Below, in pieces: positions 1-64,000 of a DNA stretch of 64,000 bases. The notes below the pieces were generated by a model that saw only the letters and a program-made list of their open reading frames with translations, searched no databases and was not told where the DNA came from. The stretch's first letter is position 1. Every line of letters begins with the position of its first letter. This stretch comes from Nostoc carneum NIES-2107 (lineage in GTDB: Bacteria > Cyanobacteriota > Cyanobacteriia > Cyanobacteriales > Nostocaceae): assembly GCA_002368155.1 (NCBI GenBank), contig AP018180.1, positions 4,735,007 through 4,799,006 on the forward strand, read 5' to 3'. Both the position numbers and the translations under genes were made by a program.

Positions 1-120
1 TTGGGGATGGGGATTGGGGACTGGGGACTGGGGATTGGGGATTGGGGATTTGGAAAAACTATTGTACAGACGCGATTCATCGCGTCTCTCTTGTACAGAC
101 GCGATTCATCGCGTCTGTTG
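1..120. repeat. G-rich short repeats followed by two palindromes
   Basis: Positions 1-50 are iterated GGGGATT/GGGGACT units. Two copies of the perfect palindrome AGACGCGATTCATCGCGTCT follow at 68-87 and 97-116. They lie just past the 3' end of the minus-strand DUF3119 gene and could form a strong hairpin there. The same palindrome recurs at 17711-17730 and 44088-44107, and in a split form around 2513-2698, so it is a dispersed family rather than a gene-specific terminator. Confidence 0.8.
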
Positions 121-127
121 CAAAGCA

Positions 128-514
128 CTAAATACGCGGACAGCGTTGTTCTAAACAAGCTTTGAGGGTGTTTGGGTCAAATAAAATGGGCAAAAAGTGA
201 ATGCTGTTAATTTCTTTAAAGTAAAACAGAATCGGAATCCCCGTCCAAAATATTCGCCAATTTTGCCATTCTTGATAAGGAAACCGTCGAATTAATTTGT
301 CGCCTCTGTAAAGATCCAAGTCAGTGGCGGTAAATTGCAACCTTATAATACCAGCCTGAAACATGAGAAACAAACCCAGCAAGCCAATGACACCGCCTAC
401 TAAAGGTTGAACTAGCAGCAGTGGAATAGAAGCAACTAGCAAAACTACAGGGATATTGTAGCTAGGTTTGAGTTCAACGGTAGATGTAGAATTAGGTGCA
501 AATGAACTAGTCAT
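128..514 (-). CDS. DUF3119 family membrane protein
   Basis: A 128-residue protein with an ATG start. Two adjacent hydrophobic segments (about residues 22-55, with VVLLVASIPLLLVQPLVGG) are followed by a soluble C-terminal half with several Trp and Phe residues. This matches the size and layout of the cyanobacterial DUF3119 family, whose function is not known. It lies 188 bp downstream of the MlaE-like permease on the same strand, a pairing I recall from other cyanobacteria, so it may be a partner of lipid transport. That role is inference; the family call rests on recall of sequence and context. Confidence 0.75.
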   Translation of the reverse strand: MTSSFAPNSTSTVELKPSYNIPVVLLVASIPLLLVQPLVGGVIGLLGLFLMFQAGIIRLQFTATDLDLYRGDKLIRRFPYQEWQNWRIFWTGIPILFYFKEINSIHFLPILFDPNTLKACLEQRCPRI

Positions 515-702
515 ACCAATTATTAGATGTTGGATTTTAGAGCCACTGGGTTGCGCGGGTTAATAGCGTTGTCGCCAGTGGTGTGATTTTACATCAGAGA
601 AACGCCTAGAGGCTGAAAGCCTGGGGCTACAGATATAAATACTGCTGTTTTCTATTTTAAAATTTCGTGGTTGAGGAGGTGTATCAGGTGTGAGAGTCAG
701 AA

Positions 703-1500
703 CTACATCCCTTTGATCAATGCACTACCAGGGCCTTGAAACATTAACCAAGAAAGGAAGAAATTACTTACAAATATAATGAGCAAGGCAGTTACTACAG
801 CAGTGGTAGTTGATTGTCCAACTCCTTTAGCGCCTCCGGTTGTTGTTAAACCCCAGCTACAACCAATTACCGCAATTAAAATGCCAAAGCAAAACGCCTT
901 AATCATGGCGCTCAAAATATCCCAAAGACCAAGCAGATTCCGCGCCGAGTCGAGAAATACGGTATCAGCGATGCTGTATAAATTTGTGGCAATTAACATT
1001 CCCCCTAATAACCCTGTCACCAAAGACAAGAGAGTTAAAATTGGCAACATTATGCAACAAGCTAAGACACGGGGAATCACTAGGTAATCAATGGGGTCTG
1101 TTCTGAGCATTAATAGAGCATCAATTTGCTCTGTTACCCGCATAGTGCCAATTTCCGCGGCAAAAGCCGAACCCACTCGCCCCGCTAAAATTACGGCTGT
1201 CAATACAGGCGAAAGTTCTCTGGTTAAGGCTACCGCCAGCACACCGCCAACAAGGTTTCCCGCCCCAAAGTTAATAAACTCCCGTGCTACCTGAATGGTA
1301 AACACAGCCCCCACAAAAATCGCCGTTAACAGCGCAATAAAGAGCGAATCTGGCCCCACTGCTGCCATTTGCTCTTTAGTATTTCGCCAATGAATTCTGA
1401 TTCGTAGGAGGTGAACCAGTACTTGTCCACCCAAAAAAATCGCCGCCAGCAACCGCTGACCCCACGCGCCTAAACTGGATTTGGATGTAGTCTCACTCAA
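703..1500 (-). CDS. MlaE family lipid ABC transporter permease (Ycf63-like)
   Basis: A 265-residue membrane protein of typical MlaE/TGD1/Ycf63 length. It has the conserved segment around residues 50-130 (IFVGAVFTIQVAREF, then ALTRELSPVLTAVILAGRVGSAFAAEIGTM written in part), and several membrane helices. Family members are the permease of Mla-type importers that move phospholipids between envelope membranes, working with an MCE-domain protein and an ATPase that are not in this window. The frame begins at TTG (1500-1498); no ATG precedes it in frame, so the start is probably TTG. DUF3119 lies downstream. Two short plus-strand frames over it are shadows. Confidence 0.92.
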   Translation of the reverse strand: MSETTSKSSLGAWGQRLLAAIFLGGQVLVHLLRIRIHWRNTKEQMAAVGPDSLFIALLTAIFVGAVFTIQVAREFINFGAGNLVGGVLAVALTRELSPVLTAVILAGRVGSAFAAEIGTMRVTEQIDALLMLRTDPIDYLVIPRVLACCIMLPILTLLSLVTGLLGGMLIATNLYSIADTVFLDSARNLLGLWDILSAMIKAFCFGILIAVIGCSWGLTTTGGAKGVGQSTTTAVVTALLIIFVSNFFLSWLMFQGPGSALIKGM

Positions 1501-2067
1501 TGTTTTGTAGCTAACTCGGTAACTGCCTTAAGAATAGCGAAACTAAACGCCTTGAGGGAATTGGTAAATGGAAAAAGTTTGGGATGGGGCATGGGGCATG
1601 GGGCATGAGTAATGAGTAATGAGTAATGGGGAATGGGTAATTGGTAATTGGTAATGGGAATGAAGAATTTTCCCCCTGCTCCCTGCCCCCTGCCCCTCTG
1701 CCTTACTCAGTCCCCAATCCCCAGTCCCTAATCCCCAATCCCCAATCCCCAGTCCCCAATCCCCAATCCCCCATGCCCAAAGATTAACTTACTTTAAAGC
1801 TCGTCTCATAAAATTAAGCGTTTTTTGAGCAAGCTGGAATTGCGTTTAGATGCTCACTATAAACTAAAATCTATATGGGGAAAAGGTTTTACTCACTTCA
1901 TAGGCTATTTGTGCTGAACCAAACTCATCTGTGAGATAGCACTTTATTTTAATGAAAACTTAAGATTTTTGACATCTTGGTTGCTGAGGGGCGATCGCAC
2001 GTATTGTAGAAGATGACATTGCAGCTTTTATCGCTATTGTCTACCCTAACCGCGGAGTGTCGTCTCA
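1501..2067. repeat. Intergenic region with G/C-rich short repeats
   Basis: No convincing gene. About 1573-1790 is a patchwork of GGGCATG, GAGTAAT, GGTAATT and CCCCAATC units, the right half being the complement of the left, so the stretch can fold back on itself. The remaining 270 bp before the next gene is A/T-rich and carries the divergent promoters by position; no specific site was recognised. A single GGGGCGATCGCACG HIP1 site is at about 1989. Confidence 0.6.
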
Positions 2068-2364
2068 ATGACTGTTTTTACTAACTTTCTCCGTTCCCTA
2101 CTACTTACGATTGTCTTTAGCTTTTCTTTACCCATGCTCTTAGTCGGTGGCTTCTTGCTTGTGGTATCCCTGTTGGCTCATATCCCAGGGTTACAAGGCA
2201 TTAATGAAGCGATCGCTCAACAAATTATACATTTTCTCGCTACTTTTGGTAGTGGTACGCCTCTGCGTGGCTTATTTGTTATTAGTTTAACTTGTAGTTT
2301 TGTAGGAGCGCTGTTTGACGTTTACGCTTATTATCGGTGTCAAATTCTCCGCATTGATTCCTAA
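2068..2364 (+). CDS. Small two-to-three-helix membrane protein, function unknown
   Basis: A 98-residue protein starting at ATG. It has a long hydrophobic segment at residues 9-38 (LLLTIVFSFSLPMLLVGGFLLVV) and a second at about 66-90 ending in a short polar tail. An internal HIP1 site and normal codon use support a real gene. It has no recognised domain and stands alone between repeat-rich spacers, so no role is proposed. Confidence 0.65.
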   Translation: MTVFTNFLRSLLLTIVFSFSLPMLLVGGFLLVVSLLAHIPGLQGINEAIAQQIIHFLATFGSGTPLRGLFVISLTCSFVGALFDVYAYYRCQILRIDS

Positions 2365-2525
2365 ATTGAGTGAATCAGCATATTCAATTTTTGATTGGCT
2401 GACCAATCTATAAGTATTTATATTTCATAATTAGAGGATGCTTATCCTAAACTAGCGCTGGATGGGCATTCTTGGAATTTTATTAATTAAAGCAAAATGC
2501 AGCCTCTTGTACAGACGCGATTCAT

Positions 2526-2686
2526 TGAAAGCAGCGGGAAACTCCATCCCCTTGTGGGTGGAGAGAGACAGCCGCCCCGCCGCTTGGGGCATTGGGCATT
2601 GGGCATTGGGCATTGGTAATTTCTTCCCCATGCCCGATGCCCCATGCCCGATGCCCAAAAACTCCATCCCCTTGTGGGTGGAGTTT
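2526..2686 (+). mobile_element. 161-bp MITE-like element inserted in a palindromic repeat, TTCAT duplication
   Basis: The unit runs from TGAAAGCAGCGGGAAACTCC to a terminal GGTGGAGTTT and contains two copies of ACTCCATCCCCTTGTGGGTG plus GGGCATT repeats. It is flanked by the direct repeat TTCAT at 2521-2525 and 2687-2691. Removing the element and one TTCAT rebuilds the palindrome AGACGCGATTCATCGCGTCT, which is found intact elsewhere in the window. That gives sequence-level proof of insertion. It encodes no protein; the small frames across it are not genes. Confidence 0.8.
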
Positions 2687-2848
2687 TTCATCGCGTCTCT
2701 GTCTTTGCAACTTAGCACTATTATTTATACTAAAGTTAAAAACAGGTTAAGTGTTTGTGGCAATGGTGCTACACACTCAACTTGGGTTATTGATTTTTGA
2801 GATTCTTAGTTTCTGCAAGCTGAATTAAAAATGAAAATACCAAATGAA

Positions 2849-2981
2849 AAACTCCACCTACAAGGGGATGGAGTTTTTGGGCATGAGGAAGAAATTACCA
2901 ATGCCCAATGCCCAATGCCCCAAGCGGCGGGGCGGCTGTCCCTCTCCACCCAAAAGGGGATGGAGTTTCCCGCCGCTTTCA
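2849..2981 (-). mobile_element. Second, inverted copy of the same MITE-like element
   Basis: This is the reverse-complement relative of the 2526-2686 element, 133 bp long, with the same ends (AAACTCC on the left and GCTTTCA on the right as read on the plus strand). The flanking pentamers are ATGAA and ATAAA, so a target duplication with one mismatch is possible. The two inverted copies bracket 160 bp of ordinary spacer upstream of sppA. Confidence 0.7.
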
Positions 2982-3123
2982 ATAAATAGCTATTTAAAGC
3001 TAAAAACTTCCTTAAAGTTTGGTGGAGGATAGTACCTGTCCATTGATTGATGCTGACAAAAGCAGGTCGTCTGACCACTGGGCATTCTATATTGGGTGTA
3101 TTACGAGATTTAATGACTGCATT

Positions 3124-3945
3124 ATGGTTTGGCCTTTTAAGCCCAGGTTTAGTAAACAAATAGCGCGGATTGAAATTAATGGTGCAATTTCTGGTGGCAC
3201 TCGTAAACGTGTTCTAGAAGCACTGAAAACAGTAGAGGAAAAGAAGTTTCCGGCATTACTGCTGCGGATTGATAGCCCTGGCGGTACGGTGGGAGATTCT
3301 CAAGAAATTTACAGTGCCCTCAAACGTTTGCGGGAGAAGATGAAAATTGTTGCCAGTTTTGGTAATATTTCGGCTTCTGGCGGTGTCTACATTGGCATGG
3401 GAGCCGAGTACATCATGGCTAACCCTGGTACAATTACGGGTAGCATTGGTGTAATTTTGCGAGGCAATAACTTAGAACGCTTGTTAGATAAAATCGGTGT
3501 TTCCTTTAAAGTCATTAAATCCGGCCCTTACAAAGATATTTTGGCATTTGACCGGGAACTGACGGAACCGGAACAAGGTATTCTACAAGAATTGATTGAT
3601 GTTAGTTACCAGCAGTTTGTGCAAACCGTAGCTGAAGGTCGTTCTTTAGCGGTAGAAACTGTAAAAAGTTTTGCCGATGGTCGGATATTCACCGGACAGC
3701 AAGCCTTAGAGTTAGGTGTAGTAGATCGTCTGGGAACAGAGGAAGATGCACGTCGTTGGACAGCCGAATTAGTCGGCCTCGATCCAGAAAAAACACAATG
3801 TTTCACCCTAGAAGAACGTAAACCCCTGCTGAGTCGCTTACTCCCAGGAAGCCGCCAAGCTTCATCAAGCATCGGCGCAGGTATTGACTGGTTGGAATTT
3901 GAAATGTCTACCAGTGGTTTACCCCTGTGGTTGTATCGGCCGTAG
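3124..3945 (+). CDS. sppA: Signal peptide peptidase SppA-type serine protease (S49)
   Basis: A short-form S49 peptidase of 273 residues. It has the conserved RIDSPGGTVGDS (49-60), the nucleophile motif ISASGGVY with Ser85, and the general-base motif IKSGPYKD with likely Lys137. Family members cut cleaved signal peptides and other membrane-embedded peptides. The frame stays open upstream to a GTG at 3019, but homologous sequences begin like MVWPFKP, so I chose ATG 3124. No signal peptide is evident in this form. It is transcribed alone. Confidence 0.9.
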   Translation: MVWPFKPRFSKQIARIEINGAISGGTRKRVLEALKTVEEKKFPALLLRIDSPGGTVGDSQEIYSALKRLREKMKIVASFGNISASGGVYIGMGAEYIMANPGTITGSIGVILRGNNLERLLDKIGVSFKVIKSGPYKDILAFDRELTEPEQGILQELIDVSYQQFVQTVAEGRSLAVETVKSFADGRIFTGQQALELGVVDRLGTEEDARRWTAELVGLDPEKTQCFTLEERKPLLSRLLPGSRQASSSIGAGIDWLEFEMSTSGLPLWLYRP

Positions 3946-4120
3946 GGATTGGGGATTGGGGACTGGGGACTGGGGATTGGGGATTGGGGAACTCGGGGCC
4001 CCCTCTGGGGATAAGGGGTAATGGGGATTGGGGGGAGATGAGGAGAAATTACCAACACCTATTACCCATTACCCATTACCCATTACCCAATGACAAATGA
4101 CAAATGACAACTGACTAATT
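3946..4120. repeat. Short G-rich and ATTACCC repeats
   Basis: GGGGATTGGGGACT units at about 3947-3990 are followed by ATTACCC and AATGACA units at 4060-4110. They fill the spacer between sppA and the chorismate mutase gene and stop about 10 bp before its ribosome binding site. No gene is present. Confidence 0.75.
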
Positions 4121-4134
4121 AAGGAGGATTGGGC

Positions 4135-4548
4135 GTGGAGTGGCAAATGCGGGCTATTCGTGGAGCGATAACTGTTTCAGAAAATACAACTGAGGCGATT
4201 CGAGAAGCGGTAACAGAATTATTAGATGAACTGGAACAACGAAATCATCTCCAACCAAAGGATATGATTAGTGTGACATTTTCTGTGACACGGGATTTGG
4301 ATGCGATTTTTCCAGCTGCGATCGCTAGAACACGTCCAGGTTGGGATGGTGTCGCCATGTTGGATGTGCAGCAAATGCACGTTGAAGGCAGTTTACAGCG
4401 CTGTATCCGCTTTTTAATCCACGTCTACTTGCCAACTTCCGCGCCAATTTGCCATATATATTTACGTCATGCGGCTAACTTGCGTCCTGACTGGAGTTTG
4501 CCTCAGCAATTACATGAAGTGCAACAAGTAGTTGAGTCAAAAGTTTAA
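4135..4548 (+). CDS. aroH: Chorismate mutase, AroH type
   Basis: A 137-residue protein with the AroH-fold signature MRAIRGAITVSENT at its start and RCIRFLIHVY near residue 90, matching the monofunctional Bacillus-type enzyme. It converts chorismate to prephenate for Phe/Tyr synthesis in the cytosol. The start is GTG 4135, placed 6 nt after a strong AAGGAGGA at 4121-4128; a TTG six bases upstream in the same frame is less well spaced. It is not linked to other aromatic-amino-acid genes here. Confidence 0.93.
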   Translation: MEWQMRAIRGAITVSENTTEAIREAVTELLDELEQRNHLQPKDMISVTFSVTRDLDAIFPAAIARTRPGWDGVAMLDVQQMHVEGSLQRCIRFLIHVYLPTSAPICHIYLRHAANLRPDWSLPQQLHEVQQVVESKV

Positions 4549-4616
4549 AGTGCGTGAGTAGATGAGTTGATGAAATCATCTACCTTTAAAGCCAAAGGAT
4601 AGAGAAGAGAAGTCTT

Positions 4617-4717
4617 ATATCAATTTGACAAAAGAATGCAACAGATTGTCGGGGCAAGGCACTGCCTTGCCCTCTAGAATATTATTGATGTGTTGCAAAT
4701 ATTATTTGATTTGGTAT
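4617..4717. repeat. MITE-like palindromic element, family with ATACCAATTT ends
   Basis: The ends ATATCAATTTGAC and TTATTTGATTTGGTAT are imperfect inverted repeats, and the centre holds the hairpin GGGGCAAGGCACTGCCTTGCC. Longer relatives lie at 19867-20000 and 42204-42341, and a half element at about 4945-4977. It is non-coding. Confidence 0.65.
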
Positions 4718-4817
4718 TAAAAATTTCCTTCCCTCAAGGTGGGAGATTTTGGTAATAGCTGAGTTGAAAGCGCTGAGTGCTAAAGAATATTTTTTCTCCT
4801 CTATATTCCCCATCAAT

Positions 4818-4848
4818 ATTTCAATCCCTATGAGGGATTAAGTGAAAT
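4818..4848. repeat. Single CRISPR-repeat-like palindrome
   Basis: A 31-bp sequence with matching outer ends (ATTTCA and TGAAAT) and an inner hairpin AATCCCTATGAGGGATT. This architecture resembles cyanobacterial CRISPR repeats with GTTTCAATCCC starts. Only one copy is present and no cas gene is in the window, so it is at most a relic. Confidence 0.35.
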
Positions 4849-4869
4849 ACAGTTCAGTTCAAGATAATT

Positions 4870-4944
4870 GTAGGTTGGGTAGAGCGATAGCGAAACCCAA
4901 CAAAGCCCCGAGAATGTTGGGTTTCGTTCCTCAACCCAACCTAC
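4870..4944. repeat. Palindromic repeat GTAGGTTGGG...CCCAACCTAC
   Basis: Outer arms GTAGGTTGGGT and AACCCAACCTAC surround an inner pair CGAAACCCAACA/TGTTGGGTTTCG, giving a long double hairpin. It is a typical intergenic cyanobacterial repeat with no coding content, lying between aroH and the TpsB gene. Confidence 0.7.
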
Positions 4945-5040
4945 GCATCTGTCGCATTCTTTTTTTAAATTGGTATGAGTTAATCAAAAAATTGGCTCGT
5001 TGGTTGTGAAGGAGATCTCCTTCATAACGAAGGAGATCTC

Positions 5041-5229
5041 ATTGATAGAGAACCCGATCAGGTTGGTTGTGAAGGAACCGATGTTCTCTATGGATGAGCG
5101 CTCGTTGATAGAGAACCCGATCAGGTTGGTTGTGAAGGAACCGATGTTCTCTATGGATGAGCGCTCATTGATAGAGAACCCGATCAGGTTGGTTGTGAAG
5201 GAACCGATGTTCTCTATGGATGAGCGATC
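5041..5229. repeat. 63-bp tandem repeat, three copies
   Basis: Three near-identical 63-bp units start at 5041, 5104 and 5167; a degenerate fourth half precedes them. Each unit has inverted arms GATAGAGAAC and GTTCTCTAT around a spacer and an AGCGCTC junction. Because 63 is a multiple of three and the unit lacks stops, frames are open on both strands, giving false repetitive ORFs. A related array lies at 47179-47430. Confidence 0.9.
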
Positions 5230-5910
5230 GCAAGGTATGTAGACGCAGTATATCCGTAGAAATCGCATCCAGTATTGCTAATTGTTGACTTTGTCTAGTA
5301 TGCGTAGGCGCAATTGAATTACGCAATTATACTCAGCAATGAAGTGTGTAAAGATATTTGTCAACTGGCTCACACGACATAATAGCCAAGTTGCAGTTAT
5401 ACTACAATCTCACCTTTGCTCAAAAGGCAGGGTGTATTAATTATTTCTATAATTATTGCGGTATTTAGCGTCAGTAGCGAAGTAGTGCTAGTCTTTGATG
5501 TACTTAGGTTTTCTCCGTACTGTCTGCATTCCTCTAGCTGTGCTGTTAAAGGTTGTTTAAAAAGTGGTTGGCTGTGATTTTAGAGACTTATTGATCCCCC
5601 CTACCCCCCTTAAAAAGGGGGGAAAAATTCTTCGAGTCTCCCTTTTTAAGATTAGGGAACGGCTAGGTAATTTAGTTACTAGTGAAGAGGGAAAATTTCT
5701 CAAAGTCCCCCTTTTTAAGGGGAGCCACTGCGTTGCGGGGGTTCCCCCCGTTGTAGCAAGTGGCGTGGATTTAGGGGGATCTATATTTTTCAAGCATCCT
5801 CTTAAAAACAAATCGATTCCAGCACAAATTAAGTCTTTTTTCCCGGCGTGAAATGATTTCTGGTTTTATCTAGTTAGTCACAATAATGAATTAGCAAGCT
5901 AAATATTTAT
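5230..5910. other. Intergenic region upstream of the TpsB gene
   Basis: No supported gene in 680 bp. 5590-5780 contains fold-back C-rich/G-rich repeats (CCCCCCTTAAAAAGGGGGG and CCCTTTTTAAGGGG) of a common cyanobacterial dispersed type; frames across it on both strands are repeat-derived. The 120 bp next to the TpsB start is A/T-rich and is where its promoter should lie. Confidence 0.6.
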
Positions 5911-7767
5911 ATGTATGGATTATCTAATATTAGAAGAGATTTAAGAATTAACGAACCACGGAGGACGCAGAGTCTACAGAGAAATCAACTTTGGAAATTA
6001 AGTAGGTTTTGGCTGATATTTAGCTGTTTAATTATTGGGTTATTTGCTTCTAAAGCATTAGCGCAAACTTCTGCTGAACCACCTATACAAGATATCGACC
6101 GTCAATTAGAACAACCTCAGCCGACAACGCCAACATTACCACAACTACCAAATTTTGAAGAGTTGTTGCAGCCTCCATCTACTAATATAACCCCGCCGCA
6201 GACAATTCCTCAAGATTTAGCGGGGACAATTCAAGTTACGGGGTTTGATATAGTTGGGAGTACTGTATTTAGTCAGCAAGAATTCAGCGCAGTTACTCAA
6301 GAATTTATCAACAAACCTCTTACTTTTGCTCAACTATTAGAGGTGGCTGATAAAGTTACGGAACTCTATACTAAAGGCTGTCAAGCTGAATATAAAAATA
6401 CCGATTTACCTTGTTATGTTAACTCCGGTGCTTACATCCCCGCCCACCAAACTTTTAAAGCAGCGGGTGGGGTAGTCAAAATTCAAGTTGTCGAAGGTAG
6501 TTTAGAAAGTATTGATGTTCAGGGGACAAAACGGCTTAATCCTAATTATGTGAGAAGTCGTTTAGCTTTAGCAACAGCTAAGCCTTTAAATTTAAAGAAG
6601 TTGCTGCAAGCTTTGCAACTATTACAGTTAGATCCACTGATTAAAAATGTTTCTGCGGAACTGGGTAATGGGGTGAATCCTGGTGCTTCGGTGTTAGCGG
6701 TAAAAGTCGCGGAAGCAAAAACATTTAGCGCACAAGTTAGTTTAGATAATAACCGCACTCCTGGTATTGGAAGTTTTCAGCGCCAAATCCAACTGAATCA
6801 AGCAAATCTTTTGGGATTGGGTGATGGGTTAAGTATTGGATATGCGAATACTGATGGAAGTAATAGTGTAGATGTAAGTTATAAATTGCCGATTAATCCC
6901 CGCAATGGAACTTTGCAGTTTAATTATAGCTATGCATCTAGTAATGTCATTGAAAAACCTTTTGATTTTTTAGATATTGAGGGAACTTCTCAAGAGTATG
7001 GTGTCAGTTTCCGTCAACCACTAATCCAAACTCCGACGACAGAATTTGCAGTAGGAATTAGTGCAACTCATCGAGAAAGTGATGTTGGCTTTTTGGAGTC
7101 GCAATTAGGCGAAAGACTACCTTTTCCTTCATCGGGTGCTGATACCAATGGTCAGACAAAAGTGACTATATTAAGATTATTTCAAGATTGGACTCAGCGT
7201 AGTAGCGAACAAGTATTAGCGGCGCGTTCTCAGTTTAGTTTTGGTATTGATGCTTTAGGTGCCACAATTAATGCAGATGCACCAGATGGTCGCTTTTTTG
7301 CCTGGCGGGGACAGGCGCAATGGGTGCGTTTGTTAGCGCCAGAAACTCTATTTTTAATCCGTACAGATTTGCAATTAGCTGATAGACCAATGTTAGCTTC
7401 CGAACAAATTGGTTTGGGAGGTGTTGCAACTGTGCGCGGTTATCGTCAAGACCAAATATTAGCTGATAATGGCTTCGTTGCGACTGCAGAATTACGCTAT
7501 CCGGTGTTAAGAGTTCCTCAGGTAAACGGGTTATTACAAGTTACGCCATTTTTAGATTTTGGGACAGCATGGAATATTTCCCAACCTGGGAGAACTACCC
7601 TTAATCCCGATACTATCGCATCAACTGGCATCGGGTTATTGTGGCAACAAAGTAATTTAACTGCGCGTTTAGATTGGGGTATTCCTCTGGGGATTAATAT
7701 TGCTAATAAAAATACTTGGCAAGAAAACGGTCTTTATTTTTCGATTATCTATACGCAACCATTTTAA
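5911..7767 (+). CDS. ShlB/FhaC/HecB-type outer-membrane transporter (two-partner secretion TpsB)
   Basis: A 618-residue precursor. A hydrophobic stretch at about residues 30-50 (FWLIFSCLIIGLFASKALA, AQ cleavage) is the signal peptide, and a Pro/Gln-rich linker follows. A POTRA domain lies at about 105-200 (ITGFDIVGSTVFSQQEF-like start), and the C-terminal two thirds is a Tyr/Phe-rich 16-strand barrel ending in an aromatic residue (YTQPF). Motif GGVATVRGYRQDQ (about 505-520) matches the conserved VRGY loop. Such proteins export one large TpsA partner across the outer membrane. No TpsA gene is seen; instead the stop is 9 bp before the CHAT gene, suggesting co-transcription. Confidence 0.93.
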   Translation: MYGLSNIRRDLRINEPRRTQSLQRNQLWKLSRFWLIFSCLIIGLFASKALAQTSAEPPIQDIDRQLEQPQPTTPTLPQLPNFEELLQPPSTNITPPQTIPQDLAGTIQVTGFDIVGSTVFSQQEFSAVTQEFINKPLTFAQLLEVADKVTELYTKGCQAEYKNTDLPCYVNSGAYIPAHQTFKAAGGVVKIQVVEGSLESIDVQGTKRLNPNYVRSRLALATAKPLNLKKLLQALQLLQLDPLIKNVSAELGNGVNPGASVLAVKVAEAKTFSAQVSLDNNRTPGIGSFQRQIQLNQANLLGLGDGLSIGYANTDGSNSVDVSYKLPINPRNGTLQFNYSYASSNVIEKPFDFLDIEGTSQEYGVSFRQPLIQTPTTEFAVGISATHRESDVGFLESQLGERLPFPSSGADTNGQTKVTILRLFQDWTQRSSEQVLAARSQFSFGIDALGATINADAPDGRFFAWRGQAQWVRLLAPETLFLIRTDLQLADRPMLASEQIGLGGVATVRGYRQDQILADNGFVATAELRYPVLRVPQVNGLLQVTPFLDFGTAWNISQPGRTTLNPDTIASTGIGLLWQQSNLTARLDWGIPLGINIANKNTWQENGLYFSIIYTQPF

Positions 7768-7776
7768 AGCATTATT

Positions 7777-10479
7777 ATGTCTATATTTTTATTGTTAACG
7801 GCTTTATCTCTGGTCAAATCTCCTCATCTATTGCAGCAAGGTACGCCAATAGCCGCAATTATCAATTCCCCAGTATCGGGTAATCAACCTCCAAATGCTC
7901 AATCATTATTAGAAAAAGGTTTAACTTTATATCAACAAGAGCAATATTCCCCAGCATTGCAGATTTTTCAACAGGCGTATGCGGCTTTTCAAGCGCAGGG
8001 AGAGAAACTTAATCAAGCGCTGGTATTAAATTATCTTTCTTTAACTTATCAACAGTTGGGACAGTTAACTGATGCAGAGAAATTTAGCACCGAGAGTTTA
8101 CAACTATTACAAAATAAAAGCGATAGTCAAGATTATTTATCTATCCTGGCTCAAGCACTCAATACTCAAGGTCAACTACAATTAGCCAAAGGAGAAACTG
8201 AAAAAGCTTTGAGTAATTGGCAAGCAGCAACCGCTACTTACAATAAAATTGGCGATGAGCCAGGGAAAATTGGGAGTAAAATTAATCAAGCCCAAGCTTT
8301 GCAAACATTAGGGCTTTACCGTCGCGCTACAACTACTTTAGAAGAAATTAAGCTGAGTTTAGATCAACAACCAGATTCTTTGTTAAAGGTAACAGGCTTG
8401 CTGAGTCTGGGTAATACTTTGCGGGTGGTGGGGGATGTGACTCAATCTCGCCAGATATTAGCACAAAGTTGTGAGATGCAAGCCAAGCGATCGCACTCGG
8501 AAAATCTTTGTAATCCGCAAACTACTGCGCTAGTACAGCCAACCCCCGAACAGGAAAAGCTTGCAGAAATCCTCCTGAGTTTGGGGAATACAGCGCAAGC
8601 ACAGCAAAACACTCAAGAAGCTATAGAGTTTTATCAACGCGCTGCTAGTCTTTCCCAGCAGCAGACAACGCAGTTACAAGCACAGTTAAATCAATTAAAT
8701 TTATTAACGCAATCTTCAGCCACACCAGAAATTCCACAGCAAATTCTCGCTTTGGTAAATACCTTACCTGCAAAGCTGGAGACTTTACCCCCCAGTCGCA
8801 GTAGTGTGTTTGCGCGGATTAATTTTGCTCAAACGCTGCTAAAACTAGCCAAAAGCGGATTATTAGCCAAAAGTGACATTACTAGCCAAGATAATTGTAC
8901 CGCTGCGGCTTCCCTCTGTACCGCCGCCAAAATTGTCGCTACAGGTTATCAGCAAGCGCAAAATTTAGCAGATGTGCGATCGCAATCCTATGCTTTGGGT
9001 ACTTTGGGTAGTTTGTACGAACATACTCAGCAATGGAACCAAGCGCAAACCCTAACCCAACAAGCGCTAAAATTGGCTTTAGGTATAAGAGCCAGAGATA
9101 TTGCTTATCGTTGGCAATGGCAATTAGGACGGATTCTCAGCGCTACTGGTAACCCTCAAAATAACGAACTAGGAGCAATAGCCGCTTACGATCAAGCCGT
9201 GAAGAACTTAAAATCTATTCGGCGTGATTTAGTTAGTGTCAACCGTGACGCGCAATTTTCCTTTCGCGATGAAGTAGAACCAGTTTACCGCGAGTATGTG
9301 AGTTTGCTCTTGCCCAAAACCGGGGAACCTAGCGCCGATAACCTCGATAAAGCCAGAAAAGTCATCGAATCCTTGCAGTTAGCCGAACTAGATAACTTTT
9401 TCCGCCAAGCTTGTTTAGATAGCAAACCCGTGCAGATTGATGACATCGATCAACAACGACAAACCGCCGTCATCTACCCAGTAATTTTAAGCGATCGCAT
9501 TGCCACTATCGTTTCCCTACCAAATCAGCAAAAAGACAAATCTCTGAAATTACATACCGTTGTCATCCCCAAAAATACATTTGAAACCACAGTTAAAGAA
9601 CTATATAAAAAAATCTTTGCTGTCAGCGCCCATGAATTTATCCGCACATCACAACAGGTATATGATTGGTTAATTAGACCTATCGAAACAGATTTACAAA
9701 ATAGTGGTGTTAAAAATCTCGTATTTGTCTTAGATGGAACCTTGCAAAGTATTCCCATCTCTGCACTTTACGATAGACAGAAAAAGCAATATTTAATTCA
9801 GAAACAATATAACATTGCCATTACCCCAGGTTTAGAACTATTACCCCCCCAACCTTTAGCCAAAAAACAATTACAAGCATTAGTTGGGGGACTAAGTGAA
9901 GCGCGTGACGAATTCCCCGCATTACCTGGCGTAAAATATGAACTAGAGCAAATCAAAACTATATTTTCCACATCAGGAAACTTTCTCGATCAGAATTTTA
10001 CCCCGCAAACAATTGAACAAGAAATTAAATCTTTTCCCGGCGGCATCTTACATTTAGCAACTCATGGTAAATTTAGTTCCAAAGTAGAAGATACATTTAT
10101 TTTGACTTGGAATACCAGACTCAATGTCAGAGATTTTAGTTCTGTCTTGAAATCTCATGAAAACAGCAATCAAGGAGTAATTGATTTACTCATTCTCAGC
10201 GCTTGTGAAACTGCCGCTGGCGACAACCGCGCCGCCTTAGGAATAGCTGGAATTGCTGTACAATCAGGCGCACGCAGTACATTAGCAACCCTTTGGAGTG
10301 TTAATGATGAAGCAACAGCAGCTTTAATGATTCAATTTTATAAAGAGATAGCCCAAAATCACAAGAAAGCTGAGGCGTTGCGTAATGCTCAATTATATCT
10401 ACTTTCTGGAGAGTTAAATCCTCGCTTTAAACATCCCTATTTTTGGGCACCTTTTGTATTAGTGGGTAATTGGCAATAA
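7777..10479 (+). CDS. TPR-CHAT domain protein (caspase-like protease fold), probably exported
   Basis: A 900-residue protein. Residues 1-28 are hydrophobic and signal-peptide-like. Tetratricopeptide-type helical repeats fill about 45-480 (repeats such as ALNTQGQLQLAKGETEKALS), and a C-terminal CHAT domain occupies about 590-900. The catalytic pair is visible: His763 in LHLATHGKF and Cys810 in LILSACETAAGD. CHAT domains are caspase/separase relatives. The gene starts 9 bp after the TpsB stop, and in many filamentous cyanobacteria such proteins sit with haemagglutinin-type TpsA genes. The substrate is unknown; export is inference from the N-terminus and neighbour. Confidence 0.92.
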   Translation: MSIFLLLTALSLVKSPHLLQQGTPIAAIINSPVSGNQPPNAQSLLEKGLTLYQQEQYSPALQIFQQAYAAFQAQGEKLNQALVLNYLSLTYQQLGQLTDAEKFSTESLQLLQNKSDSQDYLSILAQALNTQGQLQLAKGETEKALSNWQAATATYNKIGDEPGKIGSKINQAQALQTLGLYRRATTTLEEIKLSLDQQPDSLLKVTGLLSLGNTLRVVGDVTQSRQILAQSCEMQAKRSHSENLCNPQTTALVQPTPEQEKLAEILLSLGNTAQAQQNTQEAIEFYQRAASLSQQQTTQLQAQLNQLNLLTQSSATPEIPQQILALVNTLPAKLETLPPSRSSVFARINFAQTLLKLAKSGLLAKSDITSQDNCTAAASLCTAAKIVATGYQQAQNLADVRSQSYALGTLGSLYEHTQQWNQAQTLTQQALKLALGIRARDIAYRWQWQLGRILSATGNPQNNELGAIAAYDQAVKNLKSIRRDLVSVNRDAQFSFRDEVEPVYREYVSLLLPKTGEPSADNLDKARKVIESLQLAELDNFFRQACLDSKPVQIDDIDQQRQTAVIYPVILSDRIATIVSLPNQQKDKSLKLHTVVIPKNTFETTVKELYKKIFAVSAHEFIRTSQQVYDWLIRPIETDLQNSGVKNLVFVLDGTLQSIPISALYDRQKKQYLIQKQYNIAITPGLELLPPQPLAKKQLQALVGGLSEARDEFPALPGVKYELEQIKTIFSTSGNFLDQNFTPQTIEQEIKSFPGGILHLATHGKFSSKVEDTFILTWNTRLNVRDFSSVLKSHENSNQGVIDLLILSACETAAGDNRAALGIAGIAVQSGARSTLATLWSVNDEATAALMIQFYKEIAQNHKKAEALRNAQLYLLSGELNPRFKHPYFWAPFVLVGNWQ

Positions 10480-10792
10480 TGGGGAATGGGTAATGGGTAA
10501 TGGGTAATGGGTAATGGGTAATGGGTAATGGGTAATGGGTAATGGGGAATGGGGAATGGGGAATGGGTAATGGGGAATGGGTAATGGGGAATGGGTAATG
10601 GGTAATTAAATCTGTTTAACTAAGTAAGTCGGTGGAAATAAACAAAACTATTTTAAGAAACGTAAATAGGCTTGAAATCCTTACTAATAACAAATGCCAA
10701 ATGACAAATGACAAATAACAAATGACAAATGCCAAATGACAAATGCCAAATGACAAATAACAAATAACAAATGCCAAATAACAGCCTCAGCC
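10480..10792. repeat. Heptamer arrays GGGTAAT and CAAATGA
   Basis: About 10481-10606 is a nearly pure run of GGGTAAT/GGGGAAT units, and 10688-10785 is a run of CAAATGA/CAAATAA/CAAATGC units, with a 75-bp unique spacer between. No gene. Such short-unit arrays are prone to length change, so this is a likely polymorphic site. Confidence 0.85.
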
Positions 10793-11152
10793 AGTTATCT
10801 TTTATTTCGCCGACCTACTTACTTACTGATTCTTGATTTACCTGCCAATATATCAAGTAGTTTGAGCAAATTCCTCAATTTGGTAGAGTTTTTTTCATCA
10901 ATCTTCTTCATCTAGGTGAATAGACAAGCTTTGCGGCTGAAAAAAATCCGCCTGAGGGTACTGGTAAATTCTCTGTTAGACAATCCATGATGCTATCTGG
11001 CAGGATTTTTGGCTAACCAATTCCTATTTTGTAATTGAGCAAGTCAGATTTAATCTGATTTTTTAAATATTAAATCTGTTGCTTTTGCAGAATTGGGATA
11101 ACCAAAAGTCAAGCCACAATTCGGCACACATTATCTAACGGGAGGATACTGC
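10793..11152. other. Intergenic region upstream of treZ
   Basis: No gene seen in 360 bp. A hairpin followed by T residues (TCAGATTTAATCTGATTTTTT, positions 11045-11065) could be a terminator or attenuator ahead of treZ. The gene's GGGAGGA ribosome binding site ends this stretch. Promoter elements were not recognised with confidence. Confidence 0.45.
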
Positions 11153-13003
11153 GTGAGGACTGGTGCTAACTACTTGGGTAACGGAGAGTGTGAGTTTACA
11201 GTTTGGTCGCCAACACTAAATAGCGTGGCGGTGCAAATATTAACAGCAAAAGAACAGATAATTCCACTCAAACCCCATATAGAAGCGGGATACTGGCAAA
11301 TCAAAGTCAATGAAGTCTATCCTGGTACGCTTTATCGCTATGTTTTGGATGGCGAAAATGCTTTTGCCGATCCTGCATCACAGTATCAACCCGAAGGTGT
11401 TCATGGCCCCTCCCAGGTAATCGATCCGCAGTTTAATTGGACAGATGATAACTGGACTGGTGTGCCTTTAGAATCGATGATTTTCTATGAACTTCACGTA
11501 GGCACATTTACACCCGAAGGTACTTTCAAAGCGATCATTCCCCGCCTAGCAGAACTGAGAGAAGTGGGAATTAACGCCATTGAAATTATGCCTATTGCCC
11601 AGTTCCCCGGAGATACCCATATTGAACCGGATTTAGCATACCGTAACTGGGGTTATGATGGCGTTTACCCCTTTGCTGTGCAAAATTCCTACGGTACGCC
11701 AGCCGACTTAAAGGAACTGGTAAATGCTTGTCATCAACATGGGATTGCGGTAGTGCTGGATGTGGTTTATAACCACTTTGGCCCAGAAGGTAACTATATG
11801 GGTCAATTCGCGCCTTATTTTACTAAAACCTATAAAACCCCTTGGGGCAATGCGATGAATTTTGATGATGCCCACAGTCAAGGTGTGCGTCATTATTTTA
11901 TCCAAAATGCGCTTTATTGGTTGGGAGAATTTCATATTGATGCTTTGCGGCTGGATGCGATTCAGGCAATATATGATTTAGGCGCAAAACATTTCTTGTG
12001 GGAATTAGCCGAAGCAGTACATCATTTTTGCCAGAATGCTAATTGCAAACGCTATTTAATTGCCGAAAGTGACTTAAATAATCCGCAAATCATTCGTCCG
12101 CCAGAATTGGGCGGTTATGGACTGGATGCACAGTGGAGTGATGACTTTCACCATGCATTACACGCCCTGTTAACAGGCGATCGCCAAGGATATTATCAAG
12201 ATTATGGTGAATGCGCCCAACTAGCCAAAGCTTACCAAGATACCTTTGTCTACGATTGGCTATACGCACCCCATCGTAAACGATTTCATGGTATCCCTTG
12301 CCGCGATCGCCCGCCATTTCAATTTTCCGTTTGCATCCAAAATCACGACCAAATCGGCAATCAAATGAAAGGCGATCGCCTGTGGAATCGCATTTCTTTT
12401 GAAGGATTAAAATTAGCTGCTGGTGCTGTGTTGCTATCGCCTTACTTACCTTTATTATTCATGGGTGAAGAATACGGCGAAACTGCACCTTTCATGTATT
12501 TTGTGAGTCACTCCGACCCTGATTTAATTCAAGCAGTCAGGGCAGGGCGTAAACAAGAATTTGCAGCGTTTCACTACGATGAAGATCCACCAGATCCAGA
12601 ATCAGCAGAAACTTTTTTGCGTTGTAAAATGAATTGGCAATTACGCAACGAAGGTAAGCACAAGGTTTTATTAGATTGGCATCGTGAGTTAATTAATTGG
12701 CGCAAAACCCATCCCGCACTGTTGAAAAAAGACCGCAACTGCATCGAAGCAAATAGCAATGAAGAGAAGCAATTAGTGATAGTGCGGCGTTGGAGTGAAG
12801 CCAATCAAGTAATATTTGCCATGAATTTTAATCAATCTCCCATAACATTAACCTTACCAATTGAAAGCACTGCTCATAAAAAATTAGACTCCGCCGATAC
12901 AGTATGGAATGGCCCTGGTTCACCAGCACCTAATAATTTAGCTGTAGGACAAGAATTGCAACTACAACCTCACAGTTTAGTGCTGTATGAATTAGAATCT
13001 TAA
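11153..13003 (+). CDS. treZ: Malto-oligosyltrehalose trehalohydrolase
   Basis: A 616-residue GH13 enzyme that releases trehalose from maltooligosyl-trehalose. An N-terminal immunoglobulin-like domain (about 1-95) precedes the catalytic barrel with VVYNHFGPEGNY (204-215), LRLDAI with nucleophile Asp268, AES with acid/base Glu305, and NHDQIGN near 395. The start is GTG 11153 after GGGAGGA. treY follows 180 bp later on the same strand, then treH, the order known from Anabaena/Nostoc, where these genes respond to dehydration. Confidence 0.97.
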   Translation: MRTGANYLGNGECEFTVWSPTLNSVAVQILTAKEQIIPLKPHIEAGYWQIKVNEVYPGTLYRYVLDGENAFADPASQYQPEGVHGPSQVIDPQFNWTDDNWTGVPLESMIFYELHVGTFTPEGTFKAIIPRLAELREVGINAIEIMPIAQFPGDTHIEPDLAYRNWGYDGVYPFAVQNSYGTPADLKELVNACHQHGIAVVLDVVYNHFGPEGNYMGQFAPYFTKTYKTPWGNAMNFDDAHSQGVRHYFIQNALYWLGEFHIDALRLDAIQAIYDLGAKHFLWELAEAVHHFCQNANCKRYLIAESDLNNPQIIRPPELGGYGLDAQWSDDFHHALHALLTGDRQGYYQDYGECAQLAKAYQDTFVYDWLYAPHRKRFHGIPCRDRPPFQFSVCIQNHDQIGNQMKGDRLWNRISFEGLKLAAGAVLLSPYLPLLFMGEEYGETAPFMYFVSHSDPDLIQAVRAGRKQEFAAFHYDEDPPDPESAETFLRCKMNWQLRNEGKHKVLLDWHRELINWRKTHPALLKKDRNCIEANSNEEKQLVIVRRWSEANQVIFAMNFNQSPITLTLPIESTAHKKLDSADTVWNGPGSPAPNNLAVGQELQLQPHSLVLYELES

Positions 13004-13183
13004 ATTCTCTTTTTTCATCTTCTTTTCCTTTTCCTTCGAGTACTTCGCGCCTTCTCTGCGAGACGCTTCGCGAACGCGGTTCGTTTAAAAAAATCTCACG
13101 CATTCGACGTTAGTCGTTCCCGCAGGGTAGGCGCAAAGGCGCAAAGAATATTTACCTTATTCCCCCATTAAAACAACAATACT
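13004..13183. other. treZ-treY spacer
   Basis: A 180-bp spacer with no gene. It contains the inverted motif GAGACGCTTCGCGAACGCGG and the short phrase GGCGCAAAGGCGCAAAG, which belong to dispersed cyanobacterial repeats. It could hold a secondary promoter, but none was recognised. Confidence 0.4.
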
Positions 13184-15979
13184 ATGCGAATTCCTAAAGC
13201 TACATATCGAATTCAATTTACATCACAATTTAACTTTGACAACGCCAAGGCGATCGCATCTTACCTGGCTGATTTAGGTATCTCCGATTTATACGCCTCC
13301 CCCATCTTCAAAGCCAGATCTGGAAGTACGCATGGCTATGATGTAGTAGATGCTGCTCAACTTAACCCCGAATTAGGTAGTACCGAATCCTTTGAAGCCT
13401 TAGTTAGCGAACTCCAATCCCTTGGTATGGGCTGGTTACAAGACATTGTACCCAACCACATGGCTTATAGTAGCGAAAACGCCTACTTAATGGATGTGTT
13501 AGAACATGGCCCAGATTCCAGCTATACCGACTACTTCGATTTATGCTGGAATGTTCCCTTTGGCGATCGCGAACAGCGCATACTCGCGCCGTTGCTGGGA
13601 GACTTTTACGGTGTTTCCTTAGAAAAGGGAGACATTCAATTACAATATGAACAAAACGGGTTAACTGTTAACTATTACAGTTTAAAATTGCCGTTGCGGT
13701 TAGAGTCTTACACTAAATTCCTGACTCATAATCTGGGTAAACTCACCCGGACTTTAGGACGCAATCATCCCGATTTTATTAAATTATTAGGGATTCTCTA
13801 CATTCTAAAAAATGTCCCTTCTGAGGTAGCGGGGAAACAGCGTCAAGACCAAATCGCCTTTATTAAAGGTTTAGTTTGGGAACTATATACTAGTAACGAT
13901 GATATCCGCGAGTTCATTGACGAGAACCTAAAAACCTTCAACGGCGAACCAGGTAATTCCGAAAGCTTTAATTTGCTCGATGACATCCTCAAAGAGCAAT
14001 TTTATCGCCTCGCTTTTTGGAAAGTTGGCGCGGAAGAAATGAACTATCGCCGCTTCTTTACTGTCAATGAATTAATCTCGGTGAAAGTTGAAGAACTGCG
14101 GGTGTTTAACAACACCCATAGCTTAATTCAAAAGTTAGTAGAAGAAGGCAAATTTACAGGCTTACGCATTGACCATATTGACGGACTTTACAATCCCAGC
14201 CAATATTTAGAAAGACTACAAGAAAAAATGGGTGATGTCTATATCACCGTTGAGAAAATATTGGAACTGACGGAAGACTTACCAGAAAATTGGAGAATTG
14301 CAGGTACATCTGGGTATGACTTTTTAAACTATATCAATGGTGTATTCTGTCAATCAGCCAACGAATCAGAATTTGAGCAAATTTACCATCAATTTATTGG
14401 TGCGAAAGTAGATTATGCATCCCTCGTCAACAAGAATAAGCACCTGATTCTAGAAAAGAACTTAGCCGGCGACGTTGATAATTTAGCGATTTTGTTAAAG
14501 AATATTTCCAGCAAATATCGCTTTGGCAATGATTTTACAGTCAACGGCTTAAAAAGAGCGATCGCAGAAATTCTCACTCTCTTCCCTGTGTACCGCACCT
14601 ATATTACACCAGACGGCATCCATGAAAGCGATCGCGCCTACATTGAGGAAGTAATTCGCCAAGCCAAAGTCCAAGCGCCTTTGTTACAGCATGAGATGGA
14701 CTTCATTGAAAAGCTGATGCTACTGGAGTTTGATTCTTCCCTGACTCAAACAGAACGGGAACAATGGCTATATTTTGTCATGCGGATGCAGCAATACACC
14801 GGGCCTTTGATGGCGAAAGGCGTAGAAGACACAACATTATATTCCTACAACCGCTTTATCTCCCTCAATGAAGTCGGCGGAAATCCCAGCCATTTTGGTA
14901 TTTCCCTGGACGAATTCCATACTTTTAACCACAAGCACCAACAAACTTGGACTCATACCATGAACACCACCGCCACTCACGACACCAAGCGGGGTGAAGA
15001 TGTGCGCGCCAGGTTAAATGTGCTGTCGGAAATTCCTGAGGAGTGGGAACAGCGAGTTAACAAGTGGAGTAGCATGAATCAAGGGCACAAAAGCAAACGC
15101 AAAAATGCAACTATGCCCGATCGCAATGATGAATACTTCCTGTATCAAACACTAGTCGGCGCGTTTCCCTTCGCGGAACATGAACTATCATCCTTTGGGG
15201 AAAGGGTGAAAGAATACATCATTAAATCGATTCGGGAAGCGAAAGTACATACAGCCTGGTTGCGTCCAGATAGCGAATATGAAGAAGCTTGTACATCTTT
15301 TGTAGAGAAAGTTCTAGATACGTCAATCTCTCAAGAATTTCTCACAGATTTCCGCGAATTTCAACAGCGCATTGCCAATTATGGTATCTTCAACTCCCTT
15401 TCTCAAACTCTACTAAAAATTGTTGCCCCTGGCGTACCCGACTTTTACCAAGGAACCGAACTTTGGGAACTCAGCTTAGTCGATCCTGATAACCGTCGCC
15501 TCGTAGATTTTGAACAGCGTCGGAGTTATTTAAGCGACATCAAGCAGCAAATCAAAACCGACATTCTTAGCTTAATTCAGGAATTACTCACCGCCAAAAC
15601 CGATGGGAGAATCAAACTCTTTTTAACAGTCCAAGCCCTAAAAGCCAGAATAGATTACCTGCAACTATTCCAAGACGGTGAATATCTACCCGTAGAAATT
15701 CACGGAACCCACGCCGATCATATTATCGCCTTTGCCAGACACCAGGGAAATCAAACAGCGATCGCGATCGCCCCGCGCTTTCTCACCAGCCTCATTCAAC
15801 CTGGGGAATATCCCTTAGGCGAATCGGTATGGCAAGATACACACCTGCAATTACCCAAAGTCACCTCCGCCAACTGGAAAAACGTAATCACTCAGCAATC
15901 CTTAGAAGCGACAGAAAAATTATCCATCAGCGCAGCACTAGCGCATTTTCCCGTAGCTTTGTTGGTGAGTGCTGAGTAA
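13184..15979 (+). CDS. treY: Malto-oligosyltrehalose synthase
   Basis: A 931-residue GH13 enzyme that converts the reducing-end alpha-1,4 bond of maltodextrins to the alpha,alpha-1,1 bond of maltooligosyl-trehalose, feeding TreZ. The start MRIPKATYRIQF is typical. Conserved motifs are DIVPNHM (87-93), LRIDHIDGL with nucleophile Asp330, VEKILE with acid/base Glu357, and TATHDTKRGED in the C-terminal half. Length is within the family range. The start is ATG. Confidence 0.97.
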   Translation: MRIPKATYRIQFTSQFNFDNAKAIASYLADLGISDLYASPIFKARSGSTHGYDVVDAAQLNPELGSTESFEALVSELQSLGMGWLQDIVPNHMAYSSENAYLMDVLEHGPDSSYTDYFDLCWNVPFGDREQRILAPLLGDFYGVSLEKGDIQLQYEQNGLTVNYYSLKLPLRLESYTKFLTHNLGKLTRTLGRNHPDFIKLLGILYILKNVPSEVAGKQRQDQIAFIKGLVWELYTSNDDIREFIDENLKTFNGEPGNSESFNLLDDILKEQFYRLAFWKVGAEEMNYRRFFTVNELISVKVEELRVFNNTHSLIQKLVEEGKFTGLRIDHIDGLYNPSQYLERLQEKMGDVYITVEKILELTEDLPENWRIAGTSGYDFLNYINGVFCQSANESEFEQIYHQFIGAKVDYASLVNKNKHLILEKNLAGDVDNLAILLKNISSKYRFGNDFTVNGLKRAIAEILTLFPVYRTYITPDGIHESDRAYIEEVIRQAKVQAPLLQHEMDFIEKLMLLEFDSSLTQTEREQWLYFVMRMQQYTGPLMAKGVEDTTLYSYNRFISLNEVGGNPSHFGISLDEFHTFNHKHQQTWTHTMNTTATHDTKRGEDVRARLNVLSEIPEEWEQRVNKWSSMNQGHKSKRKNATMPDRNDEYFLYQTLVGAFPFAEHELSSFGERVKEYIIKSIREAKVHTAWLRPDSEYEEACTSFVEKVLDTSISQEFLTDFREFQQRIANYGIFNSLSQTLLKIVAPGVPDFYQGTELWELSLVDPDNRRLVDFEQRRSYLSDIKQQIKTDILSLIQELLTAKTDGRIKLFLTVQALKARIDYLQLFQDGEYLPVEIHGTHADHIIAFARHQGNQTAIAIAPRFLTSLIQPGEYPLGESVWQDTHLQLPKVTSANWKNVITQQSLEATEKLSISAALAHFPVALLVSAE

Positions 15980-16175
15980 TGAGTAATGAGTAATGAGTAA
16001 TGAGTAATGAGTAATGAGTGTTACCGTAAACGTTTCGCATTGCTAAACTCTTCCTGATAAACAACCACAGAGGCGCAGAGAACACAGAGAAATCTTTCTT
16101 ATCTGCGGTTAATTCTTACATTCTCCTCCGCGCCTCCGCGCCTCTGCGTGAGAAAAAACTTCCCATAAATTGCTT
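15977..16175. repeat. GAGTAAT array and conserved spacer before treH
   Basis: Six or seven GAGTAAT units begin at the treY stop (15977-16018), then come phrases such as CACAGAGGCGCAGAG and CGCCTCCGCGCCTCTGCG, which are dispersed repeats. No gene. Confidence 0.65.
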
Positions 16176-17696
16176 ATGACACCTCAAACTTCCACCCAAT
16201 CTCCATTTACCAGCACACAAATCGACGCTGTACGCAACTATATCAAAAAAACCTGGAAAACCTTAAGGCGATCGCACTCACATTTACTGCAATCTGCCAA
16301 AGATGCCAAACTAGAACATAAACCCGATAGCCCTTGGATTATCTACATTTCCCCTAGAGAAGATTGTCCCAATGTTCAGTCCGTCTTAGAGCGATCGCTA
16401 TCAAAAGCAGAAGTCCGCCAAATCGAAATTCGCACTCTACCCCCCGAAGCCGAAGCCATTAAAGAACATGGATTGCTATATCTCCCCGGCGATTACGTTG
16501 TTCCCGGCGGACGCTTTAACGAAATGTACGGCTGGGACAGTTACTTTATTTTGCTAGGCTTATTACGGGATGGCGAATCGGATTTAGCCCAAAGCCAAGT
16601 CGATCAGCTACTTTACCAAGTACAGAATTACGGCACAATCCTTAATTCCAACCGTACTTATATGCTGTCGCGATCGCAACCCCCAGTTCTCAGCCTAATG
16701 GTTTTGGCAATGTTTCAGCATAGCCAAGATGAAGAATGGCTGAGGTCAACAGTACCGCTGTTAGAGCAATTTTACTATTACTGGGTAGTCCCGCCCCACC
16801 TCAACCCCGCCACAGGGTTATCCAGATATTATGCTTTAGGCGAAGGCCCAGCACCAGAAGTATTATTCTCCGAACGCGATGAAGAAGGGAAATGTCACTA
16901 CGAACGCGTCAAGGAATACTACCAAAGATTTGAAATCGAAGATTATGATGTCAGTCTTTACTATGACCGAGAAACAGACGAACTAAGCAACTTGTTTTAC
17001 AAAGGCGATCGCACCATGCGCGAATCTGGCTTTGATATCAGCAATCGCTTTGGCCCCTTTAGTATTGATATTATCCACTATGCGCCCGTCTGCCTTAACA
17101 GCTTGCTTTACCAAATGGAACAAGACTTAGCGCAAATCAACGATATTCTCGGTAACGAACAACTAGCCCAACAATGGCGCGATCGCACAGAGGTAAGACG
17201 CGATCGCATCGATCAATGTCTTTGGGATGAAGCCCAGGGACTCTATCTCGACTATCACCTGCAAACTGAAACACGCCGCAAATACGAATTTGCTACCACC
17301 TTTTATCCTCTGTGGGTAGGAGTCGCCTCTGACGCACAAGCCAAACGCGTCGTGGAAAATCTCTCCATATTTGAAGCCCCAGGCGGATTATTTACCAGCA
17401 CCCGCGTTACAGGTAACCAATGGGATGCACCCTTTGGCTGGGCACCCTTAACATTAATCGCCGTCCAAGGATTGCACCGTTACGGCTATCATCAAGAAGG
17501 CGATCGTATTGCCCGCAAATTCTTAGCTATGGTAATTAAAGAATTTGAGCGTCGCGGTAGCTTAGTCGAAAAATACGACGTAGAACGCTGTTCCGCCAAC
17601 GTTTCCGACGAAATTTGCTTTGGCTACAGTTCCAACGAAGTCGGCTTCGGCTGGACAAACGGTGTAGTACTCGAACTCCTCGCCACTTTAATGTAA
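16176..17696 (+). CDS. treH: Trehalase (GH37-type glycoside hydrolase)
   Basis: A 506-residue enzyme that hydrolyses trehalose to two glucoses. Both trehalase signatures are visible: PGGRFNEMYGWDSYF (about 110-124) and QWDAPFGWAP (about 415-425). There is no signal peptide, so it should be cytosolic. The frame opens at TTG 16170, but ATG 16176 is preferred. Its place after treZ and treY means synthesis and breakdown enzymes are encoded together, as in other Nostocales. Confidence 0.95.
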   Translation: MTPQTSTQSPFTSTQIDAVRNYIKKTWKTLRRSHSHLLQSAKDAKLEHKPDSPWIIYISPREDCPNVQSVLERSLSKAEVRQIEIRTLPPEAEAIKEHGLLYLPGDYVVPGGRFNEMYGWDSYFILLGLLRDGESDLAQSQVDQLLYQVQNYGTILNSNRTYMLSRSQPPVLSLMVLAMFQHSQDEEWLRSTVPLLEQFYYYWVVPPHLNPATGLSRYYALGEGPAPEVLFSERDEEGKCHYERVKEYYQRFEIEDYDVSLYYDRETDELSNLFYKGDRTMRESGFDISNRFGPFSIDIIHYAPVCLNSLLYQMEQDLAQINDILGNEQLAQQWRDRTEVRRDRIDQCLWDEAQGLYLDYHLQTETRRKYEFATTFYPLWVGVASDAQAKRVVENLSIFEAPGGLFTSTRVTGNQWDAPFGWAPLTLIAVQGLHRYGYHQEGDRIARKFLAMVIKEFERRGSLVEKYDVERCSANVSDEICFGYSSNEVGFGWTNGVVLELLATLM

Positions 17697-17710
17697 ACCC
17701 ACACTTGTAG

Positions 17711-17730
17711 AGACGCGATTCATCGCGTCT
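17711..17730. terminator. Palindrome between convergent treH and the panE-like gene
   Basis: The perfect palindrome AGACGCGATTCATCGCGTCT sits 15 bp after the treH stop and before the 3' end of the convergent minus-strand gene. It could stop transcription from both sides. It belongs to a dispersed repeat family, so the terminator role is inference. Five ATTACGA units follow at 17738-17779. Confidence 0.5.
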
Positions 17731-17766
17731 TCTTCCAATTACGAATTACGAATTACGAATTACGAA

Positions 17767-18705
17767 TTACGAATTACGAATTTCATCCAAAAACTTCAAC
17801 TGCTGATACAAACACCGAATCAACCGCAAATCCACCCCTGCGGCTTGCGCCTTCCGTAACGGATTCCCAAAAATCGCTTCCACTTCTAAAGGACGACGTT
17901 CATCATAATCAATCTTCATGCTGGTACGGTAAGGCTTCATCTTCACCGTATACTCCAACATAGTTTGAATAAAACTATCAGCAATCACCCTCCCCGCCGT
18001 CTTCGCCCCAGCGCTAACTTCATACATCACCTGTTCAACTAACTCACGGGTGTGCATATTCGCCATTAACTCATCAGTTCTGGCGTTGAGAATTACAGAC
18101 AGCCCATTATAGGGAATATTCCACACCAGCTTTTTCCATCGCCCCAGCAACAAATCTTCAGTTAACTCGATAGCGATACCTGCATTGGTAAAGTCATCAG
18201 CTATTTGCTGCATCCTGGGTGTAACTCCCATCGGATTGTAGTTAGCAGCATATTCTCCCAAGGTAATTTGTCCATAGTCCAAGTGACGAATATGTCCGTC
18301 TGCAACTTTATTGGAACAGAGAAAACACAACCCACCAATAATAGTCACATTGTCAACTATCTGGGCAACTTCCTCCTCCACCGCCAGTCCATTTTGCAAC
18401 ACCAACACCACCCCATTATCCTTAACCACGGGCGGTAAAATCTGCGGTAGTAAATGGTTTTGTGTAGTTTTCAGCGACACCACCACCACATCGCATTGTG
18501 GCATTTTTTTGACATCATCGTAGGCGTGGACTTGAGTCAGCGTGAAATCACCATCAATTGATTCCACCACCAAACCCGATTTACTCACATATTCATAATC
18601 ACTTCTCAGCAAAAAGTGGACATCTAAACCAGCTTTTTGCAGCTTGGCACCATAAAAACCACCTAATGCACCAGTGCCTAAAATGGCGTAACTACGCTCG
18701 GACAT
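17767..18705 (-). CDS. Putative 2-dehydropantoate 2-reductase (ketopantoate reductase family)
   Basis: A 312-residue protein with an N-terminal NADPH-binding Rossmann motif AILGTGALGGFYGAKL and a C-terminal all-helical domain with WKKLVWNIPYNGLSVIL (about 190-206), as in PanE/ApbA proteins. PanE reduces ketopantoate to pantoate for coenzyme A synthesis. Cyanobacteria often have several paralogues, so the true substrate is uncertain and I give no symbol. It is convergent with treH and divergent from the fasciclin gene. Confidence 0.88.
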   Translation of the reverse strand: MSERSYAILGTGALGGFYGAKLQKAGLDVHFLLRSDYEYVSKSGLVVESIDGDFTLTQVHAYDDVKKMPQCDVVVVSLKTTQNHLLPQILPPVVKDNGVVLVLQNGLAVEEEVAQIVDNVTIIGGLCFLCSNKVADGHIRHLDYGQITLGEYAANYNPMGVTPRMQQIADDFTNAGIAIELTEDLLLGRWKKLVWNIPYNGLSVILNARTDELMANMHTRELVEQVMYEVSAGAKTAGRVIADSFIQTMLEYTVKMKPYRTSMKIDYDERRPLEVEAIFGNPLRKAQAAGVDLRLIRCLYQQLKFLDEIRNS

Positions 18706-18876
18706 TTTACCTACAATGATATTTTTCTATGCTGATCATAAGGAGATACCTAACAAGAATACACTCGCGTGTAAGTGTTATATAATTGCACCTAATTTTT
18801 TACTCACCTTGTGTAATAAAACTTAAAAATGGTTTACTATCCTTTATGATGACATACACAAATATAGGAAAAATAA

Positions 18877-19278
18877 ATGGCTGATATTGTAGATATTGCC
18901 GTTAGCAATGACGCGTTTAAAACCTTAGTAACAGCTGTACAAGCTGCTGGTTTAGTAGAAACATTAAAAAGTCCTGGGCCGTTTACTGTGTTTGCTCCTA
19001 CTGATGATGCTTTTGCTAAGTTACCAGCAGGAACTATTCAAACTCTAGTGCAAAATATTCCTCAGTTAACAAGGATTTTAAAATTTCATGTGGTGCCTGG
19101 AAAGCTGATGCAGGCTGACTTAGCCAAGCTCGGCACGGTTACTTCTGTGGAAGGTTCACCAATTAAAATTGATTGTTCTGAAGGATTTGAAGTGAAAAAT
19201 GCCACAGTTTTAGCAGCAGATATCGAAGCTGATAATGGTGTAATTCACGTCATTGATACAGTAATTTTGATGGGATGA
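18877..19278 (+). CDS. Fasciclin (FAS1) domain protein
   Basis: A 133-residue single-domain protein. Both FAS1 boxes are present: [17 protein letters not shown] (about 46-62) and the C-terminal [12 protein letters not shown]. There is no signal peptide, so this is the short cytosolic or non-classically exported type common in cyanobacteria. Family members act in adhesion or as ligand-binding surface modules; the role here is unknown. It is divergent from the panE-like gene with a 171-bp shared upstream region. Confidence 0.93.
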
Positions 19279-19466
19279 TTTGGTGATGGTGGGTAATCCC
19301 CACCATTAATTTATTAACGATATGATTAACATTTTTAAAGACCATAATTAATTTAAATTATGTTACACAATTGATGGCTTCACTCTTGTCTCATGCTAAG
19401 GTTAGTTCAATTATTTTGAAATATATTAAATTTGTTAGTATAAGCGAACATTATCCCAACAACTTG

Positions 19467-19796
19467 ATGCTCGATTTCCACACCTTAGCTGAGTTCTCTC
19501 GCGCCAACTGCGTAAGTATTTGTGCGTTTCTTGTTCCTGCAAACCTATTAGCCACATTATCGACAATTATCTTGACGGTAATTCATCGTCCATCACATCA
19601 AGTATGGCAATCGGCGGGAATTGCCAGTATTTTTGCCTTAATCATGGTATGGCACGTATATACTTGGTTTGAAATTGGCGTAGTGATGCTGCCAACTTAT
19701 ATCTTGCTATGCCTGGCGATGACTTGTTTATTCGTTAACTTAGCCACAATTCTTTGGCAAAGACACTGGGTGAAAAGGCTGAAGTTTGAAGGATAA
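19467..19796 (+). CDS. Small membrane protein, function unknown
   Basis: From ATG 19467 this is a 109-residue protein with about three hydrophobic helices (CVSICAFLVPANLLATLSTI, IASIFALIMVWHVYTWFEIG, LPTYILLCLAMTCLFVNLA) and a basic C-terminus. The frame is open back to 19371, but that extension is polar and less protein-like. I recognise no named family. It ends directly at a dispersed ACTCCATCCCC repeat. Confidence 0.7.
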   Translation: MLDFHTLAEFSRANCVSICAFLVPANLLATLSTIILTVIHRPSHQVWQSAGIASIFALIMVWHVYTWFEIGVVMLPTYILLCLAMTCLFVNLATILWQRHWVKRLKFEG

Positions 19797-19797
19797 A

Positions 19798-19830
19798 AAA
19801 CTCCATCCCCTTGTGGGTGGAGTTTTTGGG
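19798..19830. repeat. ACTCCATCCCCTTGTGGGTG hairpin
   Basis: AAAAACTCCATCCCC and its partner GTGGGTGGAGTTTTT form a hairpin just after the small membrane protein stop. It is the same module as in the 2526-2686 element and ends in a T run, so it may act as a terminator for the upstream gene. Confidence 0.6.
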
Positions 19831-19866
19831 CATAGCGAATGGGGCATGGGGCATGGAGAAGAATTT

Positions 19867-20000
19867 ATACCATTTTGAAAAAAGAATGCCACAGATGAGT
19901 AGGGGCACGGCATCCACAATCTTTTGGTATATTGAATTATCTTACTGGTGCCGTGCCCTACATAGAATTGATCTGTTGCAAACATTATTTGAATTGGTAT
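19867..20000. repeat. 134-bp MITE-like palindromic element (ATACCAATTT family)
   Basis: Terminal inverted repeats ATACCATTTTGAAAAAAGAATGCCACA and TTGCAAACATTATTTGAATTGGTAT (given in part) enclose an inner palindrome AGGGGCACGGCATCC / GGTGCCGTGCCCT. It is the inverted counterpart of 42204-42341 and longer than the 4617-4717 copy. Confidence 0.75.
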
Positions 20001-20069
20001 TACCAATGCCCGAAGCGATGGGGAAAACAACCTCGTCCACCAATAAAGGAATGAAGTTTCCCCTCGCTT

Positions 20070-20276
20070 TCATACTTCTTTAGCCAAAATTATTCCATCC
20101 TTGGCGCGCATATAAAGCACTGGTGTCGCAAAGTCAGGTTTATCTAAGCCAACTTCCATTGAAATAGCGTTGCGGGTGGTTTGTATCGCCGCATCTACAG
20201 GCCAGCCCAGGGCGAGGGTGCGATAAAATTCATCAGCAAAAGTGCGATCGCCTTGGATAAGCAATAATAGTTGATA
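20070..20276 (-). pseudogene. C-terminal fragment of a CHAT domain protein
   Basis: The minus-strand frame reads QGDRTFADEFYRTL, then ALGWPVDAAIQTTRNAIS and PDFATPVLYMRAKDG, the usual last 60 or so residues of cyanobacterial CHAT proteins. The catalytic His and Cys regions are missing: an in-frame stop lies immediately upstream, and the BrnT gene starts there. It is a decayed remnant, not a working gene. Confidence 0.75.
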
Positions 20277-20299
20277 GCATTAACATTCTTTAGACCTGA

Positions 20300-20578
20300 A
20301 TGCAATTTGAGTGGGATGAAGCGAAAAATCTTGAAAACATACAAAAACATCAAATTGATTTTGCAGACGTGCCGGAAATGTTTGATAGTCCAATGTTGAT
20401 TGAGTTTGATGACCGTTTTGATTATGGTGAGGAACGTTGGATTGGTATTAGTTTTTTAAGAAACTTAGTGGCGGTAGTTGTCTGGACTGAAAGACAAGGC
20501 GATGTTATCCGGATTATCTCAGCACGAAGGGCAAACCGATATGAGCGCAAAAGATTTGAACAATACCTCGCAAACTAA
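20300..20578 (+). CDS. brnT: BrnT family toxin
   Basis: A 92-residue protein beginning MQFEWDEAKNLENIQKHQID, the typical BrnT start, with the later motif IRIISARRANRYERKRFEQY. BrnT toxins are RelE-fold ribonucleases that block translation. Its 3' end overlaps the downstream antitoxin gene by 38 bp, which is the usual brnTA arrangement in which the antitoxin represses its own operon. Confidence 0.93.
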   Translation: MQFEWDEAKNLENIQKHQIDFADVPEMFDSPMLIEFDDRFDYGEERWIGISFLRNLVAVVVWTERQGDVIRIISARRANRYERKRFEQYLAN

Positions 20579-20819
20579 TTGGGAAGCATTAGAGTCGATG
20601 TCAGATGAAGACATTGATTATTCCGATATTCCGCCATTAACTGATGAATTTTTTGAAAAAGCAACATTGCGAGTTCCGGCGGCTCAAGCTAAAAATTTGA
20701 TTCAATTAGACTCTGATGTAATAGCTTGGTTTCAAGCTCAAGGCTCAGAATATAAAACACTCATCAACGCTGTTTTGCGTCGTCATATTGAAAACAGCGC
20801 TGATCAAAAATCCGCATAA
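20541..20819 (+). CDS. brnA: BrnA family antitoxin
   Basis: A 92-residue protein from ATG 20541, overlapping brnT. The C-terminal half (TLRVPAAQAKNLIQLDSDVIAWFQ, given in part, then YKTLINAVLRRHIE) is the BrnA ribbon-helix-helix type region. The frame is open back to 20478, but those residues are the toxin gene read in another frame. It should neutralise BrnT and bind the promoter region at about 20265-20299. Confidence 0.9.
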   Translation: MSAKDLNNTSQTNWEALESMSDEDIDYSDIPPLTDEFFEKATLRVPAAQAKNLIQLDSDVIAWFQAQGSEYKTLINAVLRRHIENSADQKSA

Positions 20820-20936
20820 CACCTGAGTGTATTTCTTCATTGGTAATGCGTTAGCGGAGCTTAACAAAGTTATCGCCTTTGTTGCTGGTGCGGCGCTGCG
20901 CGACAACACACCTACTTTGTGCGAGGGAAACTTATT

Positions 20937-21154
20937 ATTTAATCCTTTTCTTCAGGATCTTGCACCCGAAAATAGAAATTGAGGATTTCATTCACATCAC
21001 CTGGATCTTCCGATAAGGGACTTCCAGAAAATAAATTATCCAATTTACTTAGATAATATTTTTATTTCTCCCCCTGCTCCCTGCTCCCTGCCCCCCTGCC
21101 TACTCAGCGACGGGATATTTTTTTAGTTGGAAGTCCCTAAATTGTCGCTCCCTA
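20937..21154 (-). pseudogene. Downstream remnant of a leucine-rich-repeat protein gene
   Basis: On the minus strand, about 21030-20937 reads NNLFSGSPLSEDPGDVNEIL, then NFYFRVQDPEEKD and a stop. This resembles the NPL..PPEIL..ILNYY end of cyanobacterial leucine-rich-repeat proteins. Positions 21069-21105 are CCCTGCTCC-type repeat. Together with 25394-25525 it looks like a gene cut by the 21155-25393 element, though both parts are decayed. Confidence 0.45.
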
Positions 21155-21245
21155 ACTGTACGTTCGCTTATTTTTGAAGTGTGAGAGGAATTAACGCCTT
21201 ACTGTTAAAGGAAACAATACGATTTTGGATCTCCTAAAACCATCA

Positions 21246-21433
21246 CCGTGTAATACTTGGGAAAAGGAGAACGAGCTTTACCATGTATTACATGGTAAAA
21301 GAAATTGCGACTTTGCGTGTATTACAGGGATGAAAGAAATATATTGAGAGACTGTTACCGGAAGTTAAGCTCTTCAGTGTAATACATGGAAGAGTAGCAA
21401 TATTCAAAGTTCAATTTACGGTGTCTTACACGG
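21246..21433. promoter_or_regulatory. Cluster of five 15-bp palindromes, left end of inner element
   Basis: Copies of a CCRTGTAWTACAYGG-like site lie at 21246-21260, 21281-21295 (perfect CCATGTATTACATGG), 21315-21329, 21375-21389 and 21419-21433. They look like binding sites for a dimeric DNA-binding protein. Candidates are the element's ribbon-helix-helix protein or its transposase. Confidence 0.7.
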
Positions 21434-21511
21434 AAATTGCTAATATTGAAATGGGACTTCAATTGTGTGTATCCTCCTTCAGGAGTGGTACAGGTAATTG
21501 AGTAAGATGAA

Positions 21512-23218
21512 TTATGTCGAGCGCACCACTGAATCTATCTGATAAAGGGATTCAGGCATTTTCATTAAAGAAAGAATTTGTTTTTGAAGCGCGTTAATTG
21601 GTGTGATGAAGATGGTAGAATCAGGTAAAAAATAAAGAGTTAAATTACAAAAAGCCTTGAGCATTTGTTCAGCAGATGGGCGAGCAGTTTTTCGCTTTGG
21701 ATTACCGTCATAAAGACCTGCCAAAGATTGTTGGGTTTGCTCAAGAGCCAGCCGTACTACAAACTCCATTAGAGTAAATACACGCAAAGCTATGTTCAAC
21801 AGGAACATTAAGCCAGTGATTCGGTCAGTATTTTGAAAGTAAATGGGTAGGGCTGGCAAAGAACCCCTTTTAAAACGGTGAAAACCTCGCTCTAAAAGCC
21901 ATTCATCCCGATAATACATCACAGCAAGTGGTAAACTCATCTGGCTACTATCGGCATTAGTAACATACAATCGCCACCCTGCCAAAGTTTCTGCCTCCTG
22001 AATTGCAGTATCTATCTTCTGGATATGAAGTTGAAGACAAATATCTGTCAATTCCTCTGTGGTCGAGTTTTTTGATGGTCGTCCCCGTCCGAGATGACGA
22101 GTTTTTTTAGTGATCTGTTCTGTAATCATGGTTGAGAAAAAATTTTTGACACGATAGCGCTGGAGAATGTTTTCTACTTTATGGGTGAGTAGCTCCCGAT
22201 CTGAGCCTGGCTTGTTAGCTAAACTTTGGAGAGCGGTTTCAGCAGTCAAGATGCGTTGCTGTTGTCCACGTATCATTGATGCGGCAAGGCTTTGGGAGTA
22301 AACTACTAAGTAGCGTTCTAGCCAACGCACCCATTTGTTGGTTTGTTTGTTGAACCAAAACTTACCTAACTCCACTTCAAAACCTTTTCCCACCGCAGGT
22401 TCTTCTTCATCTTGTCGTGGTAAACGAATGGGCACAATTTCCGCTGGTGGGTTGAGAACCCATTGCTGAAGATATTGAGGGTGTTGCCCACTCATGGCTA
22501 CAGGAACGCAGTAAATACCCCTAGAAGCGGCGATTTGAGCGCGAGTTGCAATCGACCCAGCTTTACAATCAGCGATGAAGACAAACTTTTTATGTCCAAT
22601 CACTTGTGCTATTTTTTGCCAAGTGGGGAAATATAATGGGTCGTCAGCTCCATTACCTTCAAGGGTTGTGCTGACTAATGGCATTCCCATTGGGTCAAGG
22701 GTTGCCAATAATTGACGGTATTGCAACAAATCTGGGCGTTTGTCCTTGGAATAGCCATAACGTAATATATTTTCTTCTGGAGAATCTCCCTGTTGATGAT
22801 TCACGCTAAAACTAGTCGTATCGGTTCGTGCCACTTGTGTGGGCAATTCGTAGGCGCGAATCAGATTTTGTCCTAACTTGACCTCTATTTCCTGCGTTGC
22901 TTGTGTTTGCTTACCTAACTCTTCGACTACCCTTGCCAATCTGTCATCACTGGTATCTTTTTCTCCTATCGACCACCCTGTACTTAACTCTAAAATCCTT
23001 CGATGTGCCTTTACCCATGATTCCACTGCACACAACCGATGGTCTGATTGAGTAATTATGTATGTCAGTAACAATACACTCAATTGACCATAACTCATGC
23101 CTTTGTGGTTTCCGTGTGGTTTTTTGAGTTTTTGGTCAATACATTTAGCTATCCCCATCTGAACAAGCCATTCCACGATGACGGGAATATCGTCAATCCG
23201 CTCAGAACTTATGTCCAC
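21512..23218 (-). CDS. DDE transposase of the inner element (IS4/IS1634 superfamily type)
   Basis: A 568-residue transposase with an RNase-H-like core: RTDTTSFSVNH (first Asp, about residue 137), FIADCKAGSIATR (second Asp, about 218) and the C-terminal YYRDEWLLERGFHRFKRG that supplies the acidic residue, followed by a long hydrophobic helix region. This resembles IS1634-type proteins, but the exact family is not settled from sequence reading alone. It appears intact. It transposes the 21209-23829 unit. Confidence 0.88.
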   Translation of the reverse strand: MDISSERIDDIPVIVEWLVQMGIAKCIDQKLKKPHGNHKGMSYGQLSVLLLTYIITQSDHRLCAVESWVKAHRRILELSTGWSIGEKDTSDDRLARVVEELGKQTQATQEIEVKLGQNLIRAYELPTQVARTDTTSFSVNHQQGDSPEENILRYGYSKDKRPDLLQYRQLLATLDPMGMPLVSTTLEGNGADDPLYFPTWQKIAQVIGHKKFVFIADCKAGSIATRAQIAASRGIYCVPVAMSGQHPQYLQQWVLNPPAEIVPIRLPRQDEEEPAVGKGFEVELGKFWFNKQTNKWVRWLERYLVVYSQSLAASMIRGQQQRILTAETALQSLANKPGSDRELLTHKVENILQRYRVKNFFSTMITEQITKKTRHLGRGRPSKNSTTEELTDICLQLHIQKIDTAIQEAETLAGWRLYVTNADSSQMSLPLAVMYYRDEWLLERGFHRFKRGSLPALPIYFQNTDRITGLMFLLNIALRVFTLMEFVVRLALEQTQQSLAGLYDGNPKRKTARPSAEQMLKAFCNLTLYFLPDSTIFITPINALQKQILSLMKMPESLYQIDSVVRST

Positions 23219-23254
23219 TGTTTTCCCCGCTTACTGATACAAAACAGCGAATTC

Positions 23255-23650
23255 CTACTGTTGTGTATACTCGCTATTTAGTACCACAATAAAATGATTG
23301 AGGGCTTTGAGTGCTGCTTTGTAGCCCGGTGATTGCTTACCTAACTTCAACTCCAATATTACTTGGTTACGTAAACTTTCGAGTGTTGCCACCTTTAGAG
23401 GCATGGTCGCAACTTCAACAACACTAGTTTTGGCTTTATGTGCCAACTTTTTTTCCCGTGTAATACTTGGATGAGCATTCCTTCTAATCACCTGTTCAAC
23501 GTAATCAGCTCTAGTCATACCCAAGCATTCGGCAGCGATCCCCAAAGCCTTCCAGGTTTCATCCGTTAATCTTAAAGAGCGCACTTGACGATAATCATCG
23601 TCTTTGAGGGCGAACTTCCCTTGAATATCCCGCTTTAACATTCGCCTCAT
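23255..23650 (-). CDS. Ribbon-helix-helix-like DNA-binding protein carried by the inner element
   Basis: From ATG 23650 this is a 131-residue protein. YRQVRSLRLTDETWKALGI followed by GMTRADYVEQVIRRN has the strand-helix-helix pattern of ribbon-helix-helix regulators. The C-terminal half is Lys-rich with predicted helices. The frame is open 30 nt upstream to a TTG, but those codons are one of the 15-bp palindromes (23651-23665), so the start just after that site is preferred. It sits upstream of the transposase gene and may regulate it or help it bind the ends. That role is inference. Confidence 0.7.
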   Translation of the reverse strand: MRRMLKRDIQGKFALKDDDYRQVRSLRLTDETWKALGIAAECLGMTRADYVEQVIRRNAHPSITREKKLAHKAKTSVVEVATMPLKVATLESLRNQVILELKLGKQSPGYKAALKALNHFIVVLNSEYTQQ

Positions 23651-23792
23651 CCGTGTATTACATCGTAAGTTTAACCCCAAATTAGTGAAGTTTAAAGTGT
23701 AATATTCAGTATTACAGATGAGATGTTAATGAGCCATAGCTTCCATGTAATACATGGAAAGGGCTTTTTTCCTTTTTCCATGTATTACACGG
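23456..23792. promoter_or_regulatory. Further palindromes at the right end of the inner element
   Basis: CCGTGTAATACTTGG at 23456-23470 (inside the ribbon-helix-helix gene), CCGTGTATTACATCG at 23651-23665 (touching its start), a degenerate pair near 23697-23717, CCATGTAATACATGG at 23743-23757 (perfect) and CCATGTATTACACGG at 23778-23792. The site next to the start codon is placed like an autoregulatory operator. Confidence 0.7.
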
Positions 23793-23919
23793 TGATGCTT
23801 TTAGGATATCCAAAATCGTATTGTTTCCTTTAACACTTGAGTTTAGACTAGGCAGCAACAAATGACCCAGCAGTGCTGAGTTCATAAAACACAACCTTCA
23901 AGAATGAAGATATTTGAGA

Positions 23920-25227
23920 TTAAGCAGATTTTTGTTCCTCTTTCCGTGGTTTAGAAGCAGTCTTTTTAACAATTGGATATCGTATTTTCCGGTTACGGGC
24001 TTTACCTGGTGTCCACCCAAGGGACTTTCCACGAGGTTTGGGTGGAGAGGTAGGAGTACCAATCGCAGCGAAAACTCCACCCATAGCTTGAGCAACTCGT
24101 CCTGGGGTCAATTTATCCATTGACTTTTGCCAGGGAAGAGGATTATCAGCAACTATATCACGAGCTAACCATAACTCCCAGGTCATTAACGGCATTAAGT
24201 CACTCCAATGTTCACATTGTTCTGGAGTACTGAATTTTGGTACTGTCCAATGTAAGCGTTGCTTGAGAAAGCGATACCAATGGTCAATCGTGAATCGGCG
24301 CAAGTACAATCGCCAAACTTCATCCAATGGTGGCATTTGTTCCCCAACCCAAGCTAACCACAAGGGTCTTAATACTCTCAAATTGCCATCAAGATCAAGA
24401 CGTTCCACCCTCAGTAGCGTCATGGGGCGTGTAGCAGCTTTGCGAAAATGCAAATCTTCCCACAGACTGACTTTAACTCGTCCCAATTTTGGGTCATTTA
24501 CTTCCAGCACAGATGCCACTTCGCCCCAGGTTGAGGGTTCATTGAGTTTAAATTGAGCACCATGCTTGCGAGGACGACCCTTGCCAGAGTAAGCAGGTGG
24601 TGCGCCCCATAGACACAGATTTGAACGTAGTCTAACTAAGATATCGGCTTTTATACTAGCTGTCTTTAACACAAAAGGCGCACAACCATATTCACTGTCC
24701 CAAAGCGAAATTGGTCGAACAGACATTGATTCACATACCTTTTTGAGTTGTTCAACTGCTTTCTCAATCGGATTGTCCCAACTGGTAATCCGTTCATGCC
24801 TCAGCGGTAGTGCCCAACTTCCTGAATCCTCTGGTATCCAAGCTATAGTACTATATCCCTGCCCAATCGTAATCGGTTTATTTCCCGCGATCTCTGTGCT
24901 ACTGTGTTCTATTGTCCGTTCTTTGAGTGTCACCGCATCTGGGCGTGACCAAGCTGTATGATCTCCTGCCAACAATATGCGTTTTTCTGTTGGTATTTGC
25001 TTGATATATAACTCCATTAATTTCTCGCGGTCTGGTTTGGTATCTTGTATCGCTTCATAGATACTCGGCCATTTGCGTCTAAACACTGGCGATAAAGATA
25101 AATCTGCCAGACTGTAGACATTACGGGTCAACAGTATCGCATCTGTTAGTTCAAATGTTGCATCATGTGCTTTGCCTAGATGCGTATAGGCTGCTTGACG
25201 AAATTCTTCGAGTCTGGCACGTTTCAT
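23920..25227 (-). CDS. DDE transposase of the outer element (IS701-like)
   Basis: A 435-residue transposase starting MKRARLEEFRQAAYTHLGKA. Catalytic-type motifs are AGDHTAWSRPDA (about 105-116), ISLWDSEYGCAPF (about 200-212) and the C-terminal IDHWYRFLKQRLHWTVP. The layout resembles IS701 and related putative transposases common in cyanobacteria. The Lys/Arg-rich tail is normal for the group. The gene is intact within the 54-bp repeats. Confidence 0.88.
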   Translation of the reverse strand: MKRARLEEFRQAAYTHLGKAHDATFELTDAILLTRNVYSLADLSLSPVFRRKWPSIYEAIQDTKPDREKLMELYIKQIPTEKRILLAGDHTAWSRPDAVTLKERTIEHSSTEIAGNKPITIGQGYSTIAWIPEDSGSWALPLRHERITSWDNPIEKAVEQLKKVCESMSVRPISLWDSEYGCAPFVLKTASIKADILVRLRSNLCLWGAPPAYSGKGRPRKHGAQFKLNEPSTWGEVASVLEVNDPKLGRVKVSLWEDLHFRKAATRPMTLLRVERLDLDGNLRVLRPLWLAWVGEQMPPLDEVWRLYLRRFTIDHWYRFLKQRLHWTVPKFSTPEQCEHWSDLMPLMTWELWLARDIVADNPLPWQKSMDKLTPGRVAQAMGGVFAAIGTPTSPPKPRGKSLGWTPGKARNRKIRYPIVKKTASKPRKEEQKSA

Positions 25228-25393
25228 ATTGGCAGATAAGAGTAGGTGATTCTCTCTTAGCTTCTGCCGAAAGGGGGACTGTCTTCAATCAGACATCCCC
25301 TTTTTCTCTTTCATCTCTCCCATTTAGTCTAAACTCCAGTTAACAGTAAGGCATTAATTCCTCTCACCCTTTAAAAATGAGCGAACGTACAGT

Positions 25394-25525
25394 GAGCGAT
25401 CGCAAGTTGATCAGTTGTCCAATCTCAGGCGGTAAAGCCGTCAAATTTTTACCAGAGAGGTTGAGTTCTGTTACACCTTCTATTGCGGCTTGTTCAATTA
25501 CCTGTAGCAGTTATTCCTCAGTCAT
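25394..25525 (-). pseudogene. 5' remnant of a leucine-rich-repeat protein gene
   Basis: Minus strand from ATG 25525 reads MTEE, then an in-frame TAA, then LLQVIEQAAIEGVTELNLSG and KNLTALPPEIGQLINLRSLT up to the outer element boundary. The NLTALPPEIGQL motif is a standard leucine-rich repeat. The early stop and the interruption make it non-functional. Its 3' remnant appears at 20937-21154. Confidence 0.75.
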
Positions 25526-25904
25526 GAGCGAAATTGCGGAACTATTAGCCAAATACTATCAAGGGTTTCTAAATTACGGCAATTAATACCAATTCGTAAT
25601 TCGTAATTACGGAAGAGTGCGATTTATTTTAATTGTCGATGGTGGTTGCGCTGCTTTGGAAGGGCACTAACGCACCATCTTTCATGGTGTTGTATAAAGT
25701 GCTTTAATGATGTTTTTAGTGACAAATTAGATCGAAAATATACATTTAACGCATATTACTTATACTTCTGATTTTAATTCATAATTCATAATCTACTCAA
25801 TAACCATTTGAAAATCTGTCACATGAGTATGTAACTTTAGCAACCAAATCGTTAAAGTGTTAATTGATAACTTGTGTCTAATTATTTTTAAGTAATTACC
25901 GATA
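25526..25904. other. Intergenic region, no gene recognised
   Basis: Contains AATTCGTAATTCGTAATTACG repeats (in part) near 25585-25610 and A/T-rich DNA likely to hold the promoter of the following gene. A 20-codon frame at 25523-25585 is too short to support. Confidence 0.4.
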
Positions 25905-26645
25905 ATGAAGAGTTCGCTGGTTCCTGTTCAGAATTTGCACCCAAGCGATCGCATTGCTATGTATGCGCTACTAGATAATCATTTTAAAGGTGTAACCTGG
26001 GATGGCTTTCAGGCTGATTTAGAGCGTAAAAACTGGGTGTTGTTGTTGCGGGACGAAATTACCCACACTCTGAAAGGCTTTTCTACTCTGATGTTGAGCC
26101 AAACGACTTTTGCAGGAGAGCGAATTAGTGTAATTTATTCTGGCGATACAATTGTCGATCCTAGTGCTTGGTCGAGTACAACGCTACCGCGTTCTTGGAT
26201 TAACGCTGTAAATTTTCTGCGCCAACACTACGTAGAAAATAAGTTATACTGGCTGCTGATTTGTTCTGGCTTTCGTACTTACCGCTTTCTCCCGACTTTT
26301 TGGCAAGAGTTTTACCCCCGCTACAATACCATCACACCTACTCATATCACCAACTTGATAGAGAGTTTGGGACAGCAATATTATGGTGATTCTTATCAAC
26401 AAGCCAGTGGTATTGTTCGCTTCCAAAATCCGCAAATTCTGCGCGAGAATTTAATTGAAATTCCTATAGGAAGACAGACTAACCCCCATATTCAGTTTTT
26501 TGAACAAAAAAACCCAGATTATCGCCAAGGGGATGAATTGGTGTGTTTAACAGAAATTAGTTATGACAATCTTACTCGTGCTGGACAAAGAATGTGGCAT
26601 TCGGAAGCGTTGTTAGAATTTATCCAGGATTCGGTTCTGATTTAA
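25905..26645 (+). CDS. Uncharacterised 246-residue protein, GNAT-like fold possible
   Basis: An intact ATG-started protein. The N-terminal half (MYALLDNHFKGVTWDGFQADL, then WVLLLRDEITHTLKGFSTLM) looks like the start of a GNAT acetyltransferase fold, but I cannot point to a clear acetyl-CoA loop. HIP1 sites and codon use match the neighbours. It lies 25 bp upstream of the SulP transporter on the same strand, so the two are probably co-transcribed. Confidence 0.7.
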   Translation: MKSSLVPVQNLHPSDRIAMYALLDNHFKGVTWDGFQADLERKNWVLLLRDEITHTLKGFSTLMLSQTTFAGERISVIYSGDTIVDPSAWSSTTLPRSWINAVNFLRQHYVENKLYWLLICSGFRTYRFLPTFWQEFYPRYNTITPTHITNLIESLGQQYYGDSYQQASGIVRFQNPQILRENLIEIPIGRQTNPHIQFFEQKNPDYRQGDELVCLTEISYDNLTRAGQRMWHSEALLEFIQDSVLI

Positions 26646-26670
26646 AACCTATGCGTCTATCAACTTGCCT

Positions 26671-28371
26671 ATGAAAGTTAAAAATGAAGAGATAGTAATA
26701 GCTAAGACTGTAGAAGCACCACAATTTTTTGATGTTAGTCGCTTGTTGAGTAACCTGCGGGGCGATTTGGCGGGAGGACTAACAGCGGCGGTAGTAGCCT
26801 TACCTTTAGCGTTAGCCTTTGCGGTGGCTAGTGGTGTGGAACCAAAGGCGGGATTGTACACTGCTATTGTGGCAGGAATTGTCGCAGCAATTTTTGGTGG
26901 TTCGCCAGTCCAAATTACAGGCCCTACAGGTGCAATGGCTGTAATTTTGGTAGGAATTGTCGCCAAGTACGGATTAGAAAAAGTTTGGATTGCTGGGGTA
27001 ATGGCTGGAATCATCCAGATTGCTTTAGGAGTAGCCAAACTGGGACAATTAGTTAAATTTATTCCCTATCCGGTAACGGCTGGTTTTACTAATGGAATTG
27101 CCGTTATTATTTTTTGTGGTCAATTAAATAATTTCTTTGGGTTAAAGTTACCACGCCAAGAACATTTTTTACCAGGACTTTGGCAAACTTTAACTCATGT
27201 AGAAGCGTTAAATTGGGCAGCAGTTTTATTAGCAATGCTGGTAATTGCAACCAATCTTCTATGGCCCAAGATTAATACGACAATACCCGGTTCTTTGATG
27301 GGGTTGGTGTTAGCAACTGCGATCGCATCTTATTTGCATCTCGATGTTCCCACTATTGGAGCTATCCCGCAAGCTTTACCAATGCTGCAAGGTATTCCCC
27401 ACTGGAATGATTTTGGCTTAATTCGGGAACTGATTAATCCCGCTTTGGCTTTAGCCGCACTGGGTAGTATTGAATCCTTGCTCTCAGCAGTCGTGGCTGA
27501 TGGTATGACTGTGAGCGAGAAACACAACAGCGATCGCGAATTAATTGGTCAAGGTCTAGCCAATATCATTATTCCATTTTTCGGTGGCATTCCCGCCACA
27601 GGTGCGATCGCGCGGACTGCGGTTAACGTCCGTTCTGGTGGTAAAACCCGGTTATCTGGGGTAATTCACGGCGTTGCTTTAGCGCTGATTGTATTGACTT
27701 TAGCACCCCTTGCAGCGCAGATTCCCTTAGCAGCCTTGGCGGGGATTTTGATGGTAGTTAGTCTGCGGATGATTGAATGGGAAGCCATAGGCTTACTGCT
27801 ACGTGCTACCTACTCTGACTTTGCGGTGATGATTCTCACCTGGCTAGTCACAATATTATTTGATTTGGTTCTGGCTGTAGAAGTGGGATTGATTGCAGCT
27901 GGCGCATTATTTATCAAACGCATGAGCGATTTAAGCTTAGCGAAAATCCCAGAAACAGAAGTATTTCCCCCTGGTATTCCTTTAGAATTAAGCAAAGAAA
28001 TTGCCGTTTATCGTGTAGATGGGCCTGTATTTTTTGGTGCTGCAGAAAGGTTTGTTACTTTCCTCCGAGAGCAACCAGAAGTGAAGTATTTAATTCTGCG
28101 GTTGCGGTTTGTACCGAATATGGACACAACTGGCTTAGTAGCTTTAGAGGATATTTATCATGATTTGGCAAGGCATAATTGTCGTTTAATTCTCACAGGT
28201 TTACAGCCACAGGTTCAACAACTATTAGAACGTTCTGGATTGTTACAAACAATTGGGTTATCTAATTGTTTTGAAACAACTACAGATGCTATTTACTCGA
28301 TTAGTCCTCAATCTTCTCAACCTGTAGCGGCTAATTTAAAATCTCCAGAGTTGTTGGAATTAAATGATTGA
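26671..28371 (+). CDS. SulP family anion transporter with STAS domain
   Basis: A 566-residue protein. About 10-12 membrane segments from residue 28 to 410 include the SulP signature stretch GLTAAVVALPLALAFAVASG and GGSPVQITGPTGAMAVI. A cytosolic STAS domain follows at about 430-550 (VDGPVFFGAAERF, LRFVPNMDTTGLVALED). In cyanobacteria this family includes the Na+-dependent bicarbonate carrier BicA and sulfate carriers; the substrate cannot be assigned by reading. ATG 26671 is chosen over TTG 26665. Confidence 0.93.
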   Translation: MKVKNEEIVIAKTVEAPQFFDVSRLLSNLRGDLAGGLTAAVVALPLALAFAVASGVEPKAGLYTAIVAGIVAAIFGGSPVQITGPTGAMAVILVGIVAKYGLEKVWIAGVMAGIIQIALGVAKLGQLVKFIPYPVTAGFTNGIAVIIFCGQLNNFFGLKLPRQEHFLPGLWQTLTHVEALNWAAVLLAMLVIATNLLWPKINTTIPGSLMGLVLATAIASYLHLDVPTIGAIPQALPMLQGIPHWNDFGLIRELINPALALAALGSIESLLSAVVADGMTVSEKHNSDRELIGQGLANIIIPFFGGIPATGAIARTAVNVRSGGKTRLSGVIHGVALALIVLTLAPLAAQIPLAALAGILMVVSLRMIEWEAIGLLLRATYSDFAVMILTWLVTILFDLVLAVEVGLIAAGALFIKRMSDLSLAKIPETEVFPPGIPLELSKEIAVYRVDGPVFFGAAERFVTFLREQPEVKYLILRLRFVPNMDTTGLVALEDIYHDLARHNCRLILTGLQPQVQQLLERSGLLQTIGLSNCFETTTDAIYSISPQSSQPVAANLKSPELLELND

Positions 28372-28612
28372 ACTTAGTTGCCGATGAATGCAGATTAACA
28401 CCGATGAAATAGGCGTAGATAATTAAATTGTAGGGTGCGTTACGGCGAAGCCTAACGCACCACCAACAAATTATATAGAAACCCGATTTTATTTATGAAA
28501 AAATCTCTGCTTTGGCATGGATGCGTTACGCTATCGCTAACGCATCCTACGTGAAATTTAAGAATCAAACATGAGTCATATATATATTTTTTTCCTATTT
28601 AAAATAATTAGA
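28372..28612. repeat. Intergenic palindromic GCGTTACG/GCGTTAGC repeats
   Basis: TAGGGTGCGTTACGGCGAAG pairs with CCTAACGCACC at 28431-28462, and ATGCGTTACGCTATCGCTAA pairs with CGCATCC at 28522-28551. These are dispersed hairpins. No gene. Confidence 0.65.
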
Positions 28613-29741
28613 TATAGCAATCCTAAATGAGTTGTGAAAAAAATGAACCATACATAAATATTTTGGGAAAATTAAAAACTTGATGATTAGTAACGAGTTC
28701 AAATAATCTCTTGACCTGAGAAAAGGATTTACATAAGTGGTAAAACTCTCGAATAAATTTTTTAGCGTACAACCAGATGTCTTCTACAGGATTTTGCGTT
28801 GGGTCATTGGGTGCAAATCTCATACAAGTAACTTTCCATTCATCTTCACTTAATCCTTGATTCAGATTATCTAAGTAAGCTTTAAATTCAGCAGAACGAT
28901 GATAACTAGCTCCATCCCAAATTAAAGCAATACGGCTTTTTGGATACTGGGAAATTAAATATTGTACAAAAGCAATCGCGTTGCTAGAATCACCTTTTTT
29001 ACAAGGCTTAATTAGAAACTCTTGTGTGTAATAATTTAGAGCGCCAAAATAGGTTTGTCTTTGTCGTTCATTGATCACTGGAACTTCAATCCGTTCTTTC
29101 GTATTTCCCCAAATATAACCACAAATATCTCCCCATAATAGGTGACATTCATCTTCAAAAAAAACTATGAGTTCCCCAGATACTATCTCACGCTCATGTG
29201 CCGTCAGCCATGCGGTTATTTCTAGTTTTTTTTTAGCTACTAGTTCTGCGTCTTTTTTAGGATTCTTTTTTTGTGTTTTTTTCCAACTTATATTAGCGTC
29301 TTTAAAGAGATCGTAATAGCTTTGATTTGACTCAAATACAACATCAAAATTATCTTCTACGTACTCCTTTAATTCTGATAAATGCCAATAGTTTTTCTGT
29401 TGAAGCCAGTTTAATACTACTTGTCTTTGTGCAGAGTCAAGATAACTTTTTGACCCTTTGTATTTTAGCCTCAATCCGGTTATACCCTGTTCTATAAATA
29501 TATATTTCCATTTGTTTACAAAACCAACAGACACTCCGAGAATATTTCCAATCTTTGAATGTTTATAGTTTTGCATCACCATTTGTACTGCCAGTGCCCG
29601 TTTTAGTTCTCTGGAGTCTGAGGTAGCCTGAATGAACTCTATCAACTCTTCCATTTGTGCTGCCATGCACCCTATCAATGACTTCTAATGTTCACCATAT
29701 CAACAACTGTGATTTTTCACAAATGATTTAGGATTGCTATA
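28613..29741. mobile_element. IS630-type insertion sequence
   Basis: Ends are inverted: left TATAGCAATCCTAAATGAGT and right ...ATGATTTAGGATTGCTATA, matching over about 16 bp and again at GTGAAAAA. The outer TA at each side fits the TA target duplication of IS630/Tc1 elements. It contains one intact transposase gene. The right end lies 26 bp upstream of the first Rieske gene of the oxygenase cluster. Confidence 0.88.
28623..29678 (-). CDS. IS630 family transposase
   Basis: A 351-residue protein. The N-terminus has helix-turn-helix character (HSKIGNILGVSVGFVNKWK, about 40-58), followed by a DDE core with FFEDECHLLWG (about 170-180), LIWDGASYHRS (about 254-264) and the final NPVEDIWLYAKKFIRE (Glu). 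These are standard IS630 motifs. The start could be the first ATG or ATG 29666. The frame is intact, so the copy may be active. Confidence 0.95.
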   Translation of the reverse strand: MIGCMAAQMEELIEFIQATSDSRELKRALAVQMVMQNYKHSKIGNILGVSVGFVNKWKYIFIEQGITGLRLKYKGSKSYLDSAQRQVVLNWLQQKNYWHLSELKEYVEDNFDVVFESNQSYYDLFKDANISWKKTQKKNPKKDAELVAKKKLEITAWLTAHEREIVSGELIVFFEDECHLLWGDICGYIWGNTKERIEVPVINERQRQTYFGALNYYTQEFLIKPCKKGDSSNAIAFVQYLISQYPKSRIALIWDGASYHRSAEFKAYLDNLNQGLSEDEWKVTCMRFAPNDPTQNPVEDIWLYAKKFIREFYHLCKSFSQVKRLFELVTNHQVFNFPKIFMYGSFFSQLI

Positions 29742-29766
29742 CTTGTAATAAAAGATTATAAAATCT

Positions 29767-30774
29767 ATGCATTCTACTAGCGTAACCTCTATTTTTAATA
29801 ATCCTAAACTATTTGTTGAAGGATGGTATTGGGCATTGCCATCAAAAAAATTAAAGATTGGCAAGGTAAAAGCTGTAACCTTACTGGGTAGAAATCTCGC
29901 AATTTATCGTGGAGCTAGTGGACAAGTAATAGCGGTAGATGCCTATTGTCCACACATGGGCGCACATTTAGCGGAAGGTAAAGTAGAAGGTGAAGGAATT
30001 CGCTGCTTTTTTCATAATTGGAAATATGATGAGCACGGAATTTGTGTAGAAGTTCCTTCACTAGGAAAACCCTTACCTGTATGTATTAAAACTTGGTCAA
30101 CTGCAGACAAATACGGCATGATTTGGGTTTGGGTGGGAGACAATAAGCCAAGTAAATTGCCGTTTGTACCGGAATTAGAAGATGTAGACTGCGATTATAT
30201 ATTGGGGACTCGGTTTGTTAAAAACTGCCATCCCAATGTGTTATTAATTAATGCAATTGATGCTCACCATTTCAATACAGTACATAATCTGCCTTTTGAA
30301 ATTGTATTTAATTACCAAGAACTCAACCCTCATGCTATTACTTTCAGCAACATCACAAGAGGAGGTGATGATTCCTGGTTAATTCGCCTGATTCGCCCTT
30401 TATATAAGAAAGAAGTTACCTATAGTATGTGTTATTGGTATGGCAGTACTGGTACTGTAACGCTAGGCCCAGATTTTCTGCATTTCTATATTATCTTTAC
30501 GTTGCGAATGTTAGAAGATGGCAAAACAGAAGGGCAAACAATTCTGGTGACTCGTAAACGCAATGGTTATTTAGGATGGCTGATAAATCGTGCTTTGTTG
30601 TGGTTAACGCAACAGGTTGGTAATTATTTCGCTAAAGGCGATACCCAAGTATTTCAAACTATACAATTTGATTTGAAAACTCCTACAAAAGCAGATAATT
30701 CAATTCTGCAATTTATTCAGCACGTTAATTATCAAAAAGCTTTAACCTGGGGAAATTGGGAAAATAATTCGTAA
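29767..30774 (+). CDS. Rieske non-heme iron oxygenase (first of two)
   Basis: A 335-residue protein. Its N-terminal Rieske [2Fe-2S] domain has C61-P-H63 and C80-F-F-H83, and its mononuclear iron site has the D165-x2-H168-x4-H173 pattern in NAIDAHHFNTVH. This is the layout of single-component-alpha Rieske oxygenases related to KshA, VanA and PaO. It needs electrons from a ferredoxin, and one is encoded at 33418. The substrate is unknown. It is the first gene of the oxygenase run, and its start is only 26 bp from the IS630 end. Confidence 0.9.
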   Translation: MHSTSVTSIFNNPKLFVEGWYWALPSKKLKIGKVKAVTLLGRNLAIYRGASGQVIAVDAYCPHMGAHLAEGKVEGEGIRCFFHNWKYDEHGICVEVPSLGKPLPVCIKTWSTADKYGMIWVWVGDNKPSKLPFVPELEDVDCDYILGTRFVKNCHPNVLLINAIDAHHFNTVHNLPFEIVFNYQELNPHAITFSNITRGGDDSWLIRLIRPLYKKEVTYSMCYWYGSTGTVTLGPDFLHFYIIFTLRMLEDGKTEGQTILVTRKRNGYLGWLINRALLWLTQQVGNYFAKGDTQVFQTIQFDLKTPTKADNSILQFIQHVNYQKALTWGNWENNS

Positions 30775-30803
30775 TTCGTAATTTAATACATCTTTATTTG
30801 GAT

Positions 30804-31721
30804 ATGAAAAATATTGATTTGTCATATAAAATTGCTGGAATTGATTTACCGCATATAAATTTTGATGATAAACTGCGGCGAATATTAACAGCAGCATTAC
30901 CTAATCAAAACGATAAGACTTCACAACCACAATTAAATTATTGGGATGCGGAATTTTTCAATTTACATCAAGTCCAAATTTTTCAACAAGCGAGTTTAGA
31001 AGAACAATCTGCCATACTTCAACTTACCAATCATAGCCTGTTAGCAGAATCTTATTTTATTGAAAAAGCTGGTGTTGGTTACATGGCAAAAATGGTATTG
31101 CTAGCTGAAACAGTGGAAGAGCGAATGCTTTATGCACTTTTTAGCGCTGATGAAGCTACTCACCTCAGCCAAATTATCAATTTTTTACCGGAAATTGCAT
31201 CTACTAATAGCAACGAGCCATTTCTAAATTTACTAGCAGAAGTAGTTGAAAGTGCAGATAAAACAGTATTATTGTTTGTGCTACAAGTAGTTTTAGAAGG
31301 ATGGGGATTAAGCCATTACCGCCGCTTGTCTAAAGAGTGTCATCATCCTGTCCTCGCAGAACTTTTTTTCAGTTTTCTCCAAGCAGAATCTCGCCATCAT
31401 GGTACAGGAACAATACTATTTAACCGTAATCCTGTTTCACCAACAAGCAAAGCAGCTGCAATCGAAATATTAGCCAGCTTTCTATCTATGGTACAACTAG
31501 GGCCGCAAAGCGTTCTATCAGCCATTGAACAGGTAAAAGGACATCTGACGCGATCGCAAAAAATCCAAATCCTCGAACAACTGGATACCCAAACCCACAG
31601 TGGAACCAGATTAGAGATATTGCGATCGCTCATGGGTGGAGCATCCGCAGAAGCCATTGTACAAGCTTTAGACGAACGCGGCGCATTTTCACCACTCCCC
31701 CCTCATCAATGCGTCTATTAA
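30804..31721 (+). CDS. Ferritin-like di-iron protein, probable oxygenase
   Basis: A 305-residue protein, almost all helical by composition. A full ferritin-like di-iron ligand set is visible: a Glu in LLAESYFIE (about 82), ExxH in ADEATH (about 117/120), a Glu in VVLEGWGLSHY (about 165) and ExxH in QAESRHH (about 195/198). I do not recognise a named family. It sits between a Rieske gene and another di-iron gene, suggesting a shared oxidative pathway. ATG 30804 is preferred to TTG 30798. Confidence 0.7.
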   Translation: MKNIDLSYKIAGIDLPHINFDDKLRRILTAALPNQNDKTSQPQLNYWDAEFFNLHQVQIFQQASLEEQSAILQLTNHSLLAESYFIEKAGVGYMAKMVLLAETVEERMLYALFSADEATHLSQIINFLPEIASTNSNEPFLNLLAEVVESADKTVLLFVLQVVLEGWGLSHYRRLSKECHHPVLAELFFSFLQAESRHHGTGTILFNRNPVSPTSKAAAIEILASFLSMVQLGPQSVLSAIEQVKGHLTRSQKIQILEQLDTQTHSGTRLEILRSLMGGASAEAIVQALDERGAFSPLPPHQCVY

Positions 31722-31799
31722 CTATTTACTCTTCTTTGCGCCTCTGCGCCTTTGCGTGAGCTTTATTAATACTTCTCATCTCAACGTAAAAACTTTGAT

Positions 31800-32987
31800 A
31801 TGCAAAATACTATTCAAAAACTATCAGACAACCCAACCACTTATCGTAAATTACAAATTAACCACACCCGTAACAAACAGCAAGATCATACTGCTTTAAT
31901 GGATGAAGCAACCGCCAACTTTCGCTATGAAGATTGCCAAAACGAATATTGGAATCCCGAAGAATTTTCTCTACTATACGGTACAACTTTATGGGAACAA
32001 TCTAGCCCACATCAACGTGTCATTTTAAATCAACTTTATTGGGTAGCGTACTATTCGCAAATTGTTTCTGCTGAGATTGCCACAATATATTTTAATCAAA
32101 CTAGCGCAGCCGGACTTTATGCTCACGAAGATTTCCGCTTAATTTGCGATACTTTAGATTTAGAATCCTCTCAAGAAAGAGCGCATATCAACGCCTTCCG
32201 TACAATTGCCAAACAGGTTGAGCAAGCATTATTTGGGGAACTTATATTTACTTACCCCATGCGCGGCCCGTTTACCGAAACAATGGTTTATGCTAACACA
32301 AACGCTCTCAAAACTTGGTGGAAAAAAATTCAACTGCAATACTTTGGATTGATTTCTGCAAATAATACATTTTTAGCTTGTCAGTATTTCACAGTCCGGG
32401 GAGTGCGGACACTAAATGGTAAATTAGTCCAGCATAAACTCAGCAATTATTATCAAAAACATCCTCATCCTGAAACTGCACCTATTCCTGCTAAAATCTC
32501 TTACTATCACTTTCTCGATGAAAGTTTTCATTTTAATAGTTCGACAATTATATCTCACGATGTCGTTACCTGCCTGCCACCACCAACAGCATTTGAGAGC
32601 CTAGTTGCTAATTTAGGATTGCTTGGCTGTCAGCGCGATCACTTTCACTTTTCGGCAGCAATTAACGGAATTTTCTGGTATGATCCAGCGCTGTATGACA
32701 AGATTTATAAATTGTTGCGATCGCCAATTTTTTCTATGAGCGACAATGATGCTAAAGAAATGATGCGTCGCTGTTTTACTGAAGAATCGGAAGGCTTGCA
32801 TCGCAGTTTTTCCACCCATCAAGAAGCGATGGCATCTTATAAAGTATATGTCGAAAAACTCGATTATCTTTGGCAGCAAAATCGAGAAATGTCAATTATG
32901 GGAGCTAATTCCCTGGCTCGATATCTAGCAAATCAAAAAAGTGCTTTTCAAAAGTTTAAAACTTATAAAAATCGAAATAAAACTTAA
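31800..32987 (+). CDS. AurF-like/ferritin-like di-iron oxygenase candidate
   Basis: A 395-residue protein with E92 (VSAEIATIY), E126-R-A-H129 and E241-S-F-H244, plus H253-D254, a pattern like di-iron N-oxygenases of the AurF type. AurF enzymes oxidise aryl amines to nitro groups; other relatives cut or hydroxylate lipids and alkyl chains. The assignment is inference from ligand spacing. It is not a close copy of the preceding di-iron gene; the two differ in length and ligand spacing. Confidence 0.65.
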   Translation: MQNTIQKLSDNPTTYRKLQINHTRNKQQDHTALMDEATANFRYEDCQNEYWNPEEFSLLYGTTLWEQSSPHQRVILNQLYWVAYYSQIVSAEIATIYFNQTSAAGLYAHEDFRLICDTLDLESSQERAHINAFRTIAKQVEQALFGELIFTYPMRGPFTETMVYANTNALKTWWKKIQLQYFGLISANNTFLACQYFTVRGVRTLNGKLVQHKLSNYYQKHPHPETAPIPAKISYYHFLDESFHFNSSTIISHDVVTCLPPPTAFESLVANLGLLGCQRDHFHFSAAINGIFWYDPALYDKIYKLLRSPIFSMSDNDAKEMMRRCFTEESEGLHRSFSTHQEAMASYKVYVEKLDYLWQQNREMSIMGANSLARYLANQKSAFQKFKTYKNRNKT

Positions 32988-33066
32988 TCTATATATTTGA
33001 TAAAACAAAAGTTATCTACATAGCTTTTGTCAGAATATATCAGTGGACATCCAAGAGGTACATATC

Positions 33067-33258
33067 ATGCACAAAGAATATATGGAGATTCTAGAAACAT
33101 TACTTGATAAATTGACATTATCTGCAATTTTAGAAATGTTAGAGCGCTTATGCCACAAAAAAGCAGAAAATTTGAGAACTCATTGGCAAGACGAACATTC
33201 AGCAAAGCTGTGGGAGAAAGCTGCTAGACAGATAGAACAGATAAATGTTGATGTTTGA
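33067..33258 (+). CDS. Small helical protein, function unknown
   Basis: A 63-residue protein from ATG 33067, with AAGAGG 12 nt upstream. It is rich in Leu, Glu and Lys with one Cys (LERLCHKKAEN) and should be mostly helical. An alternative GTG start at 33043 adds eight residues. It lies between the di-iron gene and the ferredoxin gene, so it could be an accessory subunit, but nothing in it proves that. Confidence 0.5.
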   Translation: MHKEYMEILETLLDKLTLSAILEMLERLCHKKAENLRTHWQDEHSAKLWEKAARQIEQINVDV

Positions 33259-33417
33259 CGAAAAAAGCAAGCTAGGTAAATAAAATCGATTGGGTATACA
33301 ATCTGCAAATTGTATGCCTAATCCTACTTATTTCAATGCAGATTTCAAATTGTGCGATCACAGGCTGTTTAGTGATAAATATTTTAAGTTTTGTCCCTGT
33401 GAATTAATTGATTAATT

Positions 33418-33702
33418 ATGCCTGAACTTTGTAAAATATCCTTTCCGGGAACTAACTATCCCCCCATAAATCTGCAACCGCATCAAAATTTATCTGAGAA
33501 TTTGACAATTCAAAATTCACCTGTATTATTTGGTTGTCGCACTGGTATTTGCGGAACTTGCTTAGTTGAGGTAATTGGTGAAATTCCTCCTCCCCTACCT
33601 AATGAACAGGAGATGTTGGATACATTAGCTCCCGACAATCAAAAAGCACGGTTAGCCTGTCAACTTGACCTGACAACTAATATTGAAATTCGCATAACCT
33701 AA
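33418..33702 (+). CDS. Plant-type [2Fe-2S] ferredoxin
   Basis: A 94-residue protein with the cluster ligands C40-RTGI-C45-GT-C48 and C81, the plant/photosynthetic ferredoxin pattern. The sequence LLFGCRTGICGTCLVEV-like region has the usual loop. It ends 11 bp before the second Rieske gene, so it is probably its dedicated electron donor and may serve the other oxygenases. No ferredoxin reductase gene is in the cluster; the photosynthetic reductase could supply electrons. Confidence 0.92.
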   Translation: MPELCKISFPGTNYPPINLQPHQNLSENLTIQNSPVLFGCRTGICGTCLVEVIGEIPPPLPNEQEMLDTLAPDNQKARLACQLDLTTNIEIRIT

Positions 33703-33713
33703 CACTATCAACT

Positions 33714-34736
33714 ATGCAATTTGCAGATTTTTGGTATATTGTCGCACTCAGTGAGCAACTACCACCAAACAAGGTATTGGCAAGAACTGTTTTAGGCGAG
33801 TGGTTAGCGATATTTCGTGGCGAAGATGGACAACCTGTAGCGTTGCGCGATCGCTGTTTGCATCGCAGTAGTCGTCTATCAACTGGTAAAGTCTGTAAAA
33901 GTGCTTTGCAATGTCCTTATCATGGTTGGGTATACGATAAAAATGGCAAGGTGATTGCTGTGCCATCAGAGGGAGTTGATTTCAAACCTTCGCAGCAGCG
34001 TCAAGCCAAGCGTTACGCTACCAAAGAACAGGATGGTTATATATATGTGCGGTTAGCGGAGACTCCCAGCGAAGAGTTTCAGCCATTTTCTATGCCATAT
34101 TATGGAAAAGCTGGCTGGGAAACGGTGCGGGTAATTAATCGTTTTGCTAACAACGTTACTAATTGTGCAGAGAATTTTATTGATATTCCCCACACAGCTT
34201 TTGTACATCCTGGCGTATTTCGTACCTCGCGCCAACAAAAGCTAGAAATGACTGTGGAAAGGGAAAATGGTGCAGTTTTAGTAGAGTATCGCCATGAAAC
34301 CATTAATTTAGGCTGGTATAGCCGTTTTCTTAATCGTGAAAGTGCAGAGATTCAACATTGCGATCGCTTTTATATGCCCAATATTACCTCTGTGGAATAT
34401 CAAATGGGATACAATCGCCATCTATTTATTACTAGTCAATCTATCCCAGAAACCGATAATTCCACTTTGGTGTATACAGATGTCACCTACAACTATGGTA
34501 TTTGGAACAAACTAGCACGTCCTTTGGTATGGTGGACTGCTCAACATATTATCCGCCAGGACATTGAAATTTTGGGGATTCAAGGGGAAGCGATCGCAAA
34601 ATATGGTACACAATTTTCTAACACTCCTGCTGACACAATTCATGTATTTGTAGAGTCAATTAGAAGTGCAATTTCTCGTGGAGAAGACCCGCGATTATTA
34701 CCAAATCAATCTGTAAAAGTAAGATTTTGGGTTTAA
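33714..34736 (+). CDS. Rieske non-heme iron oxygenase (second)
   Basis: A 340-residue protein with the Rieske ligands C48-L-H50 and C67-P-Y-H70 and the iron site NFIDIPHTAFVH (D157, H160, H165). It differs clearly from the first Rieske protein and resembles aromatic-ring or sterol-type hydroxylase alpha subunits (ANNVTNCAENFIDIPHTAFV region). It is separated from the ferredoxin gene by 11 bp, so the two are co-transcribed. Confidence 0.92.
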   Translation: MQFADFWYIVALSEQLPPNKVLARTVLGEWLAIFRGEDGQPVALRDRCLHRSSRLSTGKVCKSALQCPYHGWVYDKNGKVIAVPSEGVDFKPSQQRQAKRYATKEQDGYIYVRLAETPSEEFQPFSMPYYGKAGWETVRVINRFANNVTNCAENFIDIPHTAFVHPGVFRTSRQQKLEMTVERENGAVLVEYRHETINLGWYSRFLNRESAEIQHCDRFYMPNITSVEYQMGYNRHLFITSQSIPETDNSTLVYTDVTYNYGIWNKLARPLVWWTAQHIIRQDIEILGIQGEAIAKYGTQFSNTPADTIHVFVESIRSAISRGEDPRLLPNQSVKVRFWV

Positions 34737-34854
34737 TTTTGTAATTCCAATCAATCTCTCTCTAATGCTTGCGTAAAGTGTGGTTATAGAAGTGAAGTTA
34801 ATTTGACGGTCAAAAATAAACCAAACAACTATACGCCAATTTGGGAGAGGAAAT

Positions 34855-36123
34855 ATGCGAAGAATTGCAATTATCGGAGCAGGCCAAGCAGGTTTGCATT
34901 TAGCTATTAGTTTAGTTGATGCAGGTTATGCAGTGACATTGTTTAGCGATCGCACACCAGAAGCGATACTCAATGGTAAGCCAGGCGCAATGCCGGTATT
35001 GTTTCCAGATGCGCTACAACTAGAAGAAAGGCTCAACTTTTGGCATGAGGAATTTCCTGGTAGCGATTTATTCGGTTCTGAAGTCTACGACCCCGAAGGA
35101 AACCTGGTCTTAACTATATCTTCGCCGTTAGAAAAGCCTTGGTTAGCAGTAGATCAGCGCCTCAAATTCTTTACCTGGATGCAAGAGTTTGTCAAAATCG
35201 GCGGTGAACTGGTCGTTAAAGCAATGGCGATCGCAGATCTAGAAGAATGTGCTAAAAATTACGATTTAGTTGTGGTTTCTACTGGTCGAGGTTCCTTCTC
35301 AACTTTATTTGAGCGAGACGAGCAAAAATCCCCACATGATCAACCACAGCGCCATATATCAGGAGTAATGGTCACAGGATTGCACAGCGATGCTGCTGAT
35401 TTACGCACTAGTAAAATGACTGTGATACCCGAAGTTGGCGAAATAATTCAGATGCCTTTCTATAATAAGGGTAAATTTTCTGCTCACGTAATTGCCTTGG
35501 AAGCTTATCCTGGCGGGTCAATGGATCAATTTACTCATATCCAAAGTGGTCAAGAATTACTGGAGATGAGCAAAAAAGCCATCAAACAGTTTAAACCAGG
35601 GTATTACGAAGTAGTTAAAGATATGAAATTGGCAGATGAAAATGCATGGATTAATGGTGCAATTACACCAATCGTCCGCCAGCCAATTGGCCGCTTACCA
35701 TCAGGTGCAACTGTTATGGGTATAGGTGATGCTGTTATCCTACATGATCCTCTAACTGGACAAGGAGCCAATAGCGCTACGAAAATGGCTCATTTAGTTA
35801 AGCAACGAATTATTGAACATGGTAACCAACGCTTTGATGATTCATGGATGCAAAGGGTATTTGATGAATTTTGGAATTATGCTCAGTACACCTATGCTTT
35901 CACTGACTGCTTGTTGTCACCCCCAGCTTATTTGCAAGATATTATGGTTGCAATGAGTCAAAATCCAGAGGTTACTCAAGATTATTTAAATGGCATCAAC
36001 AATCCTTCTAGTTTCTCATCCTGGTTTTTTGATGCTGACAGCGTCAAGGAATATTTAGCTCAAAAGCAAGCTAAACTAGAAGCTGCAAATCAACAAGATG
36101 AACTTTCTCTAGTGAATAATTAA
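34855..36123 (+). CDS. Styrene/indole monooxygenase-like flavoprotein (StyA type)
   Basis: A 422-residue FAD protein with the N-terminal dinucleotide motif IAIIGAGQAGLHLAISL, the internal GKPGAMPVLFPDA region and the later VMGIGDAVILHDPLTGQGAN FAD-binding motif. This is the StyA/IndA organisation, an epoxidase that uses reduced FAD from a StyB reductase. No StyB gene is nearby. Its start follows a good GGGAGAGG site. Within the cluster it would oxidise an alkene or indole-like group, but the substrate is unknown. Confidence 0.88.
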   Translation: MRRIAIIGAGQAGLHLAISLVDAGYAVTLFSDRTPEAILNGKPGAMPVLFPDALQLEERLNFWHEEFPGSDLFGSEVYDPEGNLVLTISSPLEKPWLAVDQRLKFFTWMQEFVKIGGELVVKAMAIADLEECAKNYDLVVVSTGRGSFSTLFERDEQKSPHDQPQRHISGVMVTGLHSDAADLRTSKMTVIPEVGEIIQMPFYNKGKFSAHVIALEAYPGGSMDQFTHIQSGQELLEMSKKAIKQFKPGYYEVVKDMKLADENAWINGAITPIVRQPIGRLPSGATVMGIGDAVILHDPLTGQGANSATKMAHLVKQRIIEHGNQRFDDSWMQRVFDEFWNYAQYTYAFTDCLLSPPAYLQDIMVAMSQNPEVTQDYLNGINNPSSFSSWFFDADSVKEYLAQKQAKLEAANQQDELSLVNN

Positions 36124-36301
36124 GGAATTACCAATCATCTAGGCAGGTGATAATTGAGCAAGCGCAAAATCTGAGCAAGGGTTGACTCTGCTCAGAACTT
36201 TTTCATCTCAGAGAAAAAGAGCAAGAAGAGAATTATCTGTAGTAATTTGATATAAGCTGTAACAAAAGAAAAGCCTTGGGAGAGATGCGTTACGCTGAAA
36301 T

Positions 36302-36447
36302 AAGCTGTTACGTATTTAAATTGTATATTTCGCACTCAGGTGTTGTCAAAAGTCAAGAGTCCAGAGTCAAAGGCTAGCTTGGACTTTGGACTCTTGACCC
36401 TTGACAGTCCTAACTCCAGAATATTTGATTTAGGTGCGTATCAGCCT
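36302..36447. mobile_element. About 145-bp MITE-like element, copy 1
   Basis: Begins AAGCTGTTACG and ends GCGTATCAGC, imperfect 12-bp inverted repeats, with an internal palindrome built of GTCAAGAGTCCA / GGACTCTTGAC around AGGCTAGCTTGG. Matching copies lie at 55941-56084 (opposite orientation) and 61587-61731. It is located between the StyA-like and membrane hydroxylase genes. Confidence 0.8.
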
Positions 36448-36470
36448 ATAGAAATTATATTTTGTTAATT

Positions 36471-37217
36471 ATGCAAATCTTTGTACAAATTCTAGTTTTT
36501 GCAGCTTTTATCGGATTAGTTGGATGGACGATTAGCAATACATTTGGTCGAAAGCAATTCCAAGTGAAAAGTCGCGAAGATTGGATATTAGATTTGACAG
36601 GATTAACTATTCAAGGAATGTTGATTCCTTTATTGCAGTCTACTTTAGTTTATGGGCTGTATCATCATATATTTCCGCCATTACAAGGACTTTTAAAAGT
36701 TGCACCCATTTTAGCTTTTATTATTAGTTTTATTGTTGTTGATTATTTATATTATTGGAATCATCGCTTATTACATAGCAAATTTCTATGGTCAGTCCAT
36801 CAAGTGCATCATACTGTTACGCAAATGGATGTATTAGGTACTTCTCGTAATACACTATGGACAAGTTTGCTAATTGTTTATTTATGGGTACACACTTTAT
36901 TTTTGTATCTTCTATCCGATCCAATGGCTTATTTGCTAGGGGTTAGTCTAACTTCTGCCTTAGATTTATGGCGACATAGCCGCTTGATAATAGATGAAAA
37001 TAGCTGGCTATATCGATTTATATTTCCCTGGCTAATTTTACCCCAGGATCATGCATGGCATCATTGCAGTGAAGTGTTTAATTGCAATTATGGGGCTAAC
37101 TTGAAATTGTGGGATAAGTTCCATAAAACTTATTATGAAAGCAAAGATTTACCATCAGCAATCGGAATTTCTACTTCTTTAACATTAAGGCAGAAACTTT
37201 TATTTCCATTTCCATAA
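36471..37217 (+). CDS. Sterol desaturase/fatty acid hydroxylase superfamily protein
   Basis: A 248-residue integral membrane di-iron enzyme. The eight-His pattern is visible: NHRLLH (H98, H102), HQVHH (H110, H113, H114) and HAWHH (H194, H197, H198), with H169 as an extra candidate, and four or so membrane helices. Family members hydroxylate or desaturate sterols, carotenoids and fatty chains. ATG 36471 is chosen over TTG 36462. The 347-bp gap upstream contains a MITE, so it may have its own promoter. Confidence 0.92.
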   Translation: MQIFVQILVFAAFIGLVGWTISNTFGRKQFQVKSREDWILDLTGLTIQGMLIPLLQSTLVYGLYHHIFPPLQGLLKVAPILAFIISFIVVDYLYYWNHRLLHSKFLWSVHQVHHTVTQMDVLGTSRNTLWTSLLIVYLWVHTLFLYLLSDPMAYLLGVSLTSALDLWRHSRLIIDENSWLYRFIFPWLILPQDHAWHHCSEVFNCNYGANLKLWDKFHKTYYESKDLPSAIGISTSLTLRQKLLFPFP

Positions 37218-37387
37218 TTGACCAGATTAAAAGTTGGTGATGTACAGATAATTGTCAGGGCAAGGCATTGCCTTGCCCCTACCCGCGTAACTCATTTACC
37301 TGAAATATGCTGTATTTACAACAAAGATATGAAAATAACTCTTTCAATGCCCAATGCCCAATGCCCAATGCCCAATGCCCTATTTCT

Positions 37388-37996
37388 ATGACATTTTTAA
37401 GTACAATTCTCTTATTTTTTCCTACCTTGATATTAATACTAACTGGGGCTGCTATCATCTACCTTGCCTATTCACCCAGTATCTTTAGTATTTTAGCAGT
37501 GCTATTTTCTCTTTATGGGTTACCTGTGCTAATTTACCGCTTACATCAATGGGTATATCCTGTGCAGGAAGGTATTAGTTATTTACGCGGTAACTCATAT
37601 AGTCCTTGGTGGGGTAGTCATCAAATTCAGGTAATTTATATTGCAATTCCCGTATTGGAAACAATATTGCGATTAATTCCAGGTGCATTTTCCTTTTGGT
37701 TGCGATTGTGGGGTGCTAAAGTAGGGCGAAATGTTTACTGGACACCTGGATTAGAAATTGCCGATCGCGGTTTAATTGAAATAGGCGATCGCGTAGTTAT
37801 GGGACATCGTGTCACTATCTCGTCTCATATCATTAAACCCCGCAAGCAAGATTTAATGTTGTATGTCAAGAAAGTCACAATTGGTAACGATGTATTTGTG
37901 GGTGCTGGATGCGTTCTTGTTCCTGGTGTAGTGATTAGTGATGCTACCTTTGTTCCGGCTGGGACAAATATTTATCCTAATCAGCAGGTGGAATAA
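37388..37996 (+). CDS. Membrane-anchored hexapeptide-repeat acyltransferase
   Basis: A 202-residue protein. Two N-terminal hydrophobic helices (about 3-60) precede a left-handed beta-helix region at about 110-195 with repeats such as IEIGDRVVMGHRVTI and VTIGNDVFVGAGCVLVPGVV. This is the acyl/acetyltransferase fold. ATG 37388 is preferred because the upstream open frame to 37307 reads through an AATGCCC repeat array (37347-37380). It probably adds an acyl group to a product of the cluster; that is inference. Confidence 0.85.
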   Translation: MTFLSTILLFFPTLILILTGAAIIYLAYSPSIFSILAVLFSLYGLPVLIYRLHQWVYPVQEGISYLRGNSYSPWWGSHQIQVIYIAIPVLETILRLIPGAFSFWLRLWGAKVGRNVYWTPGLEIADRGLIEIGDRVVMGHRVTISSHIIKPRKQDLMLYVKKVTIGNDVFVGAGCVLVPGVVISDATFVPAGTNIYPNQQVE

Positions 37997-38043
37997 TTCT
38001 TAGCTTATTTACAAATTAATATGAACAGCAGACAGGATAAAAT

Positions 38044-38171
38044 CCAATACTGCTCGGTTAAGGATTTTAAACTCTTAATTTGGTTTGGGGAAATGGTGAA
38101 AGGGTAAGGGTTAAAGGTTTTTTCTTGCCCCTTTTCCCCTTATCCTTTTGCCCTTAACCGACAAGTATTGG
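38044..38171. repeat. 128-bp palindromic repeat with CCAATACT...AGTATTGG ends
   Basis: Arms CCAATACTGCTCGGTTAAGG and CTTAACCGACAAGTATTGG enclose GGTGAAAGGGTAAGGG/CCCCTTTTCCCCTTATCC purine and pyrimidine runs. A related half lies at about 41523-41640. It forms a long hairpin just upstream of the GH3 gene. Non-coding. Confidence 0.75.
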
Positions 38172-38199
38172 GATAAAATCATCTGTAAATTTTGATATT

Positions 38200-39714
38200 A
38201 TGCGTTCGATTATTCAACTATTTGGAAAACTTTTTGCACCAGCTTACCGACGCTTCGAGCAAGCTTTAAATCATCCAGAATTAACACAGCTATCTATACA
38301 GCAAGAAATTTGCGATCGCCTGATGGCTAGCGACTATGGCAAAGCTTTAAAAATTCGCTCTGTAGAAGATTGGCAAGATGTGCCAATTGTTGATTACGAT
38401 ACATTAGAGCCTTGGATTTTAGGACAAGAAAAGCGTCAGCAAATACCTTTAACTACCGAACCAATTTTATTTTATGAAAAAACCTCTGGTAGTAGTGGGG
38501 CGATAAAATGGATTCCCTATACTCTGTCTTTACGACGCTCATTTAATCAAATGTTTTGTGTATGGGCTTATGATTTAATTAAAAATGGCCCCAGATTTTC
38601 TACTGGTAAAATTTACGCTTGTATATCGCCGCAATTAAATGTCGCAGATTCCTCAGCGTTACAAGACGACTTAGATTATTTAGATGGCTGGTTGCGGTGG
38701 TTGCTGCATCCTTGGTTAGTAATGCCAAATAACCTTAATCGCCTACATAATGCACAAGAATTTAAACATCAGTTGGCGTTGGCTTTATTACAGGCAGAAA
38801 AATTAGAAATTATTTCGATTTGGAGCCCAAGCTTTCTACAAGTACATTTAAAATATATCCAAGAAAATCAGGAATTATTACAGCAAGAATTACACAATAA
38901 AATATCGCGCCATCGCTTGCAACTTTTGGGCGAAAATCCGATACCTTGGACGCAATTATGGTCAAATTTAAAGCTGATTTCTTGTTGGGATAGCGCTAAC
39001 GCCGCTGATCAAGCCAAAGGGTTGCGATCGCAGTTTCCGGGGGTGTTGGTTCAAGGTAAGGGACTGCTAGCAACCGAAGCACCGATGACAATTCCTTTAA
39101 TTGCTGCGGGTGGTTATGTTCCGGTTCTGGATGAAGTGTTTTTTGAGTTTGAGGATAATAGCGGTTCGGTGTATCGCTTACACGAACTCAATCAGGGAGG
39201 AGAATACACAATAATTTTGTCACAGAAAGGCGGTTTGTATCGTTATCGCATAGGCGATCGCATCCGGGTGACGCATTACTATCGCCAAACCCCCTGTTTA
39301 GAGTTTCTGGGAAGACATCAAGCTGTTAGCGATTTAGTGGGGGAGAAGTTGCAATCCAACTTTGTCCATGATGCTTTGCATAGCATGAATTTACCAGAAG
39401 GCTGTTTTAAAAGCTTAGTCAGTCTCGCTGAACCAGCCCAGTATATTTTACTACTTGACTCAGCACAAGCCACAAAAGAAATCCTTGCTCAACAACTAGA
39501 TGAGGCGTTATCACAGTCATATCATTATCAACGGGCGCGATCGCTTGGTCAACTCGCACCGCCGCAAGTGATAATTTCTCCTCAAATTCCAGAGATATTA
39601 GCCTTACATCGTCTCCGCAGTGGAAGTATTTGGGGAGGTATTAAGCATCCAATTTTGGCAACATCGCCTATTAGCACTGAACTTTTACAAGAATTGCAAA
39701 GAACATCATCATAG
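38200..39714 (+). CDS. GH3-family acyl-adenylating/amido-synthetase-like enzyme
   Basis: A 504-residue protein of the GH3 family in the acyl-adenylate-forming superfamily. It shows the ATP/AMP motifs EKTSGSSGAIKWIPYT (T95-G100), LLATEAPMTIP (about 288-298, the ATEG-type motif) and LYRYRIGDRIRV (about 348-359, YRxGD). Plant GH3 enzymes join jasmonate, auxin or benzoates to amino acids; bacterial ones are little studied. Here it could activate a carboxylic acid made by the cluster. The start is ATG with a 203-bp spacer upstream. Confidence 0.88.
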   Translation: MRSIIQLFGKLFAPAYRRFEQALNHPELTQLSIQQEICDRLMASDYGKALKIRSVEDWQDVPIVDYDTLEPWILGQEKRQQIPLTTEPILFYEKTSGSSGAIKWIPYTLSLRRSFNQMFCVWAYDLIKNGPRFSTGKIYACISPQLNVADSSALQDDLDYLDGWLRWLLHPWLVMPNNLNRLHNAQEFKHQLALALLQAEKLEIISIWSPSFLQVHLKYIQENQELLQQELHNKISRHRLQLLGENPIPWTQLWSNLKLISCWDSANAADQAKGLRSQFPGVLVQGKGLLATEAPMTIPLIAAGGYVPVLDEVFFEFEDNSGSVYRLHELNQGGEYTIILSQKGGLYRYRIGDRIRVTHYYRQTPCLEFLGRHQAVSDLVGEKLQSNFVHDALHSMNLPEGCFKSLVSLAEPAQYILLLDSAQATKEILAQQLDEALSQSYHYQRARSLGQLAPPQVIISPQIPEILALHRLRSGSIWGGIKHPILATSPISTELLQELQRTSS

Positions 39715-39762
39715 TGCCTACTTAGTTACTTAAGATGATTCTGAACTAAATTCTGTTGCCTT

Positions 39763-40548
39763 ATGTGCAGTAAACGCTTTTACCACATTGGCTTTGAACA
39801 AGCGGATTTGGGTGCAAAACCGCCTACATTAGCGCTGTTATCTGGCGATCCAGAACGTGCATCTCTGATCGCTCAAACTCATTTACAAAATGTGAAATTA
39901 TTATCAGATAATCGGGGGCTGAATAGTTATTTAGGATATTTAGCCAACGGTTGCCCTATCTTATCAGCGACCAGTGGCATGGGTGCGCCTTCCTTAAGTA
40001 TTGTAGTCAATGAATTAGTCCAGGTAGGAATCCGGCAAATTATTCGCGTTGGTACTTGCGGCTCAATTCAACCTCATGTAACTGTTGGTAGTATTGTGAT
40101 TAGCAATGCCGCATTGTGTCGCCAAGGTGCAGCTAATGATATTGCACCTATCGAGTATCCAGCCGCAGCCGATCCGTTTCTCACAGTCGCTTTAGTCAAA
40201 GCAGCGCAAGAATTAGGCTTTGAGTATCATTTAGGAATTACAGCTTCAGTAGATACCTTTTATGAAGGACAAGAACGCATGGATTCAGCCAATCCATATT
40301 TAATGCGATCGCTACAGGGAATTACTGAAGAATATCGCCACTTAAACATCTTGAACTATGAAATGGAATGCGGCACACTATTTAAAATGGCAGGAGTATA
40401 TCAATTTGCCGCTGCTGCTGTGTGCGCTGTAGTTGCTCAACGTACTGTTTCTGAAAATATCATCTTCCCCAAGAAAGATATTGCCATTGAGAATGCGATC
40501 GCAACTGCTATAAATGCAGCAGAAACATCGCTGAGTGCTGAGTGCTGA
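39763..40548 (+). CDS. Nucleoside phosphorylase (uridine/purine phosphorylase family)
   Basis: A 261-residue protein with the family motifs LLSGDPERA (phosphate binding, about 26-34), IIRVGTCGSIQ (about 94-104) and LNYEMECGTLFKMAG (about 200-214, ribose binding). It cleaves a nucleoside with phosphate to base and ribose-1-phosphate. It lies 49 bp after the GH3 gene on the same strand. It may be a salvage gene that only borders the cluster; its role there is open. Confidence 0.9.
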   Translation: MCSKRFYHIGFEQADLGAKPPTLALLSGDPERASLIAQTHLQNVKLLSDNRGLNSYLGYLANGCPILSATSGMGAPSLSIVVNELVQVGIRQIIRVGTCGSIQPHVTVGSIVISNAALCRQGAANDIAPIEYPAAADPFLTVALVKAAQELGFEYHLGITASVDTFYEGQERMDSANPYLMRSLQGITEEYRHLNILNYEMECGTLFKMAGVYQFAAAAVCAVVAQRTVSENIIFPKKDIAIENAIATAINAAETSLSAEC

Positions 40549-40563
40549 GAGAAAAGAATAAAT

Positions 40564-40648
40564 GTAGGGTGTGTTGTCGCGCAGCGCAACGCACCGACGC
40601 ATTATCAAAGGTTTAAGGTGCCGTACCCTCAGCAATAACACACCCTAC
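40564..40648. terminator. Bidirectional hairpin between convergent genes
   Basis: Perfect 12-bp arms GTAGGGTGTGTT and AACACACCCTAC enclose about 60 bp, between the stop of the phosphorylase gene and the stop of the convergent MtfA-like gene. The position suits termination for both. It also belongs to the GTAGGGTGCGTT repeat type found elsewhere here. Confidence 0.55.
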
Positions 40649-40664
40649 CTTAAATCTTTATTTA

Positions 40665-41498
40665 TCAGTCCTGAAATCCCCATTGCCGAGGATTAACTTG
40701 ATAGTAACGTTGCAGTAACTCATACAATCGCGGATGCTGATGTAACAACTGTTGAGGCTTCTCAAAAAAGGTTTCTGTGGCGACTGCGAAGAACTCGGCG
40801 GGATTTGTTGCACCATAGCTATTAATCACAGTTTTCACGCCTTGCTGCACATCATTACAAAGTTGCTGATATTCTGCGGTCATTACCTGTGCCCAAATTG
40901 GGTAATCTGATTTATTGGGCAAAATAGGTACACCTTCAGCTTTACCATCTTCTTGATCTAATTGATGGGCAAATTCATGCAGCACTACATTATGTCCATC
41001 TTGCCAGTTTTGCGTGTCTTGTTGCACCTGTTCCCAAGAAAGTACAACTTGATCGCGACTCCAAGATTCGCCTAATCTTGCTTCTCGTCTTTCTTCGACT
41101 ACATACTCTCCAGTAGCGACGGTTTCAGTTACTAAATAAGCGCTGGGATAAACTAAAATTGAACGCAATTTTGAGAAGTATTCGCCTCGTTCATTTAGTA
41201 ATAATAAACAAGCCACAGATGCAATAGTTATTTTCATTTCTTCTGTGACTTGTAATCCTTTACAGCCAATGAATTGCTTTTCGGTTAAGAAGACTTGAAT
41301 ATGTCCTTGTAGCCGTCTGCGTTCTGGGGGTGAAAGTTGGAGATAAATCGGCAGATTATTTTCAATAATGGCATTCCATAGAGGTGGGAAAGGTCGAGAT
41401 TTTAAACGTTTACGGCGCTGTTTAATTAACAGGGGACTGATTAAAATTGCGGTGATAACTATGCCAATAATGAGAAAGGCAATGATTGCTGGTATCAT
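40665..41498 (-). CDS. mtfA: MtfA-like zinc metallopeptidase (M90)
   Basis: A 277-residue protein with one N-terminal membrane helix (about 1-25) and the zinc motif H174-E-F-A-H178 followed by QLDQEDG, as in MtfA/M90 peptidases. In enterobacteria MtfA sequesters the Mlc regulator and has aminopeptidase activity; the cyanobacterial role is not known. It is convergent with the phosphorylase gene and outside the oxygenase run. Confidence 0.9.
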   Translation of the reverse strand: MIPAIIAFLIIGIVITAILISPLLIKQRRKRLKSRPFPPLWNAIIENNLPIYLQLSPPERRRLQGHIQVFLTEKQFIGCKGLQVTEEMKITIASVACLLLLNERGEYFSKLRSILVYPSAYLVTETVATGEYVVEERREARLGESWSRDQVVLSWEQVQQDTQNWQDGHNVVLHEFAHQLDQEDGKAEGVPILPNKSDYPIWAQVMTAEYQQLCNDVQQGVKTVINSYGATNPAEFFAVATETFFEKPQQLLHQHPRLYELLQRYYQVNPRQWGFQD

Positions 41499-41522
41499 TG
41501 GTTTTGAGAGTTGGTTAATGGG

Positions 41523-41640
41523 TCAATACTACTCGGTTAAGCGTTTTGAAATTAAAATTGGTTTTGGGGAAAAGGTGAAAGGGGAAGGGTTTTAAACCTT
41601 TCCCCTTTACCCCTTACCCTTTCCCCCACCTCTCAGGAAT
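41523..41640. repeat. Purine/pyrimidine fold-back repeat
   Basis: Starts with TCAATACTACTCGGTTAAG, as in the 38044-38171 element, then GGTTTTGGGGAAAAGGTGAA and a complementary CCTTTCCCCTTTACCCC run. It lies upstream of the minus-strand peptidase gene and the plus-strand yidD gene. Non-coding. Confidence 0.65.
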
Positions 41641-41722
41641 TCTGAAGTTAGACCTTTTGATAGAGTTATCATTGCTAACTGGAGTACAAGATTAAATCGT
41701 AGTTTCTGATTCGGCTTGTTTT

Positions 41723-42010
41723 ATGGCAGTTAGTACGATGGAAACTTTGGCTACCAAAGCTGCGATCGCATCTTTGAATATATATCAAAAACATCTTTCT
41801 CCACGTAAAGGTTTCTCCTGTCCCCATCGCTTGCTATATGGAAGCGAATCTTGCTCAGACTACGTAAAGTACATTCTAATTAATCAAGACTTGATGACAG
41901 CTATCAAAACAGTTCCCCAGCGATTTCAATCATGTAAAATAGCAGCGCAAACTCTCCAAACCAAAGCTGAGGGTGGATGTATTGTGATTCCTTGCTGTAT
42001 ACCACTTTAA
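41723..42010 (+). CDS. yidD: YidD-like membrane protein insertion efficiency factor
   Basis: A 95-residue protein with LNIYQKHLSPRKGFSCPHRLLYGSESCSDY (in part: IYQKHLSPRKGFSCPH) and the terminal GGCIVIPCCIPL, matching the Cys-rich YidD/DUF37 family. YidD helps YidC insert membrane proteins. It is usually 70-90 residues, so the length fits with a slightly longer N-terminus. It is isolated from rnpA/yidC genes here. Confidence 0.85.
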   Translation: MAVSTMETLATKAAIASLNIYQKHLSPRKGFSCPHRLLYGSESCSDYVKYILINQDLMTAIKTVPQRFQSCKIAAQTLQTKAEGGCIVIPCCIPL

Positions 42011-42555
42011 TATTTATTGCGAAATTAAAGGTAACTGGCTGAGGCTGTCATTAGTCCTTGGTCATTTGTCATTGGTGAGGCAGTGCGTTGGGCGGGTTCC
42101 CCGACTTGAAGCAACTGCCGAACCCGTAAGGGTCATTGGTCATTGGTAAGGATTTCAAGCCGATTTATGTTTTTAACATAGTTGGGTTGATTTCCACTGA
42201 CTGATACCAATTTAAATAATGTTTGCGACAAATAAAGTCTTTGTAGGGGCACGGCACCAGTAAGATAATTTGGTATACCACAAGATTGTGGATGCCGTGC
42301 CCCTACCAACCCATCTGTCGCGTTCTTTTTCAAAATGGTATGACTTAATGTTTGCGACACATCAATATATATATTGATTGTAGAGGACACGGCATTGCCT
42401 TGCCCCTACCCGTTTATTGCATTCTTGGTTTCAATTGGCATAAGTCCTTATTCATTCACAAGTATCCCAAACTCATTCATAACAAATGACACGCGAAGCG
42501 CAATAAAGTAGCGTAAAATTATCATCTATCGGCATCTGCTACCCCCTTGACGCTC
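42011..42555. repeat. Repeat-rich intergenic region
   Basis: No gene is supported in 545 bp. It holds TTGGTCATTTGTCATTGG phrases, a fold-back GGCAGTGCGTTGGGCGGGTT/AACCCGTAAGG stretch, a full MITE-like element at 42204-42341 and a diverged half of the same family at about 42345-42440 (GCGACACATCAATATAT to TTGGCAT). Confidence 0.6.
42204..42341. mobile_element. 138-bp MITE-like palindromic element (ATACCAATTT family)
   Basis: Ends ATACCAATTTAAATAATG and TTTTTCAAAATGGTAT with subterminal TGCGACA/TGTCGCG are inverted repeats; the centre has GTAGGGGCACGGCACC paired with GATGCCGTGCCCCTAC. It is the inverted relative of 19867-20000 with about the same length, so the unit appears to be mobile as a block. 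Confidence 0.75.
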
Positions 42556-44067
42556 ATGTATTGTGACTACCTGGTTCAAATTCTCACTGCCCGCGTTTAT
42601 GATGTTGCCCAGGAAACACCTTTAGAGTATGCGCCGAATCTGTCTCGCAGGCTGAATAATAAGCTGTTGCTGAAGCGAGAAGATATGCAATCAGTATTTT
42701 CTTTTAAGCTGCGTGGCGCTTATAACAAGATGGTAAACCTGCCACCAGATTTATTACAGCAAGGTGTAATTGCTGCGTCTGCTGGTAACCATGCCCAAGG
42801 TGTGGCTTTATCTGCCAGTCGCTTGGGAACGCAAGCGATTATTGTCATGCCAGTAACCACACCCCAGGTAAAGGTGGATGCAGTCAAAGCTAGGGGTGGG
42901 CACGTGGTCTTACATGGTAACACCTACGATGATGCCTATGCCTATGCCCGGCAACTAGAAGCCGAAAAGGGACTTACTTTCATTCACCCCTTTGATGATC
43001 CCGATGTCATAGCCGGACAGGGAACCATCGGCATGGAAATTTTACGGCAATATCAACAACCCATCCATGCAATTTTTGTGGCGATTGGTGGTGGCGGATT
43101 AATTGCGGGGATTGCGGCTTATGTGAAGCGGTTGCGTCCAGAAATCAAGATTATTGGTGTGGAACCGGTGGATGCAGATGCGATGAGTCAATCGCTGAAA
43201 GCTGGACATCGGGTGAGATTATCTCAGGTGGGTTTATTTGCTGATGGCGTAGCAGTGCGGGAAGTAGGAGAGGAAACCTTTCACCTGTGTCAGCAATATG
43301 TAGATGAAATCATCTTGGTAGACACCGATGATACCTGCGCGGCGATTAAAGATGTATTTGAAGATACCCGTTCCATTTTAGAACCTGCGGGAGCATTGGC
43401 GATCGCAGCTGCTAAAGCCTACGCGGAACGAGAACAAATTGAGGGACAAACTTTAGTCGCTGTCGCTTGCGGTGCGAACATGAACTTCGACCGCTTGCGC
43501 TTTGTCGCTGAACGCGCCGAACTGGGGGAACGTCGCGAAGCCATTTTTGCAGTTACCATTCCCGAAGAACGGGGAAGTCTGCGGAAATTTTGTGAATGTA
43601 TCGGCAATCGTAATTTAACTGAGTTTAACTATCGCATTGCCAGCGCCCAAGAAGCACATATTTTTGTCGGCTTGCAAGTTCAAAACCGCGCCGATGCGGT
43701 GAAGATGCGAGAAACTATTGAGAGTTGCGGTTTTGAAACCATCGACCTCACCGACGACGAACTGACAAAACTGCATCTGCGCCACATGGTAGGCGGACAT
43801 TCACCTTTAGCAGATCATGAATTACTCTACCGCTTTGAGTTCCCCGAACGTCCAGGGGCGTTAATGAAATTCGTCGGTTCCATGAGTCCTAACTGGAATA
43901 TTAGTATGTTCCACTACCGCAATAATGGGGCAGATTACGGAAAAATTGTTGTTGGTATTCAAGTGCCACCGCAAGAGATGGCAGAGTGGCAAGCATTTTT
44001 GGATACCCTGGGCTACCAGTATTGGGATGAAAACAAGAACCCCGCCTACAAATTGTTTTTAGGATAG
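42556..44067 (+). CDS. ilvA: Threonine ammonia-lyase, biosynthetic
   Basis: A 503-residue PLP enzyme that deaminates threonine to 2-oxobutanoate, the first step to isoleucine. The PLP lysine motif SVFSFKLRGAYNKM (about 36-49) and the glycine loop AIGGGGLIAGIA (about 178-189) are present. The C-terminal third has two ACT-like regulatory repeats, the form inhibited by isoleucine. ATG 42556 is chosen (MYCDYLVQILTARVYDV), with a TTG three codons earlier. Confidence 0.96.
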   Translation: MYCDYLVQILTARVYDVAQETPLEYAPNLSRRLNNKLLLKREDMQSVFSFKLRGAYNKMVNLPPDLLQQGVIAASAGNHAQGVALSASRLGTQAIIVMPVTTPQVKVDAVKARGGHVVLHGNTYDDAYAYARQLEAEKGLTFIHPFDDPDVIAGQGTIGMEILRQYQQPIHAIFVAIGGGGLIAGIAAYVKRLRPEIKIIGVEPVDADAMSQSLKAGHRVRLSQVGLFADGVAVREVGEETFHLCQQYVDEIILVDTDDTCAAIKDVFEDTRSILEPAGALAIAAAKAYAEREQIEGQTLVAVACGANMNFDRLRFVAERAELGERREAIFAVTIPEERGSLRKFCECIGNRNLTEFNYRIASAQEAHIFVGLQVQNRADAVKMRETIESCGFETIDLTDDELTKLHLRHMVGGHSPLADHELLYRFEFPERPGALMKFVGSMSPNWNISMFHYRNNGADYGKIVVGIQVPPQEMAEWQAFLDTLGYQYWDENKNPAYKLFLG

Positions 44068-44310
44068 TTGACGTTTAAATCTTGTAGAGACGCGATTCAT
44101 CGCGTCTGCTGCGGCACAACCGATTCATCGCGTCTCCCAAATCCCGAAATCATAGCGAAAATTCTTAAGCGAGGCTGGATGCGTTACGCTAATCGCTAAC
44201 GCATCCCACATCAGCGCCAAAAGTACGGAAAACGATAGATATTTTTTTCTTTCACAGTCCCTTATGTTTTAGCTTAGTTGTTGGTGGAAAATCTAACCTA
44301 AGGAGTTGCT
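44068..44310. repeat. ilvA-spp spacer with palindromes
   Basis: The palindrome AGACGCGATTCATCGCGTCT is at 44088-44107, and a partial second copy follows at about 44121-44137. ATGCGTTACGCTAATCGCTA pairs with ACGCATCC at 44179-44208. The first palindrome is 20 bp after the ilvA stop and may act as its terminator. The AAGGAG site of the next gene ends the stretch. Confidence 0.6.
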
Positions 44311-45060
44311 GTGAGCTGTTTTTTATTTGTCACTGACTTAGACCATACCTTCGTAGGCAATGATGAAGCACTTGTAGAATTAAGCGATCGCTTAGAGCAA
44401 CATCGCCAAGCATACGGTACTAAAATTGTCTATGCTACAGGGCGATCGCCAAAATTATATCGAGAATTGCAAATTGAAAAAAATTTGATGCAACCAGATG
44501 CCCTCGTTCTATCTGTGGGTACGGAAATTTACCTCGATGGTAGTGATAACCCTGATGCTGGTTGGTCAGAAATTCTTTCGCAGAGTTGGGATCGGGATGT
44601 AGTATTATCGATAACTGAAAAATATCCTGAGTTAATTTTGCAACCAGATTCCGAACAGCGTCCCTTTAAAGTCAGCTTTTTCTTAGAACAAGCAGTAGCA
44701 CCTGGTATTTTATCGCAACTTGAGCTACAGTTGCAAAAACATAATTTACAGATAAAGTTAATCTACAGCAGTGGAATTGATCTTGACATTGTTCCCCTTT
44801 CCAGCGATAAAGGTCAGGCAATGCAGTTTTTACGTCAAAAGTGGAAATTTGCAGCCGAACAAACTGTTGTCTGTGGTGATTCAGGTAATGATATTGCTTT
44901 ATTTGCTGTAGGCAACGAACGGGGGATTATTGTCGGGAATGCGCGCCCTGAGTTACTTCAGTGGCATAATCAATATCCCGCTGACCGCCGTTACCTCGCA
45001 CAAGATTTTTGTGCAGGTGGCATTCTGGAAGGACTAAAATATTTTGGATTTTTAGAATGA
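44311..45060 (+). CDS. Sucrose-phosphate phosphatase
   Basis: A 249-residue HAD-superfamily enzyme with [13 protein letters not shown] (nucleophile Asp), YATGRSP and the late [12 protein letters not shown] motif, the exact set of cyanobacterial and plant SPP. It removes phosphate from sucrose-6-phosphate to make sucrose. The start is GTG 44311 after CTAAGGAG. The stop overlaps the ruvA start (ATGA), so the two genes are translationally coupled. The usual symbol spp/sppA is avoided to prevent confusion with the protease at 3124. Confidence 0.94.
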
Positions 45061-45692
45061 TTAGTTATCTCAAAGGTATCGTAGCTGGTGTTCAAACAAT
45101 TGGTAATAATCGCGTTATTCTGACCCTTGAGGTTAATAACATTGGGTATGATTTGCAAATTCCCCAACGGCTGACCAAGTCTTTACCCGAATCGGGGGGA
45201 ATGGTACAAATCTTTACCCACTACCAAGTCCGGGAAGAAGTACCCTTGTTGTATGGCTTTGCTTCCCCAGCAGAACGGGACTTATTCCGCCACTTACAAA
45301 GCGTCAGTGGTATTGGTGCAGCGTTAGCGATTACTTTATTAGACACCTTGGAACTACCCGATTTAGTCCAAGCAATTATCGCTGCTAATATCCAAATTCT
45401 CATCCAAGCCCCTGGTGTTGGCAAGAAAACCGCTGAACGCATTTGTTTAGAACTGAAAAGCAAACTAATCGAATGGCGTAAATCAGCTGGTTTCTTCGTC
45501 GCCACAGGCGGGCCAGCACCAGGTATTCTCGAAGAAGTGCAAATGACTCTCTTTGCTTTGGGCTATACCCCCAACGAAGTTAGCCACGCCTTGCACGTCG
45601 TTGGCGAAGACATTGGACTGCCCAAAGACGCTTATGTGGAAGACTGGATTAAACAAGCGATCGCTCATCTGAGCAGTCAAGCTGAGTGCTAA
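45057..45692 (+). CDS. ruvA: Holliday junction branch migration protein RuvA
   Basis: A 211-residue protein that starts [19 protein letters not shown]. It has an N-terminal OB-fold, helix-hairpin-helix motifs [14 protein letters not shown] and [17 protein letters not shown], and a C-terminal UBA-like domain III. It tetramerises on Holliday junctions and loads RuvB. ATG 45057 overlaps the upstream stop by ATGA; the longer frame to 45009 is the phosphatase gene read out of frame. Confidence 0.97.
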
Positions 45693-45903
45693 ATTGTAAG
45701 TACCCCAGAGGGGAAGTCAAAAGTCGTCTTGAAAAGTTTGCTCAAGTCGGGAAACCCGCCCACGCAACTTTTCGCAAAAGTCAAAAGTCAAAAGTATTAA
45801 ATCCCCTCGCAACCAATTAAACAAACGCATTTTTCCTGTTGGCTAAAAGCCTTGCTATATAAGGAGCATAAAATGTGTTAGTTAGACGTACTGAGTGTTA
45901 AAT

Positions 45904-47085
45904 ATGGCGACAGATCCTTATGCTTGGCTAGAGCAGTCTTTAACAACAATTCGTAAGGCAGATTGGTATCGCTCAGTACAAACAATCAATGGAACTCCCG
46001 GTGCTACTGTGTTACTAGGGGGGCGAGAAGTAATTAATTTTGCCAGCAATGACTATTTAGGGTTAGCAGGGGATCAGCGATTAATTAAAGCCGGGGTTGC
46101 AGCTACTCAAGAATTTGGCACAGGAAGCACAGGTTCTCGACTACTTAGCGGACATCGAGAATTACATAGACAATTAGAAAGTGCGATCGCATCTTTAAAA
46201 CAAACAGAAGATGCTATAGTATTTAGTTCTGGGTATTTAGCTAATTTAGGTGCGATCGCAGCTTTGATAGGTAAGCGCGATTTAATTCTTTCAGACCAGT
46301 ACAATCACTCCAGCCTGAAAAATGGCGCAATCCTAAGTGGTGCAGCAATAATTGAATACCCCCACTGTGATGTCACAGCTTTAAAAAATCACTTAATTGC
46401 ACAAAGACAAAATTACCGACGCTGTTTAATTCTCACCGATAGCGTCTTTAGTATGGATGGCGATTTATGTCCTTTACCCGAACTATTAGATTTAGCTGAT
46501 GAATTTAGCTGTATGCTGCTAGTGGATGAAGCCCATGCTACAGGCGTACTAGGTAAAACTGGTGCAGGCTGTGTAGAACACTTTGGCTGTACAGGTAAGC
46601 AATTAATTCAAATTGGCACATTGAGTAAAGCTTTAGGTAGTTTAGGCGGATATGTCGCCGGCAGTGCCACCTTAATTGACTTTTTACGCAATCGCGCCCC
46701 CACTTGGATTTACACCACAGCCCTTTCACCCGCAGACACAGCCGCCGCCTTAGCCGCCATTGAGATAGTACAACAAGAACCACAACGCCGCACCCAATTG
46801 TGGGCGAATGTCGATTACTTAAAAAAGTCAATGCAAGCACAGGTAGCTGAATTAAAATTACTACCTTCAGCATCACCTATATTATGTTTTCAATTGCCCA
46901 GCGCCGCCGCAGCGTTAGCAGTAGGTAAATCTTTACAAGAGGCGGGGATTTTTGCCCCAGCCATTCGTCCCCCCACAGTCCCCACCAGCCGCATTCGCAT
47001 ATCTGCAATGGCAACCCATCAAGCAACGCATATTGATCAGCTGGTAGCAGCATTGAAAGAATTTGTAATTCGGAATCAGAAGTAA
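45904..47085 (+). CDS. bioF: 8-amino-7-oxononanoate synthase
   Basis: A 393-residue alpha-oxoamine synthase. It has the N-terminal [17 protein letters not shown], the substrate region [19 protein letters not shown] and the PLP lysine motif [12 protein letters not shown] (about 238-249). It condenses pimeloyl-ACP/CoA with alanine in biotin synthesis. ATG 45904 is preferred to a frame start three codons earlier. It is a single gene with a strong hairpin at its end. Confidence 0.94.
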
Positions 47086-47087
47086 TT

Positions 47088-47120
47088 AGATCCCCGACTT
47101 TTCCAAAAAGTCGGGGATCT
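47088..47120. terminator. Hairpin after bioF
   Basis: AGATCCCCGACTT and AAGTCGGGGATCT pair perfectly over 13 bp with a short loop, 3 bp after the bioF stop. The same hairpin recurs at 51478-51510, so it is a mobile or dispersed repeat that could serve as a terminator in both directions. Confidence 0.65.
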
Positions 47121-47178
47121 GCACCTTTGACTTCAAATTATGTGTGAAAATCAACAAACACAAGACCAGATAAATCTG

Positions 47179-47430
47179 GTTAGTTACAAATGAGATCTGG
47201 TTGGTTATGAAGGAGCCGATGTTCTCAACGAAGGAGCGCTCATTGATAGACAACCCGATCACGTTGGTCATGAAGGAACCGATGTTCTCTATGGATGAGC
47301 GCTCATTGATAGACAACCCGATCACGTTGGTTATGAAGGAACCAATGTTCTCTATGGATGAGCGCTCGTTGATAGACAACCCGATCACGTTGGTTATGAA
47401 GGAACCAATGTTCTCTATGGATGAGGTATT
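47179..47430. repeat. 63-bp tandem repeat, three full copies plus one degenerate
   Basis: Units begin at 47242, 47305 and 47368, with a diverged copy at 47179-47241. The unit matches the 5041-5229 array except for a few changes (GATAGACAAC for GATAGAGAAC; CACGTTGGT for CAGGTTGGT). Both arrays keep the AGCGCTC junction and the GAACC(A/G)ATGTTCTCTATGG core, and both are open on both strands. Confidence 0.9.
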
Positions 47431-47488
47431 GTTCATAACCAAAGCTGCTTTTCAAAGTGCGATCGCTCCCTCATATTGTGATAAACGT

Positions 47489-47554
47489 AGGGTGCGTTAC
47501 GGCAGCGAAAATCTTTGAAGCTTTACGTAAATCTAGATTCTGCCGTAACGCACC
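47489..47554. repeat. 66-bp palindromic repeat, copy 1
   Basis: Starts AGGGTGCGTTACGGCAG and ends CTGCCGTAACGCACC, enclosing CGAAAATCTTTG. A second copy of the same length is at 49097-49162. The two copies flank the IS110 region. Confidence 0.7.
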
Positions 47555-47688
47555 AGCTAAAATATCTCAAAAAAAGCGTTAAACCATCAATCAAAGTGCG
47601 ATCGCTCCCCCATATTGTGATAAACGTAGCGACTGTCTTGAATGTCAAGCGATCGCAAACAAAAAACTGCAACTAGGAAGATTGACGC

Positions 47689-47811
47689 AACTGGGGAACG
47701 CTGCGCTAGATTCAGCGGTGGCTGGTACGGGCAAAAGGACTTGTGGCTAGTAGTCAAGATGGTCGCAGCCCGCACCAGCCACTCCGCTTCGCCGCTGAAT
47801 CTTCCCCAGTT
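47689..47811. repeat. Long inverted repeat
   Basis: Left arm AACTGGGGAACGCTGCG... with GATTCAGCGGTGGCTGGTAC and right arm CCGCACCAGCCACTCCGCTT... ending CCCCAGTT pair over about 45 bp with a loop of some 35 bp. The frame running through it is an artefact of this structure. It lies 100 bp before the IS110 element. Confidence 0.65.
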
Positions 47812-47913
47812 GCTGGATTTCTCGTGTGGACAAAAAAGAGCATGAAAAATTTATCCCGGACAGAGCGATCGCTCACGGGGGAGACTAATTAAGAGTATAA
47901 AAAGTCGTTATGG

Positions 47914-48876
47914 CTAAACGGGAGCAATTGTGTGACAGTTGTCACAAATACGCCAAGGCAAATTATCTCGAACCATTGCATTTAAAATGACTAACATTTT
48001 ACGCACACAAGCAGTTAGAGCAAGTTTTTTGGATTTACCACGCTCAACAAGGCGCTCGTAAAAAGCTTTAATCACGGGATTATGACGCATTGCAACCACA
48101 GCACCCATATAAAGAGTTGCTCGAACATGGGCACGACCACCATTAATCATTCGCTTACCTTTATGTTGCCCACTATCATGATTAATTGGTGCAACTCCTA
48201 CTAAGCGAGAGATTTGTTTAGCAGTGAGCTTTCCTAGTTCTGGTAAATCAGAAACTAGAGTTGTAGAAATAACTTGACCAATTCCAGGAGTAGTTTTGAG
48301 TAAATTGACTTTATCAATCCATTGTTGATTGTTTTCGGTCAATTCTTCAATTTCTTGATTAAGTTGTTTCAAACGTTGATCAAGGTAATCAATATGCGTC
48401 TCAATATCTGCTAAAGCTTTACCACGAGCTCGAGTACGGCGATTTTTTTCAGCAGTCTGCATCTCAACTAATTGTCTTCTACGACTAATTAGTTCTGATA
48501 ATTGACGCGCTGATTCTGATTCAATTGCTAACAATTGGGGTTTCATTGCTTCCCCAAAATGTGCCAGAATTTGTGCATCAATGGCATCTGTTTTCGCCAG
48601 TCTACCCGTAGCTTTGGCAAAATTTCGTCCTTGTCGCGGATTGATTAATGCTACTGGTAAAAGTCCTGCCTGTAATTGAATAATTAATTCTGTTTCTAAA
48701 CCTCCAGTTGCTTCCAGTACAATCAACTTTAAATCGTAGGATTTGAGTTGCTCTACAAGAGTTGATATTTCCATTTCTGTGTTTGCCACTTTCATGGCTT
48801 TACCCATTGGACGGATATAAACATCTAGAGTGGCTTTACTCACATCAATGCCTACCCATTGACCAATATTTTCCAT
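47914..48876 (-). CDS. IS110 family transposase
   Basis: A 320-residue DEDD-type recombinase. The N-terminal domain starts WVGIDVSKATLDVYI (first Asp) with IVLEATGGLE and TDAIDAQILAHF, and the C-terminal domain has TTPGIGQVISTTLVSDLPEL, RLVGVAPINHDSGQHKGKR and the serine-type tail. This is standard IS110/IS1111 layout. The gene is intact. Ends of the element are not obvious, as is typical since IS110 lacks clear terminal repeats. Confidence 0.95.
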   Translation of the reverse strand: MENIGQWVGIDVSKATLDVYIRPMGKAMKVANTEMEISTLVEQLKSYDLKLIVLEATGGLETELIIQLQAGLLPVALINPRQGRNFAKATGRLAKTDAIDAQILAHFGEAMKPQLLAIESESARQLSELISRRRQLVEMQTAEKNRRTRARGKALADIETHIDYLDQRLKQLNQEIEELTENNQQWIDKVNLLKTTPGIGQVISTTLVSDLPELGKLTAKQISRLVGVAPINHDSGQHKGKRMINGGRAHVRATLYMGAVVAMRHNPVIKAFYERLVERGKSKKLALTACVRKMLVILNAMVRDNLPWRICDNCHTIAPV

Positions 48877-49085
48877 GTTTGATTCTCACAGATTCTGTAG
48901 ATATTGGTAGATTAACATCCCCTTGATTTCACTCATCCTTGCCCGATACGGGCTGTATACTTTAAATCTCAGTAATTCAAGTTTTGCCCCTGGCGACTGT
49001 TCGAGTTCTGTCATGGAGATTGTTGTAGTGACCCATGCTACGAAGCGGTCTTAATTGACCTAGGGTGTGACGGTCTACTACTCTT
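48877..49085 (-). ncRNA. Candidate bridge-RNA region of the IS110 element
   Basis: About 200 bp of non-coding DNA directly upstream of the transposase start. Read on the minus strand it contains several stem pairs, including the GCCCGTATCGGGC hairpin (48942-48954) and GACCGTCACACCCTAGGTC near 49055-49075. IS110-family elements are known to express a guide-like bridge RNA from such a region. Location and hairpins fit, but the RNA limits and its loops were not derived. Confidence 0.45.
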
Positions 49086-49096
49086 TTTAATATACA

Positions 49097-49162
49097 AGGG
49101 TGTGTTACGGCAGCGAAAATCTTTGCAACCCCACGTATATCTAGGTTCTGCCGTAACGCACC
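49097..49162. repeat. 66-bp palindromic repeat, copy 2
   Basis: Starts AGGGTGTGTTACGGCAG and ends CTGCCGTAACGCACC. It matches the 47489-47554 copy with some changes in the loop. It lies next to the IS110 non-coding end. Confidence 0.7.
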
Positions 49163-49362
49163 TTTACCAAAACGGTAGGTCAATCATTTTCTCTCCATCT
49201 ATGTGTAAGACAAATCATCCTGTAAATATGCAACGCTACCACAGATATCCATCTAGAATATCAGCCCTATATCGATATATTTAAAATCAGCTATTCCACG
49301 CATAATAGAATAACGCTACAATACTACGCAAAAAATATCCCTAAACTCCACCAAATCTACCT

Positions 49363-49848
49363 ATGCAATGGACACCCAATCAATCACTGTACTACACAAG
49401 ACTGCGTGACTTACTCGCCGCAGGGGAGTGGAAAGAAGCGGATCAAGAAACAGGGCGAGTAATGCTAGCTTTAGCTGGGAGAGAAAATGAAGGCTTGCTT
49501 GATGATGAACATATTGATAACTTTCCTTGCGAAGACCTCCGCACGATAGACCAGTTATGGGTAAAATACAGCAATGGGCGCTTTGGCTTTTCTGTGCAAA
49601 AGCGGATTTATCAAAGTCTGGGTGGAACTAGAGAATATAACGAGAAAATTTGGGATGCTTTCGGTGAAACAGTAGGCTGGAAGAACGAGCAAGAGTGGAT
49701 GTACTACAACGACATGACGTTTGACCTCACAGCACCTGTAGCCCAACTCCCTTTATGGTTTGGGGTGGGGTGGGGGTCGGTCGGTTTGGGGGTTGTGGAA
49801 TGGGGGGTGGGTTGGGCGTGGTCTCTTCTCTCGCGTCGAGACTTGTAA
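49363..49848 (+). CDS. GUN4 domain protein with an odd G-rich-encoded tail
   Basis: A 161-residue protein. Residues 5-130 are a GUN4 domain: YTRLRDLLAAGEWKEADQET, FPCEDLRTIDQLWVKYSNGRFGFSVQ (in part) and DAFGETVGW. GUN4 binds porphyrins and stimulates Mg-chelatase, but stand-alone copies outside the main gun4 gene are often of unknown role. From about residue 132 the protein is Gly/Trp/Val-rich because the DNA is a GGGGTGGGG-type repeat (49758-49818), so the original C-terminus has probably been replaced by repeat sequence. Confidence 0.85.
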   Translation: MQWTPNQSLYYTRLRDLLAAGEWKEADQETGRVMLALAGRENEGLLDDEHIDNFPCEDLRTIDQLWVKYSNGRFGFSVQKRIYQSLGGTREYNEKIWDAFGETVGWKNEQEWMYYNDMTFDLTAPVAQLPLWFGVGWGSVGLGVVEWGVGWAWSLLSRRDL

Positions 49849-50009
49849 AGTTTAACATATTAAAGCTTACAGACAATTTTTAAGATTTATAAACCCATCA
49901 TTTTCTACGAAGCCTTGCGGGTTGTAGCTTGACCATACCTCGTACTAGGTATTCTCCCTATTAGGTGTAGAATTTTGTAGTACGAGAAAATCCGTAATTA
50001 ACAGATACG

Positions 50010-50291
50010 ATGTTCGATGAAATTCTCCAAAGAATGCGAGAGAAAGTTACATCACTTCAATATGTAATGACACTCCACGTAGAAGAAGAAATGAACGATG
50101 ACAATTTAACAATTGACAATATCGAACAAGCTATTCTTTCAGGCGAAATCCTAGAACGTCAAAAAGACAAAGTAACTGCCGAATCAAAATATCGTATTCG
50201 AGGTACAAATCAAGATGGCTTAGAAGTGGAAGTTGTTGCCAAGCTAGGTGCTACAGGAAAGTTAGTTATCATTACAGTATATCAACTATAA
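50010..50291 (+). CDS. DUF4258 family protein, toxin-like
   Basis: A 93-residue protein with LHVEEEMNDDNLTIDNIEQA, GEILERQKDK and a C-terminal VEVVAKLGATGKLVIITVYQ, the DUF4258 pattern. DUF4258 proteins are small RelE-like proteins often paired with a YgiT-type zinc-finger partner. That partner follows 16 bp later here. The toxin role is family-based inference. Confidence 0.82.
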   Translation: MFDEILQRMREKVTSLQYVMTLHVEEEMNDDNLTIDNIEQAILSGEILERQKDKVTAESKYRIRGTNQDGLEVEVVAKLGATGKLVIITVYQL

Positions 50292-50307
50292 GACGAGAAA
50301 ATATTAT

Positions 50308-50559
50308 ATGAAATGTGACTTTTGTGGCAACGAAGGAGTAAATATTCGTAAAGTATCTAGGACTTATGGTAAAGGTAAGGATTTACTAGTAATTGAAAAT
50401 ATTCCTGTTATCAGTTGTCCTGAATGTGGTGAGAGTTACCTTACAGCAGAAACCTTGCATGAAATTGAAAGAATTAAAAGTAATAGAAAAAATTTAGCTG
50501 TTGCACGTTTTGTAGAAGTGGCTAATTTCGGTGAAGAAAATCCACCTTTAGCGGTATAA
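50308..50559 (+). CDS. YgiT-type zinc finger protein, antitoxin-like
   Basis: An 83-residue protein with two CxxC pairs: C3-DF-C6 and C36-PE-C39 in ISCPECGESYL, the MqsA/YgiT N-terminal zinc-binding module. The helix-turn-helix part of MqsA is absent, as in the short form. It probably neutralises the upstream DUF4258 protein and autoregulates the pair. Confidence 0.85.
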   Translation: MKCDFCGNEGVNIRKVSRTYGKGKDLLVIENIPVISCPECGESYLTAETLHEIERIKSNRKNLAVARFVEVANFGEENPPLAV

Positions 50560-50628
50560 TTGCTGATGCTATCTTACTCCAAGTGATATTTAACTTTAAA
50601 ATTGCATTGTCTTAACACTTTCTCAATC

Positions 50629-51048
50629 ATGCCTGCTAGAGATATATACCACAATGTAGTTATTCAAGCCTTAATAGCAGATGGCTGGACAATTACTGAT
50701 GATCCTTTATATTTGGGTTACGGTGGTAGAGATTTATATGTAGATTTAGGTGCAGAACACAGTACCATTGCAGCAGAAAAAGCAAATCAAAAGATAGCAG
50801 TTGAAATTAAAAGTTTTATCAGTCCTTCTCCTGTAAGCGACTTGCAAGAAGCAGTTGGTCAGTATGATATTTATCGCACTATACTATTAGAATTAGAGCC
50901 AGAACGTATACTGTATTTAGCTGTTGCCAAACGAGTTTATGAAGGGATTTTTTCAGAACGCTTGGGTCAGCTAATTGTCAACCGAATACAGATAAAACTT
51001 ATTGTATTTGACGAAAAAACTGGGAGGGTTTGGCAATGGATAAATTAA
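50629..51048 (+). CDS. xisH: XisH family protein
   Basis: A 139-residue protein starting MPARDIYHNVVIQALIADGW with GAEHSTIAAEKANQKIAVEI, LQEAVGQYDIYRTIL and the terminal FDEKTGRVWQWIN, as in XisH. In Anabaena XisH and XisI act with XisF in excision of the fdxN element during heterocyst development; the many extra copies in cyanobacteria have no known job. No XisF recombinase is nearby. ATG 50629 is preferred to the longer frame. Confidence 0.92.
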   Translation: MPARDIYHNVVIQALIADGWTITDDPLYLGYGGRDLYVDLGAEHSTIAAEKANQKIAVEIKSFISPSPVSDLQEAVGQYDIYRTILLELEPERILYLAVAKRVYEGIFSERLGQLIVNRIQIKLIVFDEKTGRVWQWIN

Positions 51049-51371
51049 CTAAATATCGGGAAATTGTCAGACAAATAATCAATGAATATGCCAAGCATAA
51101 ACCTTATCACGGTCAAATCGATACTTTACCAATTATTGATATAGAAAATGACCGTTATCAAGTAGTACAAGTAGGCTGGGATGGAGTAAGGCGCGTACAT
51201 GGTTGTACTGTACATCTTGATATCATTGGTGATAAAGTTTGGATTCAATATGATGGTTGTTCTCAACCTTTAGCACAAGCACTGATAGAAGCTGGTATAC
51301 CTAAAGAAGATATTGTATTAGCTTTCCATCCAGAAGAATTACGACAATATACAGGTTTTGCAGTGTCTTGA
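51036..51371 (+). CDS. xisI: XisI family protein
   Basis: A 111-residue protein, MDKLTKYREIVRQIINEYA then VVQVGWDGVRRVHGCTVHLDI and IPKEDIVLAFHPEELRQYTGFAV, the XisI signature. The start overlaps the xisH end by 13 bp, so the pair is co-translated. The usual partnership with XisH is known; function outside fdxN excision is not. Confidence 0.92.
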   Translation: MDKLTKYREIVRQIINEYAKHKPYHGQIDTLPIIDIENDRYQVVQVGWDGVRRVHGCTVHLDIIGDKVWIQYDGCSQPLAQALIEAGIPKEDIVLAFHPEELRQYTGFAVS

Positions 51372-51477
51372 ATTCTTGTTTAAGTTTATTTTTTGCAGCA
51401 CATAGGTAAGGGTTTAGCAATGCTAAACACCTACATTCATCGGTTAATAATTCCGAATTATGAATTACGATAGGCGC

Positions 51478-51541
51478 AGATCCCCGACTTCTTGAAGAAG
51501 TCGGGGATCTAATTTTTGACAAATGATTTAGTACTGCTATA
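51478..51541. repeat. Hairpin plus IS630-like end fragment
   Basis: 51478-51510 is the same AGATCCCCGACTT...AAGTCGGGGATCT hairpin as after bioF. Directly after it, 51515-51541 (GACAAATGATTTAGTACTGC then TATATC) resembles the right end of the 28613-29741 IS630 element (CACAAATGATTTAGGATTGC). It may be a remnant of a related insertion. Confidence 0.55.
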
Positions 51542-51544
51542 TCT

Positions 51545-51961
51545 TTATTTAATCATTGCTACTGGATAATCAGGATTCGCTGGATTTGGTATTAATATTT
51601 GATTTTTACAATCTTCCAGCAAATCTAATTTTTCTAAAATTACCTGACCAATTAATACTTCATTACCAACCACTAACGCCTCATCAATTGTTGTACGTCC
51701 TTCACATTCAATAATAATGGGGCCAGTTACACCTATAGTTTCTTGACTACCATTGGCATATTGTGCAACTCTTTGTCCGACAATTCTTAACCCCAGTTGT
51801 TCTACTATCTCTGATGGAATTACTAAAGAAACTGCACCTGTATCTACTAACCCCATGACTTCACATTCTCGGAGTAGATTTGGTGCTAGTAAGCCACGAA
51901 GTATTAATTCTTCATCTACTGCATTTTTAAATTTGATTGCAACTCTCACTGCGCCCATCAT
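51545..51961 (-). CDS. Clan AA (retropepsin-like) aspartic protease
   Basis: A 138-residue protein with the single catalytic motif LVDTGAVSLVIP (Asp about residue 40) and a second hydrophobic-hydrophobic-glycine region EVLIGQVILEKLDL. This fits the small retropepsin-like aspartic proteases of cyanobacteria, which are active as dimers. Start is either of two adjacent ATGs. It is convergent with xisHI. The biological target is unknown. Confidence 0.87.
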   Translation of the reverse strand: MMGAVRVAIKFKNAVDEELILRGLLAPNLLRECEVMGLVDTGAVSLVIPSEIVEQLGLRIVGQRVAQYANGSQETIGVTGPIIIECEGRTTIDEALVVGNEVLIGQVILEKLDLLEDCKNQILIPNPANPDYPVAMIK

Positions 51962-52123
51962 TTACTTCGACCTCATTAACTATCAACCTAATTTAAAAAT
52001 TTTGTGTTGCAGAATAGAACACCAGATATCTACTACAATAAAATATACTGATTTTAAGCAAGCGTTGTTAGCTGCATATTAATATTTTACTAGTCAGAAC
52101 TTTTTGTCCAATCAACATTAATT

Positions 52124-54112
52124 ATGGGACAGAATACCACGATAGATGCCAACTTCTTTTTAGTGTGTGGGCTAGGAAACTTAGGGCAATATTGCGTATC
52201 TGTCCTCAAAGAGTTTGGCGCAAAAGTCAATGCTATAGAAATTACCAATATTCAACGCTGGGAAATTCCCGACTTACCGGATTTAGTAGATGATTTAATT
52301 ATTGGTGATTGTCGCCAACCGAAGATATTAGAGCAAGCAGGAATTAGAAATTGTCGAGCCATTCTGATTGTAACTAGTAATGAGCGTGTGAATATAGCTG
52401 CCGCCTTTGCCGCGCGATCGCTTAATCCACAAATTCGCTTAGTTATTCGTTCTGCACAGGAAAATCTCAATGAGTTACTCAGTCACAATCTGGGTAATTT
52501 TGTCGCCTTTGAAGCTACGCAATTACCAGCTAAAAGCTTCGCCCTTGCAGCCTTAAGCAGTGAAACCAGAAGCTTTTTCACCTTAGAAAATCATTTGCTG
52601 AGAGTATTTAGAACACAGATAGATGCTTCCCATCCTTGGGCTAAACATTCCCTATTATCAGAAATTAATACAACTCATCGCCGGATTTTAGCTCATGCTA
52701 AAGCTGGAAACACCCTACCTCAAGCATTTCACAAATGGGAACCAAATACTCAAGTATTGCCAGGCGATACAATTGCTTATATTGAAGTCAACGATCCCCT
52801 AGCAACTCGCTCAATACAACCTGCTAGCAGTCGCCAGCAATTTTTGCCTACCATAATGACTGCGATGAAGTGGCAAAATATCCACAATGCGCTGCTTCAG
52901 TTTTGGGAGGAAAGTAGCCAAATCCGCCGTGTAGTATTAGTTGGCGGGATGTTTATGGTGAGTCTGTTTTTCTGTGGAACTTTACTCTATAAATTGCAAT
53001 ATCCCCAACTCAGTTTCCAAGATGCGTTAAATGTCTCTTTAGTTTTGAGCATTGGCGGCTACGATAATTTATTTGGACAGCTACAATTACCTTTTGCAAT
53101 TCCTTGGTGGTTGCATTTATTTAGCATCAGTCAAACTGTAGCGGGTACAGTGTTTGTCGGTATTGTCTACGCTGTGATGACGGAACGGGTATTAGCTGCT
53201 AAATTTCAATTTTCCCAGCGTCGTCTGCCAATCCCCAAAGCAGACCATGTAGTATTAATTGGTTTAGGGAGAGTTGGTCAACGTGTAGCCCAGCTATTAC
53301 AAGAACTCAAGCAACCATTAGTAGGTGTGACTGCTAATGAAATTGACCCTGGTACATTATCTACCTTGCCGTTAATTCAGGGCAATATCAAAAATGCCCT
53401 CAGTAAAGTTAATTTAAATACAGCTAAAAGCGTGCTTGTCGTTACTGATGATGAGGTAGCAAACTTAGAAATTGCATTAATGACCCATGCTAGCAATCCT
53501 ACAGCTAATTTAGTAATTCGCACTTTAGACCCCCGTTTTAGCGAGAATGTCGCGAAATTACTACCTTATGCCAGAGTTCTAGGCGTTTATGCCCTGGCTG
53601 CAGAAGCATTTGTGGCGGCAGCGTTTGGCGAAAATGTCCTGAATTTGTTTCGCCTCAACAACCAAACCACATTAGTCACAGAATATCAAATTGAAACTAA
53701 TGATACCCTCAATAGCAAATTGCTAGGGGAAATTGCTTACGGTTATGGCATAGTACCGATTCTCCATGTCAAAGCTAACCAGCAAATCCCGAAGTTTATG
53801 CCCTCCGATGATATCAGGTTGGCGGTAGGCGATCGCCTAATTGTTTTAGCAACTATTGCAGGATTACAGCGAGTGGAACGGGGAAGTTTAGCACCTCCCC
53901 AATTGCTAGTCCGCGTAGAATCAGCCTTTTCCCCAGAAGCCGCCTTTGAAGGCGCAGCAGTCATGGCGCGAGTTTCCGGTTGCGATATGCAAACAGCCAG
54001 AACCCTGATGAAACAATTACCAGCAACATTACAATTTCCCCTCTACAAACACCAAGCACACCGTTTAGTTAGCGAATTGGGTAAATCGCAAGTACTGGCG
54101 CATATAGTTTAG
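52124..54112 (+). CDS. TrkA-N/RCK domain protein with potassium-channel-like membrane segment
   Basis: A 662-residue protein with two NAD-binding RCK-N domains: FFLVCGLGNLGQYCVSVLKEF (about 11-31) and HVVLIGLGRVGQRVAQLLQEL (about 375-395). Between them are membrane segments VVLVGGMFMVSLFFCGTLLY and LHLFSISQTVAGTVFVGIVY, and RCK-C-like domains follow. This resembles cyanobacterial potassium-channel or Kef/Trk-type regulators. Its exact transport function cannot be told from sequence reading. Confidence 0.85.
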   Translation: MGQNTTIDANFFLVCGLGNLGQYCVSVLKEFGAKVNAIEITNIQRWEIPDLPDLVDDLIIGDCRQPKILEQAGIRNCRAILIVTSNERVNIAAAFAARSLNPQIRLVIRSAQENLNELLSHNLGNFVAFEATQLPAKSFALAALSSETRSFFTLENHLLRVFRTQIDASHPWAKHSLLSEINTTHRRILAHAKAGNTLPQAFHKWEPNTQVLPGDTIAYIEVNDPLATRSIQPASSRQQFLPTIMTAMKWQNIHNALLQFWEESSQIRRVVLVGGMFMVSLFFCGTLLYKLQYPQLSFQDALNVSLVLSIGGYDNLFGQLQLPFAIPWWLHLFSISQTVAGTVFVGIVYAVMTERVLAAKFQFSQRRLPIPKADHVVLIGLGRVGQRVAQLLQELKQPLVGVTANEIDPGTLSTLPLIQGNIKNALSKVNLNTAKSVLVVTDDEVANLEIALMTHASNPTANLVIRTLDPRFSENVAKLLPYARVLGVYALAAEAFVAAAFGENVLNLFRLNNQTTLVTEYQIETNDTLNSKLLGEIAYGYGIVPILHVKANQQIPKFMPSDDIRLAVGDRLIVLATIAGLQRVERGSLAPPQLLVRVESAFSPEAAFEGAAVMARVSGCDMQTARTLMKQLPATLQFPLYKHQAHRLVSELGKSQVLAHIV

Positions 54113-54149
54113 CTTTTCTCAAGATGAGCCTCATATTTTTTCGTGGAGG

Positions 54150-54235
54150 CTGTCAAGGGTCAAGTGTCAAGAGTCAAAAATTGTTGACTTTGGACTCTTG
54201 ACCTTGGACTTTTGACCTTTGACTCTTGACTCCAA
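54150..54235. repeat. GTCAAGAGTC / GACTCTTGAC repeat
   Basis: A run of GTCAAGGGTCAAGTGTCAAG units is followed by its complement (TTGACTTTGGACTCTTGACC), which forms an imperfect hairpin downstream of the channel-like gene. It shares the core of the 145-bp MITE family but lacks its ends. Confidence 0.6.
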
Positions 54236-54304
54236 TCCCGTATTAATATCACACTCATATATTGCAACAGATTACATTTACCCCCATGATTGGAGCGCAA
54301 TACC

Positions 54305-54943
54305 TTGGGAATAGAACTACGCAGTTTCGTATTTCTCGACAACCTGCAACCTCAACATGCAGCATATATGGGAACAGTAGCTCAAGGTTTCTTACCATTA
54401 CCTGGGGATACATCGCTGTGGGTGGAAATTTCTCCGGGGATTGAGATTAATAAAATTACCGATATCGCCTTGAAGTCTGCTTCTGTGCGTCCGGGAGTAC
54501 AGGTAGTGGAAAGACTTTATGGCCTTTTAGAAGTTCATTCTAGCTCGCAAGGAGAAACGCGATCGGCAGGTCAAGCAATTTTGGCAGCTTTAGGCGTAAA
54601 ACGCGAGGAATGTATTAAGCCGCGGGTTGTTTCTAGCCAAATTATCCGCAATATTGATGCCTACCAAACCCAACTAATTAATCGTACCCGCCGAGGACAA
54701 CTGTTATTAGCTGGTCAAACTCTCTATGTTTTAGAAGTTGAGCCGGCTGCTTATGCGGCGCTGGCGGCGAATGAAGCTGAAAAAGCTGCGTCGATTAATA
54801 TTCTAGAAGTGCAAGCTGTTGGTAGCTTTGGCAGATTATACTTAGGCGGACAAGAAAGAGATATTCTTGCAGGTGCAGCTGGTGCATTAGCTGCAATTGA
54901 AAGTGTTACAGGTCGGACAAATCCCCAGGGTCGTCAGGAGTAA
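54305..54943 (+). CDS. ccmP: Carboxysome shell protein CcmP (tandem BMC domains)
   Basis: A 212-residue protein with two BMC-type domains in one chain ([20 protein letters not shown]; later [20 protein letters not shown]). It matches CcmP, a trimeric pseudo-hexamer of beta-carboxysome shells with a gated central pore, proposed to pass metabolites such as 3-PGA and RuBP. The start is likely TTG 54305 (GIELRSF begins the family), placed after GGAG at 54292-54295; no in-frame ATG exists. The gene is away from the main ccm operon. It is followed 10 bp later by a pentapeptide protein. Confidence 0.88.
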
Positions 54944-54953
54944 AGGAGAAACA

Positions 54954-55739
54954 ATGGCGAATCGAGAGCATTTGGCTTTACTGAAAGCTGGTGCAGTTAT
55001 TTGGCTAGAATGGCGAAATCAAAATGAGCAAATTGAACCAGACCTCAGTAGTGCAAACCTCTCTGGCGATAACCTCAGGGGTGCAAACCTTGCAGGGGTA
55101 AATTTGGCTAGAGCAGATTTAAGTAATGCTTTACTGGTGCGCGCCAACCTCAGTGGCGCTGAGTTGAGTAGCGCTAACCTAGAAAATGCCAAGTTAGTTG
55201 AAGCTAACTTGAGTGCAGCTAACTGCAGCGTTGCTCACTTTAGTGGTGCTAACCTAACACAAGCAGAACTCAGCAATGCAAATTTAATTGGTTGCGATTT
55301 AAGCCAGACGAATCTGCGCGGTGCTGCGATCGCAAATGCTAATCTTATTGGGGCTGATTTAACTAATGCTAATTTAAGAGATGCCGATTTAGGTTCAGCC
55401 AAGCTCATCCGTGCTAACTTGTGTTTTGCTAACCTCATTGAAGCTAACTTGATTGCAGCTGACTTCAGCGAAGCTAACCTCCACGAAGCTGAATTAATTG
55501 GCGCTTACCTTTACAAAGCTAATCTTAGCAAAGCTAATCTTAGCAAAGCTCACTTGGGTAGTGCATATATGTTTCAGGCTAATTTGAGCGAAGCTGATTT
55601 ACAAGGAGCAAATTTAGCAGCTGCTAACCTCAAAGGTGCTAACCTCGCCGGAGCTAATCTTAGAGGAGCTAATTTAAGAGGTGCTAAACTCAAAGGCGCT
55701 AACCTCAACGGTGCCAATATTCAAGAAGCAATTCTCTGA
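54954..55739 (+). CDS. Pentapeptide repeat protein
   Basis: A 261-residue protein. After a 35-residue start (MANREHLALLKAGAVIWLEW) come about 40 tandem A(D/N)LxxA-type pentapeptides, which fold into a quadrilateral beta helix. No signal peptide or membrane segment. ATG 54954 has an AAAGGAG site 7 bp upstream. Its role is unknown. Spacing of 10 bp suggests co-transcription with ccmP. Confidence 0.93.
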   Translation: MANREHLALLKAGAVIWLEWRNQNEQIEPDLSSANLSGDNLRGANLAGVNLARADLSNALLVRANLSGAELSSANLENAKLVEANLSAANCSVAHFSGANLTQAELSNANLIGCDLSQTNLRGAAIANANLIGADLTNANLRDADLGSAKLIRANLCFANLIEANLIAADFSEANLHEAELIGAYLYKANLSKANLSKAHLGSAYMFQANLSEADLQGANLAAANLKGANLAGANLRGANLRGAKLKGANLNGANIQEAIL

Positions 55740-56136
55740 ATTATGAATTTTCCATCAAGAATTAGAAATTAAAGAATATCTATCAGAAAAATATTCACCC
55801 GCAATTGTATATAGAGAGTGTAGATTCAGATATCCATCTCAATAGTTCGGTTGCAGGGAAAAAGGAAAGGCGAAAAGGTGAGGGGGGAAACAAACACCTT
55901 GAGTCCTTTTCCTTTCACCTTCACAACTAACTAAACTGATAAGCTGATACGCACATAAATCAAATATTCTGGCGTTAGGACTGTCAAGGGTCAAGAGTCC
56001 AAAGTCCAAGCTAGCCTTTGACTCTGGACTCTTGACTTTTGACAACCTGAGTGCGAAATATACAATTTAAATGCGTAACAGCTTATCTGTCTTAGCAATA
56101 ATCTTTTGATGTTCCCGGCTCAAATCATTACTATAT
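55740..56136. repeat. Intergenic region with fold-back and MITE repeats
   Basis: GGGAAAAAGGAAAGGCGAAA at 55857 pairs with CCTTTTCCTTTCACC at about 55905, and the MITE at 55941-56084 follows. No gene supported. Confidence 0.6.
55941..56084. mobile_element. About 145-bp MITE-like element, copy 2
   Basis: It runs from AAGCTGATACGC to GCGTAACAGCTT, so in opposite orientation to the copies at 36302 and 61587. Length (144 bp) and internal GTCAAGAGTCC/GGACTCTTGAC palindromes agree with them. Confidence 0.85.
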
Positions 56137-56751
56137 ATGTCACTCTCCAAAACTATTGTTGGGTTTAATAGCCTTTGTTTACTATTGATTATTGCTTTAA
56201 GTATTTATAATAAAGTATTTGATGTATCAGTCGGAGGGTTATTCTTACCACCTCCCGCCCCAGAATATCCCGGCGCAGGATTATTAACCCATAGTTTTCA
56301 AATCTTATGTTGTATCCCACCCGTAGTTTGTGCGTTTAGTTTTAGCTTACTCAATCAAATTAAACCTAATAATAAAAATAATAAGTTTATTCTTTATTCT
56401 GCCATTCTAACTGCTGGTTTTCTAATTAATGAAATCTATCGCATTCATATAATTATTGGACAATTTGGTATTCCTAAGCTAGTAACTATATGTATATATG
56501 CGATTTTTGCCATCTTCTACGGCTTAGCTTTTAGAAAAGAAATCAAATCAACGCCATACATTATACTGGCGGCTGGTATAGTTTTATTATTTATCGCTAT
56601 TACAGTTGATTCACTACATTTAAGCGGTAATGGTACTCCTAGCTTATTAGAAGGTACTCCTAAATTGTTAAGCGGACTGAACGTTACACTTTATTTTTGG
56701 TTTATCTGTTATCGAGAAGTCCTACGCTCTTTCCAGATTGCTAAAAATTGA
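56137..56751 (+). CDS. Multi-helix membrane protein, function unknown
   Basis: A 204-residue protein with about six or seven hydrophobic segments (for example LCLLLIIALSIY, ILCCIPPVVCAFSFSLL, IILAAGIVLLFIAITV) and short polar loops. I recognise no family. A/T-rich codon use is slightly above the neighbours. It is flanked by repeats on the 5' side and about 290 bp of spacer on the 3' side. Confidence 0.7.
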   Translation: MSLSKTIVGFNSLCLLLIIALSIYNKVFDVSVGGLFLPPPAPEYPGAGLLTHSFQILCCIPPVVCAFSFSLLNQIKPNNKNNKFILYSAILTAGFLINEIYRIHIIIGQFGIPKLVTICIYAIFAIFYGLAFRKEIKSTPYIILAAGIVLLFIAITVDSLHLSGNGTPSLLEGTPKLLSGLNVTLYFWFICYREVLRSFQIAKN

Positions 56752-57045
56752 GTTTCCCTGGCTCTGTTTCTCCATGAACCGAAGCATATTAACAATAGCA
56801 GGAGAAATATGTATAAATATTACGCAATTAGATTACACAGCAACTAAATTTTTATAAAAATAAGGCACACTTTTGACGAAGTAAACGTCAACATACAAAC
56901 CGATATTATGAGCTATAATGCTCGATTTTGTTGGTGGCTGTTAGGGTGCGTTAGCGTAACACACCTCTGGTAACTATAGAAATTAATAGAATTGCCTTAA
57001 TTTATGTTTGGGATTGATATTTACCTGTATTGAGGAGGAAATATT
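56752..57045. other. Spacer upstream of the DUF928-like gene
   Basis: No gene. Contains GGGTGCGTTAGCGTAACACACC at 56944-56965, a short hairpin of the GGTGCGTTA type (given in part as GGTGCGTTAGCGTAACAC), and ends in a strong GAGGAGG ribosome binding site at 57032-57038. Confidence 0.4.
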
Positions 57046-57855
57046 GTGATGCCTAACAGAAATTTGCTACCTAAATCATTAGTAATTACTGAAATAAATT
57101 ACCCCTACATAGCTGCTTCAGGTATTACTAAGTTGAGTCCTAAACAAAAAAATACTCATAAGCTTTCAGTAGTGAAATTTTGCCTATTATTAGCAGCAGC
57201 ATCAACACTAGTAAGTATTCTGGCTGTAGTAATTTCTCCCGAAACAGCATTCAGTAGAGAAACTTTCCAAATCGCTGCTTGGCAAGACGTATTTAATCTT
57301 AATACCTTATTCCAGCGTCAACGCCGACGTTCAGCCGCACGTGGATTTAACAATTTTTGTCCTATTTCCCCTGGGATACCAAATGAAACTACCCAAATTT
57401 GGAGCGATCGCCCTTTATTTGTTTGGCAAGGTCAAATCCAAAATATCATAGTCCGCGCCTCTGGTAGCGATACAGATGATTTGTGGAATCAACCGATTGT
57501 GGAGAATCAGCAGAGTACAACTTACGCCGGACAAACACTACAACCCGGTCAAACCTATGAGTGGATCGTGTATCGTGGTGACAATCCCTTTCCTTCTGTA
57601 TCATTTCAAGTGATGGAGACGCAACAACGCGATCGCATCACCGCAGAAGTACAAACTCTAGAACAACAGCTGCAAACCAAAGGCGCAACAAAAGAAGCGA
57701 TCGCCTTAGCAAAAGCCCAGTATTTTGCTAATCTTCAGTTATGGTCAGATGCTTTGCAACAAGCCTACTCTGTAGCCGAACCATCTCCAGAATTACAACA
57801 GATTCGCAAAGACATCGCTCAGAATTTATGCAAAACAAATAAAAATAATTCGTAA
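57046..57855 (+). CDS. Membrane-anchored protein, DUF928-like
   Basis: A 269-residue protein with an N-terminal membrane anchor or signal segment at about 44-66 (FCLLLAAASTLVSILAVVI), a Cys-containing Pro-rich centre (NFCPISPGIPNETTQIWSDR) and a helical C-terminus. The order resembles DUF928, found in cyanobacteria. Start is GTG 57046 or ATG 57049 after GAGGAGG. No role is assigned. Confidence 0.6.
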   Translation: MMPNRNLLPKSLVITEINYPYIAASGITKLSPKQKNTHKLSVVKFCLLLAAASTLVSILAVVISPETAFSRETFQIAAWQDVFNLNTLFQRQRRRSAARGFNNFCPISPGIPNETTQIWSDRPLFVWQGQIQNIIVRASGSDTDDLWNQPIVENQQSTTYAGQTLQPGQTYEWIVYRGDNPFPSVSFQVMETQQRDRITAEVQTLEQQLQTKGATKEAIALAKAQYFANLQLWSDALQQAYSVAEPSPELQQIRKDIAQNLCKTNKNNS

Positions 57856-58032
57856 TTCGTAATTACAAATTATCTATACAGCTTTTTTGATTCACACATT
57901 TACATACAAACCTGTAGGGGCAAGGCACTGCCTTGCCCTTATAATTATCTGTACCTCAGCAACTTACAATTTGCTGTAATTTCAGTTAGGAAAATAGGCA
58001 TCTTACTTACGAAAAATCGATTATCTAAAATA

Positions 58033-59136
58033 TCAACTTTGCTGACAGGATGGAAGAGTAAAACTCACAATAGTATGCTTTTCAGGAATTGTATTTATAT
58101 TTAATTCTCCTCCATAAAGTTCAATACATTGTTTAGCAATAATCAATCCTAATCCTAAACCTTCCTGCGCGTAGAGTTTACGCCCAAATTGCATATAAGC
58201 GCCCAGATTCGCAATCTCATCACTTTTAATTCCTCGTCCGCAATCAATCACATCCAAGTTAAAATCATCTCCATTAAAGCTGCTGATTATCTGCACAGGA
58301 GTCCCAGAAGGCGAGAACTTAAACGCATTATCAATAATTTCTGCAGCAATTCTCTTTAAGTGTGGTTCCGAAACTTTAACTGTGATATCTTGCAAATCTA
58401 AATGTAAATCAGCTTCCCTACTTGACTGTTTAGCTTTTTCTAAAGCAATTTCTGTAATGATTTTCTGAGAATCACTTTCATGTAATTCACTTCGCAGCGC
58501 TTTTATTTCTTCTGGGTTTTTGGCTAATAATTCTAGCTCTGCATATAGTAAAAAATTTTGAGTTAATCTATATAATCTTTTACCAGAGGTATTAATTAGC
58601 TCTAGCATTTCTAAGACTTCACCTTTATCCATCGCGTGATAGTCTTCTATCAATAATTCCGACAATCCAATGATGCCATTTAGTGATGTATGCAACTCAT
58701 GAGGAAGAGACAGTGTAATATTACTACGCAACTCTTCCATTTGTTTGTGAGACTGCCTAGTAATAGCTTCTTGTTTTTCTAACCGAGTAGCGATCGCTTT
58801 CAGCAATTGTTTGGATGTAAAGGGTTTCGTCAGATAATCATCAGCCCCTAATTCCATTGCTTGACGTAAATCTAAATGTTCAGCTTTCGCCGTCAGAAAA
58901 ATTAAGGGAATATGTGCAGTAGCTACATTTTGCTGTAAAAAACTGAGTACACCATAACCATCCAATTCTGGCATCATGACATCACAAAGAATTAAGTCAG
59001 GAGTTTGTTCTGCTATCTTCTGGATACCAATCAAACCATTTTCTGCTGTCATGGCTTCAAAGTTTTCCATCTCTAAGATTTCGCGAACATTTTCTCTGAT
59101 TGCTTCCTCATCTTCAATTAACAAAATCTTTATCAT
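58033..59136 (-). CDS. Response regulator/histidine kinase hybrid
   Basis: A 367-residue protein. The N-terminal receiver domain (1-122) has D52 in CDVMMPELDG and K104. A dimerisation/phosphoacceptor segment follows with H146 in LSLPHELHTSLNGIIG, and a C-terminal HATPase has the IIDNAFKFSPSG (N box), VIDCGRGI and GLGLGLIIAKQ motifs. It lacks any sensor or membrane part, so its input is probably a phosphorylated partner. A REC-HK order of this type is common in cyanobacteria. Confidence 0.92.
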   Translation of the reverse strand: MIKILLIEDEEAIRENVREILEMENFEAMTAENGLIGIQKIAEQTPDLILCDVMMPELDGYGVLSFLQQNVATAHIPLIFLTAKAEHLDLRQAMELGADDYLTKPFTSKQLLKAIATRLEKQEAITRQSHKQMEELRSNITLSLPHELHTSLNGIIGLSELLIEDYHAMDKGEVLEMLELINTSGKRLYRLTQNFLLYAELELLAKNPEEIKALRSELHESDSQKIITEIALEKAKQSSREADLHLDLQDITVKVSEPHLKRIAAEIIDNAFKFSPSGTPVQIISSFNGDDFNLDVIDCGRGIKSDEIANLGAYMQFGRKLYAQEGLGLGLIIAKQCIELYGGELNINTIPEKHTIVSFTLPSCQQS

Positions 59137-59705
59137 TGCTTCCCTGATTTTTTAAATTATTAATAATATTGCAAATAAAAAATGTATTAATGCTTATTTG
59201 GCGTTTGTCCAAGAGAATAGGTAGAGGAAATTTCAATGATTTATAGGTTATCCTCTCTAGCTTGAAAGTGCTGAGTTCTGAGTAAAAGTCCATGACGGCT
59301 TTCATACATGGGGATACAAATTTCTTATTGGGATTGCTTCCTCGGCTTTTTTACCTCTATCCTCCCGAATTTCTCTACCCAACAACTAGCGTTACAGTAA
59401 ACTTTGTACTTTACCCAACTCCAGCATTGATATAAATCTCCCCTCTAAACAGCTACACACACTTTTTTACAATCACCAACACAAAGTATGTAACAGCAAT
59501 ATTACCAATATTTTTACGGCACTAGAATCGATAAAATAAACTTGCAATATCTTCAATAGCAAGGGCAAGACATTGAACATTGATTTGAAATACTGCTGCT
59601 GACTCTTGACAGATAAATCAAGAAAAGCATTCCTAGAAGAACGAGGTTTTCGACCAAAATTTTCAATACATCAAATCGGATTGCTATATTAGATTTACTC
59701 CCACA
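59137..59705. other. Intergenic region, nothing recognised
   Basis: About 570 bp upstream of a minus-strand kinase gene and a plus-strand unknown gene. It is A/T-rich with no repeats of the families above and no convincing ORF. A short GGATTGCTATATTAG near 59680 resembles the end of the IS630 element by chance or descent. Confidence 0.35.
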
Positions 59706-60173
59706 GTGGCAGAGTACTTAGATAATTATGGAGATACGCCTGTGAGTAGTCTAGGCAAAAAAAGATTAGACACCGCCTTAGCGATCGCAACTTACGCTGT
59801 TGGTAGTGGTACAGCCTCAGCAACGCCAACTCCAGGTGGAGAACTTCCTAAACAAATTCTGCTAACTGCTTCTGATATTTTGATGTACACCAACATCTGG
59901 AGAATTTATTTTACAGAGGATTTATCTCAAAAAGAACTGGTTGATATTTTGACAGAACTAGGATTTGTGACAGTTGCAGCCGCGGGGACAGCTTATGTTG
60001 TCAGCAAAGCCAGTACAGCAGTTCTTAAAGAGATTACCAACTGGGCTGGGCCACTAGGATGGGGTATGATAGCTGCGATCGCAGGTTCTTTAAGCGGTTT
60101 ATTTGGTTTTGCTTGGGCAATGTATTGCGATCAACTGTACTTACAAAAACAAGCTCAACATAATGAATCATAG
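59706..60173 (+). CDS. Uncharacterised protein with membrane helices
   Basis: A 155-residue protein starting at GTG, with two or three hydrophobic segments (LTELGFVTVAAAGTAYVVSK, WGMIAAIAGSLSGLFGFAWAM). HIP1 sites support it as native. I recognise no family. The ribosome binding site is weak, so the start is uncertain. Confidence 0.65.
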   Translation: MAEYLDNYGDTPVSSLGKKRLDTALAIATYAVGSGTASATPTPGGELPKQILLTASDILMYTNIWRIYFTEDLSQKELVDILTELGFVTVAAAGTAYVVSKASTAVLKEITNWAGPLGWGMIAAIAGSLSGLFGFAWAMYCDQLYLQKQAQHNES

Positions 60174-60331
60174 ATAAATTATTTTGTAATAGGGTGCGCT
60201 ACGCGATCGCATAGCGCACCCCATATTACTTATTAATAGTAATTGCATAAACATTAATCTCATTCATAATGCATTAAACTCCCCCATAACACACCATACT
60301 TCTAAATTATTGCTAATAATTAATGCTGCAA

Positions 60332-60523
60332 TTAGTGGTACAGCACACCAATAATCAAGGTAATAATTATCGGTATCAAAATTGGAATAGCAACTACTAA
60401 TCCCCATTTACCAAACTTAATTTCTTCGCCTTCAGATTTCAGAAAAGCAATCCAACCTACAACTCCCATTATCAGCCAGAGAAACCCAAAGCTAAGAAAT
60501 ATCACAAATACTGAGTCATCCAT
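60332..60523 (-). CDS. Small two-helix membrane protein
   Basis: A 63-residue protein with helices FVIFLSFGFLWLIMGVVGWI and GLVVAIPILIPIIITLIIGV joined by a polar loop (KSEGEEIKFGK). The hydrophobic pattern and ATG start make it a likely real gene, though it is small and has no known family. Confidence 0.55.
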   Translation of the reverse strand: MDDSVFVIFLSFGFLWLIMGVVGWIAFLKSEGEEIKFGKWGLVVAIPILIPIIITLIIGVLYH

Positions 60524-61001
60524 TGTATATCAATTAATATTGCACTCTACTCTATATTTGAAGATAGCGAACAAATTGGTAAATTTCACTACCCACTGTA
60601 TATAAAAATTTTCGTTGAATGCTAGAGGCTAAAGAGATATTTTTCCAAGGTTGTATTATGATTGATAGCATGAACAGCTAGCTAGAAAATTTTGAGCAAT
60701 TAGTTAAAGTGCAATAACTATTCGCTATACTTTTGATTCTTTTTATCTCCTTGTCTCTGATTCAGAGAGAATTTGTAAAATTCATAGAGAGTATATTTTT
60801 ACAATACCTCCTAAGATTGGTTTTCTGATTACCAAAATTTATGTAGGCTGCGTTAGCGATAGCGTAAAGCCCCTGGAGCAATGCTGTGTGTGAGTTACTA
60901 ATATTTTTTCATAAATAAAATCTGATTCCTATATACATTTGTGACAGACGGAATTACAATGCCACACATAGGCTTAGAAACGGAGCATTAGGAGTTTTTT
61001 T
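60524..61001. other. Intergenic region upstream of the cyclic-nucleotide-binding gene
   Basis: No gene recognised in 478 bp. Carries one GCGTTAGCGATAGCG phrase (60850-60865) and an AGGAG site before the next start. Divergent promoters must lie here; no operator was identified. Confidence 0.4.
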
Positions 61002-61385
61002 ATGTTAAGTCCTGTACAAACAATCAGCATCTTCCAAAAACAACCAGATCCTCAAGTATTTTCAGCAGGACAAGTCATCTTTGAAGAAGGACAGCCGGGT
61101 GATTTTATGTATGGCATCATCCAAGGAGAGGTTCAAATATTCATCAATAATAAGCTTATAGAAACAATTCATCCAGGAGAAGTTTTTGGTATAGGCGTAC
61201 TTGTAGGCATAAAAAATAGAACTTATACAGCTATTGCCAAAACCGATGTTCAGCTTGCTTTTCTAAATGAACAAAGATTTATTTTTGCAGTGCAAGAAAC
61301 TCCGGTATTTGCGCTGCAAGTTATAAAAAATTATTCAGAACGTCTCACTCGTTTAGAACATCGCTTCTCCACAATAGCAATTTGA
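61002..61385 (+). CDS. Cyclic-nucleotide-binding domain protein (small, stand-alone)
   Basis: A 127-residue protein consisting of one CNB/CRP-like beta-roll: FSAGQVIFEEGQPGDFMYGI and IQGEVQIFI, then HPGEVFGIGVLVG and a helical end. No DNA-binding or kinase domain is attached. It may regulate a partner by binding cNMP or simply be a scaffold. The phosphate-binding cassette lacks a clear RxA motif, so ligand binding is uncertain. Confidence 0.85.
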   Translation: MLSPVQTISIFQKQPDPQVFSAGQVIFEEGQPGDFMYGIIQGEVQIFINNKLIETIHPGEVFGIGVLVGIKNRTYTAIAKTDVQLAFLNEQRFIFAVQETPVFALQVIKNYSERLTRLEHRFSTIAI

Positions 61386-61533
61386 CAATTGCCATAAAGA
61401 ATCTCTATTTGAATAACGGCGTAATGCACAATAAGCAATGAAGGTAATATTCAAAACTCAAAACTATTGGTAATAGTTTTTCACCTATTTTTTGAAAGTT
61501 GACCTTTGACGCTTAACCATTTAAATAAAAAAG

Positions 61534-61560
61534 GAAACCACTGTTTAACAATGGTTTCCC
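61534..61560. terminator. Possible hairpin downstream of the CNB gene
   Basis: GGAAACCA and TGGTTTCC pair over 8 bp across an 11-nt loop (61534-61560). It is about 150 bp after the CNB stop, so it may be a terminator for either direction. Weak support. Confidence 0.35.
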
Positions 61561-61586
61561 AATAATTAAAAAAGATTTTATTTACT

Positions 61587-61731
61587 AAGCTGTTACGCAT
61601 TTAAATTGTATATTTCGCGCTCAAGAGGTCAAAAAGTCAAGAGTCCAGGGTCAAAGGCTAGCTTGGACTTTTGACTCTTGACCCTTGACAGCCCTAACGC
61701 CAGAATATTTAATCTAGGCGCGTATCAGCTT
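61587..61731. mobile_element. About 145-bp MITE-like element, copy 3
   Basis: It runs from AAGCTGTTACGC to GCGTATCAGCTT, with near-perfect 12-bp terminal inverted repeats and the same internal palindromes as 36302-36447, in the same orientation. It abuts the stop of the minus-strand methyltransferase gene, overlapping its last bases closely (stop at 61733). Confidence 0.85.
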
Positions 61732-61732
61732 A

Positions 61733-62635
61733 CTATGCTAGTGGATTGCTATAAGCACTAAAACCATAAGCTAAAGTTTCTTTCCAAGCATCTGAAGGCT
61801 TGAGGCTTCTATTAAATGCTTTCGCAAATGGTAATGGAATACCCTTGATAGTTTCTGGTAAAATTGCATATTCTGTTGTTGGTTCCACTGTATATTGTGG
61901 ACACTTTTCTTTTATCCCTGCATCATTCAACATTTCTGCTATTTCTCTGGCTGAATATTGCTTGAGATAGATAGGATTCCTGCTAAATATGTTGAGATTT
62001 CTAATGAAATTATGGATAATATGTGATGGGCAAGCTTTGTTGTGGAAAGAATGATTAAACACAAAACTGCCGCCTGGTTTCAGGATACGGAATATCTCAG
62101 CTAATAAGTTTCTTAATTGTGCATCTGGTATATGCATAAAAACACAATTAGAAATTACTAAATCCACAGAATTATCTGCTAACGGTAAGATTTCTGCTGA
62201 GTTACAAATTATATTAAATTCCGCACCTGGGAAAAAATCGTATTCTTGTTTTACTTTAATTAATCTTCTGAGTAAAGGTTCGGAAATATCAATAGCATAA
62301 TATTTTTCACATCTCAGATTTTTATCTTTTGAAAGGTGTAATGGAGCGCGTCCATAACCACAACCAATTTCTAGAATAGAACCAACAGACTTATTCTCAG
62401 GAAATTTATTCCATGTGCCGCCTGGTTTACCACCTAGCAAAGTGTAATCTTGTTTAATAGCTGATGTTGCAGCACCCTGCTCAATTTTTTGAGAACCATA
62501 ATAAGTCTTACCAATTGCATCCCATTTCTGTTTATGTTCAGTGCTATTTAACTGTTCATAATTTTTGGGAAAATAAATACCATCCCGCAACTGAAAGTCA
62601 CTTAGGCTATTTCTAGATTTTTCTAGTTGAGTCAT
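61733..62635 (-). CDS. Class I SAM-dependent methyltransferase
   Basis: A 300-residue protein with a glycine motif I ILEIGCGYGRAPLHLSK (about 86-102), motif II-like YYAIDIS, and ADNSVDLVISNCVFMHIPDA, the Methyltransf_11 pattern. ATG 62635 is chosen over a TTG six codons upstream. The substrate is unknown. It is divergent from the FAD oxidoreductase gene; about 310 bp separate the two starts. Confidence 0.88.
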   Translation of the reverse strand: MTQLEKSRNSLSDFQLRDGIYFPKNYEQLNSTEHKQKWDAIGKTYYGSQKIEQGAATSAIKQDYTLLGGKPGGTWNKFPENKSVGSILEIGCGYGRAPLHLSKDKNLRCEKYYAIDISEPLLRRLIKVKQEYDFFPGAEFNIICNSAEILPLADNSVDLVISNCVFMHIPDAQLRNLLAEIFRILKPGGSFVFNHSFHNKACPSHIIHNFIRNLNIFSRNPIYLKQYSAREIAEMLNDAGIKEKCPQYTVEPTTEYAILPETIKGIPLPFAKAFNRSLKPSDAWKETLAYGFSAYSNPLA

Positions 62636-62946
62636 AATAAGATTCTTAATCAATAGCTAGCTATTTTTTCTGTTATACTCTTAACTAACTATTAAGTGCA
62701 AGTGCTGTTTTATTCAGCTTAATTCATTAAAAATACATTAAATAATTAACAAAATGATTTCTTGTTTAAGAATTCCTTAAAAACGCGGTTGTTTAAGATA
62801 AAACTTGTGCTAATTATCTAATTTCTGTGACTATTGCAGGCTAATATGATTGACATTTGTCAGTAATTTTACGATGAAATGTTAACATCGGTTTACAGAT
62901 ACTTTAAATTTAATTATAGATAGCAATAGTCGGAGACTAGGTGGAA

Positions 62947-64000
62947 ATGACAGCAGAGTCACAACAAAAACGGGTAGTTGTTGTAGGTGCAGGTTGGGCT
63001 GGTTTAGGGGCTACCTACCATCTGGCAAAACAAGGATATGATGTGACGCTTCTAGAAGCTGGGCCTTATCCTGGGGGATTGGTTGCTGGTTGGAAAACAG
63101 CAGCCGGACGTTCTGTGGAAGCAGGTATACATGGCTTTTGGTATCCTTACAGAAATATTTTTGCACTCATTAATGAATTAGCAATTAATCCTTTTACAAC
63201 TTGGACTCGTTCTGCTCAATATTCTCCTGCGGGATTAGAAGTAGAATCACCAATTTTCCAAGACTTACCAAGGTTACCCACTCCTTTAGGAACTTTTCTC
63301 TACACTAAATTTCAACGGTTACCATTAATTGACCGTTTGAGTGCCTTACCTTTACTTTATGCTGTAGTTGATTTTGATAATTCTCCTGATGCTTGGCAGC
63401 GTTATGATTTTGTGACAGCGCGGGAATTATTCAAAGATTTTGGGGTCTCAGCGCGACTTTATAAAGAAGCTTTTGAACCGATGTTATTGGTAGGTTTATT
63501 TGCCCCTGGAGAACAATGCTCAGCCGCTGCTACATTAGGAATGTTGTACTTTTTTATTTTGGCGCATCAAGCTGATTTTGATGTTGTTTGGTGCCGAGGA
63601 ACTGTTGGCGAAAAAATATTTAGTCCTTGGGTAAACCGTATTGAAAAAGCAGGTGCAAAAGTATTATCTCAAAAACGAGTTACTGATGTAATTGTAGATA
63701 GTAATAATCGAGCCACAGGTGTAGTTTGTGGCGATGAAGTTTTTGAGGCTGATGCTGTAATTTTTGCTGTTGGTATCACTGGCATGAAGAAAATAGTGGC
63801 TAATAGCAGCAGCTTACAAAATCGCGAAGAATTTCGCAATTTAAATAATTTAGGAGCAATTGATGTTTTAGCAACTCGCTTATGGTTTGACCGTAAAATT
63901 GATATTCCTCGCCCTTCTAATGCTTGCTTTGGTTTTGATGCAACTACAGGATGGACATTTTTTGATTTAAACGCCATCCATGATGAATATAAAAATGAAC
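62947..64000 (+). CDS. FAD-dependent carotenoid-desaturase-like oxidoreductase, 3' end beyond the window
   Basis: The frame is open from ATG 62947 to the edge (351 codons). VVVVGAGWAGLGATYHLAKQ is an N-terminal FAD-binding motif, followed by LLEAGPYPGGLVAGW and AGIHGFWYPYRN, as in phytoene/zeta-carotene desaturase and amine oxidase family proteins. MLLVGLFAPGEQCSAAATLG and LATRLWFDRKIDIPRPSN also resemble ZDS-type enzymes. It is a partial gene; the C-terminus with the second FAD motif is missing, so the substrate cannot be settled. Confidence 0.85.
   Translation, partial: MTAESQQKRVVVVGAGWAGLGATYHLAKQGYDVTLLEAGPYPGGLVAGWKTAAGRSVEAGIHGFWYPYRNIFALINELAINPFTTWTRSAQYSPAGLEVESPIFQDLPRLPTPLGTFLYTKFQRLPLIDRLSALPLLYAVVDFDNSPDAWQRYDFVTARELFKDFGVSARLYKEAFEPMLLVGLFAPGEQCSAAATLGMLYFFILAHQADFDVVWCRGTVGEKIFSPWVNRIEKAGAKVLSQKRVTDVIVDSNNRATGVVCGDEVFEADAVIFAVGITGMKKIVANSSSLQNREEFRNLNNLGAIDVLATRLWFDRKIDIPRPSNACFGFDATTGWTFFDLNAIHDEYKNE

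What the first reader, a model, noticed from the sequence alone, without database searches (positions are those of the whole stretch)
29767..40548. Oxygenase-dense gene run that looks like an undescribed biosynthetic pathway
Ten or eleven plus-strand genes in 10.8 kb include two different Rieske oxygenases, two unrelated ferritin-like di-iron proteins, a [2Fe-2S] ferredoxin, a StyA-like flavin epoxidase, a membrane His-box hydroxylase, an acyltransferase, a GH3 amido-synthetase and a nucleoside phosphorylase. No NRPS, PKS or terpene synthase is present, so the substrate would come from primary metabolism or lipids. Six oxidative enzymes plus one activating enzyme on one small locus is unusual; I know of no described pathway with this set. 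Function is inference from motifs and co-orientation.
Basis: partly seen in the sequence, partly recalled or inferred. Interest (0 to 1): 0.85.

Follow-up and report, generated by a model that had tools for sequence, protein, structure and literature searches.

The report
Orphan cyanobacterial oxygenase-GH3 biosynthetic gene cluster
A block of oxygen-using enzymes in a cyanobacterium is one conserved metabolic pathway, probably making an oxidised and perhaps chlorinated fatty-acid amide; the type was listed in 2021 without a known product, and an activating enzyme now tied to it makes it testable.

Summary
In detail: ten plus-strand genes with the claimed domains and intact motifs. One di-iron protein (31800-32987) is a CylC-family halogenase homologue. 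That places the locus in the 'Rieske-containing' CylC cluster class of PMC8406957 (36 clusters, no product), so the type is not new. New here: (1) GH3 belongs to it: at post-hoc cut-offs, GH3 and the CylC-like gene occur in the same 21 of 386 genomes, even when 0.95-2.9 Mb apart; that paper saw no substrate-activating enzyme nearby. (2) The core runs GNAT(25905)-R1-Ferr-CylC-Fd-R2-FAH-Hex-GH3, usually with a third Rieske; within about 10 kb of CylC in 80 relatives, the StyA-like gene recurs once and the phosphorylase never. (3) This CylC clade has Gln211 (99 of 99) where 11 of 11 other homologues have Glu. (4) Three carriers lack PsbA/PsbD and 8 of 21 lack an over-cut-off squalene-hopene cyclase, against chlorophyll, plastoquinone or hopanoid substrates. 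Most likely product: an oxidised N-acyl amide or aminolipid. The single-pathway claim is strong; product and chemistry are inferred.

The parts
25905..26645 (+). GNAT-fold acyltransferase-like protein (no Pfam hit), first core gene; separated here from the rest by SulP and a transposase
   Evidence: 62 of 80 named loci, 45 of 49 with full flank, usually directly before R1. AlphaFold2 pLDDT 87.7; most of the 50 Foldseek PDB hits shown are described as acetyl-, acyl- or myristoyl-transferases, best E 2.8e-5, TM-score by query 0.30-0.46.
26665..28371 (+). SulP-family anion transporter; lineage-specific neighbour, role unknown
   Evidence: Sulfate_transp+STAS; same position in 4 of 80 relatives, L066-L069.
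28623..29678 (-). Transposase (HTH_33, DDE_3; IS630-type by recall) between SulP and R1
   Evidence: Pfam; in L066 R1 starts 234 bp after SulP.
29767..30774 (+). R1: Rieske non-heme iron oxygenase
   Evidence: Pfam Rieske 2.4e-22; motifs; best solved relatives KshA and SxtDIOX/SxtT; 72 of 80 loci.
30798..31721 (+). Ferr: ferritin-like di-iron protein (start TTG as called)
   Evidence: Ferritin_2 0.00096, below cut-off; metal-ligand pattern invariant in 20 sequences; 75 of 80 loci.
31800..32987 (+). CylC-family (dimetal-carboxylate halogenase) homologue, Rieske-type clade with Gln211
33418..33702 (+). Fd: [2Fe-2S] ferredoxin, likely electron donor (inferred)
   Evidence: Fer2 2.5e-9; Cx4Cx2C; 71 of 80 loci.
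33714..34736 (+). R2: Rieske oxygenase with VanA_C domain
   Evidence: match of 50% or more in 15 of 15 carriers searched, best 37% in 20 non-carriers; 63 of 80 loci.
34855..36123 (+). StyA-like flavin monooxygenase; lineage-specific addition, not core
   Evidence: Smoa_sbd 1.7e-23; StyA model 202.8 of 550 bits; 1 of 80 loci: L079 Tolypothrix sp. FACHB-123, 78%, also next after R2.
36462..37217 (+). FAH: membrane His-box hydroxylase (FA_hydroxylase family; best NCBIfam model OlsE, 65.8 of 475 bits)
   Evidence: match of 44% or more in 21 of 21 carriers, at most 31% in 20 non-carriers; 60 of 80 loci.
37307..37996 (+). Hex: hexapeptide-repeat acyltransferase; many relatives are about 27 residues shorter
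   Evidence: 202-aa ORFs in many relatives; 55 of 80 loci.
38200..39714 (+). GH3-family acyl-adenylate / amide ligase
   Evidence: GH3 N, M and C domains; SGSSG, YRIGD; E<1e-80 in the same 21 of 386 genomes as the CylC-type gene; 51 of 80 loci.
39763..40548 (+). Uridine/purine nucleoside phosphorylase; neighbour, probably not part of the pathway
   Evidence: PNP_UDP_1; 0 of 80 relatives.

Best explanation
The locus is one copy of a conserved biosynthetic pathway in cyanobacteria and in some members of their phylum that lack photosystem II. Core: GNAT-fold protein, R1, ferritin-like di-iron enzyme, CylC-family di-iron enzyme, [2Fe-2S] ferredoxin, R2, membrane His-box hydroxylase, hexapeptide acyltransferase and GH3, usually with a third Rieske (R3). 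Inferred chemistry: a fatty-acyl chain from primary lipid metabolism is attacked at several C-H positions by the Rieske and di-iron enzymes, with electrons from the dedicated ferredoxin; the CylC-type enzyme either chlorinates or oxidises an unactivated carbon. GH3 adenylates the free carboxylate and joins it to an amine or amino acid; the acyltransferases and the membrane hydroxylase decorate the amide, giving an oxidised N-acyl amide or aminolipid. An optional module (SnoaL, GT2, amidohydrolase, Mpo1-like) adds steps in some strains. Shown: conserved gene set and order, co-occurrence of unlinked members, intact motifs. Inferred: substrate, reaction order, product.
For: Conserved order in families inside and outside the window's order, and in genomes outside its class; touching or overlapping genes CylC-Fd-R2-FAH-Hex-GH3 in G004 (L048). 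CylC-type gene and GH3 in the same 21 of 386 genomes, apart by 2.9 Mb in G125, 0.95 Mb in G076, 27 kb in G027 and on different contigs in G093. At least four genera (g2, g7, g35, g37) hold both carriers and non-carriers, GH3 following CylC each time. R2: 15/15 carriers versus 0/20 non-carriers at 50% identity; FAH: 21/21 versus 0/20 at 44%. Amide bond: the bacterial GH3 OlsH makes N-acyl ornithine (PMC12493201, passages). Lipid: FA_hydroxylase family, Mpo1-like 2-hydroxy-fatty-acid dioxygenase family, a fatty acid desaturase in the divergent GNAT-GH3-R2 cluster of G199, ACP-tethered dodecanoyl as substrate of the CylC homologue NocO (PMC12101540, passages). Against other precursors: 8 of 21 carriers have no squalene-hopene cyclase over the cut-off and three have no PsbA/D.
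Against: No product is known and no substrate was tested. The GH3 is far from OlsH (23.4 of 620 bits). The nearest solved Rieske relatives act on steroids, saxitoxin-type alkaloids or methylxanthines, not fatty acids. Ferr also occurs alone in 2 of 20 non-carriers (G091, G174), and the non-carrier G199 has a 56% GNAT and weaker GH3 and R2 relatives. GH3 is missing within about 10 kb in 12 of 49 full-flank relatives. 'Ortholog' cut-offs were set after seeing the E-value gap (next CylC 6.6e-74, next GH3 2.1e-65). Fisher's p ignores relatedness.
Confidence: 0.55

Rival explanations
1. The same gene set is one pathway, but its substrate is not a fatty-acyl chain: for example an aromatic or alkaloid-like acid that the Rieske enzymes oxidise and GH3 conjugates, as plant GH3 enzymes do with jasmonate, auxin or benzoates.
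For: Best solved Rieske relatives are KshA, SxtT/SxtDIOX and methylxanthine N-demethylases; the solved GH3 matches are plant jasmonate, auxin and benzoate ligases, over residues 320-395 only.
Against: Mpo1-like and FA-hydroxylase members, acyltransferases, and a fatty acid desaturase in the related G199 cluster point to lipids. Rieske similarity does not fix the substrate.
Confidence: 0.25
2. The genes are independent oxygenases or a mobile island inherited together, with no shared product.
For: Transposase genes flank the locus; lineage-specific StyA and SulP; solitary Ferr in two genomes; GT2-amidohydrolase-Mpo1 lies near a gene that looks like parA (by eye) on a 22 kb contig of G093.
Against: Components stay together in genomes where they are unlinked (GH3 21/21; R2, FAH-Hex and GH3 at separate places in G076). 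Only 4 distant matches (27-33%) to the CylC-like protein in 72,556 plasmid records.
Confidence: 0.04
3. Catabolic or detoxification pathway for an exogenous compound rather than biosynthesis.
For: Rieske plus ferredoxin sets are classic in aromatic degradation, and GH3 conjugation can inactivate acids (established knowledge, no call).
Against: Acyltransferases and, in part of the set, a glycosyltransferase; carriers include phototrophs; CylC relatives with known roles are biosynthetic (PMC8406957, PMC12101540, passages). Beyond the named families no ORF family recurs in more than 5 of 23 loci, so no conserved uptake system was seen.
Confidence: 0.12

Closest known systems
Rieske-containing CylC-homologue gene clusters (Eusebio et al. 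2021, PMC8406957)
   Same: A CylC homologue, two to four Rieske proteins, usually a sterol desaturase family protein, acyl transferases in most; chiefly Nostocales and Oscillatoriales; no known product (abstract, passages, sections 17 and 21).
   Different: The held main text has no 'GH3' ([quoted passage not shown] here GH3 tracks the CylC-type gene in 21 of 21 genomes. This copy has added StyA-like and SulP genes, and a third Rieske elsewhere in the genome.
CylC / NocO di-iron halogenases (PMC12101540)
   Same: QExxH and HxxDExxH motifs; AurF-like architecture suggested.
   Different: NocO Glu252 (needed for chlorination) corresponds to Gln211 here, 99/99; an extra invariant His281; no acyl carrier protein or FAAL domain among the ten genes.
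GH3-dependent ornithine lipid pathway OlsH/OlsI (PMC12493201)
   Same: GH3 amide ligase; the FAH gene's only NCBIfam match is the ornithine-lipid hydroxylase OlsE.
   Different: Neither model's cut-off is reached; no alpha/beta-hydrolase (OlsI) among the ten genes.
PriA-containing clusters of Synechocystis (PMC8406957)
   Same: GNAT-R1-Ferr-CylC kept together in G076 and G093 (L047, L046) beside genes that look like desD and priA (by eye, not scanned), with GH3, R2 and FAH elsewhere in both genomes and Hex next to FAH in G076. That these genomes are Synechocystis is inferred.
   Different: Dispersed rather than clustered.

Membership tests
CylC-type dimetal-carboxylate halogenase | QExxH and HxxDExxH motifs plus a first Glu (eight of the nine conserved active-site residues) | tested here: met
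   E92, Q125, E126, H129, H237, D240, E241, H244 in 99/99; that E92 is the first Glu is my alignment to the pattern, not to the NocO sequence
CylC-type dimetal-carboxylate halogenase | Ninth residue Glu (NocO E252; Gln in a small subset per PMC12101540) | tested here: not met
   Q211 in 99/99 Rieske-type, E in 11/11 others. Placing NocO E252 in this column rests on its distance of 30 residues from D282 and on the conserved Glu there in the 11 other homologues
CylC-type dimetal-carboxylate halogenase | AurF-like ferritin fold | tested here: inconclusive
CylC-type dimetal-carboxylate halogenase | Chlorinates an unactivated carbon | not testable with these tools
   needs an enzyme assay
Rieske-containing CylC gene-cluster class | Two to four Rieske proteins with a CylC homologue | tested here: met
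   Two in the locus; R3 (82%) at 3.31 Mb in the same genome
Rieske-containing CylC gene-cluster class | Sterol desaturase family protein; single CylC homologue (stated for most members) | tested here: met
   FA_hydroxylase 6.4e-23 (taken as the sterol desaturase family); one CylC homologue in the genome
OlsH ornithine-lipid synthetase | NCBIfam OlsH equivalog cut-off, 620 bits | tested here: not met
   23.4 bits
Styrene monooxygenase StyA | Substrate-binding domain Smoa_sbd | tested here: met
   1.7e-23, 83.2 bits over the cut-off of 25
Styrene monooxygenase StyA | StyA equivalog cut-off, 550 bits | tested here: not met
   202.8 bits
GNAT N-acyltransferase superfamily (25905) | GNAT fold | tested here: met
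   pLDDT 87.7; most of the 50 Foldseek hits shown are acetyl/acyl/myristoyl-transferases, probability 1.00, best E 2.8e-5, but TM-score by query only 0.30-0.46 and no Pfam hit

The most novel reading that the evidence does not exclude
The Gln211/His281 clade of CylC-like enzymes is not a halogenase but a second reaction type of this di-iron family (C-H hydroxylation, desaturation or C-C/C-O bond formation) acting on an untethered acyl substrate. With three Rieske oxygenases and GH3 it builds a new class of polyoxygenated aminolipid shared by cyanobacteria and members of their phylum without photosystem II.
Probability: 0.25. Interest if true: 0.8.

Novelty: new member of a known kind. Interest (0 to 1): 0.55.

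Why it matters
The most numerous class of CylC-homologue clusters counted in PMC8406957 (36 of 95) has no known product. Showing that GH3 tracks it gives a first handle: an adenylating enzyme whose acid and amine can be assayed in vitro. The dispersed version in G076 and G093, probably Synechocystis, would put the question into a tractable laboratory organism. If the Glu-to-Gln clade does other chemistry than chlorination, it would show what tunes di-iron enzymes between halogenation and oxygenation.

Tried and rejected
Hopanoid substrate (suggested by an R1 paralogue at 60% near squalene synthase, HpnJ and HpnK in L064, and by a weak HpnI match of GT2): set aside because 8 of 21 carriers have no squalene-hopene cyclase over the cut-off (G231, G197, G229, G116, G027, G004, G018, G038; G027 has a weak 23.5-bit match and G038 is 73% complete); 15 of 20 non-carriers have one. 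Chlorophyll/plastoquinone link: set aside because G004, G018 and G038 have no Photo_RC match. Saxitoxin-type pathway: only family-level similarity of the Rieske proteins to SxtT. Plasmid carriage: 4 distant hits, 27-33%, in PLSDB. Phosphorylase as pathway member: dropped (0 of 80).

PDB sequence searches with the CylC-like and Ferr proteins gave only hits with E of 0.096 or worse, to unrelated proteins. Foldseek with the CylC-like model gave no E<=0.001. Model coordinates were not in the Python box, so the metal site was not measured. The amidohydrolase has distant relatives on plasmids of many bacteria (131 records, all <60%), so the family is not special; only its close form is.

Paper searches, open-licence PMC papers only: CylC, halogenase, Rieske, cyanobacteria: 3 papers, only PMC8406957 opened; Rieske, styrene monooxygenase, cyanobacteria, gene cluster: 0; four recalled Synechocystis gene names: 2 papers, 1 opened; 9 listed, 2 opened later or before; GH3; 6 papers on dimetal halogenases; PMC8406957, PMC12101540, PMC12871659 and PMC8401325 opened, the last holds only a citation; Rieske, GH3, cyanobacteria, gene cluster: 0; 1: PMC8406957. 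None gave a product for this class. Of each opened paper I saw passages, plus abstract and sections 17 and 21 of PMC8406957; no supplement.

Rows left out of counts: 12 of 33 CylC-positive genomes with 37% identity or less not counted as carriers, 31 of 52 GH3-positive genomes above E 1e-80 not counted, 118 of 130 amidohydrolase-positive genomes with weak hits not counted. One search covered 15 of 21 carriers and 20 non-carriers; all 21 carriers and the same 20. One search uses the best 80 of 180 confirmed loci. mixes loci from two sources and can hold one genome twice.
Full report
What is there. The window lies in a 9.36 Mb genome. Among named genomes its CylC-like protein is closest to those of Nostoc linckia FACHB-104 and Calothrix membranacea FACHB-236 (94-95%; records of the same genome may be left out of that list), and the genome encodes PsbA/PsbD-family proteins. 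Motifs of the Rieske oxygenases, ferredoxin, membrane hydroxylase and GH3 are intact. The ferritin-like protein at 30798 keeps its metal-ligand pattern down to a 32% identical sequence.

The key protein. 31800-32987 carries ExxQExxH and HxxDExxH, the motifs used for dimetal-carboxylate halogenases (PMC12101540 and PMC12871659, passages). It belongs to a distinct group: Gln211 replaces the Glu found in all 11 other CylC homologues taken here, and His281 is invariant in this group (99/99) and absent from those 11. In NocO the alanine variant of Glu252, which I place in this column, lost chlorination (PMC12101540). The authors noted a small subset with Gln; my reading is that this group is that subset. 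Whether these enzymes chlorinate is open.

What it belongs to. Eusebio et al. (PMC8406957; abstract, passages, sections 17 and 21) classed 36 clusters as 'Rieske-containing': a CylC homologue, two to four Rieske proteins, in most a sterol desaturase family protein, and no known product. The window copy meets these features. The class is therefore known; its function is not.

What is new. In 386 genomes of the phylum, the CylC-type gene (54% identity or more) and GH3 (E<1e-80) occur in the same 21 (Fisher 4e-35, ignoring relatedness; cut-offs set after seeing the gap). In G125, G076, G093 and G027 the two are far apart; in G116 and G038 they are on different contigs near contig ends, so linkage is unknown. 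In G076 the set is split: GNAT-R1-Ferr-CylC in L047, R2 in L175, FAH-Hex in L176 and GH3 in L154, which fits the published remark that Synechocystis has the functions dispersed, if G076 is Synechocystis. R2 (50% or more) is in 15/15 carriers and 0/20 non-carriers searched, FAH (44% or more) in 21/21 and 0/20. Against strict coupling: Ferr is in 21/21 carriers but also alone in 2/20 non-carriers. A close form of an amidohydrolase is in 12 of 21 carriers and 0 of 365 others at E<1e-100; in G125 it is a fragment (242 of 574 residues), and the matches in G376, G024 and G093 each include one stop codon, perhaps the natural end.

Architecture. In 80 named loci (the best 80 of 180; up to 10 kb on each side of CylC) the counts are GNAT 62, R1 72, Ferr 75, Fd 71, R2 63, FAH 60, Hex 55, GH3 51, R3 63, Mpo1-like 26, amidohydrolase 21, GT2 8, SnoaL 7, SulP 4, StyA 1, phosphorylase 0; of 49 loci with at least 21 kb, 33 hold all nine core genes. 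Many loci are cut by contig ends, so these are lower bounds. In this genome an R3-Mpo1 pair sits at 3.31 Mb and the amidohydrolase at 5.17 Mb, and transposase genes flank the cluster, so rearrangement by insertion sequences is a plausible cause. Outside the class of the window genome, G004, G018 and G038 carry CylC, Fd, R2, FAH, Hex and GH3, and at least G004 and G018 also R1, GNAT and Ferr; G004 has CylC-Fd-R2-FAH-Hex-GH3 with touching or overlapping ends. A contig named Melainabacteria (L144) has CylC, Fd, R2, Hex, GH3, Ferr, GT2, SnoaL and amidohydrolase matches but no R1 or GNAT in its 15.5 kb. None of G004, G018 and G038 has a photosystem II reaction-centre match (G038 is 73% complete).

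What it may make. A hopanoid route is not needed, nor photosystem II. Fatty-acid-linked families recur: FA_hydroxylase, Mpo1-like, and a fatty acid desaturase in the divergent GNAT-GH3-R2 cluster of G199. A bacterial GH3 is known to make N-acyl ornithine (PMC12493201, passages). I therefore favour an oxidised, possibly chlorinated N-acyl amide or aminolipid. This step is inference: the GH3 here is not OlsH by model score, and the Rieske relatives with structures act on steroids, alkaloids and xanthines.

Verdict. The single-pathway claim is strong; the claim of an undescribed kind is not, because the class was listed in 2021. The contribution is the GH3 link, the corrected boundaries, the group-specific active-site change and the arguments against two precursor classes.

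Noticed in passing
window 21512-25227 and 28623-29678: Three transposase genes (DDE_Tnp_1/DUF4277, DDE_5, HTH_33/DDE_3) lie before or inside the cluster, and the R3-Mpo1 pair and amidohydrolase that precede GNAT in L066 are elsewhere in this genome.
   Followed up: partly
L064:9525-10625 (own genome, C1 about 1.24 Mb): A 60% identical R1 paralogue lies within 10 kb of squalene synthase-like, HpnJ and HpnK genes.
   Followed up: partly
L178 (G199): A divergent related cluster: GNAT 56%, GH3 32%, fatty acid desaturase, Rieske 34%, and an unusual protein joining an NQR2/RnfD domain with FG-GAP/UnbV repeats, without the Rieske-type CylC gene.
   Followed up: partly
L051 (G360): An intermediate CylC homologue (36%, with Glu in the 211 column) followed by a 46% ferredoxin, with no other core gene matched in 20 kb.
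   Followed up: no
L159 (G116), 4252-5967: A protein that looks like a SulP transporter (by eye, not scanned) lies next to GH3, as SulP lies next to GNAT in the window; link or chance unknown.
   Followed up: no
L156 (G093 contig C6): GT2-amidohydrolase-Mpo1 near what looks like a parA gene (by eye) on a 22 kb contig, suggesting that this module can travel apart from the core.
   Followed up: no
Synechocystis sll0266 (gene number recalled; identity with the CylC homologue not tested): Listed among genes with lowered transcripts on iron deprivation (first value -3.05) in PMC3516471 (one passage), which would fit a di-iron enzyme.
   Followed up: no
G000 whole genome: Ten Photo_RC (PsbA/PsbD family) matches in one genome.
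   Followed up: no
window 11153-17696: Two alpha-amylase-family proteins and a trehalase in a row, as expected of trehalose metabolism genes.
   Followed up: no
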